Shown here: piece by piece, positions 1-53,939 of the stretch | Numbering within the stretch: the stretch's first letter is position 1 | Layout: every line of letters begins with the position of its first letter | From: Kineosporia sp. A_224 | GTDB lineage: Bacteria > Actinomycetota > Actinomycetes > Actinomycetales > Kineosporiaceae | Length of the DNA stretch: 53,939 bases | NCBI RefSeq assembly: GCF_002198655.1 | Contig: NZ_MWLN01000113.1 | Coordinates: 1-53,939, forward strand | Direction: 5' to 3' | Notes under the pieces: generated by a model | Databases searched by the model: none | The model's input: the letters and a program-made list of their open reading frames with translations, nothing else | What the model was told of the DNA's origin: nothing | Translations under genes and position numbers: made by a program

Positions 1-86
1 AGGACGGCGACGACGACGCCGAGCAGCGACAGGGGCAGCAGCACGGTCGCAGCGTGGACGACGAGCGGGTGCAGGGGCAGACCCAT
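1..86 (-). CDS. DUF2231-type small membrane protein (N-terminal part only)
   Basis: Reverse-strand frame that starts at an ATG at 86 and runs off the window edge; 28 residues are visible. The start MGLPLHPLVVHAATVLLP followed by a hydrophobic stretch is the typical N-terminus of DUF2231 membrane proteins, which have several transmembrane segments and no known reaction. A GGAGAGG ribosome binding site lies 11 nt before the ATG. A perfect palindrome about 100 bp upstream (178-201) is shared with the next minus-strand gene, so both may be controlled by the neighbouring response regulator (inference). Chromosomal, outside the mobile element. Confidence 0.6.
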   Translation of the reverse strand, partial: MGLPLHPLVVHAATVLLPLSLLGVVVAV

Positions 87-177
87 GGGAGCACGGACCT
101 CTCCGGTCGGAACGAGCAGGGACCGTTCGGTCCCGGTGTGAGAAGCCTTTCGCTCCGCTGTGAGCCGGTCCTTAGAC

Positions 178-201
178 CTGGATGAGAGACCTCTCATCCA
201 G
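178..201. promoter_or_regulatory. Palindromic operator candidate upstream of DUF2231 gene
   Basis: CTGGATGAGAG-AC-CTCTCATCCAG is a perfect inverted repeat with a 2-nt centre. A second site of the same design is at 726-744. Each is centred about 90-105 bp upstream of the start codon of a minus-strand gene. A terminator is less likely, because no T-run follows and the stem is not GC-rich. Confidence 0.45.
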
Positions 202-304
202 CGGCGGGCTCATAGCGCCTGACGGGTCGAGGCCCCGCCCCTGATGGGGACGGGGCCTCGAGCCCGGGGACGGGGCGCGCCCCGGGCCTTCAGTGCGGCT
301 CGAG

Positions 305-643
305 TCAGCTCCGCGAGCCTTCGTCGTCGGAGTGCTCGCCATGGGAGTCACCCGAGGACCCACGCTCGGTGGAGTCGTCGGAGCCGTGCTCGGTGGAGTC
401 GTCGGAGCCGTGCTCGGTGGAGTCGTCGGAGCCGTGCTCGGTGGAGTCGTCGGAGGGCGTGCCGGACCGGTCGTCGCTGCGCACCGAGGGCGGTGACGTG
501 TCGTCCGAGCCGCTCGTCAGCCGGACCGTGGACAGCGGCGCTGTCGCGCTCGCCGGGGCGAGGGCGACGAAGGTGCCGCCGCCGGCGACGACGGCGGCAG
601 CCACGGCGGCGAGACCGAGAACGAAGGTCTTCCGGGGAGTCAT
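305..643 (-). CDS. Small secreted acidic repeat protein
   Basis: 112 residues. An N-terminal signal or anchor segment (about residues 5-32, Ala/Val/Gly-rich and ending near ASA) is followed by a Ser/Asp/Thr-rich region and about four copies of the octapeptide DDSTEHGS, ending in a charged tail. The start is the ATG at 643 with AAAGGA 8 nt upstream. No enzyme motif is visible. The low-complexity exported domain suggests a cell-surface or metal/cation-binding role, but that is a guess. It lies directly downstream of the two-component pair and has its own palindromic site upstream (726-744), so it may be a target of that system. Copy number of the repeat probably varies between strains. Confidence 0.65.
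   Translation of the reverse strand: MTPRKTFVLGLAAVAAAVVAGGGTFVALAPASATAPLSTVRLTSGSDDTSPPSVRSDDRSGTPSDDSTEHGSDDSTEHGSDDSTEHGSDDSTERGSSGDSHGEHSDDEGSRS
365..456. repeat. 24-bp tandem repeat, about 3.8 copies, coding
   Basis: The unit beginning CTCGGTGGAGTCGTCGGAGC is repeated exactly at 365, 389 and 413, with a partial copy at 437. The period is a multiple of three, so the repeat encodes an octapeptide (DDSTEHGS on the minus strand) and changes in copy number would keep the frame. Confidence 0.9.
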
Positions 644-725
644 GGGATGGTCCTTTCATAGGGGCAGGCGCCCTTCGGCGCTGCACCAACAGTCAGACCG
701 CGCCATGAGACGGCCGGGAGAGCGC

Positions 726-744
726 GGTGAGAGCACTCTCATCC
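726..744. promoter_or_regulatory. Palindromic operator candidate upstream of acidic repeat protein
   Basis: GGTGAGAG-CA-CTCTCATCC; the right half-site is identical to that of the palindrome at 178-201 and the spacer is the same 2 nt. It is centred about 92 bp upstream of the ATG at 643 and immediately past the stop codon of the response regulator gene. Confidence 0.45.
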
Positions 745-751
745 CACGCCG

Positions 752-1447
752 TCACTGCATGTCGTCGTTCCGCTCCGCCCCGGTGACGAGCCGATACCCC
801 GCGCCGCGGACGGTCTCGATGATGTCCGTGCCGAGCTTGCGGCGCAGGTACCGGACGTAGACGTCCACGACGTTCGAGCCCGGCTCGAAGTCGTACCCCC
901 AGACCCGGTCGAGCAGCTGTGCCCGGGACAGCACCTGACCCGGGTTGCGCAGGAACGACTCGGCCAGCGTGAACTCGCGAGCGGACAGCTCGACCCGGCG
1001 GCCGGCGACCGTCGCGTGCCGCGCCCGCAGGTCGAGCTCGAGATCGCCGCTGCGCAGCACCGTCGCCTCGCCGGCGCCGGCGCCGCCGGTGGCGCGCAGC
1101 CGCAGCCTGATCCGGGCGAGGAGCTCCTCGAACCGGAACGGCTTGCTCAGGTAGTCGTCCGCGCCCCCTTCGAGGCCGGCCACGGTGTCCGCGACCGAGT
1201 CCCGGGCGGTGAGGATGATGACCGGCACGCTGTTGCGTGCCTCGCGCAGCCGCCGCAGAACGGTGAACCCGTCGAGCCCGGGCAGCCCGATGTCGAGGAC
1301 GACGAGGTCGTGGATGCCTGACATCGCCTGGTCGAGGGCCGACGGCCCGTCGGGAGCAACCGTGGTCGTGTACCCGGCTGCGCGCAGGCCCTTGACGACG
1401 AACTGCGCGATCCTCGCCTCGTCCTCTGCGACGAGCACGCTGGTCAC
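752..1447 (-). CDS. OmpR/PhoB-family response regulator
   Basis: 231 residues from the GTG at 1447, which overlaps the kinase stop codon (GTGA). The N-terminal receiver domain (about residues 1-120) shows the acidic pair EDE, the phosphoacceptor in LVVLDIGLPGLDG and the conserved Lys in DYLSKPF. The C-terminal winged-helix DNA-binding domain (about 130-225) ends in VDVYVRYLRRKLG and VRGAGYRL, typical of the OmpR/PhoB class. Phosphorylated by the kinase encoded just upstream, it should bind promoter DNA. The two palindromes at 178-201 and 726-744 are candidate targets. The signal sensed cannot be read from the sequence. Confidence 0.92.
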   Translation of the reverse strand: MTSVLVAEDEARIAQFVVKGLRAAGYTTTVAPDGPSALDQAMSGIHDLVVLDIGLPGLDGFTVLRRLREARNSVPVIILTARDSVADTVAGLEGGADDYLSKPFRFEELLARIRLRLRATGGAGAGEATVLRSGDLELDLRARHATVAGRRVELSAREFTLAESFLRNPGQVLSRAQLLDRVWGYDFEPGSNVVDVYVRYLRRKLGTDIIETVRGAGYRLVTGAERNDDMQ

Positions 1448-2970
1448 CGCGGGCCCGTCCCGTCGCCGGACCCGGTCGTACCGCCGGCGTCTCCTGCGGC
1501 AGGTGCGGCTCCTGCCCGCGCCGGTGCTCGGGCAGGTGCAGTGGGCGGTGCGGTGGACGCAGCGGGTACCAGGGCCACTCCCGGCAGCCGGATGGTGAAG
1601 ACGGCCCCGCCTGCCGGGGCGTCGCCGACCGACACGGTTCCGCCGTGCGCCGCGGCGATGCTGGTGACGATCGACAGGCCCAGCCCGGAGCCTTCGCCGG
1701 TCCCGCTGAACCGTTCGAAGATGCGGTCGGCCTCGTCCGGCGGGACGCCCGGTCCGCTGTCGCGGACCCACAGCTGCACCGTGCCGCTGCCGACCGCGGC
1801 GCCGACGCCGATCTCCTCACCCTGGGTGGTGTGCTGGACGGCGTTGACCGCGAGCTGCAGGAGCGCCTGGGTGATCCGCTGTGGGTCCAGGACAGCCGTC
1901 CGGCCGGTCAGGGCGTCGACCGTCCAGCGGCGCCGTCCAAGGGCTGCGGCCTTCTCCACGGCATCGATGACGAGCTGATCCAGATCAGTGGGCCGGGTGC
2001 GGACGAAGTCCGGCCTGCCGGCCTTGGCGAGCACGATGAGGTCGTCGACGAGACGGCTCATCCGGTCCAGCTCGTCCAGCACCAGGTCTCGCGTCTGGTC
2101 CACGTCCTGCCGGTCGGCCGTGTCGAGGACCTCGAGGTGCCCGCGCACGATGGTCAGGGGGGTGCGCAGCTCGTGACCGGCGTCGTCGAGGAATGTCTGC
2201 TGGACCTCGAACGATGTCTGCAGCCGGTCGAGCATGGCGTTGACGGTGCGGGCCAGGGCGGACACGTCGTCGCGTCCGCTGACGGGGACCCGACGGCTCA
2301 GATCCCGCGCCGACAGGTCCTCGGCCGCCGACCGCAACCGGCGAAGCGGCAGCAGGAGGCGGCCGGCGACCACCCAACCCGCAGTGCCCACCGCGATCAA
2401 GGACAACGCGGACAGCAGGGCGTACTGCCTGGCGGCGGCCTCCACCCGGGCCGTCGCCGGCCCGACCGCGACCGCGACGACCAGCGTCCCTACCTCCGGG
2501 CGCCCGGAGACGCGGACCTGCAGAGCGGTGAACACCACCGGACCGCCCGACGTGTCGACGGTTCGGACCTTCGTGGGGGCATCGGCGGCCAATGACCGCA
2601 CCACCGCCATCACCGCCGGCTCGTCCTCGAGCCGGACGGGTCGGCGTCCGGTGGGGACGAACCTCGGTCGTTCGTCGACCAGGGCCAGGAACGTCTCGTG
2701 CTCGGTGGGGACCTGCCGCTCAAGGGCGGCCTCCAGGAGCGTGGCGACATCCGCCCCCGCCCGGTCGCCGTCGATGAACTGGCGGAACTCGTGGCTGTCA
2801 GCGGTCACCGTACGGATCGCGTCGTCACGGACCTGCCGCCGCTGAACCACGGTGAAGACCCCACCCGCCACGGCCATCCCGGCCGCGGACAACAGCAGCA
2901 TCGTGACCAGGATCCGGACCCGCACACCAGGGACGCGGCGCCTGACACCCGGGTACAGGCCCCTAGCCAT
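1444..2970 (-). CDS. Two-component sensor histidine kinase
   Basis: 508 residues. TM1 at about 20-42, an extracytoplasmic sensor region to about 180, TM2 at about 185-210, then a HAMP linker. The dimerisation/phosphoacceptor helix has FLDDAGHELRTPL. The catalytic domain shows the N-box (QLAVNAVQHT), G1 (DSGPGVPPD) and G2 (GEGSGLGLSI). The last ~40 residues are an Ala/Pro-rich tail. It overlaps the response regulator by 4 nt, so the two are translationally coupled. The ATG at 2970 has no clear Shine-Dalgarno; the gene follows the small acidic protein gene by 34 nt and is probably co-transcribed with it. Inner-membrane kinase with unknown ligand. Confidence 0.92.
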   Translation of the reverse strand: MARGLYPGVRRRVPGVRVRILVTMLLLSAAGMAVAGGVFTVVQRRQVRDDAIRTVTADSHEFRQFIDGDRAGADVATLLEAALERQVPTEHETFLALVDERPRFVPTGRRPVRLEDEPAVMAVVRSLAADAPTKVRTVDTSGGPVVFTALQVRVSGRPEVGTLVVAVAVGPATARVEAAARQYALLSALSLIAVGTAGWVVAGRLLLPLRRLRSAAEDLSARDLSRRVPVSGRDDVSALARTVNAMLDRLQTSFEVQQTFLDDAGHELRTPLTIVRGHLEVLDTADRQDVDQTRDLVLDELDRMSRLVDDLIVLAKAGRPDFVRTRPTDLDQLVIDAVEKAAALGRRRWTVDALTGRTAVLDPQRITQALLQLAVNAVQHTTQGEEIGVGAAVGSGTVQLWVRDSGPGVPPDEADRIFERFSGTGEGSGLGLSIVTSIAAAHGGTVSVGDAPAGGAVFTIRLPGVALVPAASTAPPTAPARAPARAGAAPAAGDAGGTTGSGDGTGPR

Positions 2971-3004
2971 GATCGTCGTCAGTCATCGTCGTCAGTGATC
3001 GCCG

Positions 3005-3301
3005 TCAGTCATCGTCGTCGAGGGTCTCGACGGGCTGCGGGACCTCCTCCGGGTCGTCGGCGGCGTCGTCCGAATCGGGGAGTGCGCTGCCCGACGGCGC
3101 ACCCGACGGCACCGTGGAGGGTGTGGGGCCGGTCGATGCCGTCCCGCTGGTGGTCGTCGGAGTCACGACGAGTGCCGGTGACAGCACGCCCGGCTCGTCC
3201 TGGCCCGGCCCGACCGCAAGGGCGAACACGGCACCGGCAGCAGCCAACCCACCGAGAAGCCCGGCCGCGACCATGACCGCCGTCCGTTGACCGGGCACCA
3301 T
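3005..3301 (-). CDS. Small membrane-anchored Thr/Pro-rich acidic protein
   Basis: 98 residues from the ATG at 3301, preceded by GGGAGG 8 nt upstream. An in-frame ATG at 3403 would add 34 residues rich in Arg and is the alternative start. A single hydrophobic segment (about residues 8-30) is followed by a Ser/Thr/Pro/Ala-rich linker and a strongly acidic end (…DSDDAADDPEE… …DDDD). The layout is like that of the secreted repeat protein at 305-643, on the other side of the kinase/regulator pair, so the two could be related outputs or partners of the sensor (inference). No enzymatic motif. Confidence 0.6.
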   Translation of the reverse strand: MVPGQRTAVMVAAGLLGGLAAAGAVFALAVGPGQDEPGVLSPALVVTPTTTSGTASTGPTPSTVPSGAPSGSALPDSDDAADDPEEVPQPVETLDDDD

Positions 3302-3411
3302 CCGGATCGCCTCCCGCCTCAGCCGAACGCTCTGGCTCCGCCAGGGTAGATCACGCGTCGGAAGCCGTAGAGGGTGCGCGGGGTCCTGCCGAGACGCGGA
3401 CATGACGGACC

Positions 3412-3906
3412 TCAGCGGGCTGCCGGTCGGGTCGGTTGTGGTGGTTGAGCGCGTACGCGGAAGACCGGTGTCGCCGCGGCGACAGCAGCGAACGCCTTCA
3501 ATGGGGCGTGCCGGTCCACTCCGATGTGCGGCCGGCCGCCGGGCGCCACCTGGACGTACCGCTGGATCACCCGGGGCCGCAGTGCCTGTGGCACCTCCTC
3601 GAGGGTGACCGCCTCGATCACGCCATGGCGAAGTGTCGCGAGGTGGTCGTTAGCCCGCACGTTCGCGACCCAGTTGACGCGATCGCCGAGCATCGACACG
3701 AGGTAGCGCTCGCCGTCCAGTTCGGCCAGTACCAACGGCACGGCGGCAGTGCGTCCGCTGACCCGGCCGGGCACCTCCAGCGTGACGAGTCGGCGTGGCA
3801 TCACCCCGCGGGCGTGCAGCCACGCGGACAGCCTGTTCTGCCATCGGGCCCAGGCATTCGGCCGGCCACCGCGGTACATCCAGCGGTGGTAGTCCCCTCG
3901 CGCCAT
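3412..3906 (-). CDS. Deazaflavin (F420)-dependent nitroreductase-family protein
   Basis: 164 residues. The middle (RLVTLEVPGRVSGRTAAVPL…ERYLVSMLGDRVNWVANVRAN) matches the F420H2-binding split-barrel family of Ddn/FDOR-A proteins, which reduce quinones or nitro compounds with the deazaflavin cofactor F420, and this cofactor is widespread in actinobacteria. Two ATGs compete: one at 3912 is only 1 nt from GGAGG, so the ATG at 3906 (7 nt from GGAGG) was chosen. The physiological substrate is unknown. It is the last intact chromosomal gene before the mobile element. Confidence 0.85.
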   Translation of the reverse strand: MARGDYHRWMYRGGRPNAWARWQNRLSAWLHARGVMPRRLVTLEVPGRVSGRTAAVPLVLAELDGERYLVSMLGDRVNWVANVRANDHLATLRHGVIEAVTLEEVPQALRPRVIQRYVQVAPGGRPHIGVDRHAPLKAFAAVAAATPVFRVRAQPPQPTRPAAR

Positions 3907-4326
3907 CGTCATGCCTCCGGTCCTGTGCCGCTTCGAGCCCGCTGTTCCGTGGCCCAAACTTCCACGTGACGCGGCGCAGAGGCCCGGCCCAAGGTCGCGG
4001 CGTTCTCACCGGCACGCGCATGATCGGCTCGAAGCGAACCACCGGAGAGTACGGTCACAAGGCCGTTCGAGTCGGTGACCGCGGATGCAGAAACCGAGTG
4101 CTCACGTCCGGTCATGTGAGCCTGTGTAGGCGTGAGGGGGGGTGGCCGGCCGGTGTCATGGGGCGAGCGCCGCGATCCTAGGACTCCTGGCAGGCTCGGT
4201 GTGGCTGACCTCGAGCGACGATGATCGTGCGGTTTGAGCGGATCCTGTTGTGACCACCAAAGTGACCACTTGACCCGAAAACGATGCATGAAGCCAATGA
4301 TCGACGACAAAGGTGCAGGTCAGACG
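3907..4326. other. Gene-free chromosomal flank with a relic of element-end sequence
   Basis: No convincing gene: the frames that cross it lack coding-type third positions. Near its right end, at 4250-4269, lies a copy of the 20-bp repeat otherwise found in the int 3' end (53501-53520) and inside the left end (4491-4510). The distance from that copy to the tRNA-derived repeat is 57 bp, like the 72 bp between the int copy and the right-end repeat. The stretch therefore resembles the int-side end of another element that once used the same tRNA. Confidence 0.45.
4250..4269. repeat. 20-bp direct repeat, copy A (outside left end)
   Basis: GTGACCACCAAAGTGACCAC, itself two GTGACCAC octamers separated by CAAA. 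Identical copies are at 4491-4510 and 53501-53520. This copy lies on the chromosomal side of the left attachment repeat. Confidence 0.85.
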
Positions 4327-4377
4327 TGCCCCCGAGAGGACTCGAACCTCCGACACACGGTTTAGGAACCGATGCTC
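4327..4377. other. attL: duplicated 3' part of tRNA-Arg
   Basis: Repeats the 3' half of the tRNA-Arg(CCT) gene, from the discriminator base through the T arm and variable loop to the anticodon loop. Identity with 53593-53634 is perfect for 42 bp. Then one A is missing (GGAACCG here, GGAAACCG at the tRNA), after which the short CCGATGCTC stretch agrees again. It lacks the D arm and 5' acceptor strand, so it is not a tRNA gene. Confidence 0.9.
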
Positions 4378-4483
4378 GTCCTGTTTGGGTGGGTGGTCGT
4401 AGGTGGGGTCCGGGTGGGTGTTCGTGCTGTTCAGAGGCCAGATGGCGTAGGAACGGCTCCGGTCCTGGAAGGTCGCTGCGGGA

Positions 4484-4513
4484 GGACGTAGTGACCACCA
4501 AAGTGACCACCGG
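4484..4513. repeat. 30-bp direct repeat, copy B (inside left end)
   Basis: Contains the 20-bp GTGACCACCAAAGTGACCAC (4491-4510) and shares 30 bp in all with 53494-53523 in the int 3' end (flanks GGACGTA and CGG). It lies 113 bp inside the left attachment repeat. In the circular form it and the int copy would flank the core site, as arm-type integrase sites do. Confidence 0.85.
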
Positions 4514-4606
4514 CGAGAGCAGTGCTCTGGACGCCGGGAGGGGGTCGTTCCGTTCCCCGTCAACCGGCCCGCTCGCCGACCTGGACGTCGGCTTGGAGCG
4601 GGCTCG

Positions 4607-5887
4607 ATGTCTGGAGCCTCGGACGTGATGACTCTTTCAGCTTCCACCCAGATCGTAAGTCACCAAGACGACGGTTCGTCGCTGGCTGTGCCGGCGGCGG
4701 CCGAACGCGGCGCCCCCTGCGGCCAGATCGGCCCGGATGACGGCGCGCCGGGCGACACGGTCGTCGGCGCCGAGCGTGACCTGCTGGTCGTGGAAGACCG
4801 GTTCGCGATCGTCCCGGAGTGGCTACTCGACGCGGACGTCTCCGACGTGGCGGTCCGGTTGTATGCAGTGCTGCTGCGGTACGGGCAGACGTCGGGGGCG
4901 AGGATGCCGAGCCGGCGGCTGCTGGCGCAGCGGCTGCGGAAGCGGTCCACCGACACCGTCGACCGGGCGATGAAGGAGCTCGTCGCGGTCGGGGCGGTGG
5001 TGGTCGAGCGGCGCCGGCGTGGACCGGTCAACCTCACCAATCGGTACGTCGTCCGGACCGCCGCGCCTGGCGCGAGCGCCAGCAAGCGGTCCGGGGCTCC
5101 AGGGGTCTTGTCGGGAGGAGCCGCCTGCTCGGGCATGCGAGGTGGCGGGGGAGGGGGTGGCCGCAGATCTGCGGCCACCCCCTCGCAGCTGTCGGTCCCC
5201 CGCACGGCCGCGACCGCGGGTGCCCGCGCGGGTGTGGATGGGGGTGGCCGCATTTCTGCGGCCAGGGGTAGCCGCATTTCTGCGGCGAGGGTGGCCGCAG
5301 GTGTGCGGCCCGACCCAGAGTTCTTGACCCAGAGGAAGAACCCTCCTCCCCGCCCCTCCACACCGTCGACGGCCGGCGGTCGCGGGCCGCGGCGTTCGAG
5401 CGAGCTGGCCGAGAGGCAGCGTGCCGCGGTCCTGGACGTCCTCGGCCATCCTGACTTGGCGGACATGGCCGCCCGGTGTCACGACCTGCGTGCCGAGGTC
5501 GGGCTGCCGGCCCGGTTGTGGACCGAGAGTGCCCTGCTCGACGTCCTGGCCGACGCCGTCCTCGAGCGTGGCATGACTGCGAGCATCGCTGTCCCGGCCC
5601 TGCTCGCGTTGGCCGCCGACCCAGCCACCCGCAGCCCAGCACGCCTGGCCTGCCCCGGCCCCTGGTGGGAACTGCCCGCGACCGGCAGGACAAGCGACGT
5701 GGCGGACGCCGCGGCCTCGAACGAGCTGGCCTTGCTGGAGGCGCGGCTGGCGGAGGCTGACGGTGACCGGGTTCGGCTGCAGCGGCTGGCCCGCGAGCAG
5801 CTCCGGGAGGAGCGGCACCCGGTCACGCGCCTGGCGGTGGCCCGTCGCGCCTGCGCGCTGCTGCCATGCAACGTGGCGCGGCCGTGA
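4607..5887 (+). CDS. Winged-helix replication-initiator-like protein of the ICE
   Basis: 426 residues. After a variable N-terminus, residues about 64-135 (FAIVPEWLLDADVSDVAVRLYAVLLRYG… RLRKRSTDTVDRAMKELVAVGAVVVERR) form a winged helix-turn-helix like those of replication-initiator or helix-turn-helix proteins at the left end of actinobacterial ICEs. A low-complexity Gly/Arg/Ala region (about 175-265) is encoded by the iteron cluster, and the C-terminal ~150 residues are helical and unassigned. The start at 4607 has GGAG 8 nt upstream; an in-frame ATG at 4628 is possible. Probable role: origin binding for replication or copy control of the excised circle. A purely transcriptional role is the alternative. 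Confidence 0.7.
   Translation: MSGASDVMTLSASTQIVSHQDDGSSLAVPAAAERGAPCGQIGPDDGAPGDTVVGAERDLLVVEDRFAIVPEWLLDADVSDVAVRLYAVLLRYGQTSGARMPSRRLLAQRLRKRSTDTVDRAMKELVAVGAVVVERRRRGPVNLTNRYVVRTAAPGASASKRSGAPGVLSGGAACSGMRGGGGGGGRRSAATPSQLSVPRTAATAGARAGVDGGGRISAARGSRISAARVAAGVRPDPEFLTQRKNPPPRPSTPSTAGGRGPRRSSELAERQRAAVLDVLGHPDLADMAARCHDLRAEVGLPARLWTESALLDVLADAVLERGMTASIAVPALLALAADPATRSPARLACPGPWWELPATGRTSDVADAAASNELALLEARLAEADGDRVRLQRLAREQLREERHPVTRLAVARRACALLPCNVARP
5151..5310. repeat. Iteron-like repeats inside the replication gene (candidate oriV)
   Basis: Four copies of GGTGGCCGCA-like repeats with inverted core CCGCA-N4-TGCGG begin at 5156, 5243, 5267 and 5290. The last three are spaced 24 and 23 bp, about two helical turns. 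The first is the centre of a 34-bp perfect palindrome (5151-5184) around CCGCAGATCTGCGG. Repeats of this kind are typical of Rep-binding iterons. The encoded peptide (RISAAR repeats) looks like a by-product of the DNA constraint. Confidence 0.65.
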
Positions 5888-6188
5888 GCGCCGAGCGCCC
5901 CGCCGGTGCGCAGGTGTCTCGGGGCGGCCCGTCGGCACTGGGCAAGTTCCCGATGACGCACCACGTTGAGTGCGTCGCGTTGCTTACGAAAACCGGCGTT
6001 GACCTGCGGTGATGCGATTTGGGTCGTCGGGGTCGACTCCGCAAAACCGGCCTTAAGGCTCGCTTTGGGCTCACTTTGAGATCGCGGGCTCGGCTTCTGA
6101 CGCCTCGATCGCGCCGCCATGACTGGCCGCCGTGATGGGCTGAGGGCGCGTAGAACGGCCCATAGACGCCTCAGACCCGGATCCGCAG
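5888..6188. other. Gene-free spacer between rep and small membrane gene
   Basis: Some 300 bp without a supported gene. GC is lower in the middle (around 5985-6080), with two similar pieces containing AAAACCGGC at about 5990 and 6040. These may be scars of insertions, but no matching pair of ends was found. Confidence 0.35.
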
Positions 6189-6392
6189 TTAGCCGCCGGG
6201 GCCGTTGCTGATCAGTGTCTTGAGTAGGTCGGCGGTGGCTGAAGGGGCGTGCTGAGCGATCAGGACCGAGGTTGTGAGCACGCCTATCACCTTGATGAGG
6301 GTGATGAAGTCGGTCGGGGGACGTCCCATGAACCACCAGGCCCCGAGGGTGGTGATGGTGATGACGATGAAGGTCGTCAGGGCGTGGTTCAT
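6189..6392 (-). CDS. Small two-helix membrane protein, unknown function
   Basis: 67 residues with two predicted transmembrane segments (about 5-25 and 33-50) and a short polar C-terminus. The ATG at 6392 is preceded by GGAG at 6 nt. It is transcribed opposite to the replication gene and lies just left of an insertion sequence. Small two-helix proteins are common in actinobacterial mobile elements, and a holin-like or toxin role is conceivable but not supported by any motif. Confidence 0.5.
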   Translation of the reverse strand: MNHALTTFIVITITTLGAWWFMGRPPTDFITLIKVIGVLTTSVLIAQHAPSATADLLKTLISNGPGG

Positions 6393-6504
6393 ATCGACTC
6401 CAGAGGGCCGGCGGCTGTGTCTGGAGCCAGGCTGATGCAGGGGCAGAGCTAACCCTGGTCATTCATGATCGGTCGCGTGTTGTGACCGTGTAACGGCAGG
6501 AAGT

Positions 6505-8190
6505 GCCTGTCCCGCAGTGGATTCTGGACTTGTCTAAGGTCCCAGAGCACCGCGAAGAGAGGCACTTCCCGCGTGAAGGCTACATCGAGGCGTCCGTGGT
6601 CGGTGGTGACCGCGGACGGGACCGGGGTCGTGTCGCACGCCGGGGTCGCGTTGCTGCGTGAGCTCGCCGAGCGGACCGGGTTGCGCGCCGAGTATGCGCT
6701 CGCGGTCGACGGGGTCCGGTCCCGCGGCGGGGGCCACGATCCGGGGCAGGTACTGGTCGACCTGGCGGTGATGCTCGCCGACGGCGGGGAGGCGATCGGG
6801 GACATCGCCGGCCTCGGGCAGCAGCCCGACTTGCACGGCCCGGTCGCCTCACCACCCACGGCGTGGCGGGTCCTCGCCGGTGTCGACGAGCGACGGCTGG
6901 ACGGCCTGCGCAGGGCCCGGGCGGCGGCCCGGGAACGGGCCTGGCTGGCCCGCGCAGAGGTCACCGGTCGGGTGCTGCCGCCGTCGCGGGCGGCGGGCCG
7001 GGACCTGGACTACGTCGTGGTCGACATCGACGCCACCCTCGTGGACGTCCACTCGGACAAGGAGCTGGCGTCGGCGAACTTCAAGTCCGGGTACGGCTTC
7101 CATCCGATCCTGGCGTTCTGCGACAACACCAACGAGGCCCTCGCGGGCATCTTGCGGACCGGCCGCGCCGGGTCGAACACGGCCGCCGACCACATCGCGT
7201 TGCTCGACCTGGCCCTGGCCCAGCTGCCCGACGCGGCCCGGACGGGACGGATCCTGGTCCGCACCGACGGCGCGGGGTTCTCCCACGCCTTCGTCGACCA
7301 CCTCGTCGAGACCGGGCTGGAGTACTCGACCGGGTACGCGGTCACCGACGACGTCCGCGCCGCGCTCACCCTGCTCCCGGCGTGGGCGTGGACAGCCGCG
7401 GTAGACGCCGATGGTGGCCACCGTGACGGCGCCGAGGTCGCCGAGATCACCGACGTCCTCGCCGAGGTGCAGCGGCTACGCGCCGCCGAACGCCGGCGCG
7501 CCCGCGCGAAACAGGTCGCCCTCACCGGCGCCAAGCCGCCCAAGGCCACCCCACGACGTGAGTGGCCGACCGGGATGCGGGTCCTTGTCCGCCGTGAACG
7601 CCCGCACCCGGGCGCCCAGCTCGACGTCTTCGAGGAACGCGACGGGTACCGCTACCAGGCCGTCGCGACCAACACCCGCGTCGGGCAGCTCGCGTTCCTC
7701 GGAGCCAGACACCGCGCCCACGCCCGCGTCGAGGACCGGATCCGGCAGGCCAAGGACGCCGGCCTCGGACGCCTCCCGTCCCGCGTCTTCGCGATCAACC
7801 AAGCGTGGCTCGAGCTCGCCCTGACCGCCGCCGACCTGCTCGCCTGGACCCAGACCACCCTGCTGGTCGACGATCCATCGCTGGCGCGGGCGGAGTGGAA
7901 GACGATCCGCTACCGCCTCCTGCACTCCGCCGCCCGGATCACCCATGGCAGCCGCCGCGTCTACCTACGCCTCCAGCACGACTGGCCTTGGACCCTCGCC
8001 CTGCAACACGCCTTCACCGTCCTGCGCCGCATCCCCGTCCCGAGCCGCTGACCCAGCATCTGCGCTGCGTCGCCGTCATCGTCCGCGCCCCGCCGCGAGC
8101 CCCGCACTCGTCCCGAGCCCCCTGGAGAACTCGACCACCACGTCGAGCGGCCAGACCTGCCCACGGATCCCAGTCACGGCGACAAGATCA
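6505..8190 (+). mobile_element. IS1380-type insertion sequence (ends approximate)
   Basis: One transposase gene with short flanks. The left end may begin at CCTGTCCCGCAGTGG (6505) and the right end near 8190, where the reverse complement reads CTTGTCGCCGTGACTGG. These resemble each other only imperfectly, so the borders are estimates and no target duplication was identified. A separate inverted pair GGAAGTGCCT/AGGCACTTCC lies at about 6499-6508 and 6561-6570 near the left end. Confidence 0.55.
6573..8051 (+). CDS. IS1380-family DDE transposase
   Basis: 492 residues from a GTG. The core begins with LDYVVVDIDATLVDVHSDKE (first catalytic Asp) and continues ASANFKSGYGFHPILAFCDNTNEALAG. RILVRTDGAGFSHAFVDHL carries the second acidic residue, and the C-terminal part (ARVEDRIRQAKDAGLGRLPS) the Glu. 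This is the layout of IS1380-type transposases, and the length fits the family. The protein appears intact and codon use is high-GC like the host. It interrupts the space between the replication region and the defence island and may have brought or fixed the left border of the island. Confidence 0.9.
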   Translation: MKATSRRPWSVVTADGTGVVSHAGVALLRELAERTGLRAEYALAVDGVRSRGGGHDPGQVLVDLAVMLADGGEAIGDIAGLGQQPDLHGPVASPPTAWRVLAGVDERRLDGLRRARAAARERAWLARAEVTGRVLPPSRAAGRDLDYVVVDIDATLVDVHSDKELASANFKSGYGFHPILAFCDNTNEALAGILRTGRAGSNTAADHIALLDLALAQLPDAARTGRILVRTDGAGFSHAFVDHLVETGLEYSTGYAVTDDVRAALTLLPAWAWTAAVDADGGHRDGAEVAEITDVLAEVQRLRAAERRRARAKQVALTGAKPPKATPRREWPTGMRVLVRRERPHPGAQLDVFEERDGYRYQAVATNTRVGQLAFLGARHRAHARVEDRIRQAKDAGLGRLPSRVFAINQAWLELALTAADLLAWTQTTLLVDDPSLARAEWKTIRYRLLHSAARITHGSRRVYLRLQHDWPWTLALQHAFTVLRRIPVPSR

Positions 8191-8299
8191 AATCGACGCG
8201 CTCAGGCCGCCTCGTGAATGACCGGGGCCAACCGGCTCGATTCCGCGGCCTAGTGTCGGACGAAGTCGTTAGCCTCTCCTGGGAAGGTGGAGGTGAAAG

Positions 8300-9391
8300 G
8301 TGACAGGCCAGAGCGCAGAAGCGCCGAGCGTCGACGAGATCCGTGAGGAAGCTCGCCGCAACACCCGAGGCAGGTTTGAGCAGTGGGCGAAGAACCCCAC
8401 CTGCGACGCGAACACTCTCTCGGCCGTCCACAATGTTCGCCTGGACGAGGCAGCGAAGGCTGTTGGCCTCGAGGTGAGTTTCGGTCAGTCGCCATTCGCG
8501 ATTGCCAGAGGGAACCGGTTCGAGGCTGGGTTGTTCCATGACGATGCCCAGAAGCTTCGCCAGGCGTTGGAACGCAAGAAGTGCTTGCCGGACGGATCCT
8601 CGGGACTCCTCGATCTCCGACTCAAGCTCAACGGCGGTACTCGGGTAACGACGATCGATCAGGCCCTTCGGAAGACCGAAGACTGGCTTCGGCGTATCGC
8701 TGCCGACCCTGCATCGGCTGAGTCGATCGTCGCGGCGCCAATGATCAAGATCCCCAAGGGCGTGATTCTCCCCGAGGCGCTCCTCATCATCGACGCGGTC
8801 ACTGTGACGACCACGGTTGATGGTCGGCCGCGGGTGACGGTCGGCGAGGTCAAGGTCTTTCCCGACCGCGGCGGACACACCGACCCCCAGCAGCTCGCCT
8901 CCGCGCGCGCCCAAGCCGGCGTCTACGAGCACGCGATGCGGCTCGCTGTTGACGCCCTCGGGCTTACTGACGAAATCGAGATCTCGACCCACGGGTTCCT
9001 CGTCTTCACCTGGCCGGGTTCGAACTCACCGTCCGTCCGCGCCAATGAAGACCTGACCTATCAGGCCATCCGCGCCGAGCGCGGATTCGATCGGTTGGAG
9101 CAGGTCGCTCTCGGAGTGGTCCGCGACGATGACTTCTCTGCAGATAACCCCGCGTTGATCAAGCGTGTGCTCGATGCGCCTACGGACTACTCGGAGGCCT
9201 GCTTGTCCTTCTGTGACCTGGCGCCACGGTGCCATGCCAGAGCCACGGCGGCAGACGACCCAATCCTCCTCGGCGGTGAGGTCGCCCGGTTCCTCGGCGA
9301 GACCACCATCTCGCGAGCACTCGAGCTCATGGCCGGGGTCGAGCCTGCCGACGACCGCGAGGCAGACCTCCAGCGCCAGTTGGTCGGCTAA
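8300..9391 (+). CDS. Cas4/RecB-like PD-(D/E)XK nuclease with Cys cluster
   Basis: 363 residues from a GTG with GGAGG 6 nt upstream. Residues about 68-78 (ARGNRFEAGLF) match the first helix motif of RecB-type nucleases. An Asp in LLIIDAV and GEVKVF (about 180-186) give the D…ExK catalytic set. Cysteines at about 35, 301, 305 and 311 (CLSFCDLAPRC) are placed like the 4Fe-4S ligands of Cas4 and AddB, one N-terminal and three C-terminal. First gene of an operon: it overlaps the next gene by 1 nt (TAATG). Predicted role: DNA cleavage or end processing together with the helicase encoded two genes on. No full-length family assignment; the system is probably antiviral by context. Confidence 0.7.
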   Translation: MTGQSAEAPSVDEIREEARRNTRGRFEQWAKNPTCDANTLSAVHNVRLDEAAKAVGLEVSFGQSPFAIARGNRFEAGLFHDDAQKLRQALERKKCLPDGSSGLLDLRLKLNGGTRVTTIDQALRKTEDWLRRIAADPASAESIVAAPMIKIPKGVILPEALLIIDAVTVTTTVDGRPRVTVGEVKVFPDRGGHTDPQQLASARAQAGVYEHAMRLAVDALGLTDEIEISTHGFLVFTWPGSNSPSVRANEDLTYQAIRAERGFDRLEQVALGVVRDDDFSADNPALIKRVLDAPTDYSEACLSFCDLAPRCHARATAADDPILLGGEVARFLGETTISRALELMAGVEPADDREADLQRQLVG

Positions 9392-10959
9392 TGACTTCAG
9401 TACGAGCGATCGCTCGCAAGTTGGAAGCGTGGCAGGCCGGTCGTCCGCTTCAGCGGTACGACACGATCCACCACGCGATCATGCCGCCCGATCAGGCCAT
9501 GATCGTCGCCTTCGTCCGGATGGCCGGTGAGTCGCGGCCCTGGGGCATCGCCTGGGGCACAGTCGGCTCGCAACCACGCATCGAGTCCGTGCCCGACGGC
9601 CGTGTCCGCGACGACGTCGCCGTCCTCTGCGCGACGTTCGCGGAGGAGCTGCTGGAGCACCTTCGTGTGCACAACTGGACCTTCGACCCGGTTCCTCAGA
9701 AGCCCGAGCTGGGGGACTTACGTCAGGTCTGGCTGCCAAACGGCCAGCACATCGCGATGCTGCACCAACTCAGCTACACCTACTCGCAGACCAAGTTCGG
9801 CGGCGAGAATCAGGACATCCTCCGTGCTCTGGGGCGCGTTGCCGGCTGGATGTTCCGCGACACCTCGCGGGTCGGCAACCAGCATGTCATTAGCGCAAGC
9901 CAACTCTTGGGCGACTCATATGTGTTCCCCGCTCAGGATGCCCGCACTGCTCACCTTGGGTACCAACTCGCATGGCTTACCACTCAGGGTGACCGTGACG
10001 CCCGATTGTTGGCAGCAACAGAAGCTGAGGGTCTCACCGTCTCCCCAACGCTCGATCCGACGCTTGAGCGCGATGACCTCAGTGAGCTCGTGACCGCGTG
10101 GCAGGAAGGTCGCCGCGAAGGCGGTGACGTCAGCGAGGCCGCAGGCGCGATCTCCGCCATCTTGCACGAGGAGTTGCTGCGTCGCTGGAAGCTGACGGAG
10201 CAGGCATATGACCTGATGGCCAACAACGACCGGCCGATGAATGGTGGCGTCGGCGAACTCGTGACGAAGGCACACGCTGAGTTCTGGTTCCAGCACCAGC
10301 GGATCGAGCTTCGCCTCAACGACCCAAGCCAGGGCCCTGCCTTTGTTGCCCATCCGGAGACCGACTTCCACGGCTCCGCGGCTGCTTCCCGATACCTCAT
10401 TCACTCCGCAGCCGACGAGGCGTACGTCGGCTATCTCATCCACGACGACCCAGCGCTGTTCCGTGAGGCACTTGACGACGGCCGCGCCTTCGAATCCCAC
10501 GTGGTTGGGGTGTACGACGTTGGGGTCGGCCGATCGACCGTCCCCCGATGGGTAGTCCGCCTGGACCCGACGCTGCCGCACCGACTCCGCGAGAATGCCC
10601 GAGTGGCTCCCCACGGCTCCCGGGGACATGAGGCCACCATTGTCGAGATCGGCGCGACAGACGGCGATCTTCTGGTGACGGTGGAGTGGACCGGTCGGAA
10701 GACCAAGCCGCTTCTCGGGCCGATCATGGCGAAGCCCGCCGACAAGGCGTGGGTTGGGGTCGATGTCGCCTTCGTCCAATCGGATGCCGCCAGCCTCACA
10801 CAGCGGCGAAGCCAGCGCGTCTGGTCGGCCGCGGATGGCCCCGGCGCGTGGCTTACGCATGGCAAGGCATCCGCGCCGATCGAGATCAGCGGCGATGACG
10901 GTGCCACCGACCTCGTCTTCGATGATGTCGCCCAGATCGCCGGGGAGGTGACGGTATGA
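9391..10959 (+). CDS. Unknown 522-residue protein of nuclease/helicase operon
   Basis: 522 residues; ATG overlaps the upstream stop and its own stop overlaps the downstream start (ATGA). I recognise no family. The N-terminal ~350 residues are mixed alpha/beta with no clear catalytic motif. The C-terminal ~130 residues are beta-rich (RGHEATIVEIGATDGDLLV, TVEWTGRK) and look like the small barrel (1B) domain that precedes motif I in Upf1/DNA2-type SF1B helicases. As the next gene starts almost directly at motif I, this protein may be the detached front half of such a helicase (inference). Tight coupling to both neighbours implies a joint complex. Confidence 0.7.
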   Translation: MTSVRAIARKLEAWQAGRPLQRYDTIHHAIMPPDQAMIVAFVRMAGESRPWGIAWGTVGSQPRIESVPDGRVRDDVAVLCATFAEELLEHLRVHNWTFDPVPQKPELGDLRQVWLPNGQHIAMLHQLSYTYSQTKFGGENQDILRALGRVAGWMFRDTSRVGNQHVISASQLLGDSYVFPAQDARTAHLGYQLAWLTTQGDRDARLLAATEAEGLTVSPTLDPTLERDDLSELVTAWQEGRREGGDVSEAAGAISAILHEELLRRWKLTEQAYDLMANNDRPMNGGVGELVTKAHAEFWFQHQRIELRLNDPSQGPAFVAHPETDFHGSAAASRYLIHSAADEAYVGYLIHDDPALFREALDDGRAFESHVVGVYDVGVGRSTVPRWVVRLDPTLPHRLRENARVAPHGSRGHEATIVEIGATDGDLLVTVEWTGRKTKPLLGPIMAKPADKAWVGVDVAFVQSDAASLTQRRSQRVWSAADGPGAWLTHGKASAPIEISGDDGATDLVFDDVAQIAGEVTV

Positions 10960-12260
10960 GTCTCGACGTCATTGACGAGGAGTACGCCAAGCTGCGTAAG
11001 GACCTCACCATCTACATCTCCGGCGGGGGCCGGCTTGCCGTCGTTAAAGCTCCACCGGGATCGGGCAAGACGCACACCGTCATCGAGGTTCTGTCGGCCC
11101 TGGCCGCGGGCGGCATGCAGATTGCCGTGGCCGCCCAGACAAACAGCCAGGCCGACGACATCTGCCTGCGATGGGCGAAGGAGCACCCAGACTTGCGGGT
11201 GGCTCGTTTCTCCAGCAGTGGGCTCCGGGCGCCCGACGGTTTCCCGGCGAGCATTCTGTGGGTGACGGACAAGAAGGAGTTGCCGCACGGACCCGGAATT
11301 ACCGTCGCGACGACGGCCAAGTGGTCCCTCACGGACCTGTCTGCCCCGTATGACCTGCTCGCGATCGACGAGGCCTGGCAGATGAGCTGGGCAGACCTGA
11401 TGCAGTGCGCACTCGTCAGTGCAAAGTTCCTGATGATCGGTGATCCGGGGCAGATCCCGCCAGTTGTCCCCATTGATGTACGACGCTGGGAGACCTCGCC
11501 ACGTGCGCCACACGAGGCAGCGCCGGAGGTCGTACTCGCGGAACCGACCTTGGAGTCAGTCCGCTTCGTTGGGTCGTTGCCGGCCTGCCGGAGGCTTCCG
11601 AACGAGTCCGTCGACTTCGTGAAGCCCTTCTACGACTTCGACTTCGAGGCGTACGTCGCCGTCGGGGCCCGGGGCCTGCAGCTGTCTAGCCCTTGGGGCG
11701 ATGCGCTCGCGGCCGGCAGACCGCTCGCACTGACCATCCCCACTCCGGACCACGGACCGCCGATCGAGGTCGATCACGAGATAGCTGCTGCAACGGCGAA
11801 GGTCGTCGGCGAGCTGCTTGGAGGAGGGACAACGCTGAGGTTCGGCGACGAGAAACGGCCACTCACGCCTGCCGACATCGGCGTCACGAGCAGCCACCGC
11901 GTCATGAACTCGGCGCTCTCTGCTGCCCTCGGGTCGTGGGCCTACCAAATTCGAGTCGACACGCCGGAGCGCTGGCAAGGGCTCGAGCGGCCAGTGATGA
12001 TTGCCGTTCACCCCTTGTCAGGCGTCGCCGATCCGTCGGCGTTCGACCTGGAGACGGGCCGCCTCTGCGTGATGGCCTCCCGGCACCAGGTCGCGTTCAT
12101 CATGCTGACCCGCGATCACGTGGGGGAGACGTTGCGCAACTATGTTCCGAGTGCGGAGCAGGCGCCAGGGCGACCCGACACCGTCGGTCGAGGACACGAC
12201 GCTCACCTCAAGTTCTGGACTCAACTTGAGAACGCAGGAAGCGTCGTGCCGCTCACTTGA
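10956..12260 (+). CDS. SF1-type DNA/RNA helicase core (Upf1/DNA2-like)
   Basis: 434 residues; GGGGAGG 7 nt upstream, 4-nt overlap with the previous gene. Motif I APPGSGKTHT (about 31-40), motif II LLAIDEAWQ (about 131), motif III GDPGQIPPV (about 165), then a second RecA fold with WQGLERPVMIAV (motif V region) and MASRHQVAFIMLTRD (motif VI). The walker A sits unusually near the N-terminus, with no room for the 1B barrel found in Upf1-like enzymes. Its 3' end overlaps the convergent UvrD-RecB gene by 8 bp. Expected to be the motor acting with the Cas4/RecB-like nuclease. Confidence 0.75.
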   Translation: MSLDVIDEEYAKLRKDLTIYISGGGRLAVVKAPPGSGKTHTVIEVLSALAAGGMQIAVAAQTNSQADDICLRWAKEHPDLRVARFSSSGLRAPDGFPASILWVTDKKELPHGPGITVATTAKWSLTDLSAPYDLLAIDEAWQMSWADLMQCALVSAKFLMIGDPGQIPPVVPIDVRRWETSPRAPHEAAPEVVLAEPTLESVRFVGSLPACRRLPNESVDFVKPFYDFDFEAYVAVGARGLQLSSPWGDALAAGRPLALTIPTPDHGPPIEVDHEIAAATAKVVGELLGGGTTLRFGDEKRPLTPADIGVTSSHRVMNSALSAALGSWAYQIRVDTPERWQGLERPVMIAVHPLSGVADPSAFDLETGRLCVMASRHQVAFIMLTRDHVGETLRNYVPSAEQAPGRPDTVGRGHDAHLKFWTQLENAGSVVPLT

Positions 12261-15009
12261 GCTTTGCGGCGCCGCACACCGTCTTCACGTCGCAGGCCAC
12301 ACACTTCGACCTCTCCGGCTTTGGCGTGAAGTCGCGCTTCCTCAGCAACCCAGCTGCCTCGGTCACGGTCTCCTCGGCCTGCTTCACCGACTCTTCGGTG
12401 ATGTCGACTGTGTGGCGAGTGGTCTTGCTCATGTCGTGGATGAACGCAGCTCCCACGGTGAGGCCCTCGCGGCGTCCGGCGTCCGCGTAGACCTGCAGTT
12501 GGAGCGGGTGGATCTCTCCTCCGGTGGCGGTTTTGTAGTCCACGATGGCGAGGTTGTCGATCACGCCGTCGTGCTCGTCGTAGATGACGTCGGCGCGCCC
12601 GCTGACCACCACGCCGTCGAGGTACAGCTCGAACGGTCGTTCAGTGGCCCAGGTCCGTCTGATGTCGTCCTGGTTCTCCTTGACGTATTTGAAGACGAGC
12701 AGGCGGGCTTTCTCGCGCATCTCCTTGTGAGCCGCCTTGTTGGCGAACGGCAGGAAGAAGTCAGACGTGAGGAGATCGTTGATCTGCTTCGGCGTCGGCA
12801 GCTTCCCAGTCGCACGAGCGTGCTCGGCGATGACGCGCATGATGTGGTGCACCGCGTTGCCGTACCCGATCTCGGACTTCACCGGGGGCATGAACCCAAG
12901 CTCGTTGCGCAGGAGGTACGACTGGGGACAGGTGATGTACGCCTCGAGTTCTGAGTAGCTCACCGCAAGGTCGGGAATCTCGATGCCCCGCGGTTCGGCT
13001 TCCGTTGGTAGCCCGGCGCTGGACGCGAGCGCCTGAGCCTCCAGGATGTACGGCGAAGCCTTCGTCGCGTTCTTGGTGACCTTCGAGTGCGACGACAGTG
13101 ACACCCAGTCGCGAGCGCGGGTTAGCGCCACGTAGAACAACCGGCGCTCCTCGGCGTCTGAGCCCTCATAGCGAGCAGCCTCAAAGAGATCGCGGGGGAC
13201 GAGCCAATCCTTCACGCGGCCCGAACGGCTGGACGGGAACCGCCCCTCGGTGAGGGAGGGCAGGAACACCACGGGCCACTCCAAGCCCTTCGCCCCGTGG
13301 ACGGTGCCTAGCGCGACACCGTCCCCGAGCAGATCCTCCTCGCCGTCGAATCCGTCGTAGCTGCCCGTGGCATAGTTGACGAGGAGCAAGGCGAAGTTGC
13401 GGTAGAACCACTCGTTGCCGACCGCTCCGCCGACCTGTTCGGACGGGTTCTCGGGGTCTCGCCGAGAACGCCGAGTGACCGACTCGTAGTCGGCCAACAC
13501 GTTCGTGAAGCGGGCGAGCGTGCCCAGGCGGTTGCGCTGCTGAGCGTCCGAGAGGTCCCACTCCGAGATCCGGAGCAGCACCGTCAGGTCGTAGAACTCC
13601 CGGACGAGGCTCGGGTCGAAGTCCGGCGGGTCCTGCGTCGTCTTGGACTTCCACCTGATCAGGTGGCCCTGCAGCTTCTGCATGTCTTCGTTGCTGAGCC
13701 CGAAGACGCTCCGATAGTCCTCAAGCAGGTCAGGCAGAAGAGTCTTCTCGCGCTTGATGAAGCGCCCCGGTGCCCAGTCGACGCCTGAGAGCCAGGAGAA
13801 GGTCTCGCCAAAGACCGCGGCTTCGGGCTGTTGGAACAAGCCGGTCCGACCGCCGGGTTGGACAGGAATCTTCGAGATGTCGAGAGCATCGAGGATTCTC
13901 GTGTAGGCGTTGCGGCCTCGGACGAGGATCGCGATGTCCTGGTAGCGCACGCCCTGCGCGTGGAGCGCCTCGATATCGAGGGCGATCGCATCGGCCTCGT
14001 CCTGCTCGGCGTCGTGGCCGACCGCGATGGAGACGGCGGGCCCGGCGTCCGCTCGGAACAACCCCATCTCCTTCACAAGGCGCCCTGGGATCGACTGCGC
14101 GAAGCCGTTTGCGAGCTGCACGATGCCGGGTCGCGATCGGCGGTTGATCAGGAGGCTGAATTGGGCGACGCCGGGATAGCGGTCCTTGAAGGACACGATG
14201 TTGTCGACATTGGATCCGCGCCACTGGTAGATCGCCTGGTCGTCGTCACCCACCACGACGACGTCGGCGGTGCCGTGGGGCTTCGAGAGCAGGCGGATGA
14301 GTTGCTCCTGCGCCGGGTTGACGTCCTGATACTCGTCAACGATCAGGTGCTTGAGGTCGGCGGTCACAGCCGCGCGGATCGTGGTGTCCTCAAGTGCGCG
14401 CACCGCCTCGACGATCTGCGTGCCGAACGACATGAAGCGGTAGCCGTCGAGCATCGCGTAGTAGAGCTCGGCCGACTCGCGGAACGGGCTCTCGGGCAGA
14501 TCCTCGACCCGCATCAACTCGTTCTCGACGATGTCGATGTTCTCCTGGAACGCGGTGATCCCTCGGAACAACTTCTCGCCGGCGTCCAAGCGGCGAAGCC
14601 TCAACCGATTGGCCTCCCGATACAGGAGGTTGGTGAGCTGGTTCGGGTCAAGGGGTGTGTACGTCTCGTACTTGGCCACGTAGGTCTGCAGAAGCCGGAA
14701 GCAGTAGCCGTGGATGGTGCCGACGTACAGCCTCCCGAGCTGATCGGTGGCAGTGTCGCCCATCTTGGCCGTCACCCGCTCCCGGATGCGCTCCTTGAGC
14801 TCGGCTGCCGCCTTCTCCGTGAAGGTGAAGGCCACGATCGATTCAGGGGCTTCACCGTCGGCCATCAGCGAAGCGACCCTCTGAGACACGACCTCGGTCT
14901 TGCCCGACCCGGCCGCCGCGATGATCTGGACGTGCCCGCCCCTGTGGGCCACCGCGGCCGCGGCATCACCCTCGAGCGTAGGGATTGTGTCGGTACGTTC
15001 TGCTGACAT
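12253..15009 (-). CDS. UvrD-type helicase fused to RecB-type nuclease (AddA-like)
   Basis: 918 residues. UvrD/PcrA motor: motif I AAAGSGKTEVV (about 31), motif Ia FTFTEKAAAELKERI, motif II IVDEYQDVNPAQ (about 233), GDDDQAIYQWRGS, motif V TVHGAKGLEW (about 576) and motif VI FYVALTRARD. The C-terminal PD-(D/E)XK domain has GNAVHHIM, an acidic Asp in GRADVIYD and VDYKTATGG (about 823), and ends with CVACDVKTVC, cysteines as in the AddA/AddB-Cas4 group. It is shorter than housekeeping AddA or RecB (about 1100-1200). The 99-bp gap to mod forms a divergent promoter region. Probably part of the defence cluster rather than the host recombination enzyme. Confidence 0.8.
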   Translation of the reverse strand: MSAERTDTIPTLEGDAAAAVAHRGGHVQIIAAAGSGKTEVVSQRVASLMADGEAPESIVAFTFTEKAAAELKERIRERVTAKMGDTATDQLGRLYVGTIHGYCFRLLQTYVAKYETYTPLDPNQLTNLLYREANRLRLRRLDAGEKLFRGITAFQENIDIVENELMRVEDLPESPFRESAELYYAMLDGYRFMSFGTQIVEAVRALEDTTIRAAVTADLKHLIVDEYQDVNPAQEQLIRLLSKPHGTADVVVVGDDDQAIYQWRGSNVDNIVSFKDRYPGVAQFSLLINRRSRPGIVQLANGFAQSIPGRLVKEMGLFRADAGPAVSIAVGHDAEQDEADAIALDIEALHAQGVRYQDIAILVRGRNAYTRILDALDISKIPVQPGGRTGLFQQPEAAVFGETFSWLSGVDWAPGRFIKREKTLLPDLLEDYRSVFGLSNEDMQKLQGHLIRWKSKTTQDPPDFDPSLVREFYDLTVLLRISEWDLSDAQQRNRLGTLARFTNVLADYESVTRRSRRDPENPSEQVGGAVGNEWFYRNFALLLVNYATGSYDGFDGEEDLLGDGVALGTVHGAKGLEWPVVFLPSLTEGRFPSSRSGRVKDWLVPRDLFEAARYEGSDAEERRLFYVALTRARDWVSLSSHSKVTKNATKASPYILEAQALASSAGLPTEAEPRGIEIPDLAVSYSELEAYITCPQSYLLRNELGFMPPVKSEIGYGNAVHHIMRVIAEHARATGKLPTPKQINDLLTSDFFLPFANKAAHKEMREKARLLVFKYVKENQDDIRRTWATERPFELYLDGVVVSGRADVIYDEHDGVIDNLAIVDYKTATGGEIHPLQLQVYADAGRREGLTVGAAFIHDMSKTTRHTVDITEESVKQAEETVTEAAGLLRKRDFTPKPERSKCVACDVKTVCGAAKLK

Positions 15010-15108
15010 GGGCCAAGGCTAGGGGGACGAACCCCGCAGAACCTGCGAACGGTCGGGGTAGTCGGCACTAGCCTTCAGGTTGCACGTCAGACGAGAGATT
15101 GGGAGCAC

Positions 15109-16938
15109 ATGAGCGACGAGGTGGCGAAGATCGAACTGGACTCGCCGGATCTGGCGGCTGAGAAGTTGGCAGCCTTCCAGGACCTGTTCCCTGGGGTGAT
15201 TGCCGATGGCGTCCTTGACGCCGGTCGGCTGGGAGAGCTGCTCGACACCGAGGTTGCGGCGCCGGCGGACGGGCGCGAGCGGTTCGGACTCATGTGGGCC
15301 GGCAAGCAGGAGGCAGTGCGCTCGTTGCTGGCCCCGAGTCGCGGTGCGCTGCTGCCCGAGTTTGACAAGTCGACGAACTTCGATGAGGCCCGCCACACCT
15401 TCATCGAGGGTGACAACCTCGAGGCGTTGAAACTGCTGCAGAAGGCCTACAACGACAAGATCAAGTTGATCTACATCGACCCGCCTTACAACACCGGAAG
15501 CAACGACTTCATCTATCCAGATGATTTTTCCGACACGCTCCGTGCCTACCTCGAGTACAGCGGTCAGCTCGACAAGCAGGGCAACCGGAAGTCATCCGGT
15601 GCGGATACTGCCGGTCGTAGGCACAGTCGCTGGCTGTCGATGATGTACCCCCGCCTTGTTCTGGCTCGGAACCTCCTCACCCAAGACGGCGTCATCTTCA
15701 TCTCGATCGATGACAACGAGGTGGCCAATCTTCGCGCTCTGATGGACGAGATCTTTGGGCCGGAGAACTTTATTACGTCATTCATCTGGGAGAAGCGCAC
15801 GACCCGCGAGAACCGGCGAGCCTTTTCGATTTCCCACGACTACCTGTTGTGTTACGCACGGGACAAGACTATGTTTGAGGCGATTCGAGGTCTGCTGCCT
15901 ATTACAGCCGAGGTAGAGGATCGATATTCGAATCCCGACAACGACTACCGCGGCGTATGGCAGTCCGTCTCCCTGAACGCGCAGGCCGGGCATGCGACGA
16001 AGTCCCAGTTCTATGAACTCACAACGCCAGGTGGCCGAAAACTCTGGCCGCCGAAGGGACGTTGTTGGACCGTTACGGCTCCCCGCCTCGAAGAGCTGAT
16101 AGAGGATGGACGGATCTGGTTTGGAGCCGACGGGACTAATGTCCCGCGCCTAAAGCACTTCCTTTCGGAGTCGCGCCAGGGCCTAACCCCGCACACGTTG
16201 TGGCGGGCTGACGAAGTGGGGACGAACGACGCCGCCAAGAAAGAGCTTCTGGAGCGGGTCGAGTTCTCCAGTTCCGAGAGCGTTTTTGATACACCGAAGC
16301 CAACCAAGTTGATTCGACACCTCTTGGCGCTAGCAACGAAACCCGATACCGGCGACCTGGTCCTCGACTTCTTCGCAGGCTCCGGCTCGGCGGCAGACGG
16401 CGTTCTCCAACAGAACGCAGCAGACGGTGGCAACCGCCGGTTCATCATGGTGCAACTTCCGGAGCCGACCGGGTATGACGACTACCCGCTGGTTTCGGAC
16501 ATCACCCGGGCGAGGATCGCCTCAGCTGCTGAGGACGTGGCGCCTGACGCTGGCATTCGCTCGTTCCGCCTGAGCGAAAGCTGCTTCCGCGATGCGACCA
16601 CAGCTGACCCGCAGGATCTCTTCGACCTGCGCGAGTCGACGCTCGACGACGGCGACCATGTGATGGAGGAGCTCGCGGGTGAGGTGCTCCTAAAGGAGGG
16701 TGTCGCACTCGATGCCGAGTGGGCCCGCGACAAGGCTGACCTCGCTGAGGTGATTTTGGCCGATGGTGTCGCCGTCGTTCTGAGCCTTGAGATCACTGAG
16801 GCAGTTGCCAGCGCTGCCATCGCTCTCAAGCCTCGCGTTCTTGTCTTCCTCGAAGACGGCTTCGCGGGACGCGACGCAGTCAAGACCAACGCATTCACGA
16901 ACGCCAAGAACCTCGGCATCACGGTGAAGACCGTCTGA
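15109..16938 (+). CDS. mod: Type III restriction-modification DNA methyltransferase (Mod)
   Basis: 609 residues; ATG with GGGAG 4 nt upstream. Beta-class amino-methyltransferase order: catalytic motif IV LIYIDPPYNTGSND (residues 124-127 = DPPY), the target-recognition region in the middle (about 210-390, visibly less GC-rich), then the AdoMet-binding motif LDFFAGSGSAADG (about 420). Mod gives sequence specificity and N6-adenine methylation and forms the Mod2Res complex in type III systems. It overlaps res by 1 nt (TGATG). The recognition sequence cannot be deduced. Codon use in the middle is more AT-rich than the flanks, consistent with exchange of the specificity domain. Confidence 0.92.
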   Translation: MSDEVAKIELDSPDLAAEKLAAFQDLFPGVIADGVLDAGRLGELLDTEVAAPADGRERFGLMWAGKQEAVRSLLAPSRGALLPEFDKSTNFDEARHTFIEGDNLEALKLLQKAYNDKIKLIYIDPPYNTGSNDFIYPDDFSDTLRAYLEYSGQLDKQGNRKSSGADTAGRRHSRWLSMMYPRLVLARNLLTQDGVIFISIDDNEVANLRALMDEIFGPENFITSFIWEKRTTRENRRAFSISHDYLLCYARDKTMFEAIRGLLPITAEVEDRYSNPDNDYRGVWQSVSLNAQAGHATKSQFYELTTPGGRKLWPPKGRCWTVTAPRLEELIEDGRIWFGADGTNVPRLKHFLSESRQGLTPHTLWRADEVGTNDAAKKELLERVEFSSSESVFDTPKPTKLIRHLLALATKPDTGDLVLDFFAGSGSAADGVLQQNAADGGNRRFIMVQLPEPTGYDDYPLVSDITRARIASAAEDVAPDAGIRSFRLSESCFRDATTADPQDLFDLRESTLDDGDHVMEELAGEVLLKEGVALDAEWARDKADLAEVILADGVAVVLSLEITEAVASAAIALKPRVLVFLEDGFAGRDAVKTNAFTNAKNLGITVKTV

Positions 16939-19682
16939 TGGCTGTAGAGATCAAGTTCGACGCCAATCAGCAGTTTCAGCGCGATGCGATCGACAGCGTT
17001 GTTGAACTGTTCGCCGGCCAGGACTCGATGCAACAGGGCGTGGCGGTTCCCGGGTTCGGCGAGGAGGGCACACTCGAGTCATTCCAGGAGCTCGTGTTCG
17101 GCAACTCGCTGGCGCTGGCACCTGAGACTGTTCGCACGAACCTTCGCCGTGTCCAGGACCGGCCGACCGACCTTGACGATGGCTCTGTCGCGCCGGCAGT
17201 TGCAGAGCCCCTGCGCCGCGCACTCGAGTCTGGGGAGATGCCCCTCGAGTTCTCGGTCGAGATGGAGACGGGAACCGGCAAGACGTACGCATACCTGCGC
17301 ACCATCGCTGAGTTGCACCGCCAGTACGGCTTCAGCAAGTTCGTCATCGTTGTACCGAGCGTGGCGATCCGCGAAGGCGTCCTGTCCAGCCTCAGGCTCC
17401 TTCGGGAGCACATCAGGGACATCTACGACGGGCTGCAGTATGACTACTACGTCTACGACAGCAACGCGCTCACCCGCGTGCGCCAGTTTGCGACGGCGTC
17501 CCACCTCCAGATCATGGTCATCAACATCGCCGCGATGACCGGGGACGCGAACAACCGCGTGATCCACCGACCCACCGACGCGATGAACGGTTACGCGCCG
17601 ATCGAGTTCTTGCGGGCCTGCCGGCCCGTCGTCATCATGGACGAACCGCAGAGCCTGGACGGGCCGACTCAGAAGCCAGCCATCGACGAGCTCCAGCCTC
17701 TGTTCCGCGTGGGGTACTCAGCGACCCCGCCGACTGAGAAGAGCGGACTCCCCAAGGCCCACCTTGTCTACCGTCTGACGCCCGTGGACGCCTATGCGGC
17801 CAGGCTGGTGAAGAGGATCGGTGTCCTTTCGATCACGAAGGACTCCAATCTCAACGAGGCGTACGTGGAGATCGCGAAGATCAACGCCACCCCGACGGGC
17901 GTGACCGCAACTGCGGTTATTCACAAGGCAACCCGCCAGGGAACGAAGCCCACTCGCGTCACCCTCCGTAAGGACGACGACCTCTTCGAGCTGAGCGGCC
18001 GCCGCGATCTGTACCAGGGCTGGTCGGTCGAGGACATTCACGCCGAGGCAGGCGTAGTTGAGTTCGGTAACGGCCGGAAGGTTGCTGCTGGGTCGTCGAC
18101 CTCCGAGGCAGATGAGCAGCAACTGCGGCTCATGCTTCGCCAGGCGGTCGAGAGTCACTTTGAGAAGGAACTCCAGCTCCTTCTGCAGAAGCGGCGCGGT
18201 CAGATCACTTCGCGGATCAAGCCTCTGACGCTCTTCTTCATCGAGAAGGTTGACCACTACGCCCCTGACGACGCCAAGCTACGCGTCTGGTTCGAAGAGG
18301 AATACGCGTCGCTTCTCAACGACGGGCGATTCCGTGCGTTGACTATGCCCGCGGTCAAGGACGTGCACGAGGGCTACTTCGCCGTCACTGCGCGAGGCGT
18401 CGCCAAGGAGGCTCGCGCGGACTCCAAGGATGCGGCTGATGCGTTCGAGCGCATCATGCAGCGGAAGGAAGAGCTTCTCGGATTCGATGAGCCGCTACGG
18501 TTCATCTTCAGCCACTCCGCCCTCGCCGAGGGTTGGGACAACCCGAACGTCTTCACGATCTGCAACTTGCAGGACGGCAAGTCGCCCATGCGCAAGCGAC
18601 AGCAGGTTGGTCGCGGGCTTCGGCTTCCTGTCATGGAGAACGGCGAGCGTTGCCACGTTGAAGAGGTCAATCTGTTGACCGTAATCGCCAAGGAGTCGTT
18701 CTCTACGTTCGCTTCCGCGCTCCAGAAGGAGATCGAGGAGGAGACGGGGGTTGCATTCACGGGCCGAATCGTCAACCTTCGCGACAGGAAGAAGCTGCGT
18801 CTCAAGGAGGAAGTCCTCGGGTCGCCCTTGTTCGCGCAGCTCTGGGAGCGGATCTCGCCGCGGACCTCGTACAAGCTCCACTTCTCCTCGGACGCTGTCG
18901 TGGCTGACGCAGTCACGCGGATCAACGCACTGCCAGACCTGGAGCCGGTCAAGTTCCGGGTCTCGAAGGACGTTGTGGAGATGGGCGCGGCCGGACTTGC
19001 CGGCTCAGACCTTCGCGACCGCGGCGCGATCGAGCTCGTCGGCGAACGCAAGGTGCCGGATGTCGTGGGGGAGTTGTGCCGAAGGCTTCCCCTTTCGCGG
19101 GCAACCATCGTGCGCATCCTTCGCGGATGCGATCGGTTGGACCAGGTGGCGCTGAACCCCGCGGTCTTCATCGACGAGGTCGCCGAATCCATCAACCACG
19201 CGCTGTACAACCAACTCACCGACGGCATCGTCTATCAGCCCGCCGGTGAGTCCTGGTCTGTGGAGCTTTTCCGCGAGCGTCATCAGGACGAGACCGTGGC
19301 GCCGCGGGTCGTCCGAGTCGACAAGAGCGTCACGGATCACGTCGTCTGCGACTCGGACGTCGAGGAGCGGTTCGCCAAGTTCCTGGATGAGCGCCCGGAC
19401 GTCCCCCTGTTCGTGAAGTTGCCAGAGTGGTTCAAGATCCCGACGCCGTTGGGCAACTACAACCCTGACTGGGCGTTTGTCCGTGAAGAGCCTGCGGGTC
19501 AGTTCCTGTATCTCGTGCGCGAAACGAAGGGCGGCTCAGACCTCGAGAAGCTCCGGTTCGAAGCCGAAGGTTGGAAGATCAAGTTCGGCGAGGCGCACTT
19601 CAACTCGTTGAAGGTCGACTACTTCTTCGGGCACGACCCCGAGGTTCTCGTTGAGCTCTCGCCCGAATATTCGGCGTCATAG
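16938..19682 (+). CDS. res: Type III restriction-modification helicase-endonuclease (Res)
   Basis: 914 residues. SF2 helicase motifs: VEMETGTGKTYAY (about 109), IMDEPQSLDG (DEPQ box, about 234), VGYSATPP (motif III), then HSALAEGWDNPNVFTICNL and KRQQVGRGLRLP (motifs V-VI). The C-terminal endonuclease has an Asp in NPDWAFV and LVRETKGG (about 860), the PD…ExK set. Size is close to the usual ~970. Requires Mod for target recognition and ATP to cut DNA with two unmodified sites. The gene ends only 3-4 bp before an insertion sequence, yet the end of the protein looks complete. Confidence 0.92.
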   Translation: MAVEIKFDANQQFQRDAIDSVVELFAGQDSMQQGVAVPGFGEEGTLESFQELVFGNSLALAPETVRTNLRRVQDRPTDLDDGSVAPAVAEPLRRALESGEMPLEFSVEMETGTGKTYAYLRTIAELHRQYGFSKFVIVVPSVAIREGVLSSLRLLREHIRDIYDGLQYDYYVYDSNALTRVRQFATASHLQIMVINIAAMTGDANNRVIHRPTDAMNGYAPIEFLRACRPVVIMDEPQSLDGPTQKPAIDELQPLFRVGYSATPPTEKSGLPKAHLVYRLTPVDAYAARLVKRIGVLSITKDSNLNEAYVEIAKINATPTGVTATAVIHKATRQGTKPTRVTLRKDDDLFELSGRRDLYQGWSVEDIHAEAGVVEFGNGRKVAAGSSTSEADEQQLRLMLRQAVESHFEKELQLLLQKRRGQITSRIKPLTLFFIEKVDHYAPDDAKLRVWFEEEYASLLNDGRFRALTMPAVKDVHEGYFAVTARGVAKEARADSKDAADAFERIMQRKEELLGFDEPLRFIFSHSALAEGWDNPNVFTICNLQDGKSPMRKRQQVGRGLRLPVMENGERCHVEEVNLLTVIAKESFSTFASALQKEIEEETGVAFTGRIVNLRDRKKLRLKEEVLGSPLFAQLWERISPRTSYKLHFSSDAVVADAVTRINALPDLEPVKFRVSKDVVEMGAAGLAGSDLRDRGAIELVGERKVPDVVGELCRRLPLSRATIVRILRGCDRLDQVALNPAVFIDEVAESINHALYNQLTDGIVYQPAGESWSVELFRERHQDETVAPRVVRVDKSVTDHVVCDSDVEERFAKFLDERPDVPLFVKLPEWFKIPTPLGNYNPDWAFVREEPAGQFLYLVRETKGGSDLEKLRFEAEGWKIKFGEAHFNSLKVDYFFGHDPEVLVELSPEYSAS

Positions 19683-19685
19683 GTC

Positions 19686-21045
19686 CTGAAGGGTGCCAGT
19701 TCACGATTGTGGCGCTGACCAGCGCTGATGCAGGGTGAGATGATCACGGTCGTGGTGTTCCAGACGGTCGGGTTGCTGGTCTTGCGGCGGCTGGTGGGGT
19801 GGCTCGGGTTGGGGTCGTCTCCGGACGCGAAGGACGTCGAGCTCGCCGTTGTGCGTCACCAGCTGGTCGTGCTGCAGCGTCAGGTCGCCCGGCCGCGCTA
19901 CCAGCCGTCGGACCGGCTCGTGCTGGCGTGGCTGGCGTCGATGCTGCCGCGGGAGCGGTGGTCGGTGTTCCTGGTGACTCCGACGACGCTGCTGCGTTGG
20001 CACCGGGAACTGGTCGCGCGCCGCTGGACCTACCCGCACACCGGCACGCGGCGCGGCCTTGCCCCGGAGGTCGTGGACCTGGTGCTGCGGTTGGCGGGGG
20101 AGAACCCGCGGTGGGGTTACCAGCGGATCGTCGGCGAAGCCCGCCGGCTCGGCGTCACTGTGTCTGCCACGTCGGTGCGCAGGATCCTGCGCCGTCACGG
20201 GCTGACACCAGCGCCGCGCCGGCACGGCGGACCGACCTGGGTGAGCTTCCTGTGGGCCCAGGCGGCAGGGACGCTGGCATGCGACTTCTTCAGTGTCGAG
20301 ACCATCGGCCTGACCCGGTTGTACGTGCTGTTCGTGATCGAGGTCGACCGGCGCCGCGTGCACGTCCTGGGTGTCACCGCTCACCCCACAGGGGAGTGGG
20401 TGACCCAAGCCGCACGGAACCTGCTCCTGGATCTCGGCGAGACCGCGGAGCGGTTCCGGTTCTTCGTCCGGGACCGGGACACGAAGTTCACGGCGGCGTT
20501 CGACGCCGTCTTCGCCGGCGCCGGGATCGAGGTGTTGAAGACCCCGCCGCGGGCACCGCAGGCGAACGCTTTCGCGGAGCGGTGGGTCCGCACGGTGCGG
20601 GCCGAGTGCCTGGACTGGGTCCTGCTCGCCGGGCCGCGACACCTGCAGCGTGTCCTGACTGTGTACGTCGAGCACTACAACAGGGTCCGGCCCCATCGGA
20701 GTCTGCAACTGGCTGCACCGGTCGAGGCATGCGCGCCAGCTGCGGCCGGCGACCGGGTCGTGCGCCGAGACCTTCTCGGCGGTCTCCTCCACGAGTACCA
20801 CCGCGCCGCCTGAAGCCCCCGGCTCGCGGCGTTCTTCGAGAGATGCCTGTTGGCTCCATGCCCCAGGTCGGCACCGCGGAACGTCGCCCGGCCTCAGCGC
20901 AGGGTTCAACTCGCCGTCGACGATCCCGCCCCGGCCCCGACGGTCAGCAAGTCACGCGCGCGCGCCTTCGCAGTCGTCGGCGGCCCCCGATGACCCGCCA
21001 ACTCGCGCCGCCAATCTCGCCGAATCGCGAAATGGCACCCTTCAG
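19686..21045 (+). mobile_element. Insertion sequence, 1.36 kb, with inverted ends
   Basis: Left end CTGAAGGGTGCCAGTTCACG (19686 on) and right end, read on the minus strand, CTGAAGGGTGCCATTTCGCG (from 21045) match at 18 of the first 20 positions and continue with partial agreement (ATT, GGCG). One transposase gene lies inside. No target-site duplication is obvious in the 4-5 bp on each side. It sits between the stop codon of res and the Gabija-like operon. Confidence 0.8.
19740..20813 (+). CDS. rve-type integrase-core transposase
   Basis: 357 residues from the ATG at 19740, after AGGGTG; an in-frame ATG at 19728 is possible. An N-terminal helix-turn-helix region (ENPRWGYQRIVGEARRLG, VSATSVRRILRRHGL, about 110-155) is followed by the DDE catalytic core: Asp in TLACDFFSVET, Asp in FFVRDRDTKFTAAF and Glu in APQANAFAERWVRTVRAECLD, then YNRVRPHRSL. 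This is the IS3/IS481-like retroviral-integrase fold as a single uninterrupted frame. Appears intact. Confidence 0.88.
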   Translation: MITVVVFQTVGLLVLRRLVGWLGLGSSPDAKDVELAVVRHQLVVLQRQVARPRYQPSDRLVLAWLASMLPRERWSVFLVTPTTLLRWHRELVARRWTYPHTGTRRGLAPEVVDLVLRLAGENPRWGYQRIVGEARRLGVTVSATSVRRILRRHGLTPAPRRHGGPTWVSFLWAQAAGTLACDFFSVETIGLTRLYVLFVIEVDRRRVHVLGVTAHPTGEWVTQAARNLLLDLGETAERFRFFVRDRDTKFTAAFDAVFAGAGIEVLKTPPRAPQANAFAERWVRTVRAECLDWVLLAGPRHLQRVLTVYVEHYNRVRPHRSLQLAAPVEACAPAAAGDRVVRRDLLGGLLHEYHRAA

Positions 21046-21218
21046 CCCTGCTGAGCACGACACATCGCAGGTCACGGCAACGCGTCGCTCACGTGCAGTC
21101 GACGGCGAGGAACGACTCAGGAGTGCAGCCGGTGCGGCGTGATCTGTCGTGCCACGTTGATCGGCGGAGGCGGCGCGCTTGATGCATTGTCGGGCCGCAC
21201 AACCAGACAATCTTGGCC
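20814..21218. other. IS right flank and spacer before the Gabija-like operon
   Basis: Positions 20814-21045 are the non-coding right part of the insertion sequence, ending in its inverted repeat. 21046-21218 is a spacer downstream of the minus-strand helicase gene. No gene is supported here. Confidence 0.5.
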
Positions 21219-22901
21219 TCACCGGGCGGCGATGGCCTGCCAATCAGCGGTCTTGAGGAAGCGATGCACGCCTGCCGCATCGGTAGGGGATGCTGCCCTG
21301 AGTTGTGCGTAGTACGGCGTAGCTTGCTTGGTGCGCACTTTGCCGTGCCTGTTGGCGATCCGGGTGGCGTGCGTGACCACTACACCGTGGCGGGCACGCG
21401 AGAGCATCACGGAGAGCACGCGAGCGTCCTCAAGCCTTGCGGCCTGGGTGCTCGAGCGCCAGTCCGGGATGATCCCGTCCTCTGCGCCAACCACGACGAC
21501 CCAGTCGAACTGCTGCCCCTTCCCGATGTGGCCGCTCAACAGATGAAGCCCGGGAGCCGTAAGGAGGGTGTCCTGGTCGCCGACCTTGATTCGGTCACGG
21601 ACCTGGGCTGCCGTCATGCCATCGCGGAGCTTGTCGAGGCACCACACCAACGCTTCCGCCAAGAACCGCCGCGTGTCAGGATCGGCAATTGTCTCGAGCT
21701 CGGCCGCCTCCCGGAGATACTGAACTGGATCGGCGGATGCGAGCGCTTGGGCGGCATTGAGGCGCAAGAGCATGACTTTCATGTGCTTCGCCGTCTCGGT
21801 GTCGAGTACTCCGTCATCCCAGCGATACACCGGAAGGCCAGATCGCTCGGCGATCGCGTCGACCGTCTCGCGGCGCGGCCCGTTGCGGCATATGACCCCG
21901 ATGCGTTGCTGTGGCGCTCGCTCGAGGATGTAGCGAGCGAAGGCCACCGCCCATTGCCCTTCCTGGGCGGGGTCGTTGAAGGCGATTCCCGCCGCCAGGC
22001 CCCCACCCGGCCACGACTCCGGGCGAGCCGACGAGAGCGTCAGTCCACCGGTCAGGCCACTTAGTGAGTTCACCATCGTCAGCACGGCAGGCGATGAGCG
22101 GTGCGACTCGGCGAACTCGACGACGTCAGGGCACTCGGCACGGATCGCGGCGTCGATCTGGGCGGGCTGCGCGCCGGCGAAGCCATAGATGCCCTGCGCA
22201 AGGTCGCCTGCGTACGTCGTCTTGCCGAGACCGATCCGGTTGACGATCCTCAGCTGCTGCGGTGTGAGGTCTTGGAACTCGTCGACGATGACTGCACCGA
22301 AGTGACTCCGGTATAGGCCAGCCACGGCGTCGTTCGCCAGGATCAGCTCGGCAACCCGAGGAAGGTCGTCGTAGGTTAGGCGGTTCTCAGTCAGTCTCTG
22401 ACGCTCAAGCTGCAGAGCCCCCCTCGCGCCGCGCGCCTGGAGGAACGCCTCGACCCTGGCATCGTCGAGCGCCTGCTGCTTGGCGAGGCGCAGCGCGTCC
22501 TCGGAGGGCGTGATCCAGTCCCACCCCCACCCCCAACGCAGGCACTGCTCGCGGATCCAGTCCGACTCAGGCAGTTCCATCTCGGGATCAAGGCCGATCA
22601 CGCGTGCATGTGCGCGGAAGATGCGAGCCGAGAGGCCGTGGAAGTTTGTCACGAAGACCCGATCCCGAAGTATGGGCGACGGCAGATAGGACCGAAGCCG
22701 ATCGCGGATGTTGTCTCGGGCACGGTTAGAGAAGGTCGTAACGAGAATTCTACGGGCGCCACGCGTCACATTCCGGTCCAGGAGCCCTGCAACACGAAGT
22801 GCCAGCGCCTCGGTCTTGCCACATCCGGCAGGAGCGACCACAAGCAGGGCGAGACCTTCGTGATCGCGGATCTGTTGCTGAGCAGCGGTTGGGGTGACCA
22901 T
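21219..22901 (-). CDS. gajB: Gabija GajB-like UvrD-family helicase
   Basis: 560 residues. Motif I VVAPAGCGKTEALALRV (about 20-36), motif Ia TTFSNRARDNIRDRL, motif II VIVDEFQDLTPQQ, motif III GDLAQGIYGFAG and a C-terminal motif region LLSGHIGKGQQFDWVVVVGAEDG with VMLSRARHGVVV (motif VI). It has no nuclease domain, unlike the 918-residue protein at 12253-15009. It starts 3 bp after the OLD-type nuclease gene, the gene order and spacing of Gabija gajA-gajB. In known Gabija systems GajB binds the GajA tetramer and is activated by DNA ends. Assignment rests on context plus motifs. Confidence 0.8.
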   Translation of the reverse strand: MVTPTAAQQQIRDHEGLALLVVAPAGCGKTEALALRVAGLLDRNVTRGARRILVTTFSNRARDNIRDRLRSYLPSPILRDRVFVTNFHGLSARIFRAHARVIGLDPEMELPESDWIREQCLRWGWGWDWITPSEDALRLAKQQALDDARVEAFLQARGARGALQLERQRLTENRLTYDDLPRVAELILANDAVAGLYRSHFGAVIVDEFQDLTPQQLRIVNRIGLGKTTYAGDLAQGIYGFAGAQPAQIDAAIRAECPDVVEFAESHRSSPAVLTMVNSLSGLTGGLTLSSARPESWPGGGLAAGIAFNDPAQEGQWAVAFARYILERAPQQRIGVICRNGPRRETVDAIAERSGLPVYRWDDGVLDTETAKHMKVMLLRLNAAQALASADPVQYLREAAELETIADPDTRRFLAEALVWCLDKLRDGMTAAQVRDRIKVGDQDTLLTAPGLHLLSGHIGKGQQFDWVVVVGAEDGIIPDWRSSTQAARLEDARVLSVMLSRARHGVVVTHATRIANRHGKVRTKQATPYYAQLRAASPTDAAGVHRFLKTADWQAIAAR

Positions 22902-22904
22902 CGG

Positions 22905-24515
22905 CTATGCCGTGAACTCGTCTAGCAAGCGACTGATGCTCAGGATGGACTTGGCCGTAGCTGCTGTGAACAACCGTGCGACAACCATGGCAGCCCGCAC
23001 CTTGTAACCCTTGCCCTTACGTCGACAGAAGGCGGCAACGTCCTCCGCCGTCCTCGTGCCACCTGGGCCAGACGCGCCGCAGTTTGCTCGCTCGTTGTTA
23101 GTGAAGAGCGTCGAGGCTTCAATCGCCGCCCATACGACATCTGCGCCCAAGGCGTTCACGTACTCAGCCTCAAGGTCGGGATCGGAAACGTAGGTGGAAT
23201 GCTTCTCCAGGTCAGCCTCGGGAGCGCCTAGATGCTTAGCAGTCTCGGCCGCCGCATCCCTATCGATGAGCAGCGACATGGGGATGTCGAAGCCGCTCTT
23301 GCCGAACAGCTTGATGATCGCCCCCATGTCGCCAGACCCATCGGTCTCAACGAGCGAGACGCCAAGGCGATCAAGATTTCGCCCGGTCAGGTCACCGACT
23401 GCTTCCATGAGAATCCGGTCAGACACACCCTCCACCGCGATCACTCGCCGCGCGGTGAGCGGCTCAAGCTTGTCGCGAACCCACCAGTGCACGACCATGC
23501 GCTCATCGTCTGAGAGGAAGTTGGCATCAGGCTGGACCGCCTGGCCACCAGCACGCACGGCGACGATGCAGTCGGGCTCGAACGCGCCAACGATGTCCGC
23601 GGAGTGCGTGGCGAGAATCTTCTGGTTCGGCCCATTCTGCAGCAGGCGGGCGAGGCTGCGCTGACTGGTCGGGTGCAGATGAACCTCTGGCTCATCGATG
23701 CCAACGACGTTCGCGCCAACACTTGCCAGGTCGTACAGCGCCAGCGCGTACAGCGCCCGCATCCCATCCGACTGCTCGGAGAGGTCGCGTGGAACACCGG
23801 CTTTGATGACTTGGAGACGGACGTCGCTCAGCACGTCACTGTCGGCCCTAGCGCCCGGAACCAGGAGCAGGTCATCCTTGGCCACAGCATCAGGAAGCGC
23901 CTTGCTCAACTGTCCCGCGAGATCACCGCGAAGCGACCCGAGCACGGCAGAGCTTTCCAGCCTTTCCTGCAGTTTGCTGGCCAGATCATCAAAACCAGCC
24001 CGCTCCGCCCCGAGCTCGACCTGCTCCAGAATCTCGTCCAGCACTGAGCGTCGATCTTCTCTCAAGTCCCGACTCATCGCGGTCGCGCCAAGCAGCTTCC
24101 AGCCAATCGCCGCCGACTGCTGACGCGATAGCTGGCGGTTGTGTCCAGCACCCTGTGCTCGGCGCTCGACGACGAGCGTCTGGTTCGCGTCGAACGTGGC
24201 CTCAAGCCGCAGCGTTAGCGACTTACCGCCGGCGCCATCGATGTTGATCTCGTCCGGAAACACTGCCTCGTCATCAGCGGTGAAGTCGACCAGATCCGCC
24301 TCGACGACAAGAGGCTGCGCCTCGTCGCGCAGATCATCGACCGACAGCCAGGAATAGAGCTGGGCGGTGCTCGCACCGAGCAACAGGTTGAGGCAACGTA
24401 GAACGGAGGACTTCCCCACGTCGTTAGGCCCCACAAGCACCAGGTGCTGACGCACCTCAAGGTCAACGTCTTGAAGGCGACTGTGATTCGTGATGGCGAG
24501 TCGGGCGAGTCGCAT
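22905..24515 (-). CDS. gajA: Gabija GajA-like OLD-family ATPase/Toprim nuclease
   Basis: 536 residues. ABC-type ATPase: Walker A LVGPNDVGKSSVLRC (about 27-41), signature-like LSEQSDGMRALYALALYDL, Walker B ANVVGIDEPEVHLHP and the H-loop in ILATHSADIV. A Toprim nuclease domain follows: RRVIAVEGVSDRILMEAV (about 355-372) and SLLIDRDAAAE (about 416). This is the overlapping-lysogenization-defect (OLD) nuclease layout of GajA, which nicks DNA when nucleotide levels fall during phage replication. The ATG directly abuts the stop codon of a small upstream gene. Length is close to known GajA (~580). Confidence 0.85.
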   Translation of the reverse strand: MRLARLAITNHSRLQDVDLEVRQHLVLVGPNDVGKSSVLRCLNLLLGASTAQLYSWLSVDDLRDEAQPLVVEADLVDFTADDEAVFPDEINIDGAGGKSLTLRLEATFDANQTLVVERRAQGAGHNRQLSRQQSAAIGWKLLGATAMSRDLREDRRSVLDEILEQVELGAERAGFDDLASKLQERLESSAVLGSLRGDLAGQLSKALPDAVAKDDLLLVPGARADSDVLSDVRLQVIKAGVPRDLSEQSDGMRALYALALYDLASVGANVVGIDEPEVHLHPTSQRSLARLLQNGPNQKILATHSADIVGAFEPDCIVAVRAGGQAVQPDANFLSDDERMVVHWWVRDKLEPLTARRVIAVEGVSDRILMEAVGDLTGRNLDRLGVSLVETDGSGDMGAIIKLFGKSGFDIPMSLLIDRDAAAETAKHLGAPEADLEKHSTYVSDPDLEAEYVNALGADVVWAAIEASTLFTNNERANCGASGPGGTRTAEDVAAFCRRKGKGYKVRAAMVVARLFTAATAKSILSISRLLDEFTA

Positions 24516-24794
24516 CTATTCAGCTCCGCCCAACGGCTCCTCGAGGTCAGCGTCGGTATTGGGCTGCCGAACCCGATCGCTCGTCTGGGCAACAACGCTG
24601 GCCGCGTACTCGGGCATGCGCCCAGTCGACTTGACACCCTGGTCCAAGGCCGCGACTCCGTCGATGTTCATGTCTGTCGCGATCGCAAAGTCGATGGGGT
24701 CGCCCAGCTTCAAGTGGCCGATGCTCTCTAGACGGATTCGGCGACTAGTTCGCTCGGTGGTTGAGCGTCTCGCGTACGGCGTGCGCTGAGCCAC
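24516..24794 (-). CDS. Small protein abutting gajA, unknown function
   Basis: 92 residues from a GTG at 24794 with AAGGGGG 5 nt upstream (a longer frame reaches an ATG at 24839). Its TAG stop is immediately followed by the gajA ATG, so the two are very likely co-transcribed and coupled. The sequence is Arg-rich at the N-terminus (RRSTTERTSRRIRLESIGHL) and acidic at the end (DADLEEPLGGAE). No known fold is recognised, and it is not a component of the canonical two-gene Gabija. It could be a leader, a regulator or an accessory specificity factor. Codon bias is weaker than in gajA, so a non-coding leader cannot be excluded. Confidence 0.5.
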   Translation of the reverse strand: MAQRTPYARRSTTERTSRRIRLESIGHLKLGDPIDFAIATDMNIDGVAALDQGVKSTGRMPEYAASVVAQTSDRVRQPNTDADLEEPLGGAE

Positions 24795-25385
24795 AGTTGC
24801 CCCCTTGTATCCCGATGAGTGCCGGTTCGACGCCCGCATCGACGGCTGTCACCGGACGCTACCGATCCGTGACCGGGTGGGTTGCATTTCACCCGAAATG
24901 CTGCGAGCCGCCCCCCACTTCGACCGTCTGCCCGAGCGCCGGCATCCGTCGAATAGCCGGTTTGTCCCCGTCAGGTGATTGGGTCGCCAGTGTCCGGGAA
25001 GGCTTCGGCCAGCAGGCTAGCCCGCGGCCGAGTGGGGGCCTCGGGGAAGGAGGAGCCTGCCGTCAGGCGGAGAGTGGATGGACGACGGGCATGGGGAGCG
25101 CTGGCCGCGAGGCGACCGAGCCGGACGCGACCGCCGCGCCTGCGGGCACGGGCCGCGGGATGCGGCTGCTACCCGGGCAGGTGCGCAACGGAACTCGTTT
25201 GGACGGAACTGCGGTGCCGCGGACGCGCTATCCGGAGAGACAAGTAGCCTGACCCGGCTACCTCAGATAGGGGAGCAGGTCCTTGAGGCCTGAGCGTGGT
25301 AGTTCAGGTCAGTCAATGCTCGCGAAGACCCTATTCAACTTCCCACGCCGGGCCTTCGTCGATTCGATCTTCAAGGAGAGACACT
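24795..25385. other. Intergenic region with promoter side of Gabija operon
   Basis: About 590 bp between divergent genes. An inverted repeat GCATTTC-ACCC-GAAATGC lies at 24884-24901, about 90-107 bp upstream of the GTG at 24794, and may be an operator. Open frames in 24975-25250 have no family features or consistent codon bias, and I do not call a gene. Confidence 0.35.
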
Positions 25386-25829
25386 GTGCCTCGAGTTATC
25401 GGCGCTGTCCTGGCGTTCGCCGTCCTGGCCGGGTGCGGAGGTGGGGGCGCGCCGAGGGTTGCTTTGGCCTCGGACTCGCCCAAAGTGAATGCCCCGACGT
25501 CGACCGCGATCGTGAATAGTACTTACCCATCTACGGTCGAGTTACGCGACGCTTTCCTTGCTGCGGGTGGGCTCTGTCCGTCCTACAGCGAGCAGACGGA
25601 CGCCACGGAGGCCTCAAGTCAGGCGGACTGCAACGAAGAGATCGTATTGAGCGTGTATCCGACGGACGCCGCGAAGGACCGCGTCATCGAGTTCCGCAAG
25701 AGCACTGCCGATGTGATCGGGATGAGCATCCTCGTGGGGCCAAACTGGATCGTGAATGCCCCTGAGGACACATTGCGGACTGTCGCGCCCACCCTCGGCG
25801 GCGTCCTCATGGTGGAGTCGGCTTCGTAG
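25386..25829 (+). CDS. Putative lipoprotein
   Basis: 147 residues from a GTG with AAGGAGAG 5 nt upstream. A short signal peptide (VPRVIGAVLAFAVLAGCGGGG) has a lipobox LAGC, so Cys at about 17 would be lipidated and the protein anchored outside the membrane. The mature part contains two further cysteines (LCPSYS, ADCNEE), likely a disulfide, and no known domain. Downstream of the defence island, facing away from it. Function unknown. Confidence 0.75.
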   Translation: MPRVIGAVLAFAVLAGCGGGGAPRVALASDSPKVNAPTSTAIVNSTYPSTVELRDAFLAAGGLCPSYSEQTDATEASSQADCNEEIVLSVYPTDAAKDRVIEFRKSTADVIGMSILVGPNWIVNAPEDTLRTVAPTLGGVLMVESAS

Positions 25830-25849
25830 GTTCGGCATGACAAGAGCGG

Positions 25850-26495
25850 GAGTTGAGAACCCCGCGGCCCGCCTCGTTGCTATGCGGCGGTTCGGCTGCG
25901 TCGTCGCCAGTCTGGCGACTGACGCAGCCCCCGGTTACCGGGTCGGGCGCGCTCCGGGTCGTCGGTGCCGGCCAGGACGCCCTGGACGTCGGGGCCGTGG
26001 CCGGTGGTGTCGACGCGGATGGACGACGACGCCGACCGCTGGACGTGCCGTCCAGGTCGTGCCGAGCGGCGAGCACCCGGCCGGCCGTTGAGCACCGAAC
26101 GTCTGCTGCGGACGGGGCGCCCGGTCGCCACCTCGTCGCACTGCTTTGTCGTCTCGGCCCCCGCGAAGCCGCCGGGTACCTTCCGCAGGGTTGGTGGCCT
26201 TCGTCGACGTCGACGAAGACGGCCGCCCGCCGACCTGCTGGTGTGGGTACCCGGCGGTCGTCTGCCTCGGCTCGACCAGTCGGTACTGCAGCGCCGTCCA
26301 CCCGCCCTGCCGGGTGAGTGGGGGAGCCGCCTCAACTGGACGCCCACCCCGTGCGCCCTGCCGTCGCGTTGCCACTACGGGCGCCACCAGCCCGGCCACG
26401 TCGGCGCTCCGGCGGTCGCTCTGAGGTCCTCGCCGCCCCGACGCTGACGCGGCCTGACCCCGCGACGCGCCTGCTCCAGGTGCTCCGGTAGCGCC
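25850..26495 (+). pseudogene. Decayed coding remnant(s)
   Basis: Coding-type codon use (G/C at third positions) jumps between frames: one frame reads GSGALRVVGAGQDALDVG (near 25950) and HLVALLCRLGPREAAGYLPQ (near 26130), then another takes over with GLVAFVDVDEDGRPPTCWCG and a Cys-rich end (26185-26310), then a third. That pattern fits one or more genes broken by frameshifts. The family is not recognised. Confidence 0.35.
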
Positions 26496-26860
26496 ATGAC
26501 CGACGGGACTTGAGCCGACGCGAATTCGAGGAGTATCTGCATGCCGCCGCGGCCGCCGTCGGCGACGCACTCGCCGACGCGACGACGACGCCGCGGTCAC
26601 CGCGCACGCCGAGCACCGTCGCCGCGCCGAGATCCGCGCCCCGCCCGGCGCGTACGCCACAGGCGGCCGCGTCGCTGCACCCGACAGCGACGCACCCCCT
26701 GCCCGTCGTCGCCCGGCTCAGCAGCGGCGTCTGCACCGCCGGCCCCACCCGCGACGACCCGGCCCTCAACCTCGAATGCGAGCTCCACGCCATCCACCGG
26801 CGCAGCACGGCTGTCAGAGACGACCTCGCGGGCCTCGCTTCACGAGAGGACGCCCGATGA
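26496..26860 (+). pseudogene. Frameshifted small gene
   Basis: An ATG at 26496 (MTDGT) meets a stop at once, but a frame shifted by one base continues as LSRREFEEYLHAAAAAVGDA with good codon bias to about 26580. A further shift would give AEHRRRAEIRAPPGAYATGG, and the last third reads NLECELHAIHRRSTAVRDD to a TGA at 26860. Several lesions, or sequencing errors, in one ~120-codon gene are the simplest reading. No family recognised. Confidence 0.35.
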
Positions 26861-27104
26861 TCACCCCGACGGCGCCCCCGGACATGGCTACCTCAAGAAG
26901 TCCGTCATCACCGAGCGGACCCGCGTCCGTTCCGCGCTCCTCGAGCAAGAGGGCGGCGTCGTGGCCGAGCTCGAGGCCCTCCACGCCCGCGTCGGCTGGG
27001 GCCCCTGCCTCGGCTGCGACCACGACGGCGCAGTCGACCGCGGCGTCCTTCGAGGGCGACCGGATGATCGAACGCGGAAGGACGGCGGGTTCGGGCGACA
27101 CTAG
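26857..27104 (+). pseudogene. Frameshifted small gene following in the same operon
   Basis: An ATG at 26857 overlaps the previous stop (ATGA), as in an operon, and reads MITPTAPPDMA. Then the coding-type frame changes near 26885 to YLKKSVITERTRVRSALLEQ and continues through ELEALHARVGWGPCLGCDHD to a TAG at 27104. A single indel near 26885-26895 would explain it. A CxxC motif is visible; function unknown. Confidence 0.4.
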
Positions 27105-27116
27105 AGACTCGTACAG

Positions 27117-27521
27117 ATGTTCGAGTTGTGGCACCCTGGATTGGTGGCTGAGAACCGTGTCTATGACGCCGGTCGGCCGGCGTTCCTGGCCGGCGACCCC
27201 GCCGCGGTGCTTGCTCGCCAAGCGTCCGTGCCCACGTCTGGCAGCCGGCGCGACCTGGGCGGAAGCCACGTCTTGGAGCAGCAGCGCCGGTTGCGCATCG
27301 CGCGGGGGACCAAGTCAGACGCAAAGCCGGCCGCCAAGCACTGCTGGATCGACGAGGACCCGCGCTGGCCGGGCCGATGGCCGGCGCTGCTCCTGGCCTG
27401 GGTCCGCGACGAGAACGACGCCTCTGGTGGCTGGGCCGGGAGGGTGGCGTTCGCGCCAGGCCCGCAGGCCGAGCTGGTCGTAGCGCTCGTCCCAGCCGCC
27501 TACCTCTCCGCTGAGGCCTGA
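27117..27521 (+). CDS. Hypothetical protein, unknown function
   Basis: 134 residues from an ATG without a clear ribosome binding site, 12 bp after the end of the frameshifted gene. The C-terminal half (HCWIDEDPRWPGRWPALLLA and WAGRVAFAPGPQAELVVALV) has convincing codon bias and resembles small accessory proteins of actinobacterial ICEs. I recognise no domain. The N-terminal start is uncertain. Confidence 0.55.
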   Translation: MFELWHPGLVAENRVYDAGRPAFLAGDPAAVLARQASVPTSGSRRDLGGSHVLEQQRRLRIARGTKSDAKPAAKHCWIDEDPRWPGRWPALLLAWVRDENDASGGWAGRVAFAPGPQAELVVALVPAAYLSAEA

Positions 27522-27598
27522 TCGCCGAATGTGTCGCCAGCAGTCAGTCAGGCACGCGCCTCGTGCTCCTGCTGTGGGGCCCGCGAGGCGATCTATCA

Positions 27599-27994
27599 TC
27601 ACCTGTCAGGTTCGGGCTCGGCGTGTTCGGGCAGTTCGAGGGCTGCAGCCATCGCCGCCGCATCCTCGACCAGCCATGACACTGCGACGACAACTCCGGC
27701 AATCGTCCGCGAGGGCCAGTCGATCGCGACCGCGTCCGCAGCGCCGGGAACCAGCCGTACGCGGAACGGCCGCATGTCGCGACGCGAGGTGGCGGCAAGA
27801 ACGTCATGCACGGAGGCCAGGTCGCCGCCGCTCAGCGTGAGACGCACAGCGCCGTCGCCCTGTAGTGACGCTGAGACCGTGCTGAAGTGCATGCTCGCGC
27901 CCGTCACGGCGGCGAAGACCGCGGCCACCATGTGGCCCTCGGCGGTGCGTCCCTGTTCGTCCGCCGGTCCGTCCGCGCTGTCTGTCCCGTCCAC
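27599..27994 (-). CDS. Hypothetical protein, unknown function
   Basis: 131 residues from the ATG at 27994. Beta-rich middle (MHFSTVSASLQGDGAVRLTL) and a C-terminal hydrophobic segment (AIDWPSRTIAGVVVAVSWLV) followed by an acidic tail; no transmembrane prediction is certain. Codon use is typical of the host. It is divergent from the XRE-type regulator gene at 28173, with ~180 bp between them that should hold both promoters. Confidence 0.6.
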   Translation of the reverse strand: MDGTDSADGPADEQGRTAEGHMVAAVFAAVTGASMHFSTVSASLQGDGAVRLTLSGGDLASVHDVLAATSRRDMRPFRVRLVPGAADAVAIDWPSRTIAGVVVAVSWLVEDAAAMAAALELPEHAEPEPDR

Positions 27995-28172
27995 GATGTC
28001 TCCCCGTGCTCGACGTCTGTGGCGGGTGCGACGGCAGCGCGAAGATCATGACTGGCAGAAAAACTGACAGTCGGTGGAACTTGTCCGCAGTTTCCTGGGT
28101 CCACGACGGTGGCCCGGACCTGATCTTCCGGGTGGGCATCGTGAGACGATGCCTCGACGGCAGGGGGTAGTC

Positions 28173-29384
28173 ATGGACGAGCAGCAGGCAGGGGTCGGAC
28201 GGCGCGTAGCGCGTGCTCGCAGACGCGCGAGTTTCACGCAGGACCAGTTCGCCGGCCTCATGGGTCGCTCGGCATCGTGGGTGTCCAAGGTGGAGCGAGG
28301 GGACCTTCCGCTCGACCGGGCGAGCGTCCTGGCCAAGATCGCTGAGGTTCTCAGCGTCGAGGTCGTGGAGCTCACTGGGCAGCCGTACCGGCACGAGACG
28401 TCCGAGCTCGACTCCGGGCACGCCGCCGTACCGGCACTCCGACTTGCCCTGCAGCACGCCTCGCTGCCCACGCTGGGTGCAGGTGCGGATCGTCCGCCAC
28501 GGTCGCTCGCCGACCTGCGCGCGGTCGTCGAGCGGTGTGAGCAGCACCGACAGGCCGCGCAGTTCACCGCGGTCGGTGACCTGCTTCCGGACCTTGTCGA
28601 GGATCTCCTCGTCGCATCGCGCACATCAGACGGCGTGGAGCGTGACGAGGTCGACGAGCTCACCCTGCGCGCGTGCCACATCGCCCGGGTGACATCGAAC
28701 CTTCTCGGCCACCACGACCTGGCCTGGCTTGCCGTCCAGCTGCAACTTGCTGCGGCTCAGCGCGGTGGTTCGCCTGCGCTGCTGGCAGCCGCGGCCTGGG
28801 ACCTGTGCGGTGTGTGGCTGCACGCCGGTGCGATCGCCGATGCGAAGGCGGTCGCGACGTCCGCGATCGATGAGCTCGACTCGGCGGCCGGCGGTGACGA
28901 CGAGACACTGCTCGCGCTCTACGGCGCGATGCACCTGCGCGCGGCCGTGGCATACAGCCGGCTCTGGTCGACCCCGGACGCTCGCACGCACCTCGAGGCG
29001 GCCCGGGAGGTCGCCGCCCGGGTGACTCTGCCGAACGTGTTCCAGACGATGTTCGGTGCCGTCAACGTCGGGATCCACGCGACCGAGGTCGAGCTCGAGC
29101 TCGGCCACCCAGCGGACGTGCTGCGTGAGGCCGCCGCCGTCGACCCGTCCCGGATCGAGTCCGGCGAGCGGCAGGCGCATTACTGGGTTGTGCGGGCGGT
29201 CGGCTACGGCATGAACCGTCGCGACGAGGACGCGCTCAAGGCACTCACGGTGGCGGACAACATCGCGGCGCAGCACGTCCGGAACCGGCCGATGGCGCGC
29301 GAGCTCGTGCGAGACCTGCTCGACCGCGAACGGGTGCAGCGTGCGCCGCTGCGCAGCATGGCGGCGAAGATGGGCGTTGCTTGA
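28173..29384 (+). CDS. XRE-family regulator with TPR-like sensor domain
   Basis: 403 residues from the ATG at 28173 (AGGGGG 5 nt upstream). An N-terminal helix-turn-helix (about 8-62: GRRVARARRRASFTQDQFAG, SASWVSKVERGDLPLDR) is followed by ~330 residues of helical repeat-like sequence (ALRLALQHA, AWLAVQLQLAAAQRGGSPAL, AVAYSRLWSTPDARTHLEAA), the layout of Streptomyces-type XRE/TPR regulators. Such proteins often respond to a peptide or small ligand and control neighbouring mobile-element genes. Targets are unknown; the sequence ACTGACAGTC upstream (28063-28072) recurs in the oriT region. Confidence 0.8.
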   Translation: MDEQQAGVGRRVARARRRASFTQDQFAGLMGRSASWVSKVERGDLPLDRASVLAKIAEVLSVEVVELTGQPYRHETSELDSGHAAVPALRLALQHASLPTLGAGADRPPRSLADLRAVVERCEQHRQAAQFTAVGDLLPDLVEDLLVASRTSDGVERDEVDELTLRACHIARVTSNLLGHHDLAWLAVQLQLAAAQRGGSPALLAAAAWDLCGVWLHAGAIADAKAVATSAIDELDSAAGGDDETLLALYGAMHLRAAVAYSRLWSTPDARTHLEAAREVAARVTLPNVFQTMFGAVNVGIHATEVELELGHPADVLREAAAVDPSRIESGERQAHYWVVRAVGYGMNRRDEDALKALTVADNIAAQHVRNRPMARELVRDLLDRERVQRAPLRSMAAKMGVA

Positions 29385-29428
29385 TCGCTCGCTCGTCCTC
29401 CTGCCAGCTCAGAACTTGACGACGCGCG

Positions 29429-30907
29429 TCAGCGGCGTCGTCGTGGAAGTCGCTGCTCGTGCCGCCCGGGGAACACCGCGGGGTGGTTCGGGCGCGGCGC
29501 TGGCTGCAGTGCGGCGTCCCGTAGGAGCACGCTCGCCCGCGGCAGACGCCCGGCCGCGACGAGCTGTGGAGGGAGGCTCGGGCCCACTGCGCTCCGAAGC
29601 CGGCCGGCCGCCTCGACGAGCTCGCCGGTAGTCGCCTCGACCTGGACGCGCCAGCGCAAGCGCGGCGGGACGGGCTCGAAGGGCTGCTCCGGCTGGCTTG
29701 ACGGGGTCAGGAAGTGCCCTGCGGTCAGGCCGGTGCGGAGATTGTCGGCGGTCATCCGGACGATCGTCGGGAGCCGCTGGGCCGACCGGGTCAGGTATCC
29801 GATCAGCTCCGGATCTGGTGGCGCTTGCACCCACCCGGGCCCCTCGGCGTTCAGCACCTTGGCTACCTGTGCGAGCTGGGTTGGCGCCTGCCAGTTGCCG
29901 TCGGTGGTCGCTGAGATGGCGGTGTGCGTCCATTGGGCCGCGAACAGCACCTGCTTCGAAGCGAGCTCGTCGAGGGCCTTCGCCGCCGGCGGTGGGAGGA
30001 CCGTTGACAACCGGTGGGCGACGGACGCCATGCTGCCGGCGAGCGCGCGCTGCTGCGGCGCGGTCAGCGTCTGTGCGCCGTCCAGCAGTTCGATCGTCCG
30101 GTCCAGGGCGGCGCCGATGTGCCAGGGCGAACGCAGTGCTGCTGCGCGCGGGGAGGCCGGGCGCAGGTCGTACGCAGGCAAGAGCGGGCCGGCCTCGCTC
30201 AGCCGGAGGACGAGGCTGGACATGACCCGGAGGTCGTCGACGGCGGAGGTCCGCAGTCGTCGAGCCGCGGCTGCGAGCGAGCGTGCCCCGTGGATTGTCG
30301 CTCCCCGCTCGAGCTCGGCCGCGAGCTGGTCGTTGAGGATGGTCACGGTGCCGGCGATCGCAGCGACGTCTGCTGTGAGAGACCAAGCGACGTGGTTGCC
30401 CAGCAAAGCGGCTACCGCCCCTGAGGGCGTGAACGGGTCGCCAGCGGTGCCGCCGATCGGCTCCCCAACAACGATGTCGTCGCCCGGCCGCGTTCTCTCC
30501 CAGGCCTGGACCGTGAGCTGCTCCGGTCGTGCCCGTGAGATCGAGTGCGCCGCTTTCTCGCTGGCATCGGCGGCGGCGACCCATGCTTGCGCCGCTGGAT
30601 GCGTGGGTGGTGCACGTAGGACGTCGGTGGGTGCGGGGCCTTCGAGTCGTGACGCCGGGGTGCGTCGGAGCATCTCAGTGAGGCCGCGCACCGGGTGCCG
30701 CAGCATGTCGTCGGCGCCGAACTCGACGGACTCGTGAGTGGCGCCGACGATGTAGAGCCCCGAGAAGAACAGGTTCGTCAGGACCTGGTCCCGGGCGCGG
30801 GTTGCCATGACGAGGTCGCCGGCGATGTCGGAAAGGCCCGCATGCCCGTGCTGAAGGAGCCAGTGCAAGGCGTAGCCAGTCTGCGCGTAGCCGTCGGACG
30901 TGGCCAT
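29429..30907 (-). CDS. Large helical ICE protein, unknown function
   Basis: 492 residues. The ATG at 30907 overlaps the upstream TGA by one base, so the start is well set although the frame is open further upstream. Mostly alpha-helical and Ala/Leu-rich with no transmembrane segment. The opening (SDGYAQTGYALHWLLQHGHA) and repeated helices suggest a scaffold or phage-tail-like/structural protein, but I recognise no family. Third gene of a minus-strand operon of three (31910 to 29429). The basic C-terminus (HEQRLPRRRR) could bind nucleic acid. Confidence 0.7.
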   Translation of the reverse strand: MATSDGYAQTGYALHWLLQHGHAGLSDIAGDLVMATRARDQVLTNLFFSGLYIVGATHESVEFGADDMLRHPVRGLTEMLRRTPASRLEGPAPTDVLRAPPTHPAAQAWVAAADASEKAAHSISRARPEQLTVQAWERTRPGDDIVVGEPIGGTAGDPFTPSGAVAALLGNHVAWSLTADVAAIAGTVTILNDQLAAELERGATIHGARSLAAAARRLRTSAVDDLRVMSSLVLRLSEAGPLLPAYDLRPASPRAAALRSPWHIGAALDRTIELLDGAQTLTAPQQRALAGSMASVAHRLSTVLPPPAAKALDELASKQVLFAAQWTHTAISATTDGNWQAPTQLAQVAKVLNAEGPGWVQAPPDPELIGYLTRSAQRLPTIVRMTADNLRTGLTAGHFLTPSSQPEQPFEPVPPRLRWRVQVEATTGELVEAAGRLRSAVGPSLPPQLVAAGRLPRASVLLRDAALQPAPRPNHPAVFPGRHEQRLPRRRR

Positions 30908-31200
30908 CAGAAGCTCGCGAGTCGTGCTGCCGCCCGGCTGGTCGCGAGGGTGTCGCGGGTGCTGCCCTGGCGCTCGACGTCCTCGAGGAGCAGCTGCCGC
31001 GCGTGTTGGACCGTCCCGGGCAGGACGTCGACCGAGTCGAGCGTGCAGCCGGGCGGTAGGTCGTCCTGCAGTTCGCCGACGGCGTCCAGTGCAGCGATGC
31101 GGACGTCGAACGGTTCGGTCTCGTCGGCGGCGAGGCCGGCGAGGATGGCTCGGGCAGCCAGGCGGCCGGGGGTCTCTTGCCAGATGCGGGGCCGGCTCAT
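30907..31200 (-). CDS. Small helical protein, unknown function
   Basis: 97 residues from the ATG at 31200, with GAGGGAG about 6 nt upstream. Single compact helical protein (AARAILAGLAADETEPFDVR, LLLEDVERQGSTRDTLATS) with no Cys or membrane segment. It is translationally coupled to the 492-residue gene (TGATG) and is probably its partner. No family recognised. Confidence 0.65.
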   Translation of the reverse strand: MSRPRIWQETPGRLAARAILAGLAADETEPFDVRIAALDAVGELQDDLPPGCTLDSVDVLPGTVQHARQLLLEDVERQGSTRDTLATSRAAARLASF

Positions 31201-31367
31201 CGGATTCTCCCTCGTGGTCAGGTGGGGAAGCCTCGTCTGCGACGCGTCGGCGGCCAAGCGCCGCCTGTGGACAAGAGGCTGCTCCGGCCGCCGTCCCTGT
31301 ACCTGTGGATGGCGATGGGTTGAGTCTCGGTGCCGCCACCGACACGTTGAACGTCGCGCCGACGGGC

Positions 31368-31910
31368 CTACGCGCCGTCCTGCGGCAGCCGGAAGCTGTC
31401 GAGAGCTGCTGTGGCGCAGCCTTCGCAGAGCTGTGCGACGAGAATGAGTGCCTGCCCGACGAGGAGCGCGGTCCTGTCGTCGAGCCCCACCGGCACCTGA
31501 TGGCAGCGGTCGCACATGTGTCCAGCGGTCGTCGTCCGTGCGACCGTCGTCTCGGCGCACACGGGGCACGCCGAGACGCCGGGCGCCCGGGCCAGGACGA
31601 CGACCGGCACGGCGGCGTCGTGGGCGGCTGTGTGCCGACAAGGCGCCGTCCGTCGCGTTACCGCCGAGGCGAGACTCAGAGCCCGTTGCCGCAGGACCCA
31701 CGGGTCCTGCTCGGCGGCGTGCCCCCAGCGCGCTGGTGCGATGCGCTCAGCCCAGTCCGCCGCGTCCCAACCCGCGGCGGAGGCCTGGTCGGCAAGCGCG
31801 CTCGGCAGGGCGCCGGCGGCGGCGTCGAGGACGAGGGTGTGCTGCTCGCAGAGAAGCCACCACTCGGTCAAGGCGAGGCCGGAGCATGTGGCTTGGAGGC
31901 ACCGCTCCAT
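31368..31910 (-). CDS. Zinc-ribbon-like protein, unknown function
   Basis: 180 residues from the ATG at 31910. The C-terminal half has CPVCAETTVARTTTAGHMCDRC, a CxxC…CxxC pair typical of a zinc ribbon, and CEGC near the end; additional Cys/His near the N-terminus (CLQATC, CEQH). It is the first gene of the three-gene minus-strand operon and is divergent from mobC, with the candidate oriT between them. May bind DNA or a transfer protein; no named family. Confidence 0.65.
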   Translation of the reverse strand: MERCLQATCSGLALTEWWLLCEQHTLVLDAAAGALPSALADQASAAGWDAADWAERIAPARWGHAAEQDPWVLRQRALSLASAVTRRTAPCRHTAAHDAAVPVVVLARAPGVSACPVCAETTVARTTTAGHMCDRCHQVPVGLDDRTALLVGQALILVAQLCEGCATAALDSFRLPQDGA

Positions 31911-32039
31911 CTCGCATCACCTGCCCGCCGTCCGGTGACGGCCAGGATCCCACGCGACAGCAGCGGAGCCCATGCTCGCCGCCGTCCGTGCCCGCCCGCC
32001 CCGATGGCCTCCTGACCGGTCGAGAATTGAGCAAGGAAT

Positions 32040-32096
32040 GCCTAAGCGCTGCTTAGGCGGAAGGACTGACAGTCCCACCGTTTACGGTGGGACTGT
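32040..32096. other. oriT: Candidate oriT: two hairpins upstream of mobC/relaxase
   Basis: Two perfect inverted repeats lie side by side: GCCTAAGC-GCT-GCTTAGGC (32040-32058) and ACAGTCCCACCG-TTTA-CGGTGGGACTGT (32069-32096), followed 42 bp later by mobC and the relaxase. A cluster of inverted repeats directly upstream of relaxosome genes is the usual arrangement of an origin of transfer. The nick site is not identified. A bidirectional terminator or operator is the alternative for the second hairpin. Confidence 0.55.
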
Positions 32097-32138
32097 TGCC
32101 GACCGGCGCGGTCGGCCCGCTCCGCGGGGAGGTGCGCT

Positions 32139-32567
32139 GTGCCGCAGGCACGCAGGCGAGCACGGGACGCGGTCCCGCGTGAAGCGAGCATCATGTTCCG
32201 GCTCTCCGGCGAGGAGCGGGACCGGCTTAGGACAGCCGCCGGCCTGCAGGGCCAGGCGCTCGGGCGGTTCGTCGCCGAGGCGGCGCTCGATCGGGCGGAC
32301 GGCATCCGGCGGCGGTTCGCTCGCCTGGCCGTCCCGCCGCGTGAACTGCTCGCCGTCCAGATCGAGCTTCGTGAGGTTGCCCGCCAGGTGCGGGCGGTCG
32401 GTGTCAACGTCAACCAGGTGGCGGCGGTCGCTAACTCCGAGGGTGTGCCGCCGGCGAACGCCACAGCGGTGCTCGCCTTCTGCGGGCGGGTCCTCGGGTC
32501 GGCGTCCGCTGCCCTCGACCGGGTCGACCGCCTGGCGGCCGCCCTCGGGGACGAGGCGAGCGAGTGA
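32139..32567 (+). CDS. mobC: MobC-like relaxosome accessory protein
   Basis: 142 residues from a GTG with GGGGAGG 6 nt upstream. A basic N-terminus and a ribbon-helix-helix-like start (REASIMFRLSGEERDRLRTA) are followed by helices containing ELREVARQVRAVGVNVNQVA, the hallmark segment of MobC proteins. MobC binds at oriT and helps the relaxase open the strand. The stop overlaps the relaxase GTG (GTGA). Confidence 0.8.
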   Translation: MPQARRRARDAVPREASIMFRLSGEERDRLRTAAGLQGQALGRFVAEAALDRADGIRRRFARLAVPPRELLAVQIELREVARQVRAVGVNVNQVAAVANSEGVPPANATAVLAFCGRVLGSASAALDRVDRLAAALGDEASE

Positions 32568-34183
32568 TCGCCGACTGCGGGCGAGGGAGCAACGTCGGCG
32601 GGCTGATCCGATACCTCTACGGCCCGGGCGAGACGAACGAACACACGAACCCCCGGCTCATCGCCTCCTGGCTCGGCGATGACCCCGCCGTCCTCGCCCG
32701 CCTCGAGCCGGGCGGGGCCGGCGCCCAAGGGCGGGACTGCGCCGCCCTCTCCGCCCAGCTCCGCTACCCGGTCGATACGTTCGGCGGGCCTGACCAGTAC
32801 GTGTGGCACGTGCCCATCGCCGTTGCCGCCGACGAGGGAGCGTTGACCGACGCCCAGTGGGCGCTCGCCGCCCGGCGCGTCCTCGAACGGACGGGCGTGG
32901 CGCGTGCGGCGGACCCTGCCGCCTGCCGATGGGTCGTCGTCCACCACGGGCTGTCGGCGGCGGGGAATGATCATGTCCACCTCGTGGCGACGCTCGTCCG
33001 CCAGGACGGGCGGACCGAGAAGGCGTGGAACGACTGGCCGCGTTCGCGAGCGGCGGTCATGGAGGTCGAGGCGGAGCTCGGGCTGCGCCCGACGCCCGGG
33101 CGGGACCGGACGGCGGACAAGGCGGTCTCGCGGGCGGAGGTGCAGAAGGCGGCGCGGGCGGGGGCGGCGGAGCCCGCCCGGGCGTGGTTGCGGCGGGAGG
33201 TCCGGACGGCGGCCGCCATGTCGACGTCGCGGGCGGACTTCACCGCCCGTCTCGAGGCGGCGGGTGTGGCGGTGCGGTGGCGGGAGTCGACGGTGCGGGC
33301 GGGTGAGCTGACGGGGTACGCCGTCGGGCGCCCCGGCGACGTGACGTCGGAGGGCGGGCAAGTCTGGTTCGGCGGCTCGAAGCTGGCGTCCGACCTGGCG
33401 CTGCCCCGGCTCGAGGCGCGGTGGCGTGAGGGTGGCGGGCCCAGCACTCGTGGCAGCGGCGGGCAGGCGGTGCCGGCACCACGTCGTCCGCTGACTGCCG
33501 AGGAACGGGCGGATCTGCTCGTCAGGACGGCGCGGGCTCTTGAGCGGGCGGCCGGTGAGCTCGAGACGGTCGGCGCGCCGCCCAGGGCCCGCCGACGAAG
33601 TGGCACCGCGCCCGTGGTGGAGGGCAGGGTGCGCGCGAGGGCTCCCAGCGACGCAGCTGGGCTCCCTGCTCCTCTGCAGGCGCAGGCGATCTCGGCGGCG
33701 GAGGTTGCCTCGTCGCTCGCCCGAGTCGTGGAGGGACGCGAAGGCGGACCGCTCACGGATGCCGCGGCGCACCTGGCCCGTGCCGCTCGTGGGCCGGACG
33801 GTCGACGTCCCGACATGCGACGGCGGGTCCACGGGCTACGGGACGTGGCGGCCGGCGTGGCACTCCTGGGAGCTGCCGTGCCGGGGGACGCCGGCGCGGT
33901 TCTGACGATCGCGGCTCATCTCGCCCGGATCGCTGATGCCCTCGACCGGCTCGGCCGCCCGGGAGCGGCGGACGCGGCGATCGGTCTTCGGGCCTGGGCT
34001 TCGATCCGTTCAGAGCAATCGACGGGGCGACGCGTGCAAGAGCGACCGGCGGGACGGCAGCCCACGGCGACCGAACCTGAGACGCGCCGCAAGAGGGCCA
34101 CGACTACAGGGCGACCTGCGACTACACGGGGCCAGGAGTCTGCTTCGGGCCGGCGCCCGCGACCGCCGCAGGCCCGCCGTTGA
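32564..34183 (+). CDS. MobA-type relaxase
   Basis: 539 residues from a GTG overlapping mobC. The N-terminal relaxase domain shows RGSNVGGLIRYLYGPG (motif I region) and the metal-binding histidines in VVHHGLSAAGNDHVHLVATL (about 123-143, HxH plus upstream HH). The catalytic Tyr is probably one of those in the first ~80 residues (for example YLYGPG). Residues 180-330 and the tail are Arg/Ala-rich linker and helical, unassigned. It should nick at oriT and pilot the strand to VirD4. The 3' end overlaps the convergent gene at 34122-34739 by 62 bp. Confidence 0.88.
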   Translation: MIADCGRGSNVGGLIRYLYGPGETNEHTNPRLIASWLGDDPAVLARLEPGGAGAQGRDCAALSAQLRYPVDTFGGPDQYVWHVPIAVAADEGALTDAQWALAARRVLERTGVARAADPAACRWVVVHHGLSAAGNDHVHLVATLVRQDGRTEKAWNDWPRSRAAVMEVEAELGLRPTPGRDRTADKAVSRAEVQKAARAGAAEPARAWLRREVRTAAAMSTSRADFTARLEAAGVAVRWRESTVRAGELTGYAVGRPGDVTSEGGQVWFGGSKLASDLALPRLEARWREGGGPSTRGSGGQAVPAPRRPLTAEERADLLVRTARALERAAGELETVGAPPRARRRSGTAPVVEGRVRARAPSDAAGLPAPLQAQAISAAEVASSLARVVEGREGGPLTDAAAHLARAARGPDGRRPDMRRRVHGLRDVAAGVALLGAAVPGDAGAVLTIAAHLARIADALDRLGRPGAADAAIGLRAWASIRSEQSTGRRVQERPAGRQPTATEPETRRKRATTTGRPATTRGQESASGRRPRPPQARR

Positions 34184-34739
34184 AGTCGGTCAGGCAGTGA
34201 GACATCCACGACTCCAGCAGTCCCTCTGTGCGCGCCCACTGCTCCGCGCGTGGGGCGAGCCCTCGCAGCGACTTCATGGCCTTGGCCGCTGAGACCTGCC
34301 CGAGCAGCTGGCCCCACCACCAGCAGTGGAAGCCCGTGGTCCGGAAGAAGACGTCCTCGTTGAGGAGTCCGAAGTCGAGCGCGTTCTCCGCCCGCTCGAA
34401 GAACCAGATGATCCGGTAGAAGTCTGCGAAGGGCGTGCCCACACCGGTGGCCGACGGGTCGAGAACGCCGCCCGGGTCGAAGTCGTCGTCCGTGAGAATC
34501 AGCCACGTCGTCCGGCCGAACTGTTCGGTGCCACGGTGTCGGAGCAGCACTGAGAGACGGTGGAACGCCTCCGCCGTGTCCCCGCCGACCACGACGTCCT
34601 CGTACAGCTCCAGCGAGCGTTCGATGCGGCGGTCGGCATCGCGCTGGCGGCCCTCGACAGCGAAGGTACGCAGTTGGTAGGCGCCGACGCCGAGCGCCCC
34701 GACGACGCCGACCGCGTTCACGACGTCAACCCAGCCCAC
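34122..34739 (-). CDS. Membrane-anchored protein, unknown function
   Basis: 205 residues from a GTG at 34739 with GGGGAGG 5 nt upstream. N-terminal transmembrane helix (WVDVVNAVGVVGALGVGAYQ), then a soluble helical domain with conserved-looking aromatic residues (FADFYRIIWFFERAENALDF and TGFHCWWWGQLLGQ). This resembles the DUF4760-type small membrane proteins, but the match is by eye. Its 3' end overlaps the relaxase 3' end on the other strand, which is unusual and may mean that one C-terminus is shorter in reality or that the gene was inserted against the relaxase. Confidence 0.6.
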   Translation of the reverse strand: MGWVDVVNAVGVVGALGVGAYQLRTFAVEGRQRDADRRIERSLELYEDVVVGGDTAEAFHRLSVLLRHRGTEQFGRTTWLILTDDDFDPGGVLDPSATGVGTPFADFYRIIWFFERAENALDFGLLNEDVFFRTTGFHCWWWGQLLGQVSAAKAMKSLRGLAPRAEQWARTEGLLESWMSHCLTDFNGGPAAVAGAGPKQTPGPV

Positions 34740-34850
34740 CCGAGCCTCCCCGAAGATCACCGACTTGCGGCGGAACAGTAGCAATCGGCATGGAACGTGC
34801 CGAGCCGTGCCCGACGTCCTTGCGGTGGGTCGTGTGATCGGAGAAGCAGC

Positions 34851-35708
34851 GTGGGGGAAACTCTGACCGTGACAGATCACTCTGGTGGGGACTGGACGGC
34901 GCTCGCCGAGCGGCTCGACGGGATGGGCGAGGTCCGGTGGTCCGTGTGCGTCCGCGACGGCGACGGCCAGGTCGTCTTCGCCCACCGGCCGGACGACGTG
35001 CTGTCCACGGCGAGCGTCGGGAAGCTGTTCCTGCTGGTCGAGGTGGCTCGTCAGCTGGACGAAGGGCTCCTGCCCGCCGACGTGCCGCTGCAGCGGACGG
35101 ATGAGCTCGCTGTCGGTGACTCGGGGCTGTGGCAGTACCTCAAAGTGGAGGCGCTGGCACCGGAGGATCTCGCGGTGCTCGTGGCTGCCGTCAGTGACAA
35201 CCTCGCGACGAACGTGCTGCTGCACCGGGTGGGTCTAGATGCTGTGCATCGAGCCACCGCGAACCTCGGCATCGCGCGGTCTGCGCTGCATGACCGGGTC
35301 CGCGACCAGCGCACACCGGCGACCGCGGAGCGGCTGTCTTCGGGCACCGCGTTCGAACTCTCCGGGGTGTTCGCTGAGCTGGGATCGGCGAACGCCTCGT
35401 TGGTTCGGGAGCGAGATCGCCTACTCGGCTGGCTCTCGGCGAGTGTGGACCTATCGATGGTGGCGTCAGCGTTCGGGCTCGATCCACTGAGTCACGGCGA
35501 GCCTGATCGTGGTCTGACCCTGTGGAACAAGACCGGGACTGACGCCGGGGTGCGCGCGGACGTCGGCTTGGTGCGGACTGCTGACGCGGCCTTCAGCTAT
35601 GCAGTGATCGCGAACTGGCGGGCGAGCGATCCGCGCGACGAAGTCCTTGGGACGATGGCTGAGGTCGGTCGCGCTATGAAGCAGCGCCTCGACGCATCGG
35701 TCCGGTGA
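34851..35708 (+). CDS. Serine beta-lactamase-fold protein (class A-like)
   Basis: 285 residues from a GTG at 34851 with GGAG 7 nt upstream (a GTG at 34869 is possible). Class A motifs are present: SxxK in STASVGKLFLL (Ser55, Lys58), SDN at 115-117 and KTG at 227-229. There is no signal peptide, so the protein would stay in the cytoplasm. The stretch that should carry the omega loop with the ExxLN motif is shortened to HDRVRDQRTPATAERL, with no catalytic Glu. Efficient beta-lactam hydrolysis is therefore doubtful, and a non-classical hydrolase or acyl-enzyme sensor is more likely. Single gene between minus-strand genes, not part of the transfer operons. Confidence 0.75.
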   Translation: MGETLTVTDHSGGDWTALAERLDGMGEVRWSVCVRDGDGQVVFAHRPDDVLSTASVGKLFLLVEVARQLDEGLLPADVPLQRTDELAVGDSGLWQYLKVEALAPEDLAVLVAAVSDNLATNVLLHRVGLDAVHRATANLGIARSALHDRVRDQRTPATAERLSSGTAFELSGVFAELGSANASLVRERDRLLGWLSASVDLSMVASAFGLDPLSHGEPDRGLTLWNKTGTDAGVRADVGLVRTADAAFSYAVIANWRASDPRDEVLGTMAEVGRAMKQRLDASVR

Positions 35709-35730
35709 TGGCATACGTCGATACGGTTGC

Positions 35731-36093
35731 TCAGGCCGTGGTGGGCCAAGGCCAGCCGTCCAGCCTTCCCACGAAGTCGTGGAACGGGCTGCCCTCGTAG
35801 CCTTCGTCGAACGGCGGTACCTGTTCCTCGTGGAGGACGACAAGCGTCTCGTGGACTCCATGGACGAACTGCTCGCTGAGGATGCTGGCGAGTAGTTCTC
35901 GGTCTTCGGGTGCAAGGCGAGCCAGGAGGTCGTTCATGGCTGCTTGGTCCTCCATGCCGTCCCCGAGGCCGAGCGCGTTCGGGTTCCATACTCCCCGCCT
36001 GGCTCGGTCTGCGCTGATCTGCCCTTGTCCCTCGAGACAGGACTTGACGAGGCGGTCAATCACATCCCGGTACTGCTTCCGCGCTGCGGTCAC
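35731..36093 (-). CDS. Small conserved ICE protein (DUF6547-like)
   Basis: 120 residues. The GTG at 36093 overlaps the stop of the previous gene (GTGA), which decides the start against a longer open frame. The C-terminal segment PFDEGYEGSPFHDFVGRLDG followed by WPWP resembles the conserved end of DUF6547 proteins; the middle (ELLASILSEQFVHGVHETLV) is helical. Third gene in the minus-strand operon with the HTH and DUF4913 genes. Function unknown. Confidence 0.65.
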   Translation of the reverse strand: MTAARKQYRDVIDRLVKSCLEGQGQISADRARRGVWNPNALGLGDGMEDQAAMNDLLARLAPEDRELLASILSEQFVHGVHETLVVLHEEQVPPFDEGYEGSPFHDFVGRLDGWPWPTTA

Positions 36094-36587
36094 TGCAGCA
36101 TCATGCCTGGCCCCGTCTTGAGCCGCTTCAGGTCCGGTGGGGTCGTGTGCTGGTGCTCCGCGGCGGAGCACAACCTGAGCGCCCCGTCAGGAGTCATGAG
36201 CGAGAGCAGTTGCGGATCCAGACAATCACGGAGCCACGATGCCCGTTCGGCCGATTTGGGCCACATCGCCTCCCAGGCAAGCCACACCGATTCGAGGCGC
36301 ATCTCGGCCTCCGGATGTTCCTGGAGCTTGAGGCACCACCGGTGGTGCTGTCCGCGTGAGACTCGGGGCTCGAGCCACATGACGACCCAGGTATGCCAGT
36401 CCTCGTAGACATTGTCCGCAGGCTTGACGGGCGGGGCCTCAACAGCCTGGACGAGCTCGGCGAGGTCGAGGTGGACGTTGTCGAGCCGCGCTTTGGTCTC
36501 GTCGTAGAGCGCGCGTAACTGTTCGAGCTCGCGGGCGAGGTCGGCGACGTCGTCGGCGAGCGCTTCTGGTGTGACGTCGTCCGTCAT
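36090..36587 (-). CDS. DUF4913 family protein
   Basis: 165 residues. An N-terminal coiled coil (about 8-48) is followed by a DUF4913 domain: NVYEDWHTWVVMWLEPRVSR, HHRWCLKL, RLESVWLAWEAMW and WLRDCLDPQLLSLMTPDGAL. DUF4913 genes are regularly found beside conjugation genes in actinobacterial ICEs and plasmids; the role is unknown, probably regulatory or structural. Starts inside the stop of the HTH gene (ATGA) and overlaps the next gene. Confidence 0.8.
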   Translation of the reverse strand: MTDDVTPEALADDVADLARELEQLRALYDETKARLDNVHLDLAELVQAVEAPPVKPADNVYEDWHTWVVMWLEPRVSRGQHHRWCLKLQEHPEAEMRLESVWLAWEAMWPKSAERASWLRDCLDPQLLSLMTPDGALRLCSAAEHQHTTPPDLKRLKTGPGMMLQ

Positions 36588-36790
36588 CGGGGCGCGTCAC
36601 CGCCGGTCGTCCCGAGCCAGGTGAGCACCGCTGTCCGCGAGAACCGCCATGAACGTCCGATGCGGCGGCCGGCGAGGCGGCCGGCGTCGACCTCGGCCTT
36701 GACCCGCTCCTCGGACAGGCGCAGGAGCTTGGCGGTCTGCGTCAGCGTGAGCACCTCCGGGTCGCCGGGTGATGCGAAGCGGTTCTCCAT
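36584..36790 (-). CDS. Excisionase-type helix-turn-helix protein
   Basis: 68 residues from the ATG at 36790 (GGAGGG about 7 nt upstream). LTLTQTAKLLRLSEERVKAEV, then DAGRLAGRRIGRSWRFSRTAVLTWL is the HTH_17/Xis fold with its wing. Because it is far from int and heads an operon divergent from the T4SS operon, it is more likely a transcription regulator of the transfer genes than the excision factor; the true Xis candidate is at 51969. Confidence 0.75.
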   Translation of the reverse strand: MENRFASPGDPEVLTLTQTAKLLRLSEERVKAEVDAGRLAGRRIGRSWRFSRTAVLTWLGTTGGDAPR

Positions 36791-36915
36791 GCGGATCCCT
36801 CCATCGGGGCCGGAAGCGGGCACGCGCTGCCAACCCATTGGCCCGCAATGCATTCCGTAGCGGCGGGGCTTGTGGGGGCTTGCTCGGGCGTCTCCAGGCG
36901 GCTACCGTCGATCTA

Positions 36916-36926
36916 ACAGTCCCACC
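36916..36926. promoter_or_regulatory. 11-bp motif shared with oriT hairpin, upstream of T4SS operon
   Basis: ACAGTCCCACC occurs here, 31 bp before the first T4SS gene, and in both arms of the hairpin at 32069-32096. An operator recognised by one protein at both loci is a reasonable guess. A partial partner CTAACTGT follows at 36937. Confidence 0.35.
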
Positions 36927-36956
36927 TGTAACGCCTAACTGTCGAGAGGATCGACG

Positions 36957-37250
36957 ATGACGGTTCTGACGCTTCTCCACGCTGCTACTGCCGGCGGCAC
37001 GACCCTTCCTGTCCCCAAGCCGGTCGCGCCACCCGGGGTCGGCGAGCCGGTGGGCATGATCTTCAACTTCGCCCTGTGGGCCGTCTACGCGGCCGCCGTG
37101 ATCGGGTTCCTGGTCGGCGCCTTCCGGCTCGCTCTCAATGCGCGCCAGCACGGCGACTCGAGCGAGGGAGCCCGGTCGATCGTCATGGCGCTCATCGGTG
37201 CAGGCCTCGCTGCCGGCGGGTACGCCCTCATCTCGGCGCTGATGCCGTGA
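36957..37250 (+). CDS. Pilin-like (VirB2/TrbC-type) small membrane protein
   Basis: 97 residues. Two hydrophobic segments (about 33-55 and 72-94) separated by a short polar loop (RLALNARQHGDSSEGARS) after a Pro/Gly-rich N-terminus, the layout of VirB2/TrbC pilins and of the small first genes of actinobacterial T4SS operons. GAGAGGA lies 5 nt before the ATG. First gene of the transfer operon, followed with 1-nt overlap by the TcpC-like gene. Confidence 0.7.
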   Translation: MTVLTLLHAATAGGTTLPVPKPVAPPGVGEPVGMIFNFALWAVYAAAVIGFLVGAFRLALNARQHGDSSEGARSIVMALIGAGLAAGGYALISALMP

Positions 37251-38053
37251 TGGGCGCCAGCATGCTTCGGGAACGTCGACCGGTCGACGACTCCAGCGCA
37301 GCCGGTGCGCCTGCGCCCCGCCGGGCCGCCGGCGTGCTGGTGGCTGTCGTGCTGGTGTGCGTGATCGGCTGGGTGTCGGTCCATCTGGCCAGTCCGCCCT
37401 CGGGGACCAAGGCACCGACGACGTTGAACGGCTCGACGCAGGGCCCGTCGGCTGCGCAGGCGCCCGGCGCCGCGGTGACTGCCCACGACGTCACCTGGGT
37501 GCCGGTCGCCGGCATGCCCCTACCGGTCTCCGCGGTCGACGGGCCGCAGTGCGCAACGACCACGAGCGCCGCCTGCTTCTCCCGGACGACGCGCGGCGCA
37601 GCGTTCGCGGCCGCGCACCTCGTGGTCCGGACGTTCCCGTTCGTCGGCCCGCACTCGTTCGAGACCACGATCGGCCAGCAGGTCGTGGGAGAACATCGTG
37701 CGACCTTGCTTCGCCTCACACAGCAGGCCTACACGGACGCGGCCGCAGCGGCGGGGATCGACGACGGCGCGTCGTTGCCCGTGCCCAGCACCGACGCCGT
37801 GGCCGGCTATCAGATCGTTGCCCCGGCCGATGAGGCCGCGGCAGTCCCGCTGACCACCGTCCAGGTCGGCCTTGTCGTCCGCCAGGCCGACGATGGTGGC
37901 GCCCCGACGTTCACCGAGTTCGTCATCACCCTGCGCTGGATCGATGGCGACTGGCGGCTCGAGGCCCCGGCGTGGGGTGACTGGCGCAGCGCCGCCTCCA
38001 CGGTCTCGGCACCGGACACCGCCGTCCACCCCTACGACGGCGGCCCGCGATGA
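37250..38053 (+). CDS. TcpC/VirB8-like conjugation protein
   Basis: 267 residues. Short cytoplasmic Arg/Pro-rich N-terminus, a single transmembrane helix (about 28-46, AGVLVAVVLVCVIGWVSVHL), a Thr/Ala linker and an extracytoplasmic NTF2-like domain (about 80-260) ending in FVITLRWIDGDWRLEAPAWG. That is the TcpC/VirB8 plan of Gram-positive conjugation systems. The ATG overlaps the pilin stop (TGATG) and the gene overlaps the next by 4 nt. Confidence 0.75.
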   Translation: MGASMLRERRPVDDSSAAGAPAPRRAAGVLVAVVLVCVIGWVSVHLASPPSGTKAPTTLNGSTQGPSAAQAPGAAVTAHDVTWVPVAGMPLPVSAVDGPQCATTTSAACFSRTTRGAAFAAAHLVVRTFPFVGPHSFETTIGQQVVGEHRATLLRLTQQAYTDAAAAAGIDDGASLPVPSTDAVAGYQIVAPADEAAAVPLTTVQVGLVVRQADDGGAPTFTEFVITLRWIDGDWRLEAPAWGDWRSAASTVSAPDTAVHPYDGGPR

Positions 38054-39240
38054 CCATGTGCCTGACGCCCGCGGGCTGCGCACTGGAGGTCGTCGACTCG
38101 GTCTGGGCCGACCTTGCCGACCAGATCCGCACTGCGGCCGGGGCGATGCTGACGGACCTGTTCGGCTGGTGGACGGCGACCGGCACTACGTCGGTCGACC
38201 AGCCGGTGCTCCACACAGCGTCGACCTTCGTGCTGACCTGGATCGCGCTACCGGTCGCGGTGCTCGCGCTGCTCGCGACCGTCGGCTGGGGCCTGCTCTC
38301 GGGCACCCAGGACTGGGTGCGCAACGTCGTCCGCGGCAGTCTCGTCTTCGGCGCGACGGCCTCCGCGTCGATCGTCGTGGTCGCGCTGCTGCAGGACTGG
38401 TCGGAGAGCCTCGCGGCGGGCGTCCTCGATGCGGTCCCGACGAAGGACCTCGGGGGCCGCCTCGTCACCGTGCTCACGCTGCCCGGCGTCACTCCGGCAG
38501 AGGTCGCGTTCTGGTCGAGCCTGATGCTCCTGGTCGGGGCACTCCAGTGGCTGCTCATGCTCTTCCGGGACGGCGCGGTGCTGGTACTCACAGCGATGCT
38601 GCCCCTCGCAGCCGCCGGGCAGTTCGCCCAGGCCAGCCGTACCTGGCTTCCGCGCATCCTCGGCTGGCAGCTGGCGCTGATCTTCTTCAAGCCCGCGGCC
38701 GCGCTCATCTACTGGCTCGGTCTGTCGCTGCTCGGACGCTCGACCGGCGTCCAGAACGTTGCCGTCGCCCTCGTCATGCTCGTCACCGCGACCGTGGCGC
38801 TACCGACGCTCCTGCGGCTGGTCACGTTCGCCGTCGACGGGATGCCCGAGGGCCAGCGCGGCCTCAGCTCCGTAGCCACAGTCGTCGGGATGGGAGCTAC
38901 CGCCGCCCAGCTTCTCGCGACCCGCGGAGCATCCGCGGGCGGCAGCGCCGCGGGCTCCGGAGCGGGTGCAGCGGGCCCGAGCGGTGCCGCGACGGCCGCG
39001 GCGCCGGCACCAGTCGGGGCTCGTTCCCTTGCCGCCGGCGCCATCAGGCCGGCCGGTGCATCGAGCTCGGGCGGTGCTGGGACACCTTCCGGCACGGCGG
39101 CCGGCACACCCGTGGCTACGTCCACCCCCGGCGGCAGCGCCGGAGCCCGCGCCGCGGGGCCGCCGCCGGGTGCGCCACCCGACAGCACGGCCGGCCCGAG
39201 CGGCTCGACCCCACCCGGAACCTCAGGAGGTCCGCGATGA
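38050..39240 (+). CDS. VirB6/TrbL-like polytopic membrane protein
   Basis: 396 residues. After ~55 residues come about six transmembrane segments (FVLTWIALPVAVLALLATVG, ASASIVVVALLQ, LMLLVGALQWLLMLF, GAVLVLTAMLPLAAAGQ, LALIFFKPAAALIYWLGLSL, AVALVMLVTATVALPTLLRL), then a long Gly/Ala/Pro/Ser-rich cytoplasmic or extracellular tail (about 285-396). VirB6/TrbL homologues form the inner-membrane core of the channel. ATGA overlaps on both sides fix its place in the operon. Confidence 0.8.
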   Translation: MTMCLTPAGCALEVVDSVWADLADQIRTAAGAMLTDLFGWWTATGTTSVDQPVLHTASTFVLTWIALPVAVLALLATVGWGLLSGTQDWVRNVVRGSLVFGATASASIVVVALLQDWSESLAAGVLDAVPTKDLGGRLVTVLTLPGVTPAEVAFWSSLMLLVGALQWLLMLFRDGAVLVLTAMLPLAAAGQFAQASRTWLPRILGWQLALIFFKPAAALIYWLGLSLLGRSTGVQNVAVALVMLVTATVALPTLLRLVTFAVDGMPEGQRGLSSVATVVGMGATAAQLLATRGASAGGSAAGSGAGAAGPSGAATAAAPAPVGARSLAAGAIRPAGASSSGGAGTPSGTAAGTPVATSTPGGSAGARAAGPPPGAPPDSTAGPSGSTPPGTSGGPR

Positions 39241-40718
39241 GCACCGATCGTCTCTACGGCAACTGGCTCCCTGCCGCACAGAGGTTCACCCTCCGCGGCA
39301 TCGGCTGGAAGGGCGTCTCCCTCGCCGTCGGCGCGTACTTCGCTGCGGTCCTTCTCGCCCAGTACTCGCTGCGGGTGGGCGTCGCGCTCGTCCTCACGGC
39401 ATCGGTCGGCATCCTCTTGGCGGGCGTCCGGATCGGTGGCACCTCCGTTGCTGGGCACGGCGTCGCAGTCCTGCAGTGGCGGACGGCGCAGCGCGGTGGT
39501 GCGATCCGGCACACCGCCGTCACCCCTCACGGGTGGGCGCTGCCCGGACCGCTCGCGCAGACGCGCATGGTCGACGTCCACGCCGGCGGCGGACCGTACG
39601 GCGCCGTCCACCACCCGTCGAGCCGTCGGCTCGCGGTCACGCTGCGGCTGGCATCTACGGCGGCAGACCTCAACGACGACGCAGAGACAGACGCGGCCGT
39701 CTCCAGGTGGGAACGCTTCCTCGAGGGTCTCGGCCGGCATCCGGAGGTCGCTGCTGCGGTCGCCGTCGTCGAGACGGCACCGGCCTCAGGCGCCGAGCTC
39801 GAGGCTTCCGTGCTCGGCAGCGTCTGCGCAGAAGCGCCGCCCGACTGCGCGGCGCTGATGGCGACCGTGGTCGCTGCGAGCCCGGCAGTCGCAGCACGCA
39901 CCGAGACCCGCCTCACGCTCGTCTTCGACCTCGCAGCCTGGGGGCCGCAGATCCCTCGATCGCAGCGAGGCAAGGGCATCGAGGCCTACCTCCCGCTGCT
40001 CGACCGGTCGGTCACCGGGCTCGAGAGTGCCCTCGACGGGTGTGGCGTCACCGTCCTGGGGCGGGCGACCGCCGCCCAGCTGGCGGCCGCCGTCCGGGTC
40101 GCGTTCGACCCCGCGGCCGCCGGTCGCATGGAGCTCGCGGCCACGGAGCGACCGGACGACGTCCCGGCCTGGCACCTGGCCGGGCCGGCGACGGCGGTCG
40201 AGTACGCGGAGGCGTACGCGCACGACTCCGGTCTGTCGGCGTCCTTCGTGTGGACGGCGGCGCCGCGGCAGTTCGTGCCGTCGACAGTGCTGGACGCGCT
40301 TACCCGGCCGGGCTCGTTCCGCAAGCGCGTCGTCTCGACCTACGTGCCGACCCTCGCTCAGCACGCGATGACCGCGGCGAGCGCCCGCCAGCGCGGGCAG
40401 CGTCTCACCGCAGCGTTCTCCCGGATGCCCGTCATCGGCCGGGCCCGCACGGCGCAGGACGAGCAGGACTCCCGCGCGGCTGATCAGGCGGCCGCCGAGG
40501 TCGCACTCGGTGCCGGGTGGGTCGCCCAGACCGTCAGCGTCACGGTGACCGTGCTCGACGAGGTCGACCTGCCCGCAGCGATCGCCGAGGTAGAGCAAAC
40601 CGCCGGCCGGTCCCAGCTGCGGCTGCGGCGGATGGCTCGGAATCACGCCGCGGGCTTCCTCGCAGGGCTGCCCGCCGGGCTCGACCTGCACGAGCTCACC
40701 CGGCGGTGGGCCCGATGA
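39237..40718 (+). CDS. SCO6880-like T4SS protein (PrgI/VirB4 N-half type)
   Basis: 493 residues from the ATG at 39237 (AGGAGG upstream). Two N-terminal transmembrane helices (about 23-62: VSLAVGAYFAAVLLAQYSLR, VALVLTASVGILLAGVRI), then a large cytoplasmic domain with no Walker motif (GWALPGPLAQTRMVD, RLTLVFDLAAWGP). Proteins of this type, named for Streptomyces SCO6880, always precede a short VirB4-like ATPase in actinobacterial T4SS operons and probably supply the missing N-terminal half of VirB4. Overlaps neighbours by 4 nt. Confidence 0.8.
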   Translation: MSTDRLYGNWLPAAQRFTLRGIGWKGVSLAVGAYFAAVLLAQYSLRVGVALVLTASVGILLAGVRIGGTSVAGHGVAVLQWRTAQRGGAIRHTAVTPHGWALPGPLAQTRMVDVHAGGGPYGAVHHPSSRRLAVTLRLASTAADLNDDAETDAAVSRWERFLEGLGRHPEVAAAVAVVETAPASGAELEASVLGSVCAEAPPDCAALMATVVAASPAVAARTETRLTLVFDLAAWGPQIPRSQRGKGIEAYLPLLDRSVTGLESALDGCGVTVLGRATAAQLAAAVRVAFDPAAAGRMELAATERPDDVPAWHLAGPATAVEYAEAYAHDSGLSASFVWTAAPRQFVPSTVLDALTRPGSFRKRVVSTYVPTLAQHAMTAASARQRGQRLTAAFSRMPVIGRARTAQDEQDSRAADQAAAEVALGAGWVAQTVSVTVTVLDEVDLPAAIAEVEQTAGRSQLRLRRMARNHAAGFLAGLPAGLDLHELTRRWAR

Positions 40719-42130
40719 TCCGCTGGAGCCCCCTCACCGGGCGGCGAATCGTCGACCCGGGGCCCTGGGCCTACGCAGGGACGACGACGCAGATGGCCGG
40801 GCTCTTCCCGTTCGGTGCCGGCTCGGGGGCCCCCTCGACCGGCGTCCCCGTCGGGCGGCACCTGGTCACCCACGAGGTCGTCTGCTGCGACCCCTTCGCC
40901 TGGCAGCGGGCCGGCCTCACGACCAACCTCGGCATGATGGTCATCGGCTCGCCCGGGGCCGGGAAGACGAGCCTGGCCAAGCGGGTCGTCCGCGGACTCA
41001 TGGCCACCGGCGTCCGGCCCCTGGTGCTCGGTGACCCCAAGGGCGAGTACGTCCCCGTCACTCGCAGCGCGGGCGGTCAGGTGATCCGCGTGGGGCGCGG
41101 GCTCTCGCGGATCAACCCGCTGGATGCTGGCCCTCTGGGCCAGGCGATGGCCCGGCTCGACGGCGTCGCCCGCGAGGAGCTCGCTGCCGAGATCCGCGGC
41201 CAGCGGCTCAACGCGCTGCTCGCACTGTGCGCGCTGCAGCGCCGATCCGGACTCGCGGACTGGGAGGCGGCTGTCCTCGGCGCCGCCTTGGACGAGCTCA
41301 CCGCGTTGAGCGGCGGCCAGCACGGTGGAACCTCGCCGACCATCGCCGACGTGCTGAAGGCCGTGAACGACGGCCCGAGCGCGTTGTCGCGCGCCGCGCA
41401 GGTCCCGGTCGAACGGTTCGAGTCGGCGAGCGTCCGTCTTCGGCAGACGCTGTACGGGCTGCTCGAAGGTCCGCTCAAAGGTGTCTTCGACGGGCCGACG
41501 ACGACGCCCATCGACCTCGACGCCTCGGCCGTCTGCATCGACCTGTCTGGGGTAACGGCCGCCGGTGACACCCTGATGGCCGCAGCGATGCTCGCGACGT
41601 GGTCCTACGGCCACGCGATGATCGAGGCGTCGGTCGCGTTGGCCCGCGCTGGACTTGCGCCGCAGCGGCAGTTCCTCGCCGTCCTCGACGAGATGTGGCG
41701 GGCGCTCCGTGGGTCGTCCGCCCTCGTCGACCAGGCGGACGCACTCACGCGCGTCTACCGGCACAAGTCGGTCGCGCACCTGATGCTCACGCACTCCCTC
41801 GACGACCTTGCCGCCGTCGGCACGGACGCCGACCGTGCCAAGGCCCGCGGATTCCTCGACCGGTGCGGGGTCACGGTGCTCACGGCCATGAGCGAACGCG
41901 AGCTCGAGGAGATCGGGCGGCTCCGCCGGCTCACCCGCCGCGAGATGGCCACCGTCCAGTCGTGGTCGTCCGCGACCTCGTGGACGCCAGGGGGCAAGCA
42001 CTACGGCCGCGGCAAGTACCTCATCAAGGCTGGCGACCGTGTCGGCATCCCCGTGGAGATGACCCTCGTCGGCGATGAGGAACGGCTCTACAACACAGAC
42101 CCCGGCGCCTCGATGGGAGCGACGTCATGA
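40715..42130 (+). CDS. VirB4-like T4SS ATPase
   Basis: 471 residues. Walker A MVIGSPGAGKTSLAKRVV (about 73-90), substrate-loop LVLGDPKGEYVPV, Walker B FLAVLDEMWRALRG (about 325) and the downstream LMLTHSLDDLAAVG typical of VirB4 C-terminal ATPase domains. It lacks the usual VirB4 N-terminal domain, which fits the split with the SCO6880-like protein. Energises pilus or channel assembly at the membrane. Coupled to both neighbours by ATGA. Confidence 0.88.
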   Translation: MIRWSPLTGRRIVDPGPWAYAGTTTQMAGLFPFGAGSGAPSTGVPVGRHLVTHEVVCCDPFAWQRAGLTTNLGMMVIGSPGAGKTSLAKRVVRGLMATGVRPLVLGDPKGEYVPVTRSAGGQVIRVGRGLSRINPLDAGPLGQAMARLDGVAREELAAEIRGQRLNALLALCALQRRSGLADWEAAVLGAALDELTALSGGQHGGTSPTIADVLKAVNDGPSALSRAAQVPVERFESASVRLRQTLYGLLEGPLKGVFDGPTTTPIDLDASAVCIDLSGVTAAGDTLMAAAMLATWSYGHAMIEASVALARAGLAPQRQFLAVLDEMWRALRGSSALVDQADALTRVYRHKSVAHLMLTHSLDDLAAVGTDADRAKARGFLDRCGVTVLTAMSERELEEIGRLRRLTRREMATVQSWSSATSWTPGGKHYGRGKYLIKAGDRVGIPVEMTLVGDEERLYNTDPGASMGATS

Positions 42131-43914
42131 GGACATCGACATCGCGAGGCAACGACGACCCCTGGACCGCTGGCCTGCTCGTGGCTGCCGGCCTCACGAC
42201 GGTGGGTGCCGTCGCGGGCTCACTGGTGTGGGCATCTGGGCGGACCGTGTCGTGGGCTTTCGGCCATGGCGGCGGTCCTGGGCTGGGGGAGGCCGCTCGA
42301 CGGGTGCTCGGCGGAGAGCCGGTCGGGGCGCTGTGGCCCGGCGTCCCGACCGGTCCCGTCGTCGGGCTCGCTGTGCTGGCCGGGATGCTGCTCATTGGGC
42401 TCGGTGTCGGCGCATGGACTGGCGTCCAGGGGCGCCGGCGGCCGCGTGACGGGTTCGCCGGGGCGCGCGCGTTCAAGGGCCTCACCGAAGGACGAGTCGC
42501 GCGGCGGACGGCGCGGCGGCTGCGGCCCTCGCTGGCCGGTGCGCGTCACCTGCAGCCGAACGACCTCGGCATGCCGATCGGTCACCTCGACGGCCCGGGC
42601 GGGGGACCCGTGCGCACGACCTGGGAGGACGTCGCACTGGCCATCTGCGCCCCGCGGACCGGCAAGACGACGAGCATCGCCGTACCCGCCGTCCTCGACG
42701 CACCCGGCGCGGTGGTCGCGACGTCCAACAAGGCCGACCTGTGGCAGCACACCGCACGGGTGCGCGCCGACGACACGGGGGAGCGGGTCTGGACCTTCGA
42801 CCCGCAGAGCATCACCCGCCGTCCGCAGACCTTCACCTGGAACCCGCTGGCGGGCCTCGCGAGCGTCGAGCACGGTCGTCGACTGGCCGGCCACTTCGTG
42901 CAGGAGATCCGCCGATCGCACGACAGCGGTGACTTCTGGGACCGGGACGCCGAGGACCTGCTCGCCGGCCTGCTGCTGGCTGCCGCTCTCGACGGTGCCG
43001 CTCTGCGCCAGGTCGCCGTCTGGCTGACGTCGACCGCGTCCGTGGCGCCGTACAACATCCTCACCGAGCACGGCTTCGTCGAGCTCGCCGAGTCGATGGC
43101 AGGCCGAGCCGGGGGAGCGGCCGAGACCCGGGAGGGCGTCTACGCCACCGCCCGCGCCGCCGCGGCCTGCCTCACCGACCCCGTCATCATGCGCTGGGTC
43201 TGCCCGCAGCCTGGGCTGGAGACCTTCGACCCCGAGGCGTTTGCCACGTCCCGGCAGACGCTCTACCTGCTCTCCAAGGACGGCGCCGGTTCCGCTGCTC
43301 CGTTGGTCGCGGCGTTCGCCGACCGGGTCATGCTCGAAGCGGTCAGGGCTGCGGAGGGGACGCCGTCCGGGCGGCTCGACCCGCCGCTCGTGGCGGTGCT
43401 CGACGAGGCCGCCAACATCTGCCGCATCACTGAGTTGCCGCGGCTGTACTCGCACCTCGGGTCGCGTGGCGTCGTCCCGCTGACGATCCTGCAGTCGCGC
43501 ACCCAGGGCCGGCGGGTCTGGGGCGAGTCTGGGATGGACGAGCTCTTCGGCGCGGCCACCGTCAAGGTCATCGGCGCAGGCATCGACGACCAGCCGTTCG
43601 CCGAGGACATCTCCCGGCTCATCGGTGACCACGACGTGCCGGTCAAGACCCGCGGCGTCGGAGGGACGTCGTGGAGCACCCGCCGGGACCGGGTGCTCCC
43701 GGCCGACAAGGTGCGCGCGCTCAAGCGGGGTTCGGCGGTGCTGCTCGTGACCGGGGTGCGGCCGGGGATGCTCCGGCTCGTGCCGTGGATGCTCGGGCCG
43801 CGGGCGGTGGACATCCGTGCAGCTGCGGCGTCGGAAGCTGCTGAAGCTGCCGCGATCGCGACGGATCGGCGGACGGCGGTCGCAGGTTCGGGGTCGACGG
43901 AGGCGGGCCGGTGA
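42127..43914 (+). CDS. VirD4/TraG-type coupling protein
   Basis: 595 residues. N-terminal transmembrane segments (about 18-36 and 74-97), then the P-loop ATPase: Walker A AICAPRTGKTTSIAVPAVL (about 176-194), Walker B LVAVLDEAANICRITELPRL (about 420), arginine-finger region VPLTILQSRTQG. The stretch VATSNKADLW is typical of TraG-type coupling proteins. Delivers the relaxase-DNA complex to the channel. Stop overlaps the next gene (GTGA). Confidence 0.92.
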   Translation: MRTSTSRGNDDPWTAGLLVAAGLTTVGAVAGSLVWASGRTVSWAFGHGGGPGLGEAARRVLGGEPVGALWPGVPTGPVVGLAVLAGMLLIGLGVGAWTGVQGRRRPRDGFAGARAFKGLTEGRVARRTARRLRPSLAGARHLQPNDLGMPIGHLDGPGGGPVRTTWEDVALAICAPRTGKTTSIAVPAVLDAPGAVVATSNKADLWQHTARVRADDTGERVWTFDPQSITRRPQTFTWNPLAGLASVEHGRRLAGHFVQEIRRSHDSGDFWDRDAEDLLAGLLLAAALDGAALRQVAVWLTSTASVAPYNILTEHGFVELAESMAGRAGGAAETREGVYATARAAAACLTDPVIMRWVCPQPGLETFDPEAFATSRQTLYLLSKDGAGSAAPLVAAFADRVMLEAVRAAEGTPSGRLDPPLVAVLDEAANICRITELPRLYSHLGSRGVVPLTILQSRTQGRRVWGESGMDELFGAATVKVIGAGIDDQPFAEDISRLIGDHDVPVKTRGVGGTSWSTRRDRVLPADKVRALKRGSAVLLVTGVRPGMLRLVPWMLGPRAVDIRAAAASEAAEAAAIATDRRTAVAGSGSTEAGR

Positions 43915-44945
43915 AGAAGGCACTCGTGGTGGTCGTCGCCTGCGTCACCGTGCCGTGGCTCGCCCTCCTGGGGCTGGTCGTCGTCTTCACCAGCTCGGCG
44001 CTCGCAGACGAGCGAACCAGTTGTTCGTCGTCCTCGGCCGTCGACCTGCAGGGCCGCCGCGGTGCGGACCTTGCGGCCGCGGCCGCCGCCGGAGCCGGGT
44101 TCACCGGTCCGGACCTGGTCATCGCCGTGGCTGTCGCGGGGGCGGAGTCGTCGTACGACCCAGTCGTGCGCAACAGCATCGGGGCCTCCGGTCTGTGGCA
44201 GATCCTCGAACGCGCGCACCCGGACCTCTTCGCGCGCTACGACTGGCGCGACCCTGCCCAGAACGCGCAGATGGCCCAGGCGGTGTGGCAGGCAGCGAAG
44301 CGCTCCTGGACGCCTTGGACCACCTTCACCTCCGGCGCTTACCGAGGGCACCTTCTCGAAGCGCAGGCAGCGGTCTCAGCACTGGGCGGAGCGGCGAACG
44401 AATCGAGCTCCTCGAGCGTCACCATGGTGAGAGACACCCCCACGATCGCCGCCGGCAGCGACGCGGGCTCACCCCCCGTCTGCCCGCCCGCTGCCGGCGG
44501 TCTCCCACCCGCACCGCGCCCCTTTGTCGGACCTGACGGTTACGTCGACGACCCGACAAGCTCAGGACGCATCACGCGACGGATGCTCCATGTGTACGAG
44601 GAGGTCGACCGCGCCTTCGGCGGTTGGCCGTGGGGTGTCGGTTGCTGGGATCCGCACGCGTGGAACCCGACAAGCGACCATCCGAAGGGGAAGGCATGCG
44701 ACTTCGCCGTAGGACGCATCGGTGAGTACCCAACCGTCACCCAGCGTGCTGACGGTTGGCGCCTAGCCCGCTGGCTCCAAGTCAACGCGGCTGCCCTAGA
44801 CCTTGCCTACATCATCTGGGACGGGCGAATCTGGTCGGTCGCGCGGACGTCTGACGGCTGGCGACCCTACAACGGCGGCGGCATCTACGACGTAGGCACT
44901 CCGACGGGTCGTCACGCCGACCACGTCCATGCCAGCCAACGCTAG
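43911..44945 (+). CDS. VirB1-like lytic transglycosylase/peptidoglycan hydrolase
   Basis: 344 residues from a GTG overlapping the coupling-protein stop. A signal/anchor segment (about 5-30) is followed by an SLT-type domain (about 50-160) with the catalytic Glu in AVAVAGAESSYDPVVRNSIG and GASGLWQIL. The C-terminal part (about 200-344, WDPHAWNPTSDHPKGKACDF and TGRHADHVHASQ) has the HxxG…D…HxDHVH arrangement of an extracellular domain seen in similar actinobacterial T4SS hydrolases. Opens the cell wall for the conjugation channel. Last gene of the compact transfer operon. Confidence 0.88.
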   Translation: MKKALVVVVACVTVPWLALLGLVVVFTSSALADERTSCSSSSAVDLQGRRGADLAAAAAAGAGFTGPDLVIAVAVAGAESSYDPVVRNSIGASGLWQILERAHPDLFARYDWRDPAQNAQMAQAVWQAAKRSWTPWTTFTSGAYRGHLLEAQAAVSALGGAANESSSSSVTMVRDTPTIAAGSDAGSPPVCPPAAGGLPPAPRPFVGPDGYVDDPTSSGRITRRMLHVYEEVDRAFGGWPWGVGCWDPHAWNPTSDHPKGKACDFAVGRIGEYPTVTQRADGWRLARWLQVNAAALDLAYIIWDGRIWSVARTSDGWRPYNGGGIYDVGTPTGRHADHVHASQR

Positions 44946-45199
44946 AACTGGGCTACGGCGCATGAAGGGTGCCCTTGCCTCGCGATCACGCAACTAGGAC
45001 GTGTCTCGGCCCCCACTCTCGTTCGGAGTCCAACGGACCTGCCTGAGCCGCGCCCGCGTGGTAGACCACCGCGCCAACACCACTCGGCCCGGTGATATGC
45101 GGGCGGTGCGTCACTGCGAGATCCGACACGTGCGGAACGTGGTCAGCCAGGTTGGCGGCAACTCTGTCGTGTTCTACGCCTACCCCATAGGCTCACCAC

Positions 45200-47677
45200 G
45201 TGTCGATCATTAAGGAGTCTGCCAGGAAGCTCTTCGCTGCACATCGTTCGACGGTTCTAGCATGTGCAGTCTTTGTGACGCTGCTCATCTTGCTCACCGT
45301 CGCCACTGCGATCTTGACGGATCTCTACGTGGGTTCGAAAGAGCGTTTGAGTGAGCGCGAAGCCGCCAAGGAGCGGCTCGCTGCGAGCGAGGAGAATTTG
45401 CGTTCGCACGTGACGTCGCACCTTTCAGGAGTGCGGGTCGCTATTGCGATGAACCAAAAGGCTCGGCAGTACCAAATCAGCGTGAAGGTACCAATTGCTA
45501 CGGACCAACCCTTGTTCCATGATCTACTGGACGGCGAAACGCAGCTTTCGTCTGACATGGTCAAGCTGGTTGCACCCCAAGGGTTCTCCTTTGTCGGAAG
45601 AGGATCATTGTCCCTTCCAGCTGGGGCGCAAGTCGCCGAGTGGAAGATAGTCGGCTCGGCATCTCTGGCGAACTTTGTCTCCGAGCGTGGATCGGCAGCG
45701 AAAATAGAGATCGGTTCGGAAAATGCCAAGTCTGTGATAGCGGGGCCCGTAACCTATGAAGTGGACGTCCGAGCGTCGAATCCTGGCGGTGCCAACATCG
45801 AGGTCGGCGGCTCGGCCGAGGTCGTTCAACTTAGTAGTCTGAATGCGGTACTGCTGCTGCCCGCGGGAGAAACTGCAACCTTAGGAATCCCAGTATCGCA
45901 GTTCGATGCCGGAACATACTCCGACGATGCCTATGTCCTTGGCTTCAATTGGAATGACCTAAAGTCGGGATTGCGCTGGGCCGCCCTATTCGTGCTATCG
46001 CTGCCGCTCGCCATGCAAATCATGGATGTGAAGGGTCGGAAGCGACGCGTCGTTGGTCTTGTGGCCGCTGGCCTCGCTGCTCTGCCAATTGCATGCTTGA
46101 TCGCGGCCAATCAGGACGGCGATCTACTCTGGGCCGCGGCGCCAGCATTGTGGGGGATGGTTTGGTGGGCCTCCCTGACATACTTCCGACGAATGGCAAG
46201 CCATCATGGCCGGCGCGAGAAGATTTGGGTGGCTGTGACCTTGTCACTCTTGGTGGCGGGTTCGTTCGCAGCGAATGGCTGGCCGGACCTCGCGCTATTC
46301 GGAACCCGACTTTCGATCTTGGTCGCCGTCGGCTCCCTCCTTAGTCTCTTCGCGGCCATCTTGACCGACTATGCGTCAGGCGGGATGTCAATCACCGCAA
46401 GATGGGGCTGGGCCATTCCTGCACTTGCCGTGGGTGGCGCGTTCTGGATTGCCGAGCAAAGTGTAGACGGGTGGCTGTTCTATGCGGCAATACTTTTGTT
46501 CATTGCGCTACCCAGTGCGGCCATTCTCGGTCTCGTCGGCGTTCCATTGCGTCGGGCGAAATGGTTCGGGCCAGTCGCGGTCCTGATCCTGGCAACTCCG
46601 CTGGACTTCTTGTCGAGGTTCTCTACGGATGATCTTTTCATAGACGAGCGATCCTTGATGGCTCTCGGCCACTTGGGACTAGCAGCCGGTGTTCTCCTGG
46701 CAATAGCAAAATGTGCCAAGACAAATACGCCTGAAGGTGTTTGGTCTGTGGGTGTATGTGTGGCTGGAGTCGCCATTCTGACGTCCATGCCCACTGATTA
46801 CTCTGTCGGCCCGTTCAGCCTGGTCGTGCTTGTTGGTGGGCTTCTGGCGGTCCTTCGTTGGGGAGCGAGTGGGTCGCGTTCCCTATCGCATCTATATGCC
46901 CTCTCTCGAGAAGACCTCCGGCGGAGTGTTCTTGGATTGTCCGTTGGAAGGTCTCTCACTCGAGCACTTGCGGAAGCGCCGCGCAGAGCCCAAGCGAAGC
47001 TCACCACGGGTGATGCTGCTCCCGAGGAGCTTCTGAAGATGGCCCGCGCTCTGGATGCGACTGTGGTATCCGAGGACGTCGCCAATGAGCGAGCACGGGC
47101 ACTCGGGTCCGCTGCTGCTGGCTCACCGCGCCAGAATGCGACCGTGGGCTCCGGTATCGGTCTGCTCTGTGGTCTTCCGGTCTTGGTTCTTGAGTTCTGG
47201 GCGGCAGGGAGGTTCGTCGAAGGGTCCCTAGCGGTGGTTCTAGTGACCTTGCTCTACCTGCTTCGGTGGGCGTTCTATGGCGCGCTCTATGGGTACTTCT
47301 ATGTTCGTTTGCGTGGCAATGCCCCGCTGTCAAAGTCCATTTTCCTGCTCGCGGCCGTGGTGGCTGCCGAGGAAGTCCGACTTTGGGAGTCCTTTCACAT
47401 CTTCGAAGTCTGGGAGATCTACGCCGTTCATGCAGCTGCCGTCGTGGTCACATTCCTGTTGCTAGGGATGGCGTGGGAGAACCTAATTGCCAGGCGAAGT
47501 GGACTCTCGTGGGTGACGATTCGCGACTTCAGTCGGTTTAGATCTTTTGCAGTACCGGTCGCTACCGCGATCCTGACCGCAGCTGTCACGTTGGGTGCAT
47601 CGGCGGCGCAACAATACATAGATTCCGTTATTCAGCCACGGAGCGCCGGTAGCGCTGCTTCGTCACCGGCTAAGTAG
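45200..47677 (+). CDS. Large polytopic membrane protein (DUF6185-like), AT-richer cargo
   Basis: 825 residues from a GTG. TM1 (about 20-42), a beta-rich extracytoplasmic region (about 45-245), then about 12 transmembrane segments and a soluble loop (about 560-645, ALAEAPRRAQAKLTTGDAAP). The last segments include an acidic pair in AAVVAAEEVRLWESFHIFEV. It recalls proteins annotated as DUF6185 in Streptomyces (by eye, moderate). Codons use A/T at third positions far more than the flanking transfer genes, so it was probably acquired separately. It sits alone between the transfer operon and the right-end module, a usual cargo position. No catalytic motif seen; function unknown. Confidence 0.7.
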   Translation: MSIIKESARKLFAAHRSTVLACAVFVTLLILLTVATAILTDLYVGSKERLSEREAAKERLAASEENLRSHVTSHLSGVRVAIAMNQKARQYQISVKVPIATDQPLFHDLLDGETQLSSDMVKLVAPQGFSFVGRGSLSLPAGAQVAEWKIVGSASLANFVSERGSAAKIEIGSENAKSVIAGPVTYEVDVRASNPGGANIEVGGSAEVVQLSSLNAVLLLPAGETATLGIPVSQFDAGTYSDDAYVLGFNWNDLKSGLRWAALFVLSLPLAMQIMDVKGRKRRVVGLVAAGLAALPIACLIAANQDGDLLWAAAPALWGMVWWASLTYFRRMASHHGRREKIWVAVTLSLLVAGSFAANGWPDLALFGTRLSILVAVGSLLSLFAAILTDYASGGMSITARWGWAIPALAVGGAFWIAEQSVDGWLFYAAILLFIALPSAAILGLVGVPLRRAKWFGPVAVLILATPLDFLSRFSTDDLFIDERSLMALGHLGLAAGVLLAIAKCAKTNTPEGVWSVGVCVAGVAILTSMPTDYSVGPFSLVVLVGGLLAVLRWGASGSRSLSHLYALSREDLRRSVLGLSVGRSLTRALAEAPRRAQAKLTTGDAAPEELLKMARALDATVVSEDVANERARALGSAAAGSPRQNATVGSGIGLLCGLPVLVLEFWAAGRFVEGSLAVVLVTLLYLLRWAFYGALYGYFYVRLRGNAPLSKSIFLLAAVVAAEEVRLWESFHIFEVWEIYAVHAAAVVVTFLLLGMAWENLIARRSGLSWVTIRDFSRFRSFAVPVATAILTAAVTLGASAAQQYIDSVIQPRSAGSAASSPAK

Positions 47678-47945
47678 GCAGTCCTGTGCTGCATCGGGTC
47701 CCGGTTGTGCCGCAAGATCGGCATTCGCGTCGGGCGACCCTGTGGCAGCGCGACGAGAGGATGTAGACCTGATCAGTGCATAGAACGCCGTGTCGATGTC
47801 GAGGAAAGTGATGCCAGATGCCGCGAGGCCTTTTCTGGCGGCTCCGCTTGCACATGGCTTCGTTGGCAGCCAGGTGTCACTTGAGCCGGGCACACAGGAA
47901 GGTTGCGCGTACACAGGTGTGGGCCGAGCCCGCCTCTTGTAGCCG

Positions 47946-48482
47946 TCACCTTGGAGGGATTAGCCCACGCTGCCGAGCGCGATGAATCTGTCCGCGGACT
48001 GTTCCCGGAGTTACCTCGACACCCGTTTCTGTCAATCTCCTGTGAACATAGACCGCTGGCCGTCGGGCATCCCATCCGCCGCGACTCAATGCCTCCGCGT
48101 AGAGCTCTGCGACGCGCTCGAGTGCAGCGGACGGAGGAGGGCTCGTGTTCTGGCTGAGAACCTCGCGCACTGCCTCGCGTGCGGCAGGGCTGTCCATGGC
48201 GGCTGAGACTGCGCGCATAAGCCGGGCGGCGTCCGCGATCTGCGTGACCTTGAGGGACCGGATCGCTGCGTAGTCGACCTCGCGTACGCCCTGCGGGCCT
48301 GGCCTGCGGACGCCGTCTTCTTCGGTAAACGAGCTGATCGTCAGGCCGGCAAGGACGACCTTGCCGTTGACCCGCGCCAGGTGAGCGCCGAGAACGAACG
48401 GGCCGCCCTCGTCCGGCCAGGGGATGGTGACTGGCTCGTCGGTCAGCCATTCCACCTGCTGCTCGGGCGTCTCCCGTGTCAC
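47946..48482 (-). CDS. DNA-binding regulatory protein near the right end
   Basis: 178 residues from a GTG at 48482 (a weak AGGT-type site upstream; the frame is open to an ATG at 48554). The N-terminal half is beta-rich (VTIPWPDEGGPFVLGAHLAR). The C-terminal half is helical and ends in ETGVEVTPGTVRGQIHRARQ, a helix-turn-helix like that of sigma-type or WhiA-like recognition helices. Similar proteins lie divergently from the Xis/Pra-type genes in other actinobacterial ICEs. The divergent promoter region 48483-48606 contains a long interrupted inverted repeat. Confidence 0.65.
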   Translation of the reverse strand: MTRETPEQQVEWLTDEPVTIPWPDEGGPFVLGAHLARVNGKVVLAGLTISSFTEEDGVRRPGPQGVREVDYAAIRSLKVTQIADAARLMRAVSAAMDSPAAREAVREVLSQNTSPPPSAALERVAELYAEALSRGGWDARRPAVYVHRRLTETGVEVTPGTVRGQIHRARQRGLIPPR

Positions 48483-48570
48483 ACCTGAACAGTAGCGGCG
48501 TCGCTCGAGGTGCACCTCAATGCATCTCGTGTCAGTTCGTGTCGTTTCATGCACGACGCCATTTCGGACG

Positions 48571-48607
48571 TTGCGTCGTGACAGGTGAAACAGTTAGAGT
48601 CACATCG
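48571..48607 (+). promoter_or_regulatory. Leaderless promoter of the HTH gene at 48607
   Basis: A -35 box TTGCGT (48571-48576), 18-bp spacer and a -10 box TAGAGT (48595-48600) place the expected transcription start at the first base of the GTG at 48607. An interrupted inverted repeat GCACGACGC…GCGTCGTG (48551-48580) overlaps the -35 region and is a likely operator. Confidence 0.5.
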
Positions 48608-48942
48608 TGAACCAGCCCAGCTCTCAGCGCTCAGCGCGTCGGGTGACCGTCGCCGGCGGGCCACCCGACCCGCGGATCGAGATGACGCTGCGCCCCGAGC
48701 GGGCGGCCGAGATCCTCGGCGTCTCGGTGCGGGCCGTGCACAAGGCCATCGAACGTGGCGACTGCCCAGTGGTCACCATCGGCCGACTCCGGCGCATCCC
48801 GACCGCGCAGTTCCTCGCGACGTACGGATTGTCGGATCCCGCGACGTCCGGCCGGCTCCCGAGCAACCCGACGCCGATCGCTCAGCCCCGCCTTTCGGGA
48901 GCGGCTGCGTCGCCGCACATCGCGGTGGCTCGCCGCCGCTGA
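48607..48942 (+). CDS. Helix-turn-helix regulator (HTH_17-type)
   Basis: 111 residues from a GTG. The central part (MTLRPERAAEILGVSVRAVH, KAIERGDCPVVTIGRLRRIP) is the excisionase-type helix-turn-helix with wing. N- and C-termini are Ser/Pro/Arg-rich. There is no ribosome binding site and the predicted transcript start coincides with the GTG, so it is probably read from a leaderless mRNA. First gene of the right-end module running to int; likely activator or repressor of excision/replication genes. Confidence 0.75.
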   Translation: MNQPSSQRSARRVTVAGGPPDPRIEMTLRPERAAEILGVSVRAVHKAIERGDCPVVTIGRLRRIPTAQFLATYGLSDPATSGRLPSNPTPIAQPRLSGAAASPHIAVARRR

Positions 48943-49020
48943 CGTGTACAGCCCTCGACGGTGCTGCGAACACCGCCGAGGGCCACGGACATGCACCTTC
49001 TCTGACAAGGAGCGCACGTC

Positions 49021-49503
49021 ATGACCGACAGTCTCACCAACGGCACCGACAAGATGACCGGCCCGGCGCTCGGCGCAGGAGGCGGCACGGCGGCGCACGG
49101 CAGCAGCCCGGCCCAGCTTGCACGCACCGCCGCCGAGGCGGTGCGAGCACTGAACCACGCGACCATGGACCCGGACGGCGGGTATGGCTACGCCGGCGAC
49201 GTCTACGACGTCCTGGGGGACCTGTGCGACGTCGCGGACTACCTGTCCCAGGCGGTCACCCAGGCCGCGCGCTGGTTGACGCAGGCCGACGCGGCGGGGC
49301 GTCTCTCGGACGTCGACGACCGCTCCGCGCGGGGCACGCTGCTGACCGCCGCCGAGGCGGCCTCGATGCTCGCGTCGGCAGCACGCTATGCGGCTGTCGC
49401 CGGCAGCGACCTGGCAACCGCGCAGTGCGCAGTCGGCCGACTCGCGACCGATGACAGCGCGCCATTTCCGTACCTTCCTGCTGACACGGCAGGTGCGCGA
49501 TGA
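49021..49503 (+). CDS. Hypothetical ICE protein, Ala-rich helical
   Basis: 160 residues; AAGGAG 10 nt before the ATG. Almost wholly helical with Ala-rich stretches (LARTAAEAVRALNHA, LLTAAEAASMLASAARYAAV) and a Gly/Asp-rich loop (DPDGGYGYAGDVYDVLGDLC). No membrane or catalytic features. Coupled to the next gene by ATGA. Similar short Ala-rich proteins occur ahead of SpdB/prim-pol genes in other actinobacterial ICEs. Confidence 0.7.
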   Translation: MTDSLTNGTDKMTGPALGAGGGTAAHGSSPAQLARTAAEAVRALNHATMDPDGGYGYAGDVYDVLGDLCDVADYLSQAVTQAARWLTQADAAGRLSDVDDRSARGTLLTAAEAASMLASAARYAAVAGSDLATAQCAVGRLATDDSAPFPYLPADTAGAR

Positions 49504-49877
49504 AGCCGCCGGCTCTTCCCGTGCCGGCGTGGGTACAGACCGTCACCCGCGCCGACCGGCGGTGCGAGTGCACCGGCGCCTGCGGTACTGCGCACGGCCT
49601 TCCCACCGTGGCCGGGCCAGAGGCGGACTCCGTCCGGCCGCCGGACGCCGGCAGCGCGGTCACGGTCGGTCGCTGCGGCCGCGGCCCTGGTCGACCGGTC
49701 GTCCAGATCGTCGCTGCACCCCGGGACCCCTCGACACCGCTGGCTGCCACGTGGCGCCTACCGGTCACCGACCTCGCCGCGTGGTGCCCGGACTGCTTCT
49801 CGGCGGCGTTCCGTCGCCACGCCCGCGCACGCGCCGGGACCGCTGCCGCGGCTCCTGGTCGGACGGACGCGCAGTGA
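49500..49877 (+). CDS. Small Cys-containing protein, probably zinc-binding
   Basis: 125 residues. Cysteines at the N-terminal side (RRCECTGACGTAHG) and WCPDCFSAAFRRHARARA near the end could form a zinc site. The end is Arg/Ala-rich and basic. Overlaps the previous and the next gene by 4 nt (ATGA, GTGA), so it is part of the right-end operon. Role unknown, perhaps nucleic-acid binding. Confidence 0.65.
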   Translation: MKPPALPVPAWVQTVTRADRRCECTGACGTAHGLPTVAGPEADSVRPPDAGSAVTVGRCGRGPGRPVVQIVAAPRDPSTPLAATWRLPVTDLAAWCPDCFSAAFRRHARARAGTAAAAPGRTDAQ

Positions 49878-50131
49878 GCCCCCGCCGCAAGAAGCCCGCG
49901 CCGCACCCGTTGACCTGCCGGTGCCGCGGCAACGGCTGGGTGTGCGAGGAGCACCCCGACCAGCCCTACGGCTTCGAGCTTCCGGTCAGTTGCTGGTGCG
50001 AGGCACCCGGCATGCCCTGCACCGGGATGCCCACGCCGCCCGCTGTGCCCTCCACCGGACCGCTGCCCGCCGAGGCAGCGCCCGAAGACCTGCTCACCCT
50101 GTTGGCCGACACGACCGGAGCTGCCGCGTGA
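49874..50131 (+). CDS. Small Cys-rich protein
   Basis: 85 residues from a GTG overlapping the upstream stop. CRCRGNGWVCEEHPDQPY and CWCEAPGMPC give six cysteines in a short stretch plus one His, a probable double zinc or treble-clef-like site. Such proteins are frequent between SpdB and prim-pol genes of actinobacterial ICEs. Next gene starts at its stop (GTGA). Confidence 0.65.
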   Translation: MSPRRKKPAPHPLTCRCRGNGWVCEEHPDQPYGFELPVSCWCEAPGMPCTGMPTPPAVPSTGPLPAEAAPEDLLTLLADTTGAAA

Positions 50132-51021
50132 AGCCCCGCCGCACCATGAACGCTGGCCGCCGCTGGGCCTACGGCGGAGCCGCCCTCGGCGTCAGCTTGT
50201 CCGTCGCCGCGAACGTCGAGCACGTCCTCGTGCAAGGCAACGACACCGCGCCAGGCGCAGTCGTCTCCGCAGCGGCTTGCCCGGTGATCCTCCTCGTGGC
50301 GCTCGAGGTCATCGCCCGCACCCGCTGGCCCGACGGGCTGCGCTGGGTGCTGCTGCGTTGGCTCGCCCTGCCGACGGTCGCCGTCGTCGCTGCATCCATC
50401 AGCTACCTGCACATGCGCAGCCTCCTGCTGGTCTACGGCGAGTCGACCTGGGCGGCCACCGTCGGACCGCTCGCGGTCGACGGGCTGATGGCCGTGGCAG
50501 TCGGTGCTCTCCTCGTCCCGTTCGACGACCCGTCCCAACAGCCCAGTAGCCGCGTGGAGCCTTCGATGGCGGCGCCTACGTCTCCGGCAATCGCTGGCTC
50601 GGTGACCACGGCGGACGATGACAGCGGTACGTCGATCGCGGCCGCGCTGTCGAGGGTGGCCCGTCCCCGTCCTGGGCTGCAGCACCAGGCCGCGTCGCGG
50701 CGCACGCCACGACCGCCGTCCGGCGGGGTCGAGGCCGCCCGCAGCGGGCTGCTCGAAGCGTTGGCGGCTGGCCCGGCCCGCCAGGCGGACCTCGTGCGCG
50801 CCACCGGACTCCCGCGTCGCACCGTCCGTGACCATTTGGCCGTGCTCGTCGGTGCCGGGGACGTCGTCCGGTCCGGACAGGTCTTCACCCGGCCGACGTC
50901 GATGGTCGACACGGCGGAGGCCCCCAGCGTGTCGGAACAGAGGCGGGAGTCGGCGGGGGAGCCCGACGACGTCGACATGGCCGATGGTGAGCTCGAGACC
51001 GCCACGGCAGGTGTGCGATGA
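50128..51021 (+). CDS. SpdB/DUF2637-like membrane protein with winged helix
   Basis: 297 residues from a GTG. About four transmembrane segments (about 16-36, 45-65, 73-92, 108-128), with the DUF2637 pattern GVSLSVAANVEHVL, followed by a linker and a C-terminal winged-helix domain (about 208-262, LEALAAGPARQADLVRATGL and RRTVRDHLAVLVGAGDVV). DUF2637/SpdB proteins belong to the intramycelial spread functions of Streptomyces plasmids. Coupled to prim-pol by ATGA. May link membrane and element replication or regulate spread. Confidence 0.75.
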   Translation: MKPRRTMNAGRRWAYGGAALGVSLSVAANVEHVLVQGNDTAPGAVVSAAACPVILLVALEVIARTRWPDGLRWVLLRWLALPTVAVVAASISYLHMRSLLLVYGESTWAATVGPLAVDGLMAVAVGALLVPFDDPSQQPSSRVEPSMAAPTSPAIAGSVTTADDDSGTSIAAALSRVARPRPGLQHQAASRRTPRPPSGGVEAARSGLLEALAAGPARQADLVRATGLPRRTVRDHLAVLVGAGDVVRSGQVFTRPTSMVDTAEAPSVSEQRRESAGEPDDVDMADGELETATAGVR

Positions 51022-51884
51022 ACGACCTCGAGCGTGCGGCTCACGAGTACGCAGACCGTGGCTGGTCAGTGTTCTGCTGCAAGCCGGGGGAGAAGGTCCC
51101 CGACACCGTGCACGGCTTCAAGGACGCCACGACGGACCATGACCAGATCCGACGCTGGTGGACCGACCGCCCGGACCGGAACGTTGCCATCGCCACCGGC
51201 GCCGCGAGCATCGACGTCCTGGACATCGACGTCCGCCCCGGCCGTACCGGCTACACCGCGTTCCACCGGCTCAGTGCCGCAGGGCTCCTCGCTGGCTACT
51301 CCCGCGTCGTCTCCACGCCTTCGGGCGGGATGCACGTCTACTTCAGAGGTAGCGGGCGCGCCGGCGGCAGTGTCCCGACAGCTCTGGTCGACTTCAAGGC
51401 CGAAGGCGGGTACGTCCTCGCGCCGCCGTCAGTCGTCGGCGGCCGCCCGTACACCGTCGAGGTCGACCTGCCCGGCCCACACGCCAACCTCGACTGGGAC
51501 GCAGCCAGGCAGCTTCTCGCGCCGCCGGCGCCAGCACCGGCGCCGACCGGCGCGCAGCCGCGGCGGACGCCGACCACCCCGCTCGGCATCGACCACCTGG
51601 TGCGTCACGTGCAACGCCAGGAGTCGGGTTCGCAGAACCGCAACCGCGCCCTGTTCTGGGCCGCTTGCCGGGCCTCCGAGGAAGGCCTCGACCTGCGTCC
51701 GCTCGCCGAGGCGGGCCTCGCCGTCGGGCTGACTGCGACCGAGGTCGGCCGCACGCTCGCCTCGGCGCAGCGCACCGTGGCGGGGACATCGGTTCCCGTC
51801 ATCGGAGGGATCTCGCCTCGAAGCGCCGACGGCAGACCACCTCCCACGCACGCGGCTGTCCGGAAGTCGTCGTCCCGTCGTTGA
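51018..51884 (+). CDS. Bifunctional DNA primase/polymerase (prim-pol)
   Basis: 288 residues. The N-terminal AEP/prim-pol domain (about 5-165) has WSVFCCKPGEKVP, the catalytic acidic pair in SIDVLDIDVRPG (DxD, about 65-70), STPSGGMHVYFRGSGRAGG with the nucleotide-binding His, and DFKAEGGYVLAPPS. The C-terminus (about 195-260) is a helical PriCT-like domain (NRNRALFWAACRASEEGLDL). Primes or copies the circular or single-stranded form. Paired with the Rep-like gene at the opposite end of the element. Confidence 0.9.
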   Translation: MNDLERAAHEYADRGWSVFCCKPGEKVPDTVHGFKDATTDHDQIRRWWTDRPDRNVAIATGAASIDVLDIDVRPGRTGYTAFHRLSAAGLLAGYSRVVSTPSGGMHVYFRGSGRAGGSVPTALVDFKAEGGYVLAPPSVVGGRPYTVEVDLPGPHANLDWDAARQLLAPPAPAPAPTGAQPRRTPTTPLGIDHLVRHVQRQESGSQNRNRALFWAACRASEEGLDLRPLAEAGLAVGLTATEVGRTLASAQRTVAGTSVPVIGGISPRSADGRPPPTHAAVRKSSSRR

Positions 51885-51968
51885 AACCTCGCCAGTGCAA
51901 CCCCTCTCACAGCTCTCCCCGAGTCGCTACTCCCGAGCGCTCCCCGGCCGCACAGAAGGGCACCTGCC

Positions 51969-52202
51969 ATGTCGAAGAACCAGCTCAGCCAGGAGGAGCT
52001 GCTCGCGCTCCCGGTCACGGTCGACATCGTCACCGCCGGTCGGGCGTTCGGGATCTCCCGGGACACGTCGTACGAGCTGCTGCGCCGCGGGGAGTTCCCG
52101 TGCCGCACCCTCAAGGTCGGGCGGCTGCGGCGGGTCCCGCGGGCAGAGATCCTCCGGGCGCTCGGCGTCGAGGAGAGCGCCATCACGCAGGCCTCGGCCT
52201 GA
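51969..52202 (+). CDS. xis: Excisionase-like helix-turn-helix protein (Xis)
   Basis: 77 residues. TVDIVTAGRAFGISRDTSYE, LLRRGEFPCRTLKVGRLRRV is an HTH_17/Xis-type fold. It lies 28 bp before the integrase gene, the usual xis-int order, so it is the best candidate for the recombination directionality factor. Ribosome binding site is weak. Confidence 0.8.
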   Translation: MSKNQLSQEELLALPVTVDIVTAGRAFGISRDTSYELLRRGEFPCRTLKVGRLRRVPRAEILRALGVEESAITQASA

Positions 52203-52230
52203 CGCACCGGAACCGCATCGAGGAGCGCGC

Positions 52231-53568
52231 GTGCCGAAGTCGTGGAGCGACGCCGTCAAGCAGTGCCACGAACACCCGCGCAAGGTCAACGGGCGCTGGT
52301 GCTCCTGCCGCAGCGGCGGATGGCGCTACCGGATGGGCCTGCCGGACCCGGTCACCGGGCTCGTCGGGAGGCCGACCTGGTCGGAGACCTTCCCGACCAA
52401 GGACGCCGCCGACCGCAACCAGCGTGCGGTCCGGCAGGCCATCTCCGACAACACCTACGTCCAGGACCGCGGCTACACCGTCGCGGAGTACCTCGAGCAG
52501 TGGCTCGAACTCAAGAAGACCCTGGGCCGCAAGCCCTCCACGGTTCAGGGCTACGAGGGCGTCATCCGCGTGCATCTCATCTCGAAGCTCGGCAGGCACC
52601 GGCTGCGCGACCTGCGCCCCGACCACGTGCAGGGCATGCTCGACCTGATCGCCCGCGAGCCTGCACGGTCCTGGGGCAAGCAGCACGTGACGCCCACTGC
52701 CGGCACGCTGGTGAATGTCAGGGCGGTGCTGCGGGCGGCGCTCAACGACGCGGTGCGACGCCAGCTCATCACGCGCAATGTCGCAACGCTGGTGGCGCTC
52801 CCTGCGGCGAAGCGACGCAAGCCCGTCGCCCTGACCGACGACCGGCTCCGGCTCTTCCTCGAAGAAGCAGCGGGGCACCCCTTCGAGCTGCTGTGGTTCG
52901 TCGTCTCCGTCTACGGCATGCGCCGCGGCGAGAGCTGCGGCCTGCGCTGGCGCGACGTCGACGAGACGCGACGCGTCATCGAGATCCGGCAGACCATCGT
53001 CGACGTCGAGGGCGCGCATGAGTGCGACACCTGCGGTGGCAGCCACCGTCGGATCCTCTTCGACACCCCGAAGTCGCTGGCCGGCGAGCGGATCTACCCG
53101 CTTGTCCCGGCCGTCGCCTCGGCACTGGCCGAGCAGCGACGGCGGCAGGACGCCCAACGCGAACTGCACGGCCGGGACTACCGAGACCACGACCTCGTTT
53201 TCGCGCTTCCGGACGGGTCACCCATCCGTCCCGACGCCGTCAGCAACCAGTTCCGCGCGGTAATCAAGCGCTCAGGAGCTGCGGAAGGGCTGGACCGGGT
53301 GCCGTCGCTCAAGGCGCTGCGCTCGACCGCCGTCACCAACCTCCACGAGGCCGGGACGCCGCTCGAGGTCATCAGTCGGGTCACCGGCCACTCCGGCGGC
53401 GAGGTCACGCGGACCCACTACCTGCACGTCTCCGCCGAGCGCACGCGCCTGGAGTTCGGGGCGCTGGCAGACCGCATCGGGCCCAAGTGGTCCGGACGTA
53501 GTGACCACCAAAGTGACCACCGGGCCTCTGAGGAGCCCGCCGAGGATGAGGGGGAAACCGTGAACTAG
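52231..53568 (+). CDS. int: Tyrosine site-specific integrase
   Basis: 445 residues from a GTG with GAGGAG upstream. AP2-like N-terminal arm-binding part (about 1-70, GGWRYRMGLPDPVTG), SAM-like core-binding domain (about 88-190, YTVAEYLEQWLE), then the catalytic domain: Arg in VYGMRRGESCGLRW (about 230), SLKALRSTAVTNL (about 360, Lys in place of the usual His of HxxR), GHSGGEVTRTHYLHV with the nucleophilic Tyr (about 396). A CDTCGGSH insertion is present near 270. The C-terminal SDHQSDH is encoded by the 20-bp arm-type repeat. Acts at the tRNA-Arg att sites. Confidence 0.95.
   Translation: MPKSWSDAVKQCHEHPRKVNGRWCSCRSGGWRYRMGLPDPVTGLVGRPTWSETFPTKDAADRNQRAVRQAISDNTYVQDRGYTVAEYLEQWLELKKTLGRKPSTVQGYEGVIRVHLISKLGRHRLRDLRPDHVQGMLDLIAREPARSWGKQHVTPTAGTLVNVRAVLRAALNDAVRRQLITRNVATLVALPAAKRRKPVALTDDRLRLFLEEAAGHPFELLWFVVSVYGMRRGESCGLRWRDVDETRRVIEIRQTIVDVEGAHECDTCGGSHRRILFDTPKSLAGERIYPLVPAVASALAEQRRRQDAQRELHGRDYRDHDLVFALPDGSPIRPDAVSNQFRAVIKRSGAAEGLDRVPSLKALRSTAVTNLHEAGTPLEVISRVTGHSGGEVTRTHYLHVSAERTRLEFGALADRIGPKWSGRSDHQSDHRASEEPAEDEGETVN
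53494..53523. repeat. 30-bp direct repeat, copy C (3' end of int)
   Basis: Carries the 20-bp GTGACCACCAAAGTGACCAC (53501-53520) plus flanks identical to 4484-4513. It lies inside the last codons of int and 72 bp before the right attachment repeat. Candidate arm-type integrase site. Confidence 0.85.
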
Positions 53569-53592
53569 TAGGTCAACGGCCTCTTGATCTTG

Positions 53593-53634
53593 TGCCCCCG
53601 AGAGGACTCGAACCTCCGACACACGGTTTAGGAA
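53593..53634. other. attR: 3' part of tRNA-Arg
   Basis: 42-bp perfect match to 4327-4368, covering the tRNA from its discriminator base to the anticodon loop. The tRNA remains complete on this side. The strand exchange must lie within this segment, most likely at the anticodon-loop end as in other tRNA-targeting elements. Confidence 0.88.
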
Positions 53635-53665
53635 ACCGATGCTCTATCCACTGAGCTACGAGGGC
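53593..53665 (-). tRNA. tRNA-Arg(CCT)
   Basis: 73-nt cloverleaf on the minus strand: acceptor GCCCTCG pairs with CGGGGGC (one T-G pair), D arm GCTC…GAGC, anticodon stem CGGTT/AACCG with loop TTCCTAA giving anticodon CCT (reads AGG), T arm with GTTCGAGTC, discriminator A. CCA is not encoded. It is the integration target of the element. Confidence 0.97.
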
Positions 53666-53821
53666 GCTGCTGCTCGGGGCAGGCTTGGTGAGCCGGCGGC
53701 CGGGCGGTGCGTCGGCGGGCCGGCGCGGTGCCAGGTTACCGGACCGGTCGGGGCGCTCGCCCGGGCGTGAGGGTTCGCTCGTTCGGGGGACGGCGGGCAC
53801 CCGGTGGCGGGAGGATCTCGC

Positions 53822-53939
53822 CGTGAGTGACGGTGTGGCGGTTCTCCGGGAGCGGTTGGGGCTCGTCGCGGCGCAGCGGGTCGCGGCGCGGCGGTCGTTG
53901 CGGCTGTGGCGCGGGCTGTACTGGGCGGCGGGGATCGGG
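53822..53939 (+). CDS. Chromosomal gene start, product unknown (partial)
   Basis: GTG at 53822 with GGGAGG about 8 nt upstream opens a frame (VSDGVAVLRERLGLVAAQRV…) that runs off the window. 39 residues, helical and Arg-rich, with no recognisable domain yet. Confidence 0.5.

Follow-up and report, generated by a model that had tools for sequence, protein, structure and literature searches.

According to PMC4716839, Dna2 starts with the nuclease, followed by a barrel carried on a stalk of two helices and then by the helicase, and an Fe-S cluster staples together the N- and C-terminal extensions of the nuclease. PMC11090510 describes the CnuH helicases of CoCoNuT systems as UPF1/DNA2-like and as bearing a stalked OB-fold. 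The stretch of DNA analysed here (hereafter the window; 53,939 nucleotides from Kineosporia sp. A_224) carries three genes, nuc, mid and hel (Table 1), that resemble a nuclease-helicase of this kind distributed over separate chains. They are read as a modular Dna2-like machine for processing DNA ends, probably used in defence in the branch that includes the window, a reading that we place slightly above even odds (roughly 55%).

Table 1. Features of the operon and its surroundings in the window
Feature	Position	Strand	Description
nuc	8300..9391	+	363 aa, GTG start; PD-(D/E)XK nuclease of Cas4/AddB/Dna2 type
mid	9391..10959	+	522 aa; outside any named family
mid, C-terminal segment	10423..10680	+	about residues 345-430; matched by hhalign to the part of single-chain Dna2-like helicases that holds the stalk and 1B barrel
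hel	10956..12260	+	434 aa; SF1 motor of Dna2/Upf1 type, RecA1 and RecA2 only
UvrD-type helicase with C-terminal PD-(D/E)XK nuclease	12253..15009	-	918 aa; UvrD-helicase 1.9e-52, UvrD_C, PDDEXK_1 1.6e-23
Type III methyltransferase (mod)	15109..16938	+	PADLOC MTase_III 8.6e-166
Type III restriction enzyme (res)	16938..19682	+	PADLOC REase_III 1.8e-228
Gabija pair	21219..24515	-	GajB 21219-22901 (2e-210), GajA 22905-24515 (1.2e-218)

The overlaps of 1-4 nt between the three genes, reported in an earlier note made from the letters alone, were found as described: the reading frames share one strand, nuc and mid overlap by 1 nt (TAATG), and mid and hel by 4 nt (ATGA). The genes are 69-74% identical to those of an Arthrobacter locus (L014), and the differences per codon pile up at position 3 (0.58-0.60, versus 0.14-0.18 at position 2); thus, nuc, mid and hel behave as real genes. 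The survey of homologues proposed in that note recovered a conserved trio: the search with the motor left 80 named loci, and 72 of them contain all three genes. Five of the other eight loci end at a contig edge (L018, L040, L051, L079 and L089). In L060 (Hamadaea), nuc is naturally fused to mid in one polypeptide of 710 aa; L066 (Micromonospora) has hel without nuc or mid; and L036 (Micromonospora) has neither gene adjacent, a mid lying about 9 kb upstream of the motor. Among loci in which both starts could be set, 59 of 63 have nuc and mid no more than 20 nt apart in either direction (48 overlapping), and 62 of 67 have mid and hel at a spacing of -20 to +60 nt (43 overlapping). Viral contigs searched for the motor gave 57 pattern matches and no relative, and plasmid and phage records contained no relative of mid.

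The sequence of hel supports its assignment as a Dna2/Upf1-type motor without a 1B domain of its own. Motifs I, II, III, V and VI lie at residues 32, 138, 162, 334 and 374 of 434, and the motor motifs are present in all 78 sequences, window included. The protein matches Pfam AAA_11 (1.8e-13), and a profile search of the PDB found DNA2 (6.1e-12), SMUBP2 (2.2e-10) and UPF1 (8.9e-07), the closest similarity thus falling within the Dna2/Upf1-like SF1B class. The profile covers only residues 649-1015 of the DNA2 chain. Only 31 residues precede motif I, as expected from the earlier remark that the helicase begins close to this motif, and the barrel and two-helix stalk that would stand before it in the same chain are absent. 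Because motifs I and II are 106 residues apart, there is no space for a barrel domain between them either, so that a 1B domain within the helicase, which that note had named as contrary evidence, was not found. By analogy with its family, hel would translocate 5' to 3'.

The nuc protein carries the PD-(D/E)XK motif D...E-x-K, a QxxxY motif, and one N-terminal and three C-terminal cysteines, the combination found in Cas4/AddB/Dna2 Fe-S nucleases. Among 49 aligned sequences (window included), each of C35, C301, C305 and C311 is kept in all 49, and E75, D165, E183, K185, Q205 and Y209 in 47-48. The cysteine pattern is as expected for a putative Fe-S 'staple'; its spacing is C-x3-C-x5-C in the alignment rows inspected and C-x2-C-x5-C in the Hamadaea fusion. 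The initial description of this gene as Cas4/RecB-like therefore agrees with the motifs but not with any curated family cut-off: the window protein has no match in Pfam, NCBIfam or PADLOC, the best relevant Pfam family among the 49 members is PF12705 (E 0.0027 at best, in 10 of them), and the nuc profile found only chance matches among PDB sequences. Against a TM0106-type template, its profile alignment scored 42.5, compared with 24.3 for the best of 22 decoy families, at an HH-suite probability of 12-38%. The Hamadaea fusion has lost both E and K of E-x-K (VEIKSF aligned to VGIRTY); therefore, cutting is not always needed.

The template, 1077 columns from 20 single-chain TM0106/Dna2-like proteins, aligns collinearly with nuc (columns 152-361, score 42.5), the C-terminal part of mid (662-750, 31.9) and hel (821-1052, 167.9); the reversed template scored 14.4, 19.2 and 26.1, respectively. 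The idea of a Dna2 in three polypeptides, already put forward in the earlier note, is thus backed by the collinear alignment, the class of the motor and the nuc-mid fusion, but the match of mid is weak. Together, these sequence comparisons support, short of proof, a Dna2 split into three.

In the window, hel converges with a gene for a UvrD-type helicase-nuclease of AddA/AdnAB-like architecture, the two overlapping by 8 nt. This protein scores 123 bits against the AddA cut-off of 708 and 122 against the RecB cut-off of 696, and it also falls far short of the PcrA cut-off. The same convergent 8-nt overlap occurs in L014 and L015, the UvrD-nuclease frame being interrupted in the latter, and the gene is found in three of the four window-type loci. 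It is probably a partner of the cassette. An obligate partnership is weakened by L016, which lacks it, and by genome G152, where it stands without the operon on a 17.7-kb contig. In L015, a mod relative also follows the cassette and the res relative is 70% identical. Gabija is a neighbouring defence system outside the operon. The window cassette is cargo of an integrative conjugative element of about 49 kb, marked by att repeats, an integrase, a relaxase and a coupling protein.

The family extends well beyond this setting. The mid profile matches 70 of 394 genomes of the class, and a genus taken as Streptomyces by DNA match has mid in 99 of the 101 genomes sampled. The surroundings of L053, the sole core Streptomyces locus read (by eye), are ordinary-looking and without defence neighbours. 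Accessory Streptomyces copies, some of them subtelomeric, make up 14 loci, and in 10 of these SbcD(-SbcC)-like genes diverge from an up-nuc-mid-hel set. Here, 'up' is an extra upstream gene of about 265 aa, and the single copy searched belongs to no Pfam family. SbcD and SbcC are homologues of Mre11 and Rad50; neither is found in any of the 80 named loci. A third branch has the motor but no detectable nuclease; L100 shows a weakly recognised mid-like protein (E 2.9e-5), and in L101 and L102 such a protein is recognised by eye. A purely defensive reading of the whole family was rejected as too narrow because of the near-universal presence of mid in the Streptomyces-assigned genomes. Tentatively, and at clearly less than even odds, the three-subunit Dna2 may be the modular equivalent, in bacteria, of the machinery that resects ends in eukaryotes. 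Its partners would be SbcCD in the accessory Streptomyces loci (some subtelomeric), the UvrD-nuclease on mobile defence islands, where the two would form a bipolar RecBCD-like machine, and a MoxR-VWA pair in the branch where no nuclease is detectable; nearly all Streptomyces would keep the same core as an operon.

This distribution also bears on whether the module serves defence at all. It could instead belong to DNA repair or replication, where it would resect or trim ends to serve recombination or the maturation of lagging strands; the conjugative element would then carry it for its own maintenance or transfer. The Streptomyces core copies with their ordinary-looking neighbours, the Mre11-Rad50 homologues beside the accessory copies and the location of the window cassette inside such an element all fit this possibility. 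However, all four window-type loci have restriction or candidate defence genes around them, and the motor is missing (at E 1e-20) from the two other genomes of the window's genus and ten more of its family. Furthermore, the window-type motors form a single clade (support 100/99) yet come from distant taxa, one from a Gemmatimonadota assembly; L015 and L016 are metagenome assemblies whose taxonomy may be mis-binned. An accessory module accounts better for a single clade in distant taxa than a housekeeping one, and a repair or replication role in place of defence is considered less likely than not. The co-occurrence with defence genes that the earlier note proposed to survey is seen in the window-type loci, as restriction or candidate defence genes, but not in the core Streptomyces locus that was read.

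The middle protein is the least secure part of the Dna2-like reading. It reaches no family in Pfam, NCBIfam or PADLOC, and a PDB search with its profile (63 sequences) gave no convincing match (best E 0.76). The C-terminal segment listed in Table 1 has hhalign scores of 28.9-31.9. The controls reached at most 15.3 (40 column shuffles), 21.9 (ten templates, other or reversed) and 22.1 (22 decoy families), and the reversed full template gave 19.2; the HH-suite probability is only 3-18%. Thus, the 1B-like barrel suspected in mid from the outset tops every decoy but remains at low probability, and the C-terminal part is proposed to be a stalk and beta-barrel (1B) subunit. The N-terminal 320 or so residues match nothing. 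A TM0106 exonuclease-like stretch suspected there by eye was rejected, scoring 14.9 against 19.3 for the reversed template. TIGR00376 was dropped as a barrel reference in the phylum, as it occurs in too few genomes (2 of 60, neither above cut-off).

Alternatively, mid may be an unrelated adaptor, such as a sensor or single-strand-binding protein, and hel a minimal barrel-free motor like RecD2. The low HH-suite probabilities and the long unmatched region of mid would agree with this, as would RecD entry 3e1s (1.5e-4) in the PDB profile list of the motor; RecD2-branch helicases lack barrel and stalk, according to PMC4716839. However, the template columns that mid matches best are those of the stalk/barrel, with a score above all decoy families and shuffles, the motor is much nearer to DNA2 than to RecD, and a mid-like protein persists in the branch without a nuclease, which together make an adaptor unlikely. 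An RNA-directed system similar in spirit to CoCoNuTs, in which an Upf1-like motor and a nuclease would attack transcripts, is very improbable. Upf1-family motors include RNA helicases and CnuH is UPF1/DNA2-like, but nuc has RecB/Cas4-type motifs, the best motor match is DNA2, and the enzymes encoded nearby (UvrD-nuclease, type III restriction, SbcCD-like proteins) act on DNA. In Pfam, NCBIfam and PADLOC, none of the three proteins reached the cut-off of an RNase or RNA-binding domain.

In the Dna2-like machine, by analogy with Dna2 itself, mid (stalk/barrel and N-terminal region) would bridge nuc, the Fe-S nuclease, and hel, the SF1B motor. The latter would pull single-stranded DNA 5' to 3' through the assembly and nuc would cut the pulled strand, so that DNA would be resected or degraded from its ends. 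In the window branch, the module would most likely team with the UvrD-nuclease, giving motors of both polarities in a RecBCD/AddAB-like logic; on the conjugative element, beside type III restriction and Gabija, it would finish off DNA that has already been cut.

If this reading is true, bacteria have, in separable pieces, a nuclease-helicase that is known as a single chain, and each of its activities can be switched or lost, as suggested by one genome with a changed E-x-K and one branch without a detectable nuclease. Nearly all Streptomyces would carry an unstudied operon for DNA-end processing, a Dna2-like machine would be linked to Mre11-Rad50 homologues in bacteria, and mobile defence islands would gain a so far unnamed module.

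In PADLOC 2.0.0, the gene set matches no system: nuc and mid reach no family and hel has weak matches only (best MkoA, 30 bits), in line with the first impression of a set unlike any named defence system. The profile searches suggested at that stage (Pfam, NCBIfam, PADLOC and PDB) left mid without a named family and placed hel with DNA2. The three-gene set was not found described in the open-access full-text literature searched. No named system matching nuc-mid-hel was found, and the module is so far unnamed. CoCoNuT CnuH, Hhe, Mokosh MkoA/C and PDC-S37 contain an SF1 motor of the same broad class as hel, but in PADLOC the Hhe, MkoA/C and PDC-S37 models span 1112-1911 positions, versus 434 aa for hel. 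As in AddAB, RecBCD and AdnAB, the cassette with its UvrD-nuclease would provide both motor polarities and two RecB-type nucleases; unlike in those complexes, the second motor of the cassette is of Dna2 type, not RecD.

All three proteins match the single-chain RecB nuclease-helicase TM0106/TIGR03491 collinearly, including the region after the nuc cysteine cluster. Proteins of that type are one chain, with an apparent extra exonuclease stretch (by eye) between nuclease and barrel, whereas the operon encodes three chains and its nuc matches neither TIGR03491 nor any other NCBIfam model. A separate TIGR03491 copy is present elsewhere in the window's own genome (G000:C86). The SbcCD-associated Streptomyces loci have the nuc-mid-hel order of the window but add 'up' and SbcD/SbcC-like genes, neither of which is adjacent in the window branch. 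Dna2 differs in being a single polypeptide, no counterpart was found in it for the N-terminal 320 or so residues of mid, and the identity of the barrel in mid is only weakly supported. It shares the motor class, the Fe-S-type nuclease motif set and the order nuclease, barrel/stalk, motor, and the SbcCD neighbours of the accessory copies recall end resection.

The operon of Kineosporia sp. A_224 encoding a nuclease (nuc), a protein of no named family (mid) and a Dna2/Upf1-type SF1 motor (hel) is more than a chance association. As the earlier note had described, its genes overlap by 1-4 nt, the measured overlaps being 1 nt and 4 nt, with all three genes on the + strand. In the co-occurrence survey which that note had proposed, nuc, mid and hel are found together in 72 of 80 named loci, the best 80 of at least 584 relatives returned by a motor-alignment scan of the genome collection. 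Of the eight exceptions, five run off a contig end, one (Hamadaea L060) encodes nuc and mid as a single polypeptide, and two, from Micromonospora, have no adjacent nuc and mid (neither gene in L066; a mid some 9 kb upstream in L036). Among loci whose starts could be set, 59 of 63 have nuc and mid within ±20 nt of each other and 62 of 67 have a mid-hel spacing of -20 to +60 nt. Compared with an Arthrobacter locus (L014), the window proteins show 69-74% identity, and the codon differences fall mostly at third positions.

SF1 motifs are present in all 78 aligned hel sequences, including that of the window, in which motifs I and II lie at residues 32 and 138; the helicase does begin almost at motif I, as had been noticed from the sequence. 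A six-sequence hel profile searched against the PDB retrieved DNA2 first (6.1e-12; profile positions 39-392 on chain residues 649-1015). SMUBP2 and UPF1 came next, and the match to a RecD entry was much weaker. The description of the helicase as "truncated" is correct because hel lacks a barrel stretch of its own. The other five sequences in this alignment also have short N termini, with 37-69 residues before motif I, a figure that depends on the start codons chosen in this analysis. The barrel was tested for in hel's own chain and not found there, and for this reason the set is not placed in the Dna2 family.

The window nuc reaches no curated family in Pfam, NCBIfam or PADLOC, and PF12705 matches 10 of 49 nuc members (best 0.0027). 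Residues E75, D165, E183, K185, Q205 and Y209 are conserved in 47-48 of 49 aligned nuc sequences, and four cysteines, one N-terminal and three C-terminal, in all 49. Such a layout would be expected of a domain whose two ends are held together by an Fe-S cluster, the arrangement described for Dna2 and AddB (PMC4716839). In Hamadaea tsunoensis, nuc and mid are naturally fused in one 710-aa polypeptide (L060:7729-9861), in which the catalytic E-x-K is changed and the three C-terminal cysteines are kept as C-x2-C-x5-C. The altered E-x-K suggests a further, structural function of the nuclease domain.

No family was found for mid in Pfam, NCBIfam or PADLOC, with weak chance matches only among 63 members, and a profile search of the PDB found no sequence relative. 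The proteins were aligned by profile to a 1077-column template of 20 single-chain TM0106-type bacterial nuclease-helicases from the class and phylum of the window. Nuc aligned to columns 152-361 (score 42.5), the C-terminal part of mid (residues ~345-430) to columns 662-750 (31.9) and hel to columns 821-1052 (167.9); these are three successive, non-overlapping segments, in gene order. The reversed template gave 14.4 for nuc, 19.2 for mid and 26.1 for hel. The mid C-terminal part scored 28.9 against at most 15.3 for 40 column shuffles, and ten other or reversed templates reached at most 21.9. Decoy families of neighbouring genes, compared for nuc and mid (25 formed, three dropped as matching nuc, mid or hel), gave maximum scores of 24.3 against nuc, 22.1 against mid and 20.6 against the mid C-terminal part among the 22 retained; their genes were chosen by a simple rule and some may be wrong frames. 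Counting against the alignment, HH-suite probabilities are low (3-18% for mid, 12-38% for nuc). The first ~320 residues of mid have no match on the template: they score 14.9, less than on the reversed template (19.3).

Forty motors form three groups in a tree: the window type (four rows, 100/99), a third branch (five rows, 99/96) and the remaining 31 rows (100/99); the tree program flags long branches for L016 and the third branch. Members of the window type are the window itself, L014 from Arthrobacter, and the assemblies L015 (Acidimicrobiia) and L016 (Gemmatimonadota). Each of the four loci is set among genes for restriction or candidate defence genes: type III restriction genes in the window and L015, and GmrSD/HEC-05-like and PDC-S37-like genes in L014 and L016. 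In L016:195-2605 (Candidatus Palauibacter assembly), ZorA/ZorB-like genes directly precede a PDC-S37-like helicase-nuclease, then nuc-mid-hel. A UvrD-nuclease follows the operon in three of the four loci with an identical 8-nt convergent overlap and is absent from L016. Only one other genome of 296 has a close copy (G152, 54% identity), on a contig without the operon; pieces of nuc, mid and hel lie on other contigs of that genome. In L014:26-1381 a transposase is also directly upstream of nuc, its likeness to the IS1380 transposase of the window being judged by eye only.

The 3' part of tRNA-Arg(CCT) is present twice as an exact direct repeat of 43 bp, at 53592-53634 and at 4326-4368. Given these repeats, the integrase, the relaxase and the coupling protein, the window is mostly an integrative conjugative element of ~49 kb. 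The operon lies in a stretch of lower GC (0.60-0.69 at 8-26 kb, 2-kb windows); elsewhere values are mostly 0.69-0.75, apart from another low-GC stretch at 44-49 kb (0.59-0.64). The motor is absent from the two congeners and ten further family members listed in the order sample.

Genes of the window in and around the nuc-mid-hel operon and its mobile element
Feature	Coordinates	Strand	Remarks
IS1380-family transposase (NCBIfam)	6573-8051		just upstream of nuc
nuc	8300-9391	+	1-nt overlap with mid
mid	9391-10959	+	4-nt overlap with hel
hel	10956-12260	+	last gene of operon
UvrD helicase with C-terminal PD-(D/E)XK nuclease, 918 aa	12253-15009		convergent with hel, 8 nt in common
Type III methyltransferase and restriction enzyme	15109-19682		after UvrD-nuclease
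402-aa protein	19701-20909		between type III genes and Gabija; no family in Pfam, NCBIfam or PADLOC
Gabija pair	21219-24515		after 402-aa protein
Relaxase	32564-34183		inside element
Type IV coupling protein	42127-43914		inside element
825-aa ORF	45200-47677		low-GC stretch (~0.59) of element; no Pfam family
Integrase	51895-53568		beside tRNA-Arg

Counting mid alone, the 63-row mid profile has matches in 70 of the 394 genomes of the class and, within a single genus, in 99 of 101. This genus is taken as Streptomyces because six of its loci best match named Streptomyces loci (80-94% DNA identity). Neighbours of one Streptomyces core locus (L053), judged by eye, have no defence look. The operon is often preceded by a fourth gene, up, of ~265 aa (the one protein tested has no Pfam family). 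This gene was detected in 18 of the 80 named loci (best 80 of at least 584 motor relatives), probably a lower bound because the profile is small and was used at E 1e-6, and in all 14 accessory loci (L171-L184), which are extra operon copies from 13 genomes of the Streptomyces-assigned genus. In 10 of these 14, up-nuc-mid-hel has a divergent SbcD-like neighbour, mostly paired with an SbcC-like gene; the 10 include three (L171, L172, L173) that match by construction, each profile being built from two of their sequences. Both genes occur in eight loci. L171 has SbcD and, at the limit of the retrieved sequence, just a short fragment of SbcC; L174 has a partial SbcD, and L176, L177, L181 and L182 have neither. 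Pfam finds a calcineurin-like phosphoesterase in two SbcD-like proteins, and SMC_N with the SbcC/Rad50 Walker B motif in one SbcC-like protein; the name SbcD is given on the phosphoesterase match, the SbcC pairing and the sequence start. Within the sequence covered, no such neighbour occurs in the 80 named loci, L008-L013 or the window. Some accessory copies are subtelomeric, on one 10.7-Mb chromosome at both ends; the distance to the chromosome end is 21 kb in G934 (at either end), 6.8 kb in G974 and 15 kb in G348. The subtelomeric copy of L173 adjoins an SF2 helicase (L173:3796-6042) that carries three helicase-associated (HA) stretches. Telomere-linked helicases of Streptomyces can have this appearance.

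The third branch (L100-L104) carries the motor at 33-36% identity to the window hel, and nuc was not detected in any of its five loci. The mid profile recovers a mid-like protein in L100 only, weakly (full E 2.9e-5); in L101 and L102 such proteins were assigned visually, from their position and the pattern at the C terminus, without significant scores. An AAA_5/MoxR-type ATPase and a DUF2201 metallopeptidase/VWA protein accompany the motor in L100 and L101, and neither was seen in L102-L104. An N-terminal stretch like PAGxxEGGQFxTxxRxExxVxL is common to four genes in L102:1563-13725 and one in L101:633-1433.

Nuc, mid and hel most likely form a Dna2-like tunnel together: the motor would pass a 5'-ended strand to the nuclease, and mid would provide the barrel and stalk. 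Opposite polarity would come from the UvrD-nuclease. Such a set would degrade or resect DNA ends arising from restriction, breaks or replication, and may act in defence. The sequences themselves show the order of the genes, their motifs, the fusion and the surrounding genes; how the proteins assemble, the presence of a barrel, the polarity, the substrate and a role in defence are inferred. No published description of the nuc-mid-hel set, of its three-polypeptide organisation or of its partners was found in an open-access library; each of the three proteins resembles a known part of the Dna2-type nuclease-helicases.
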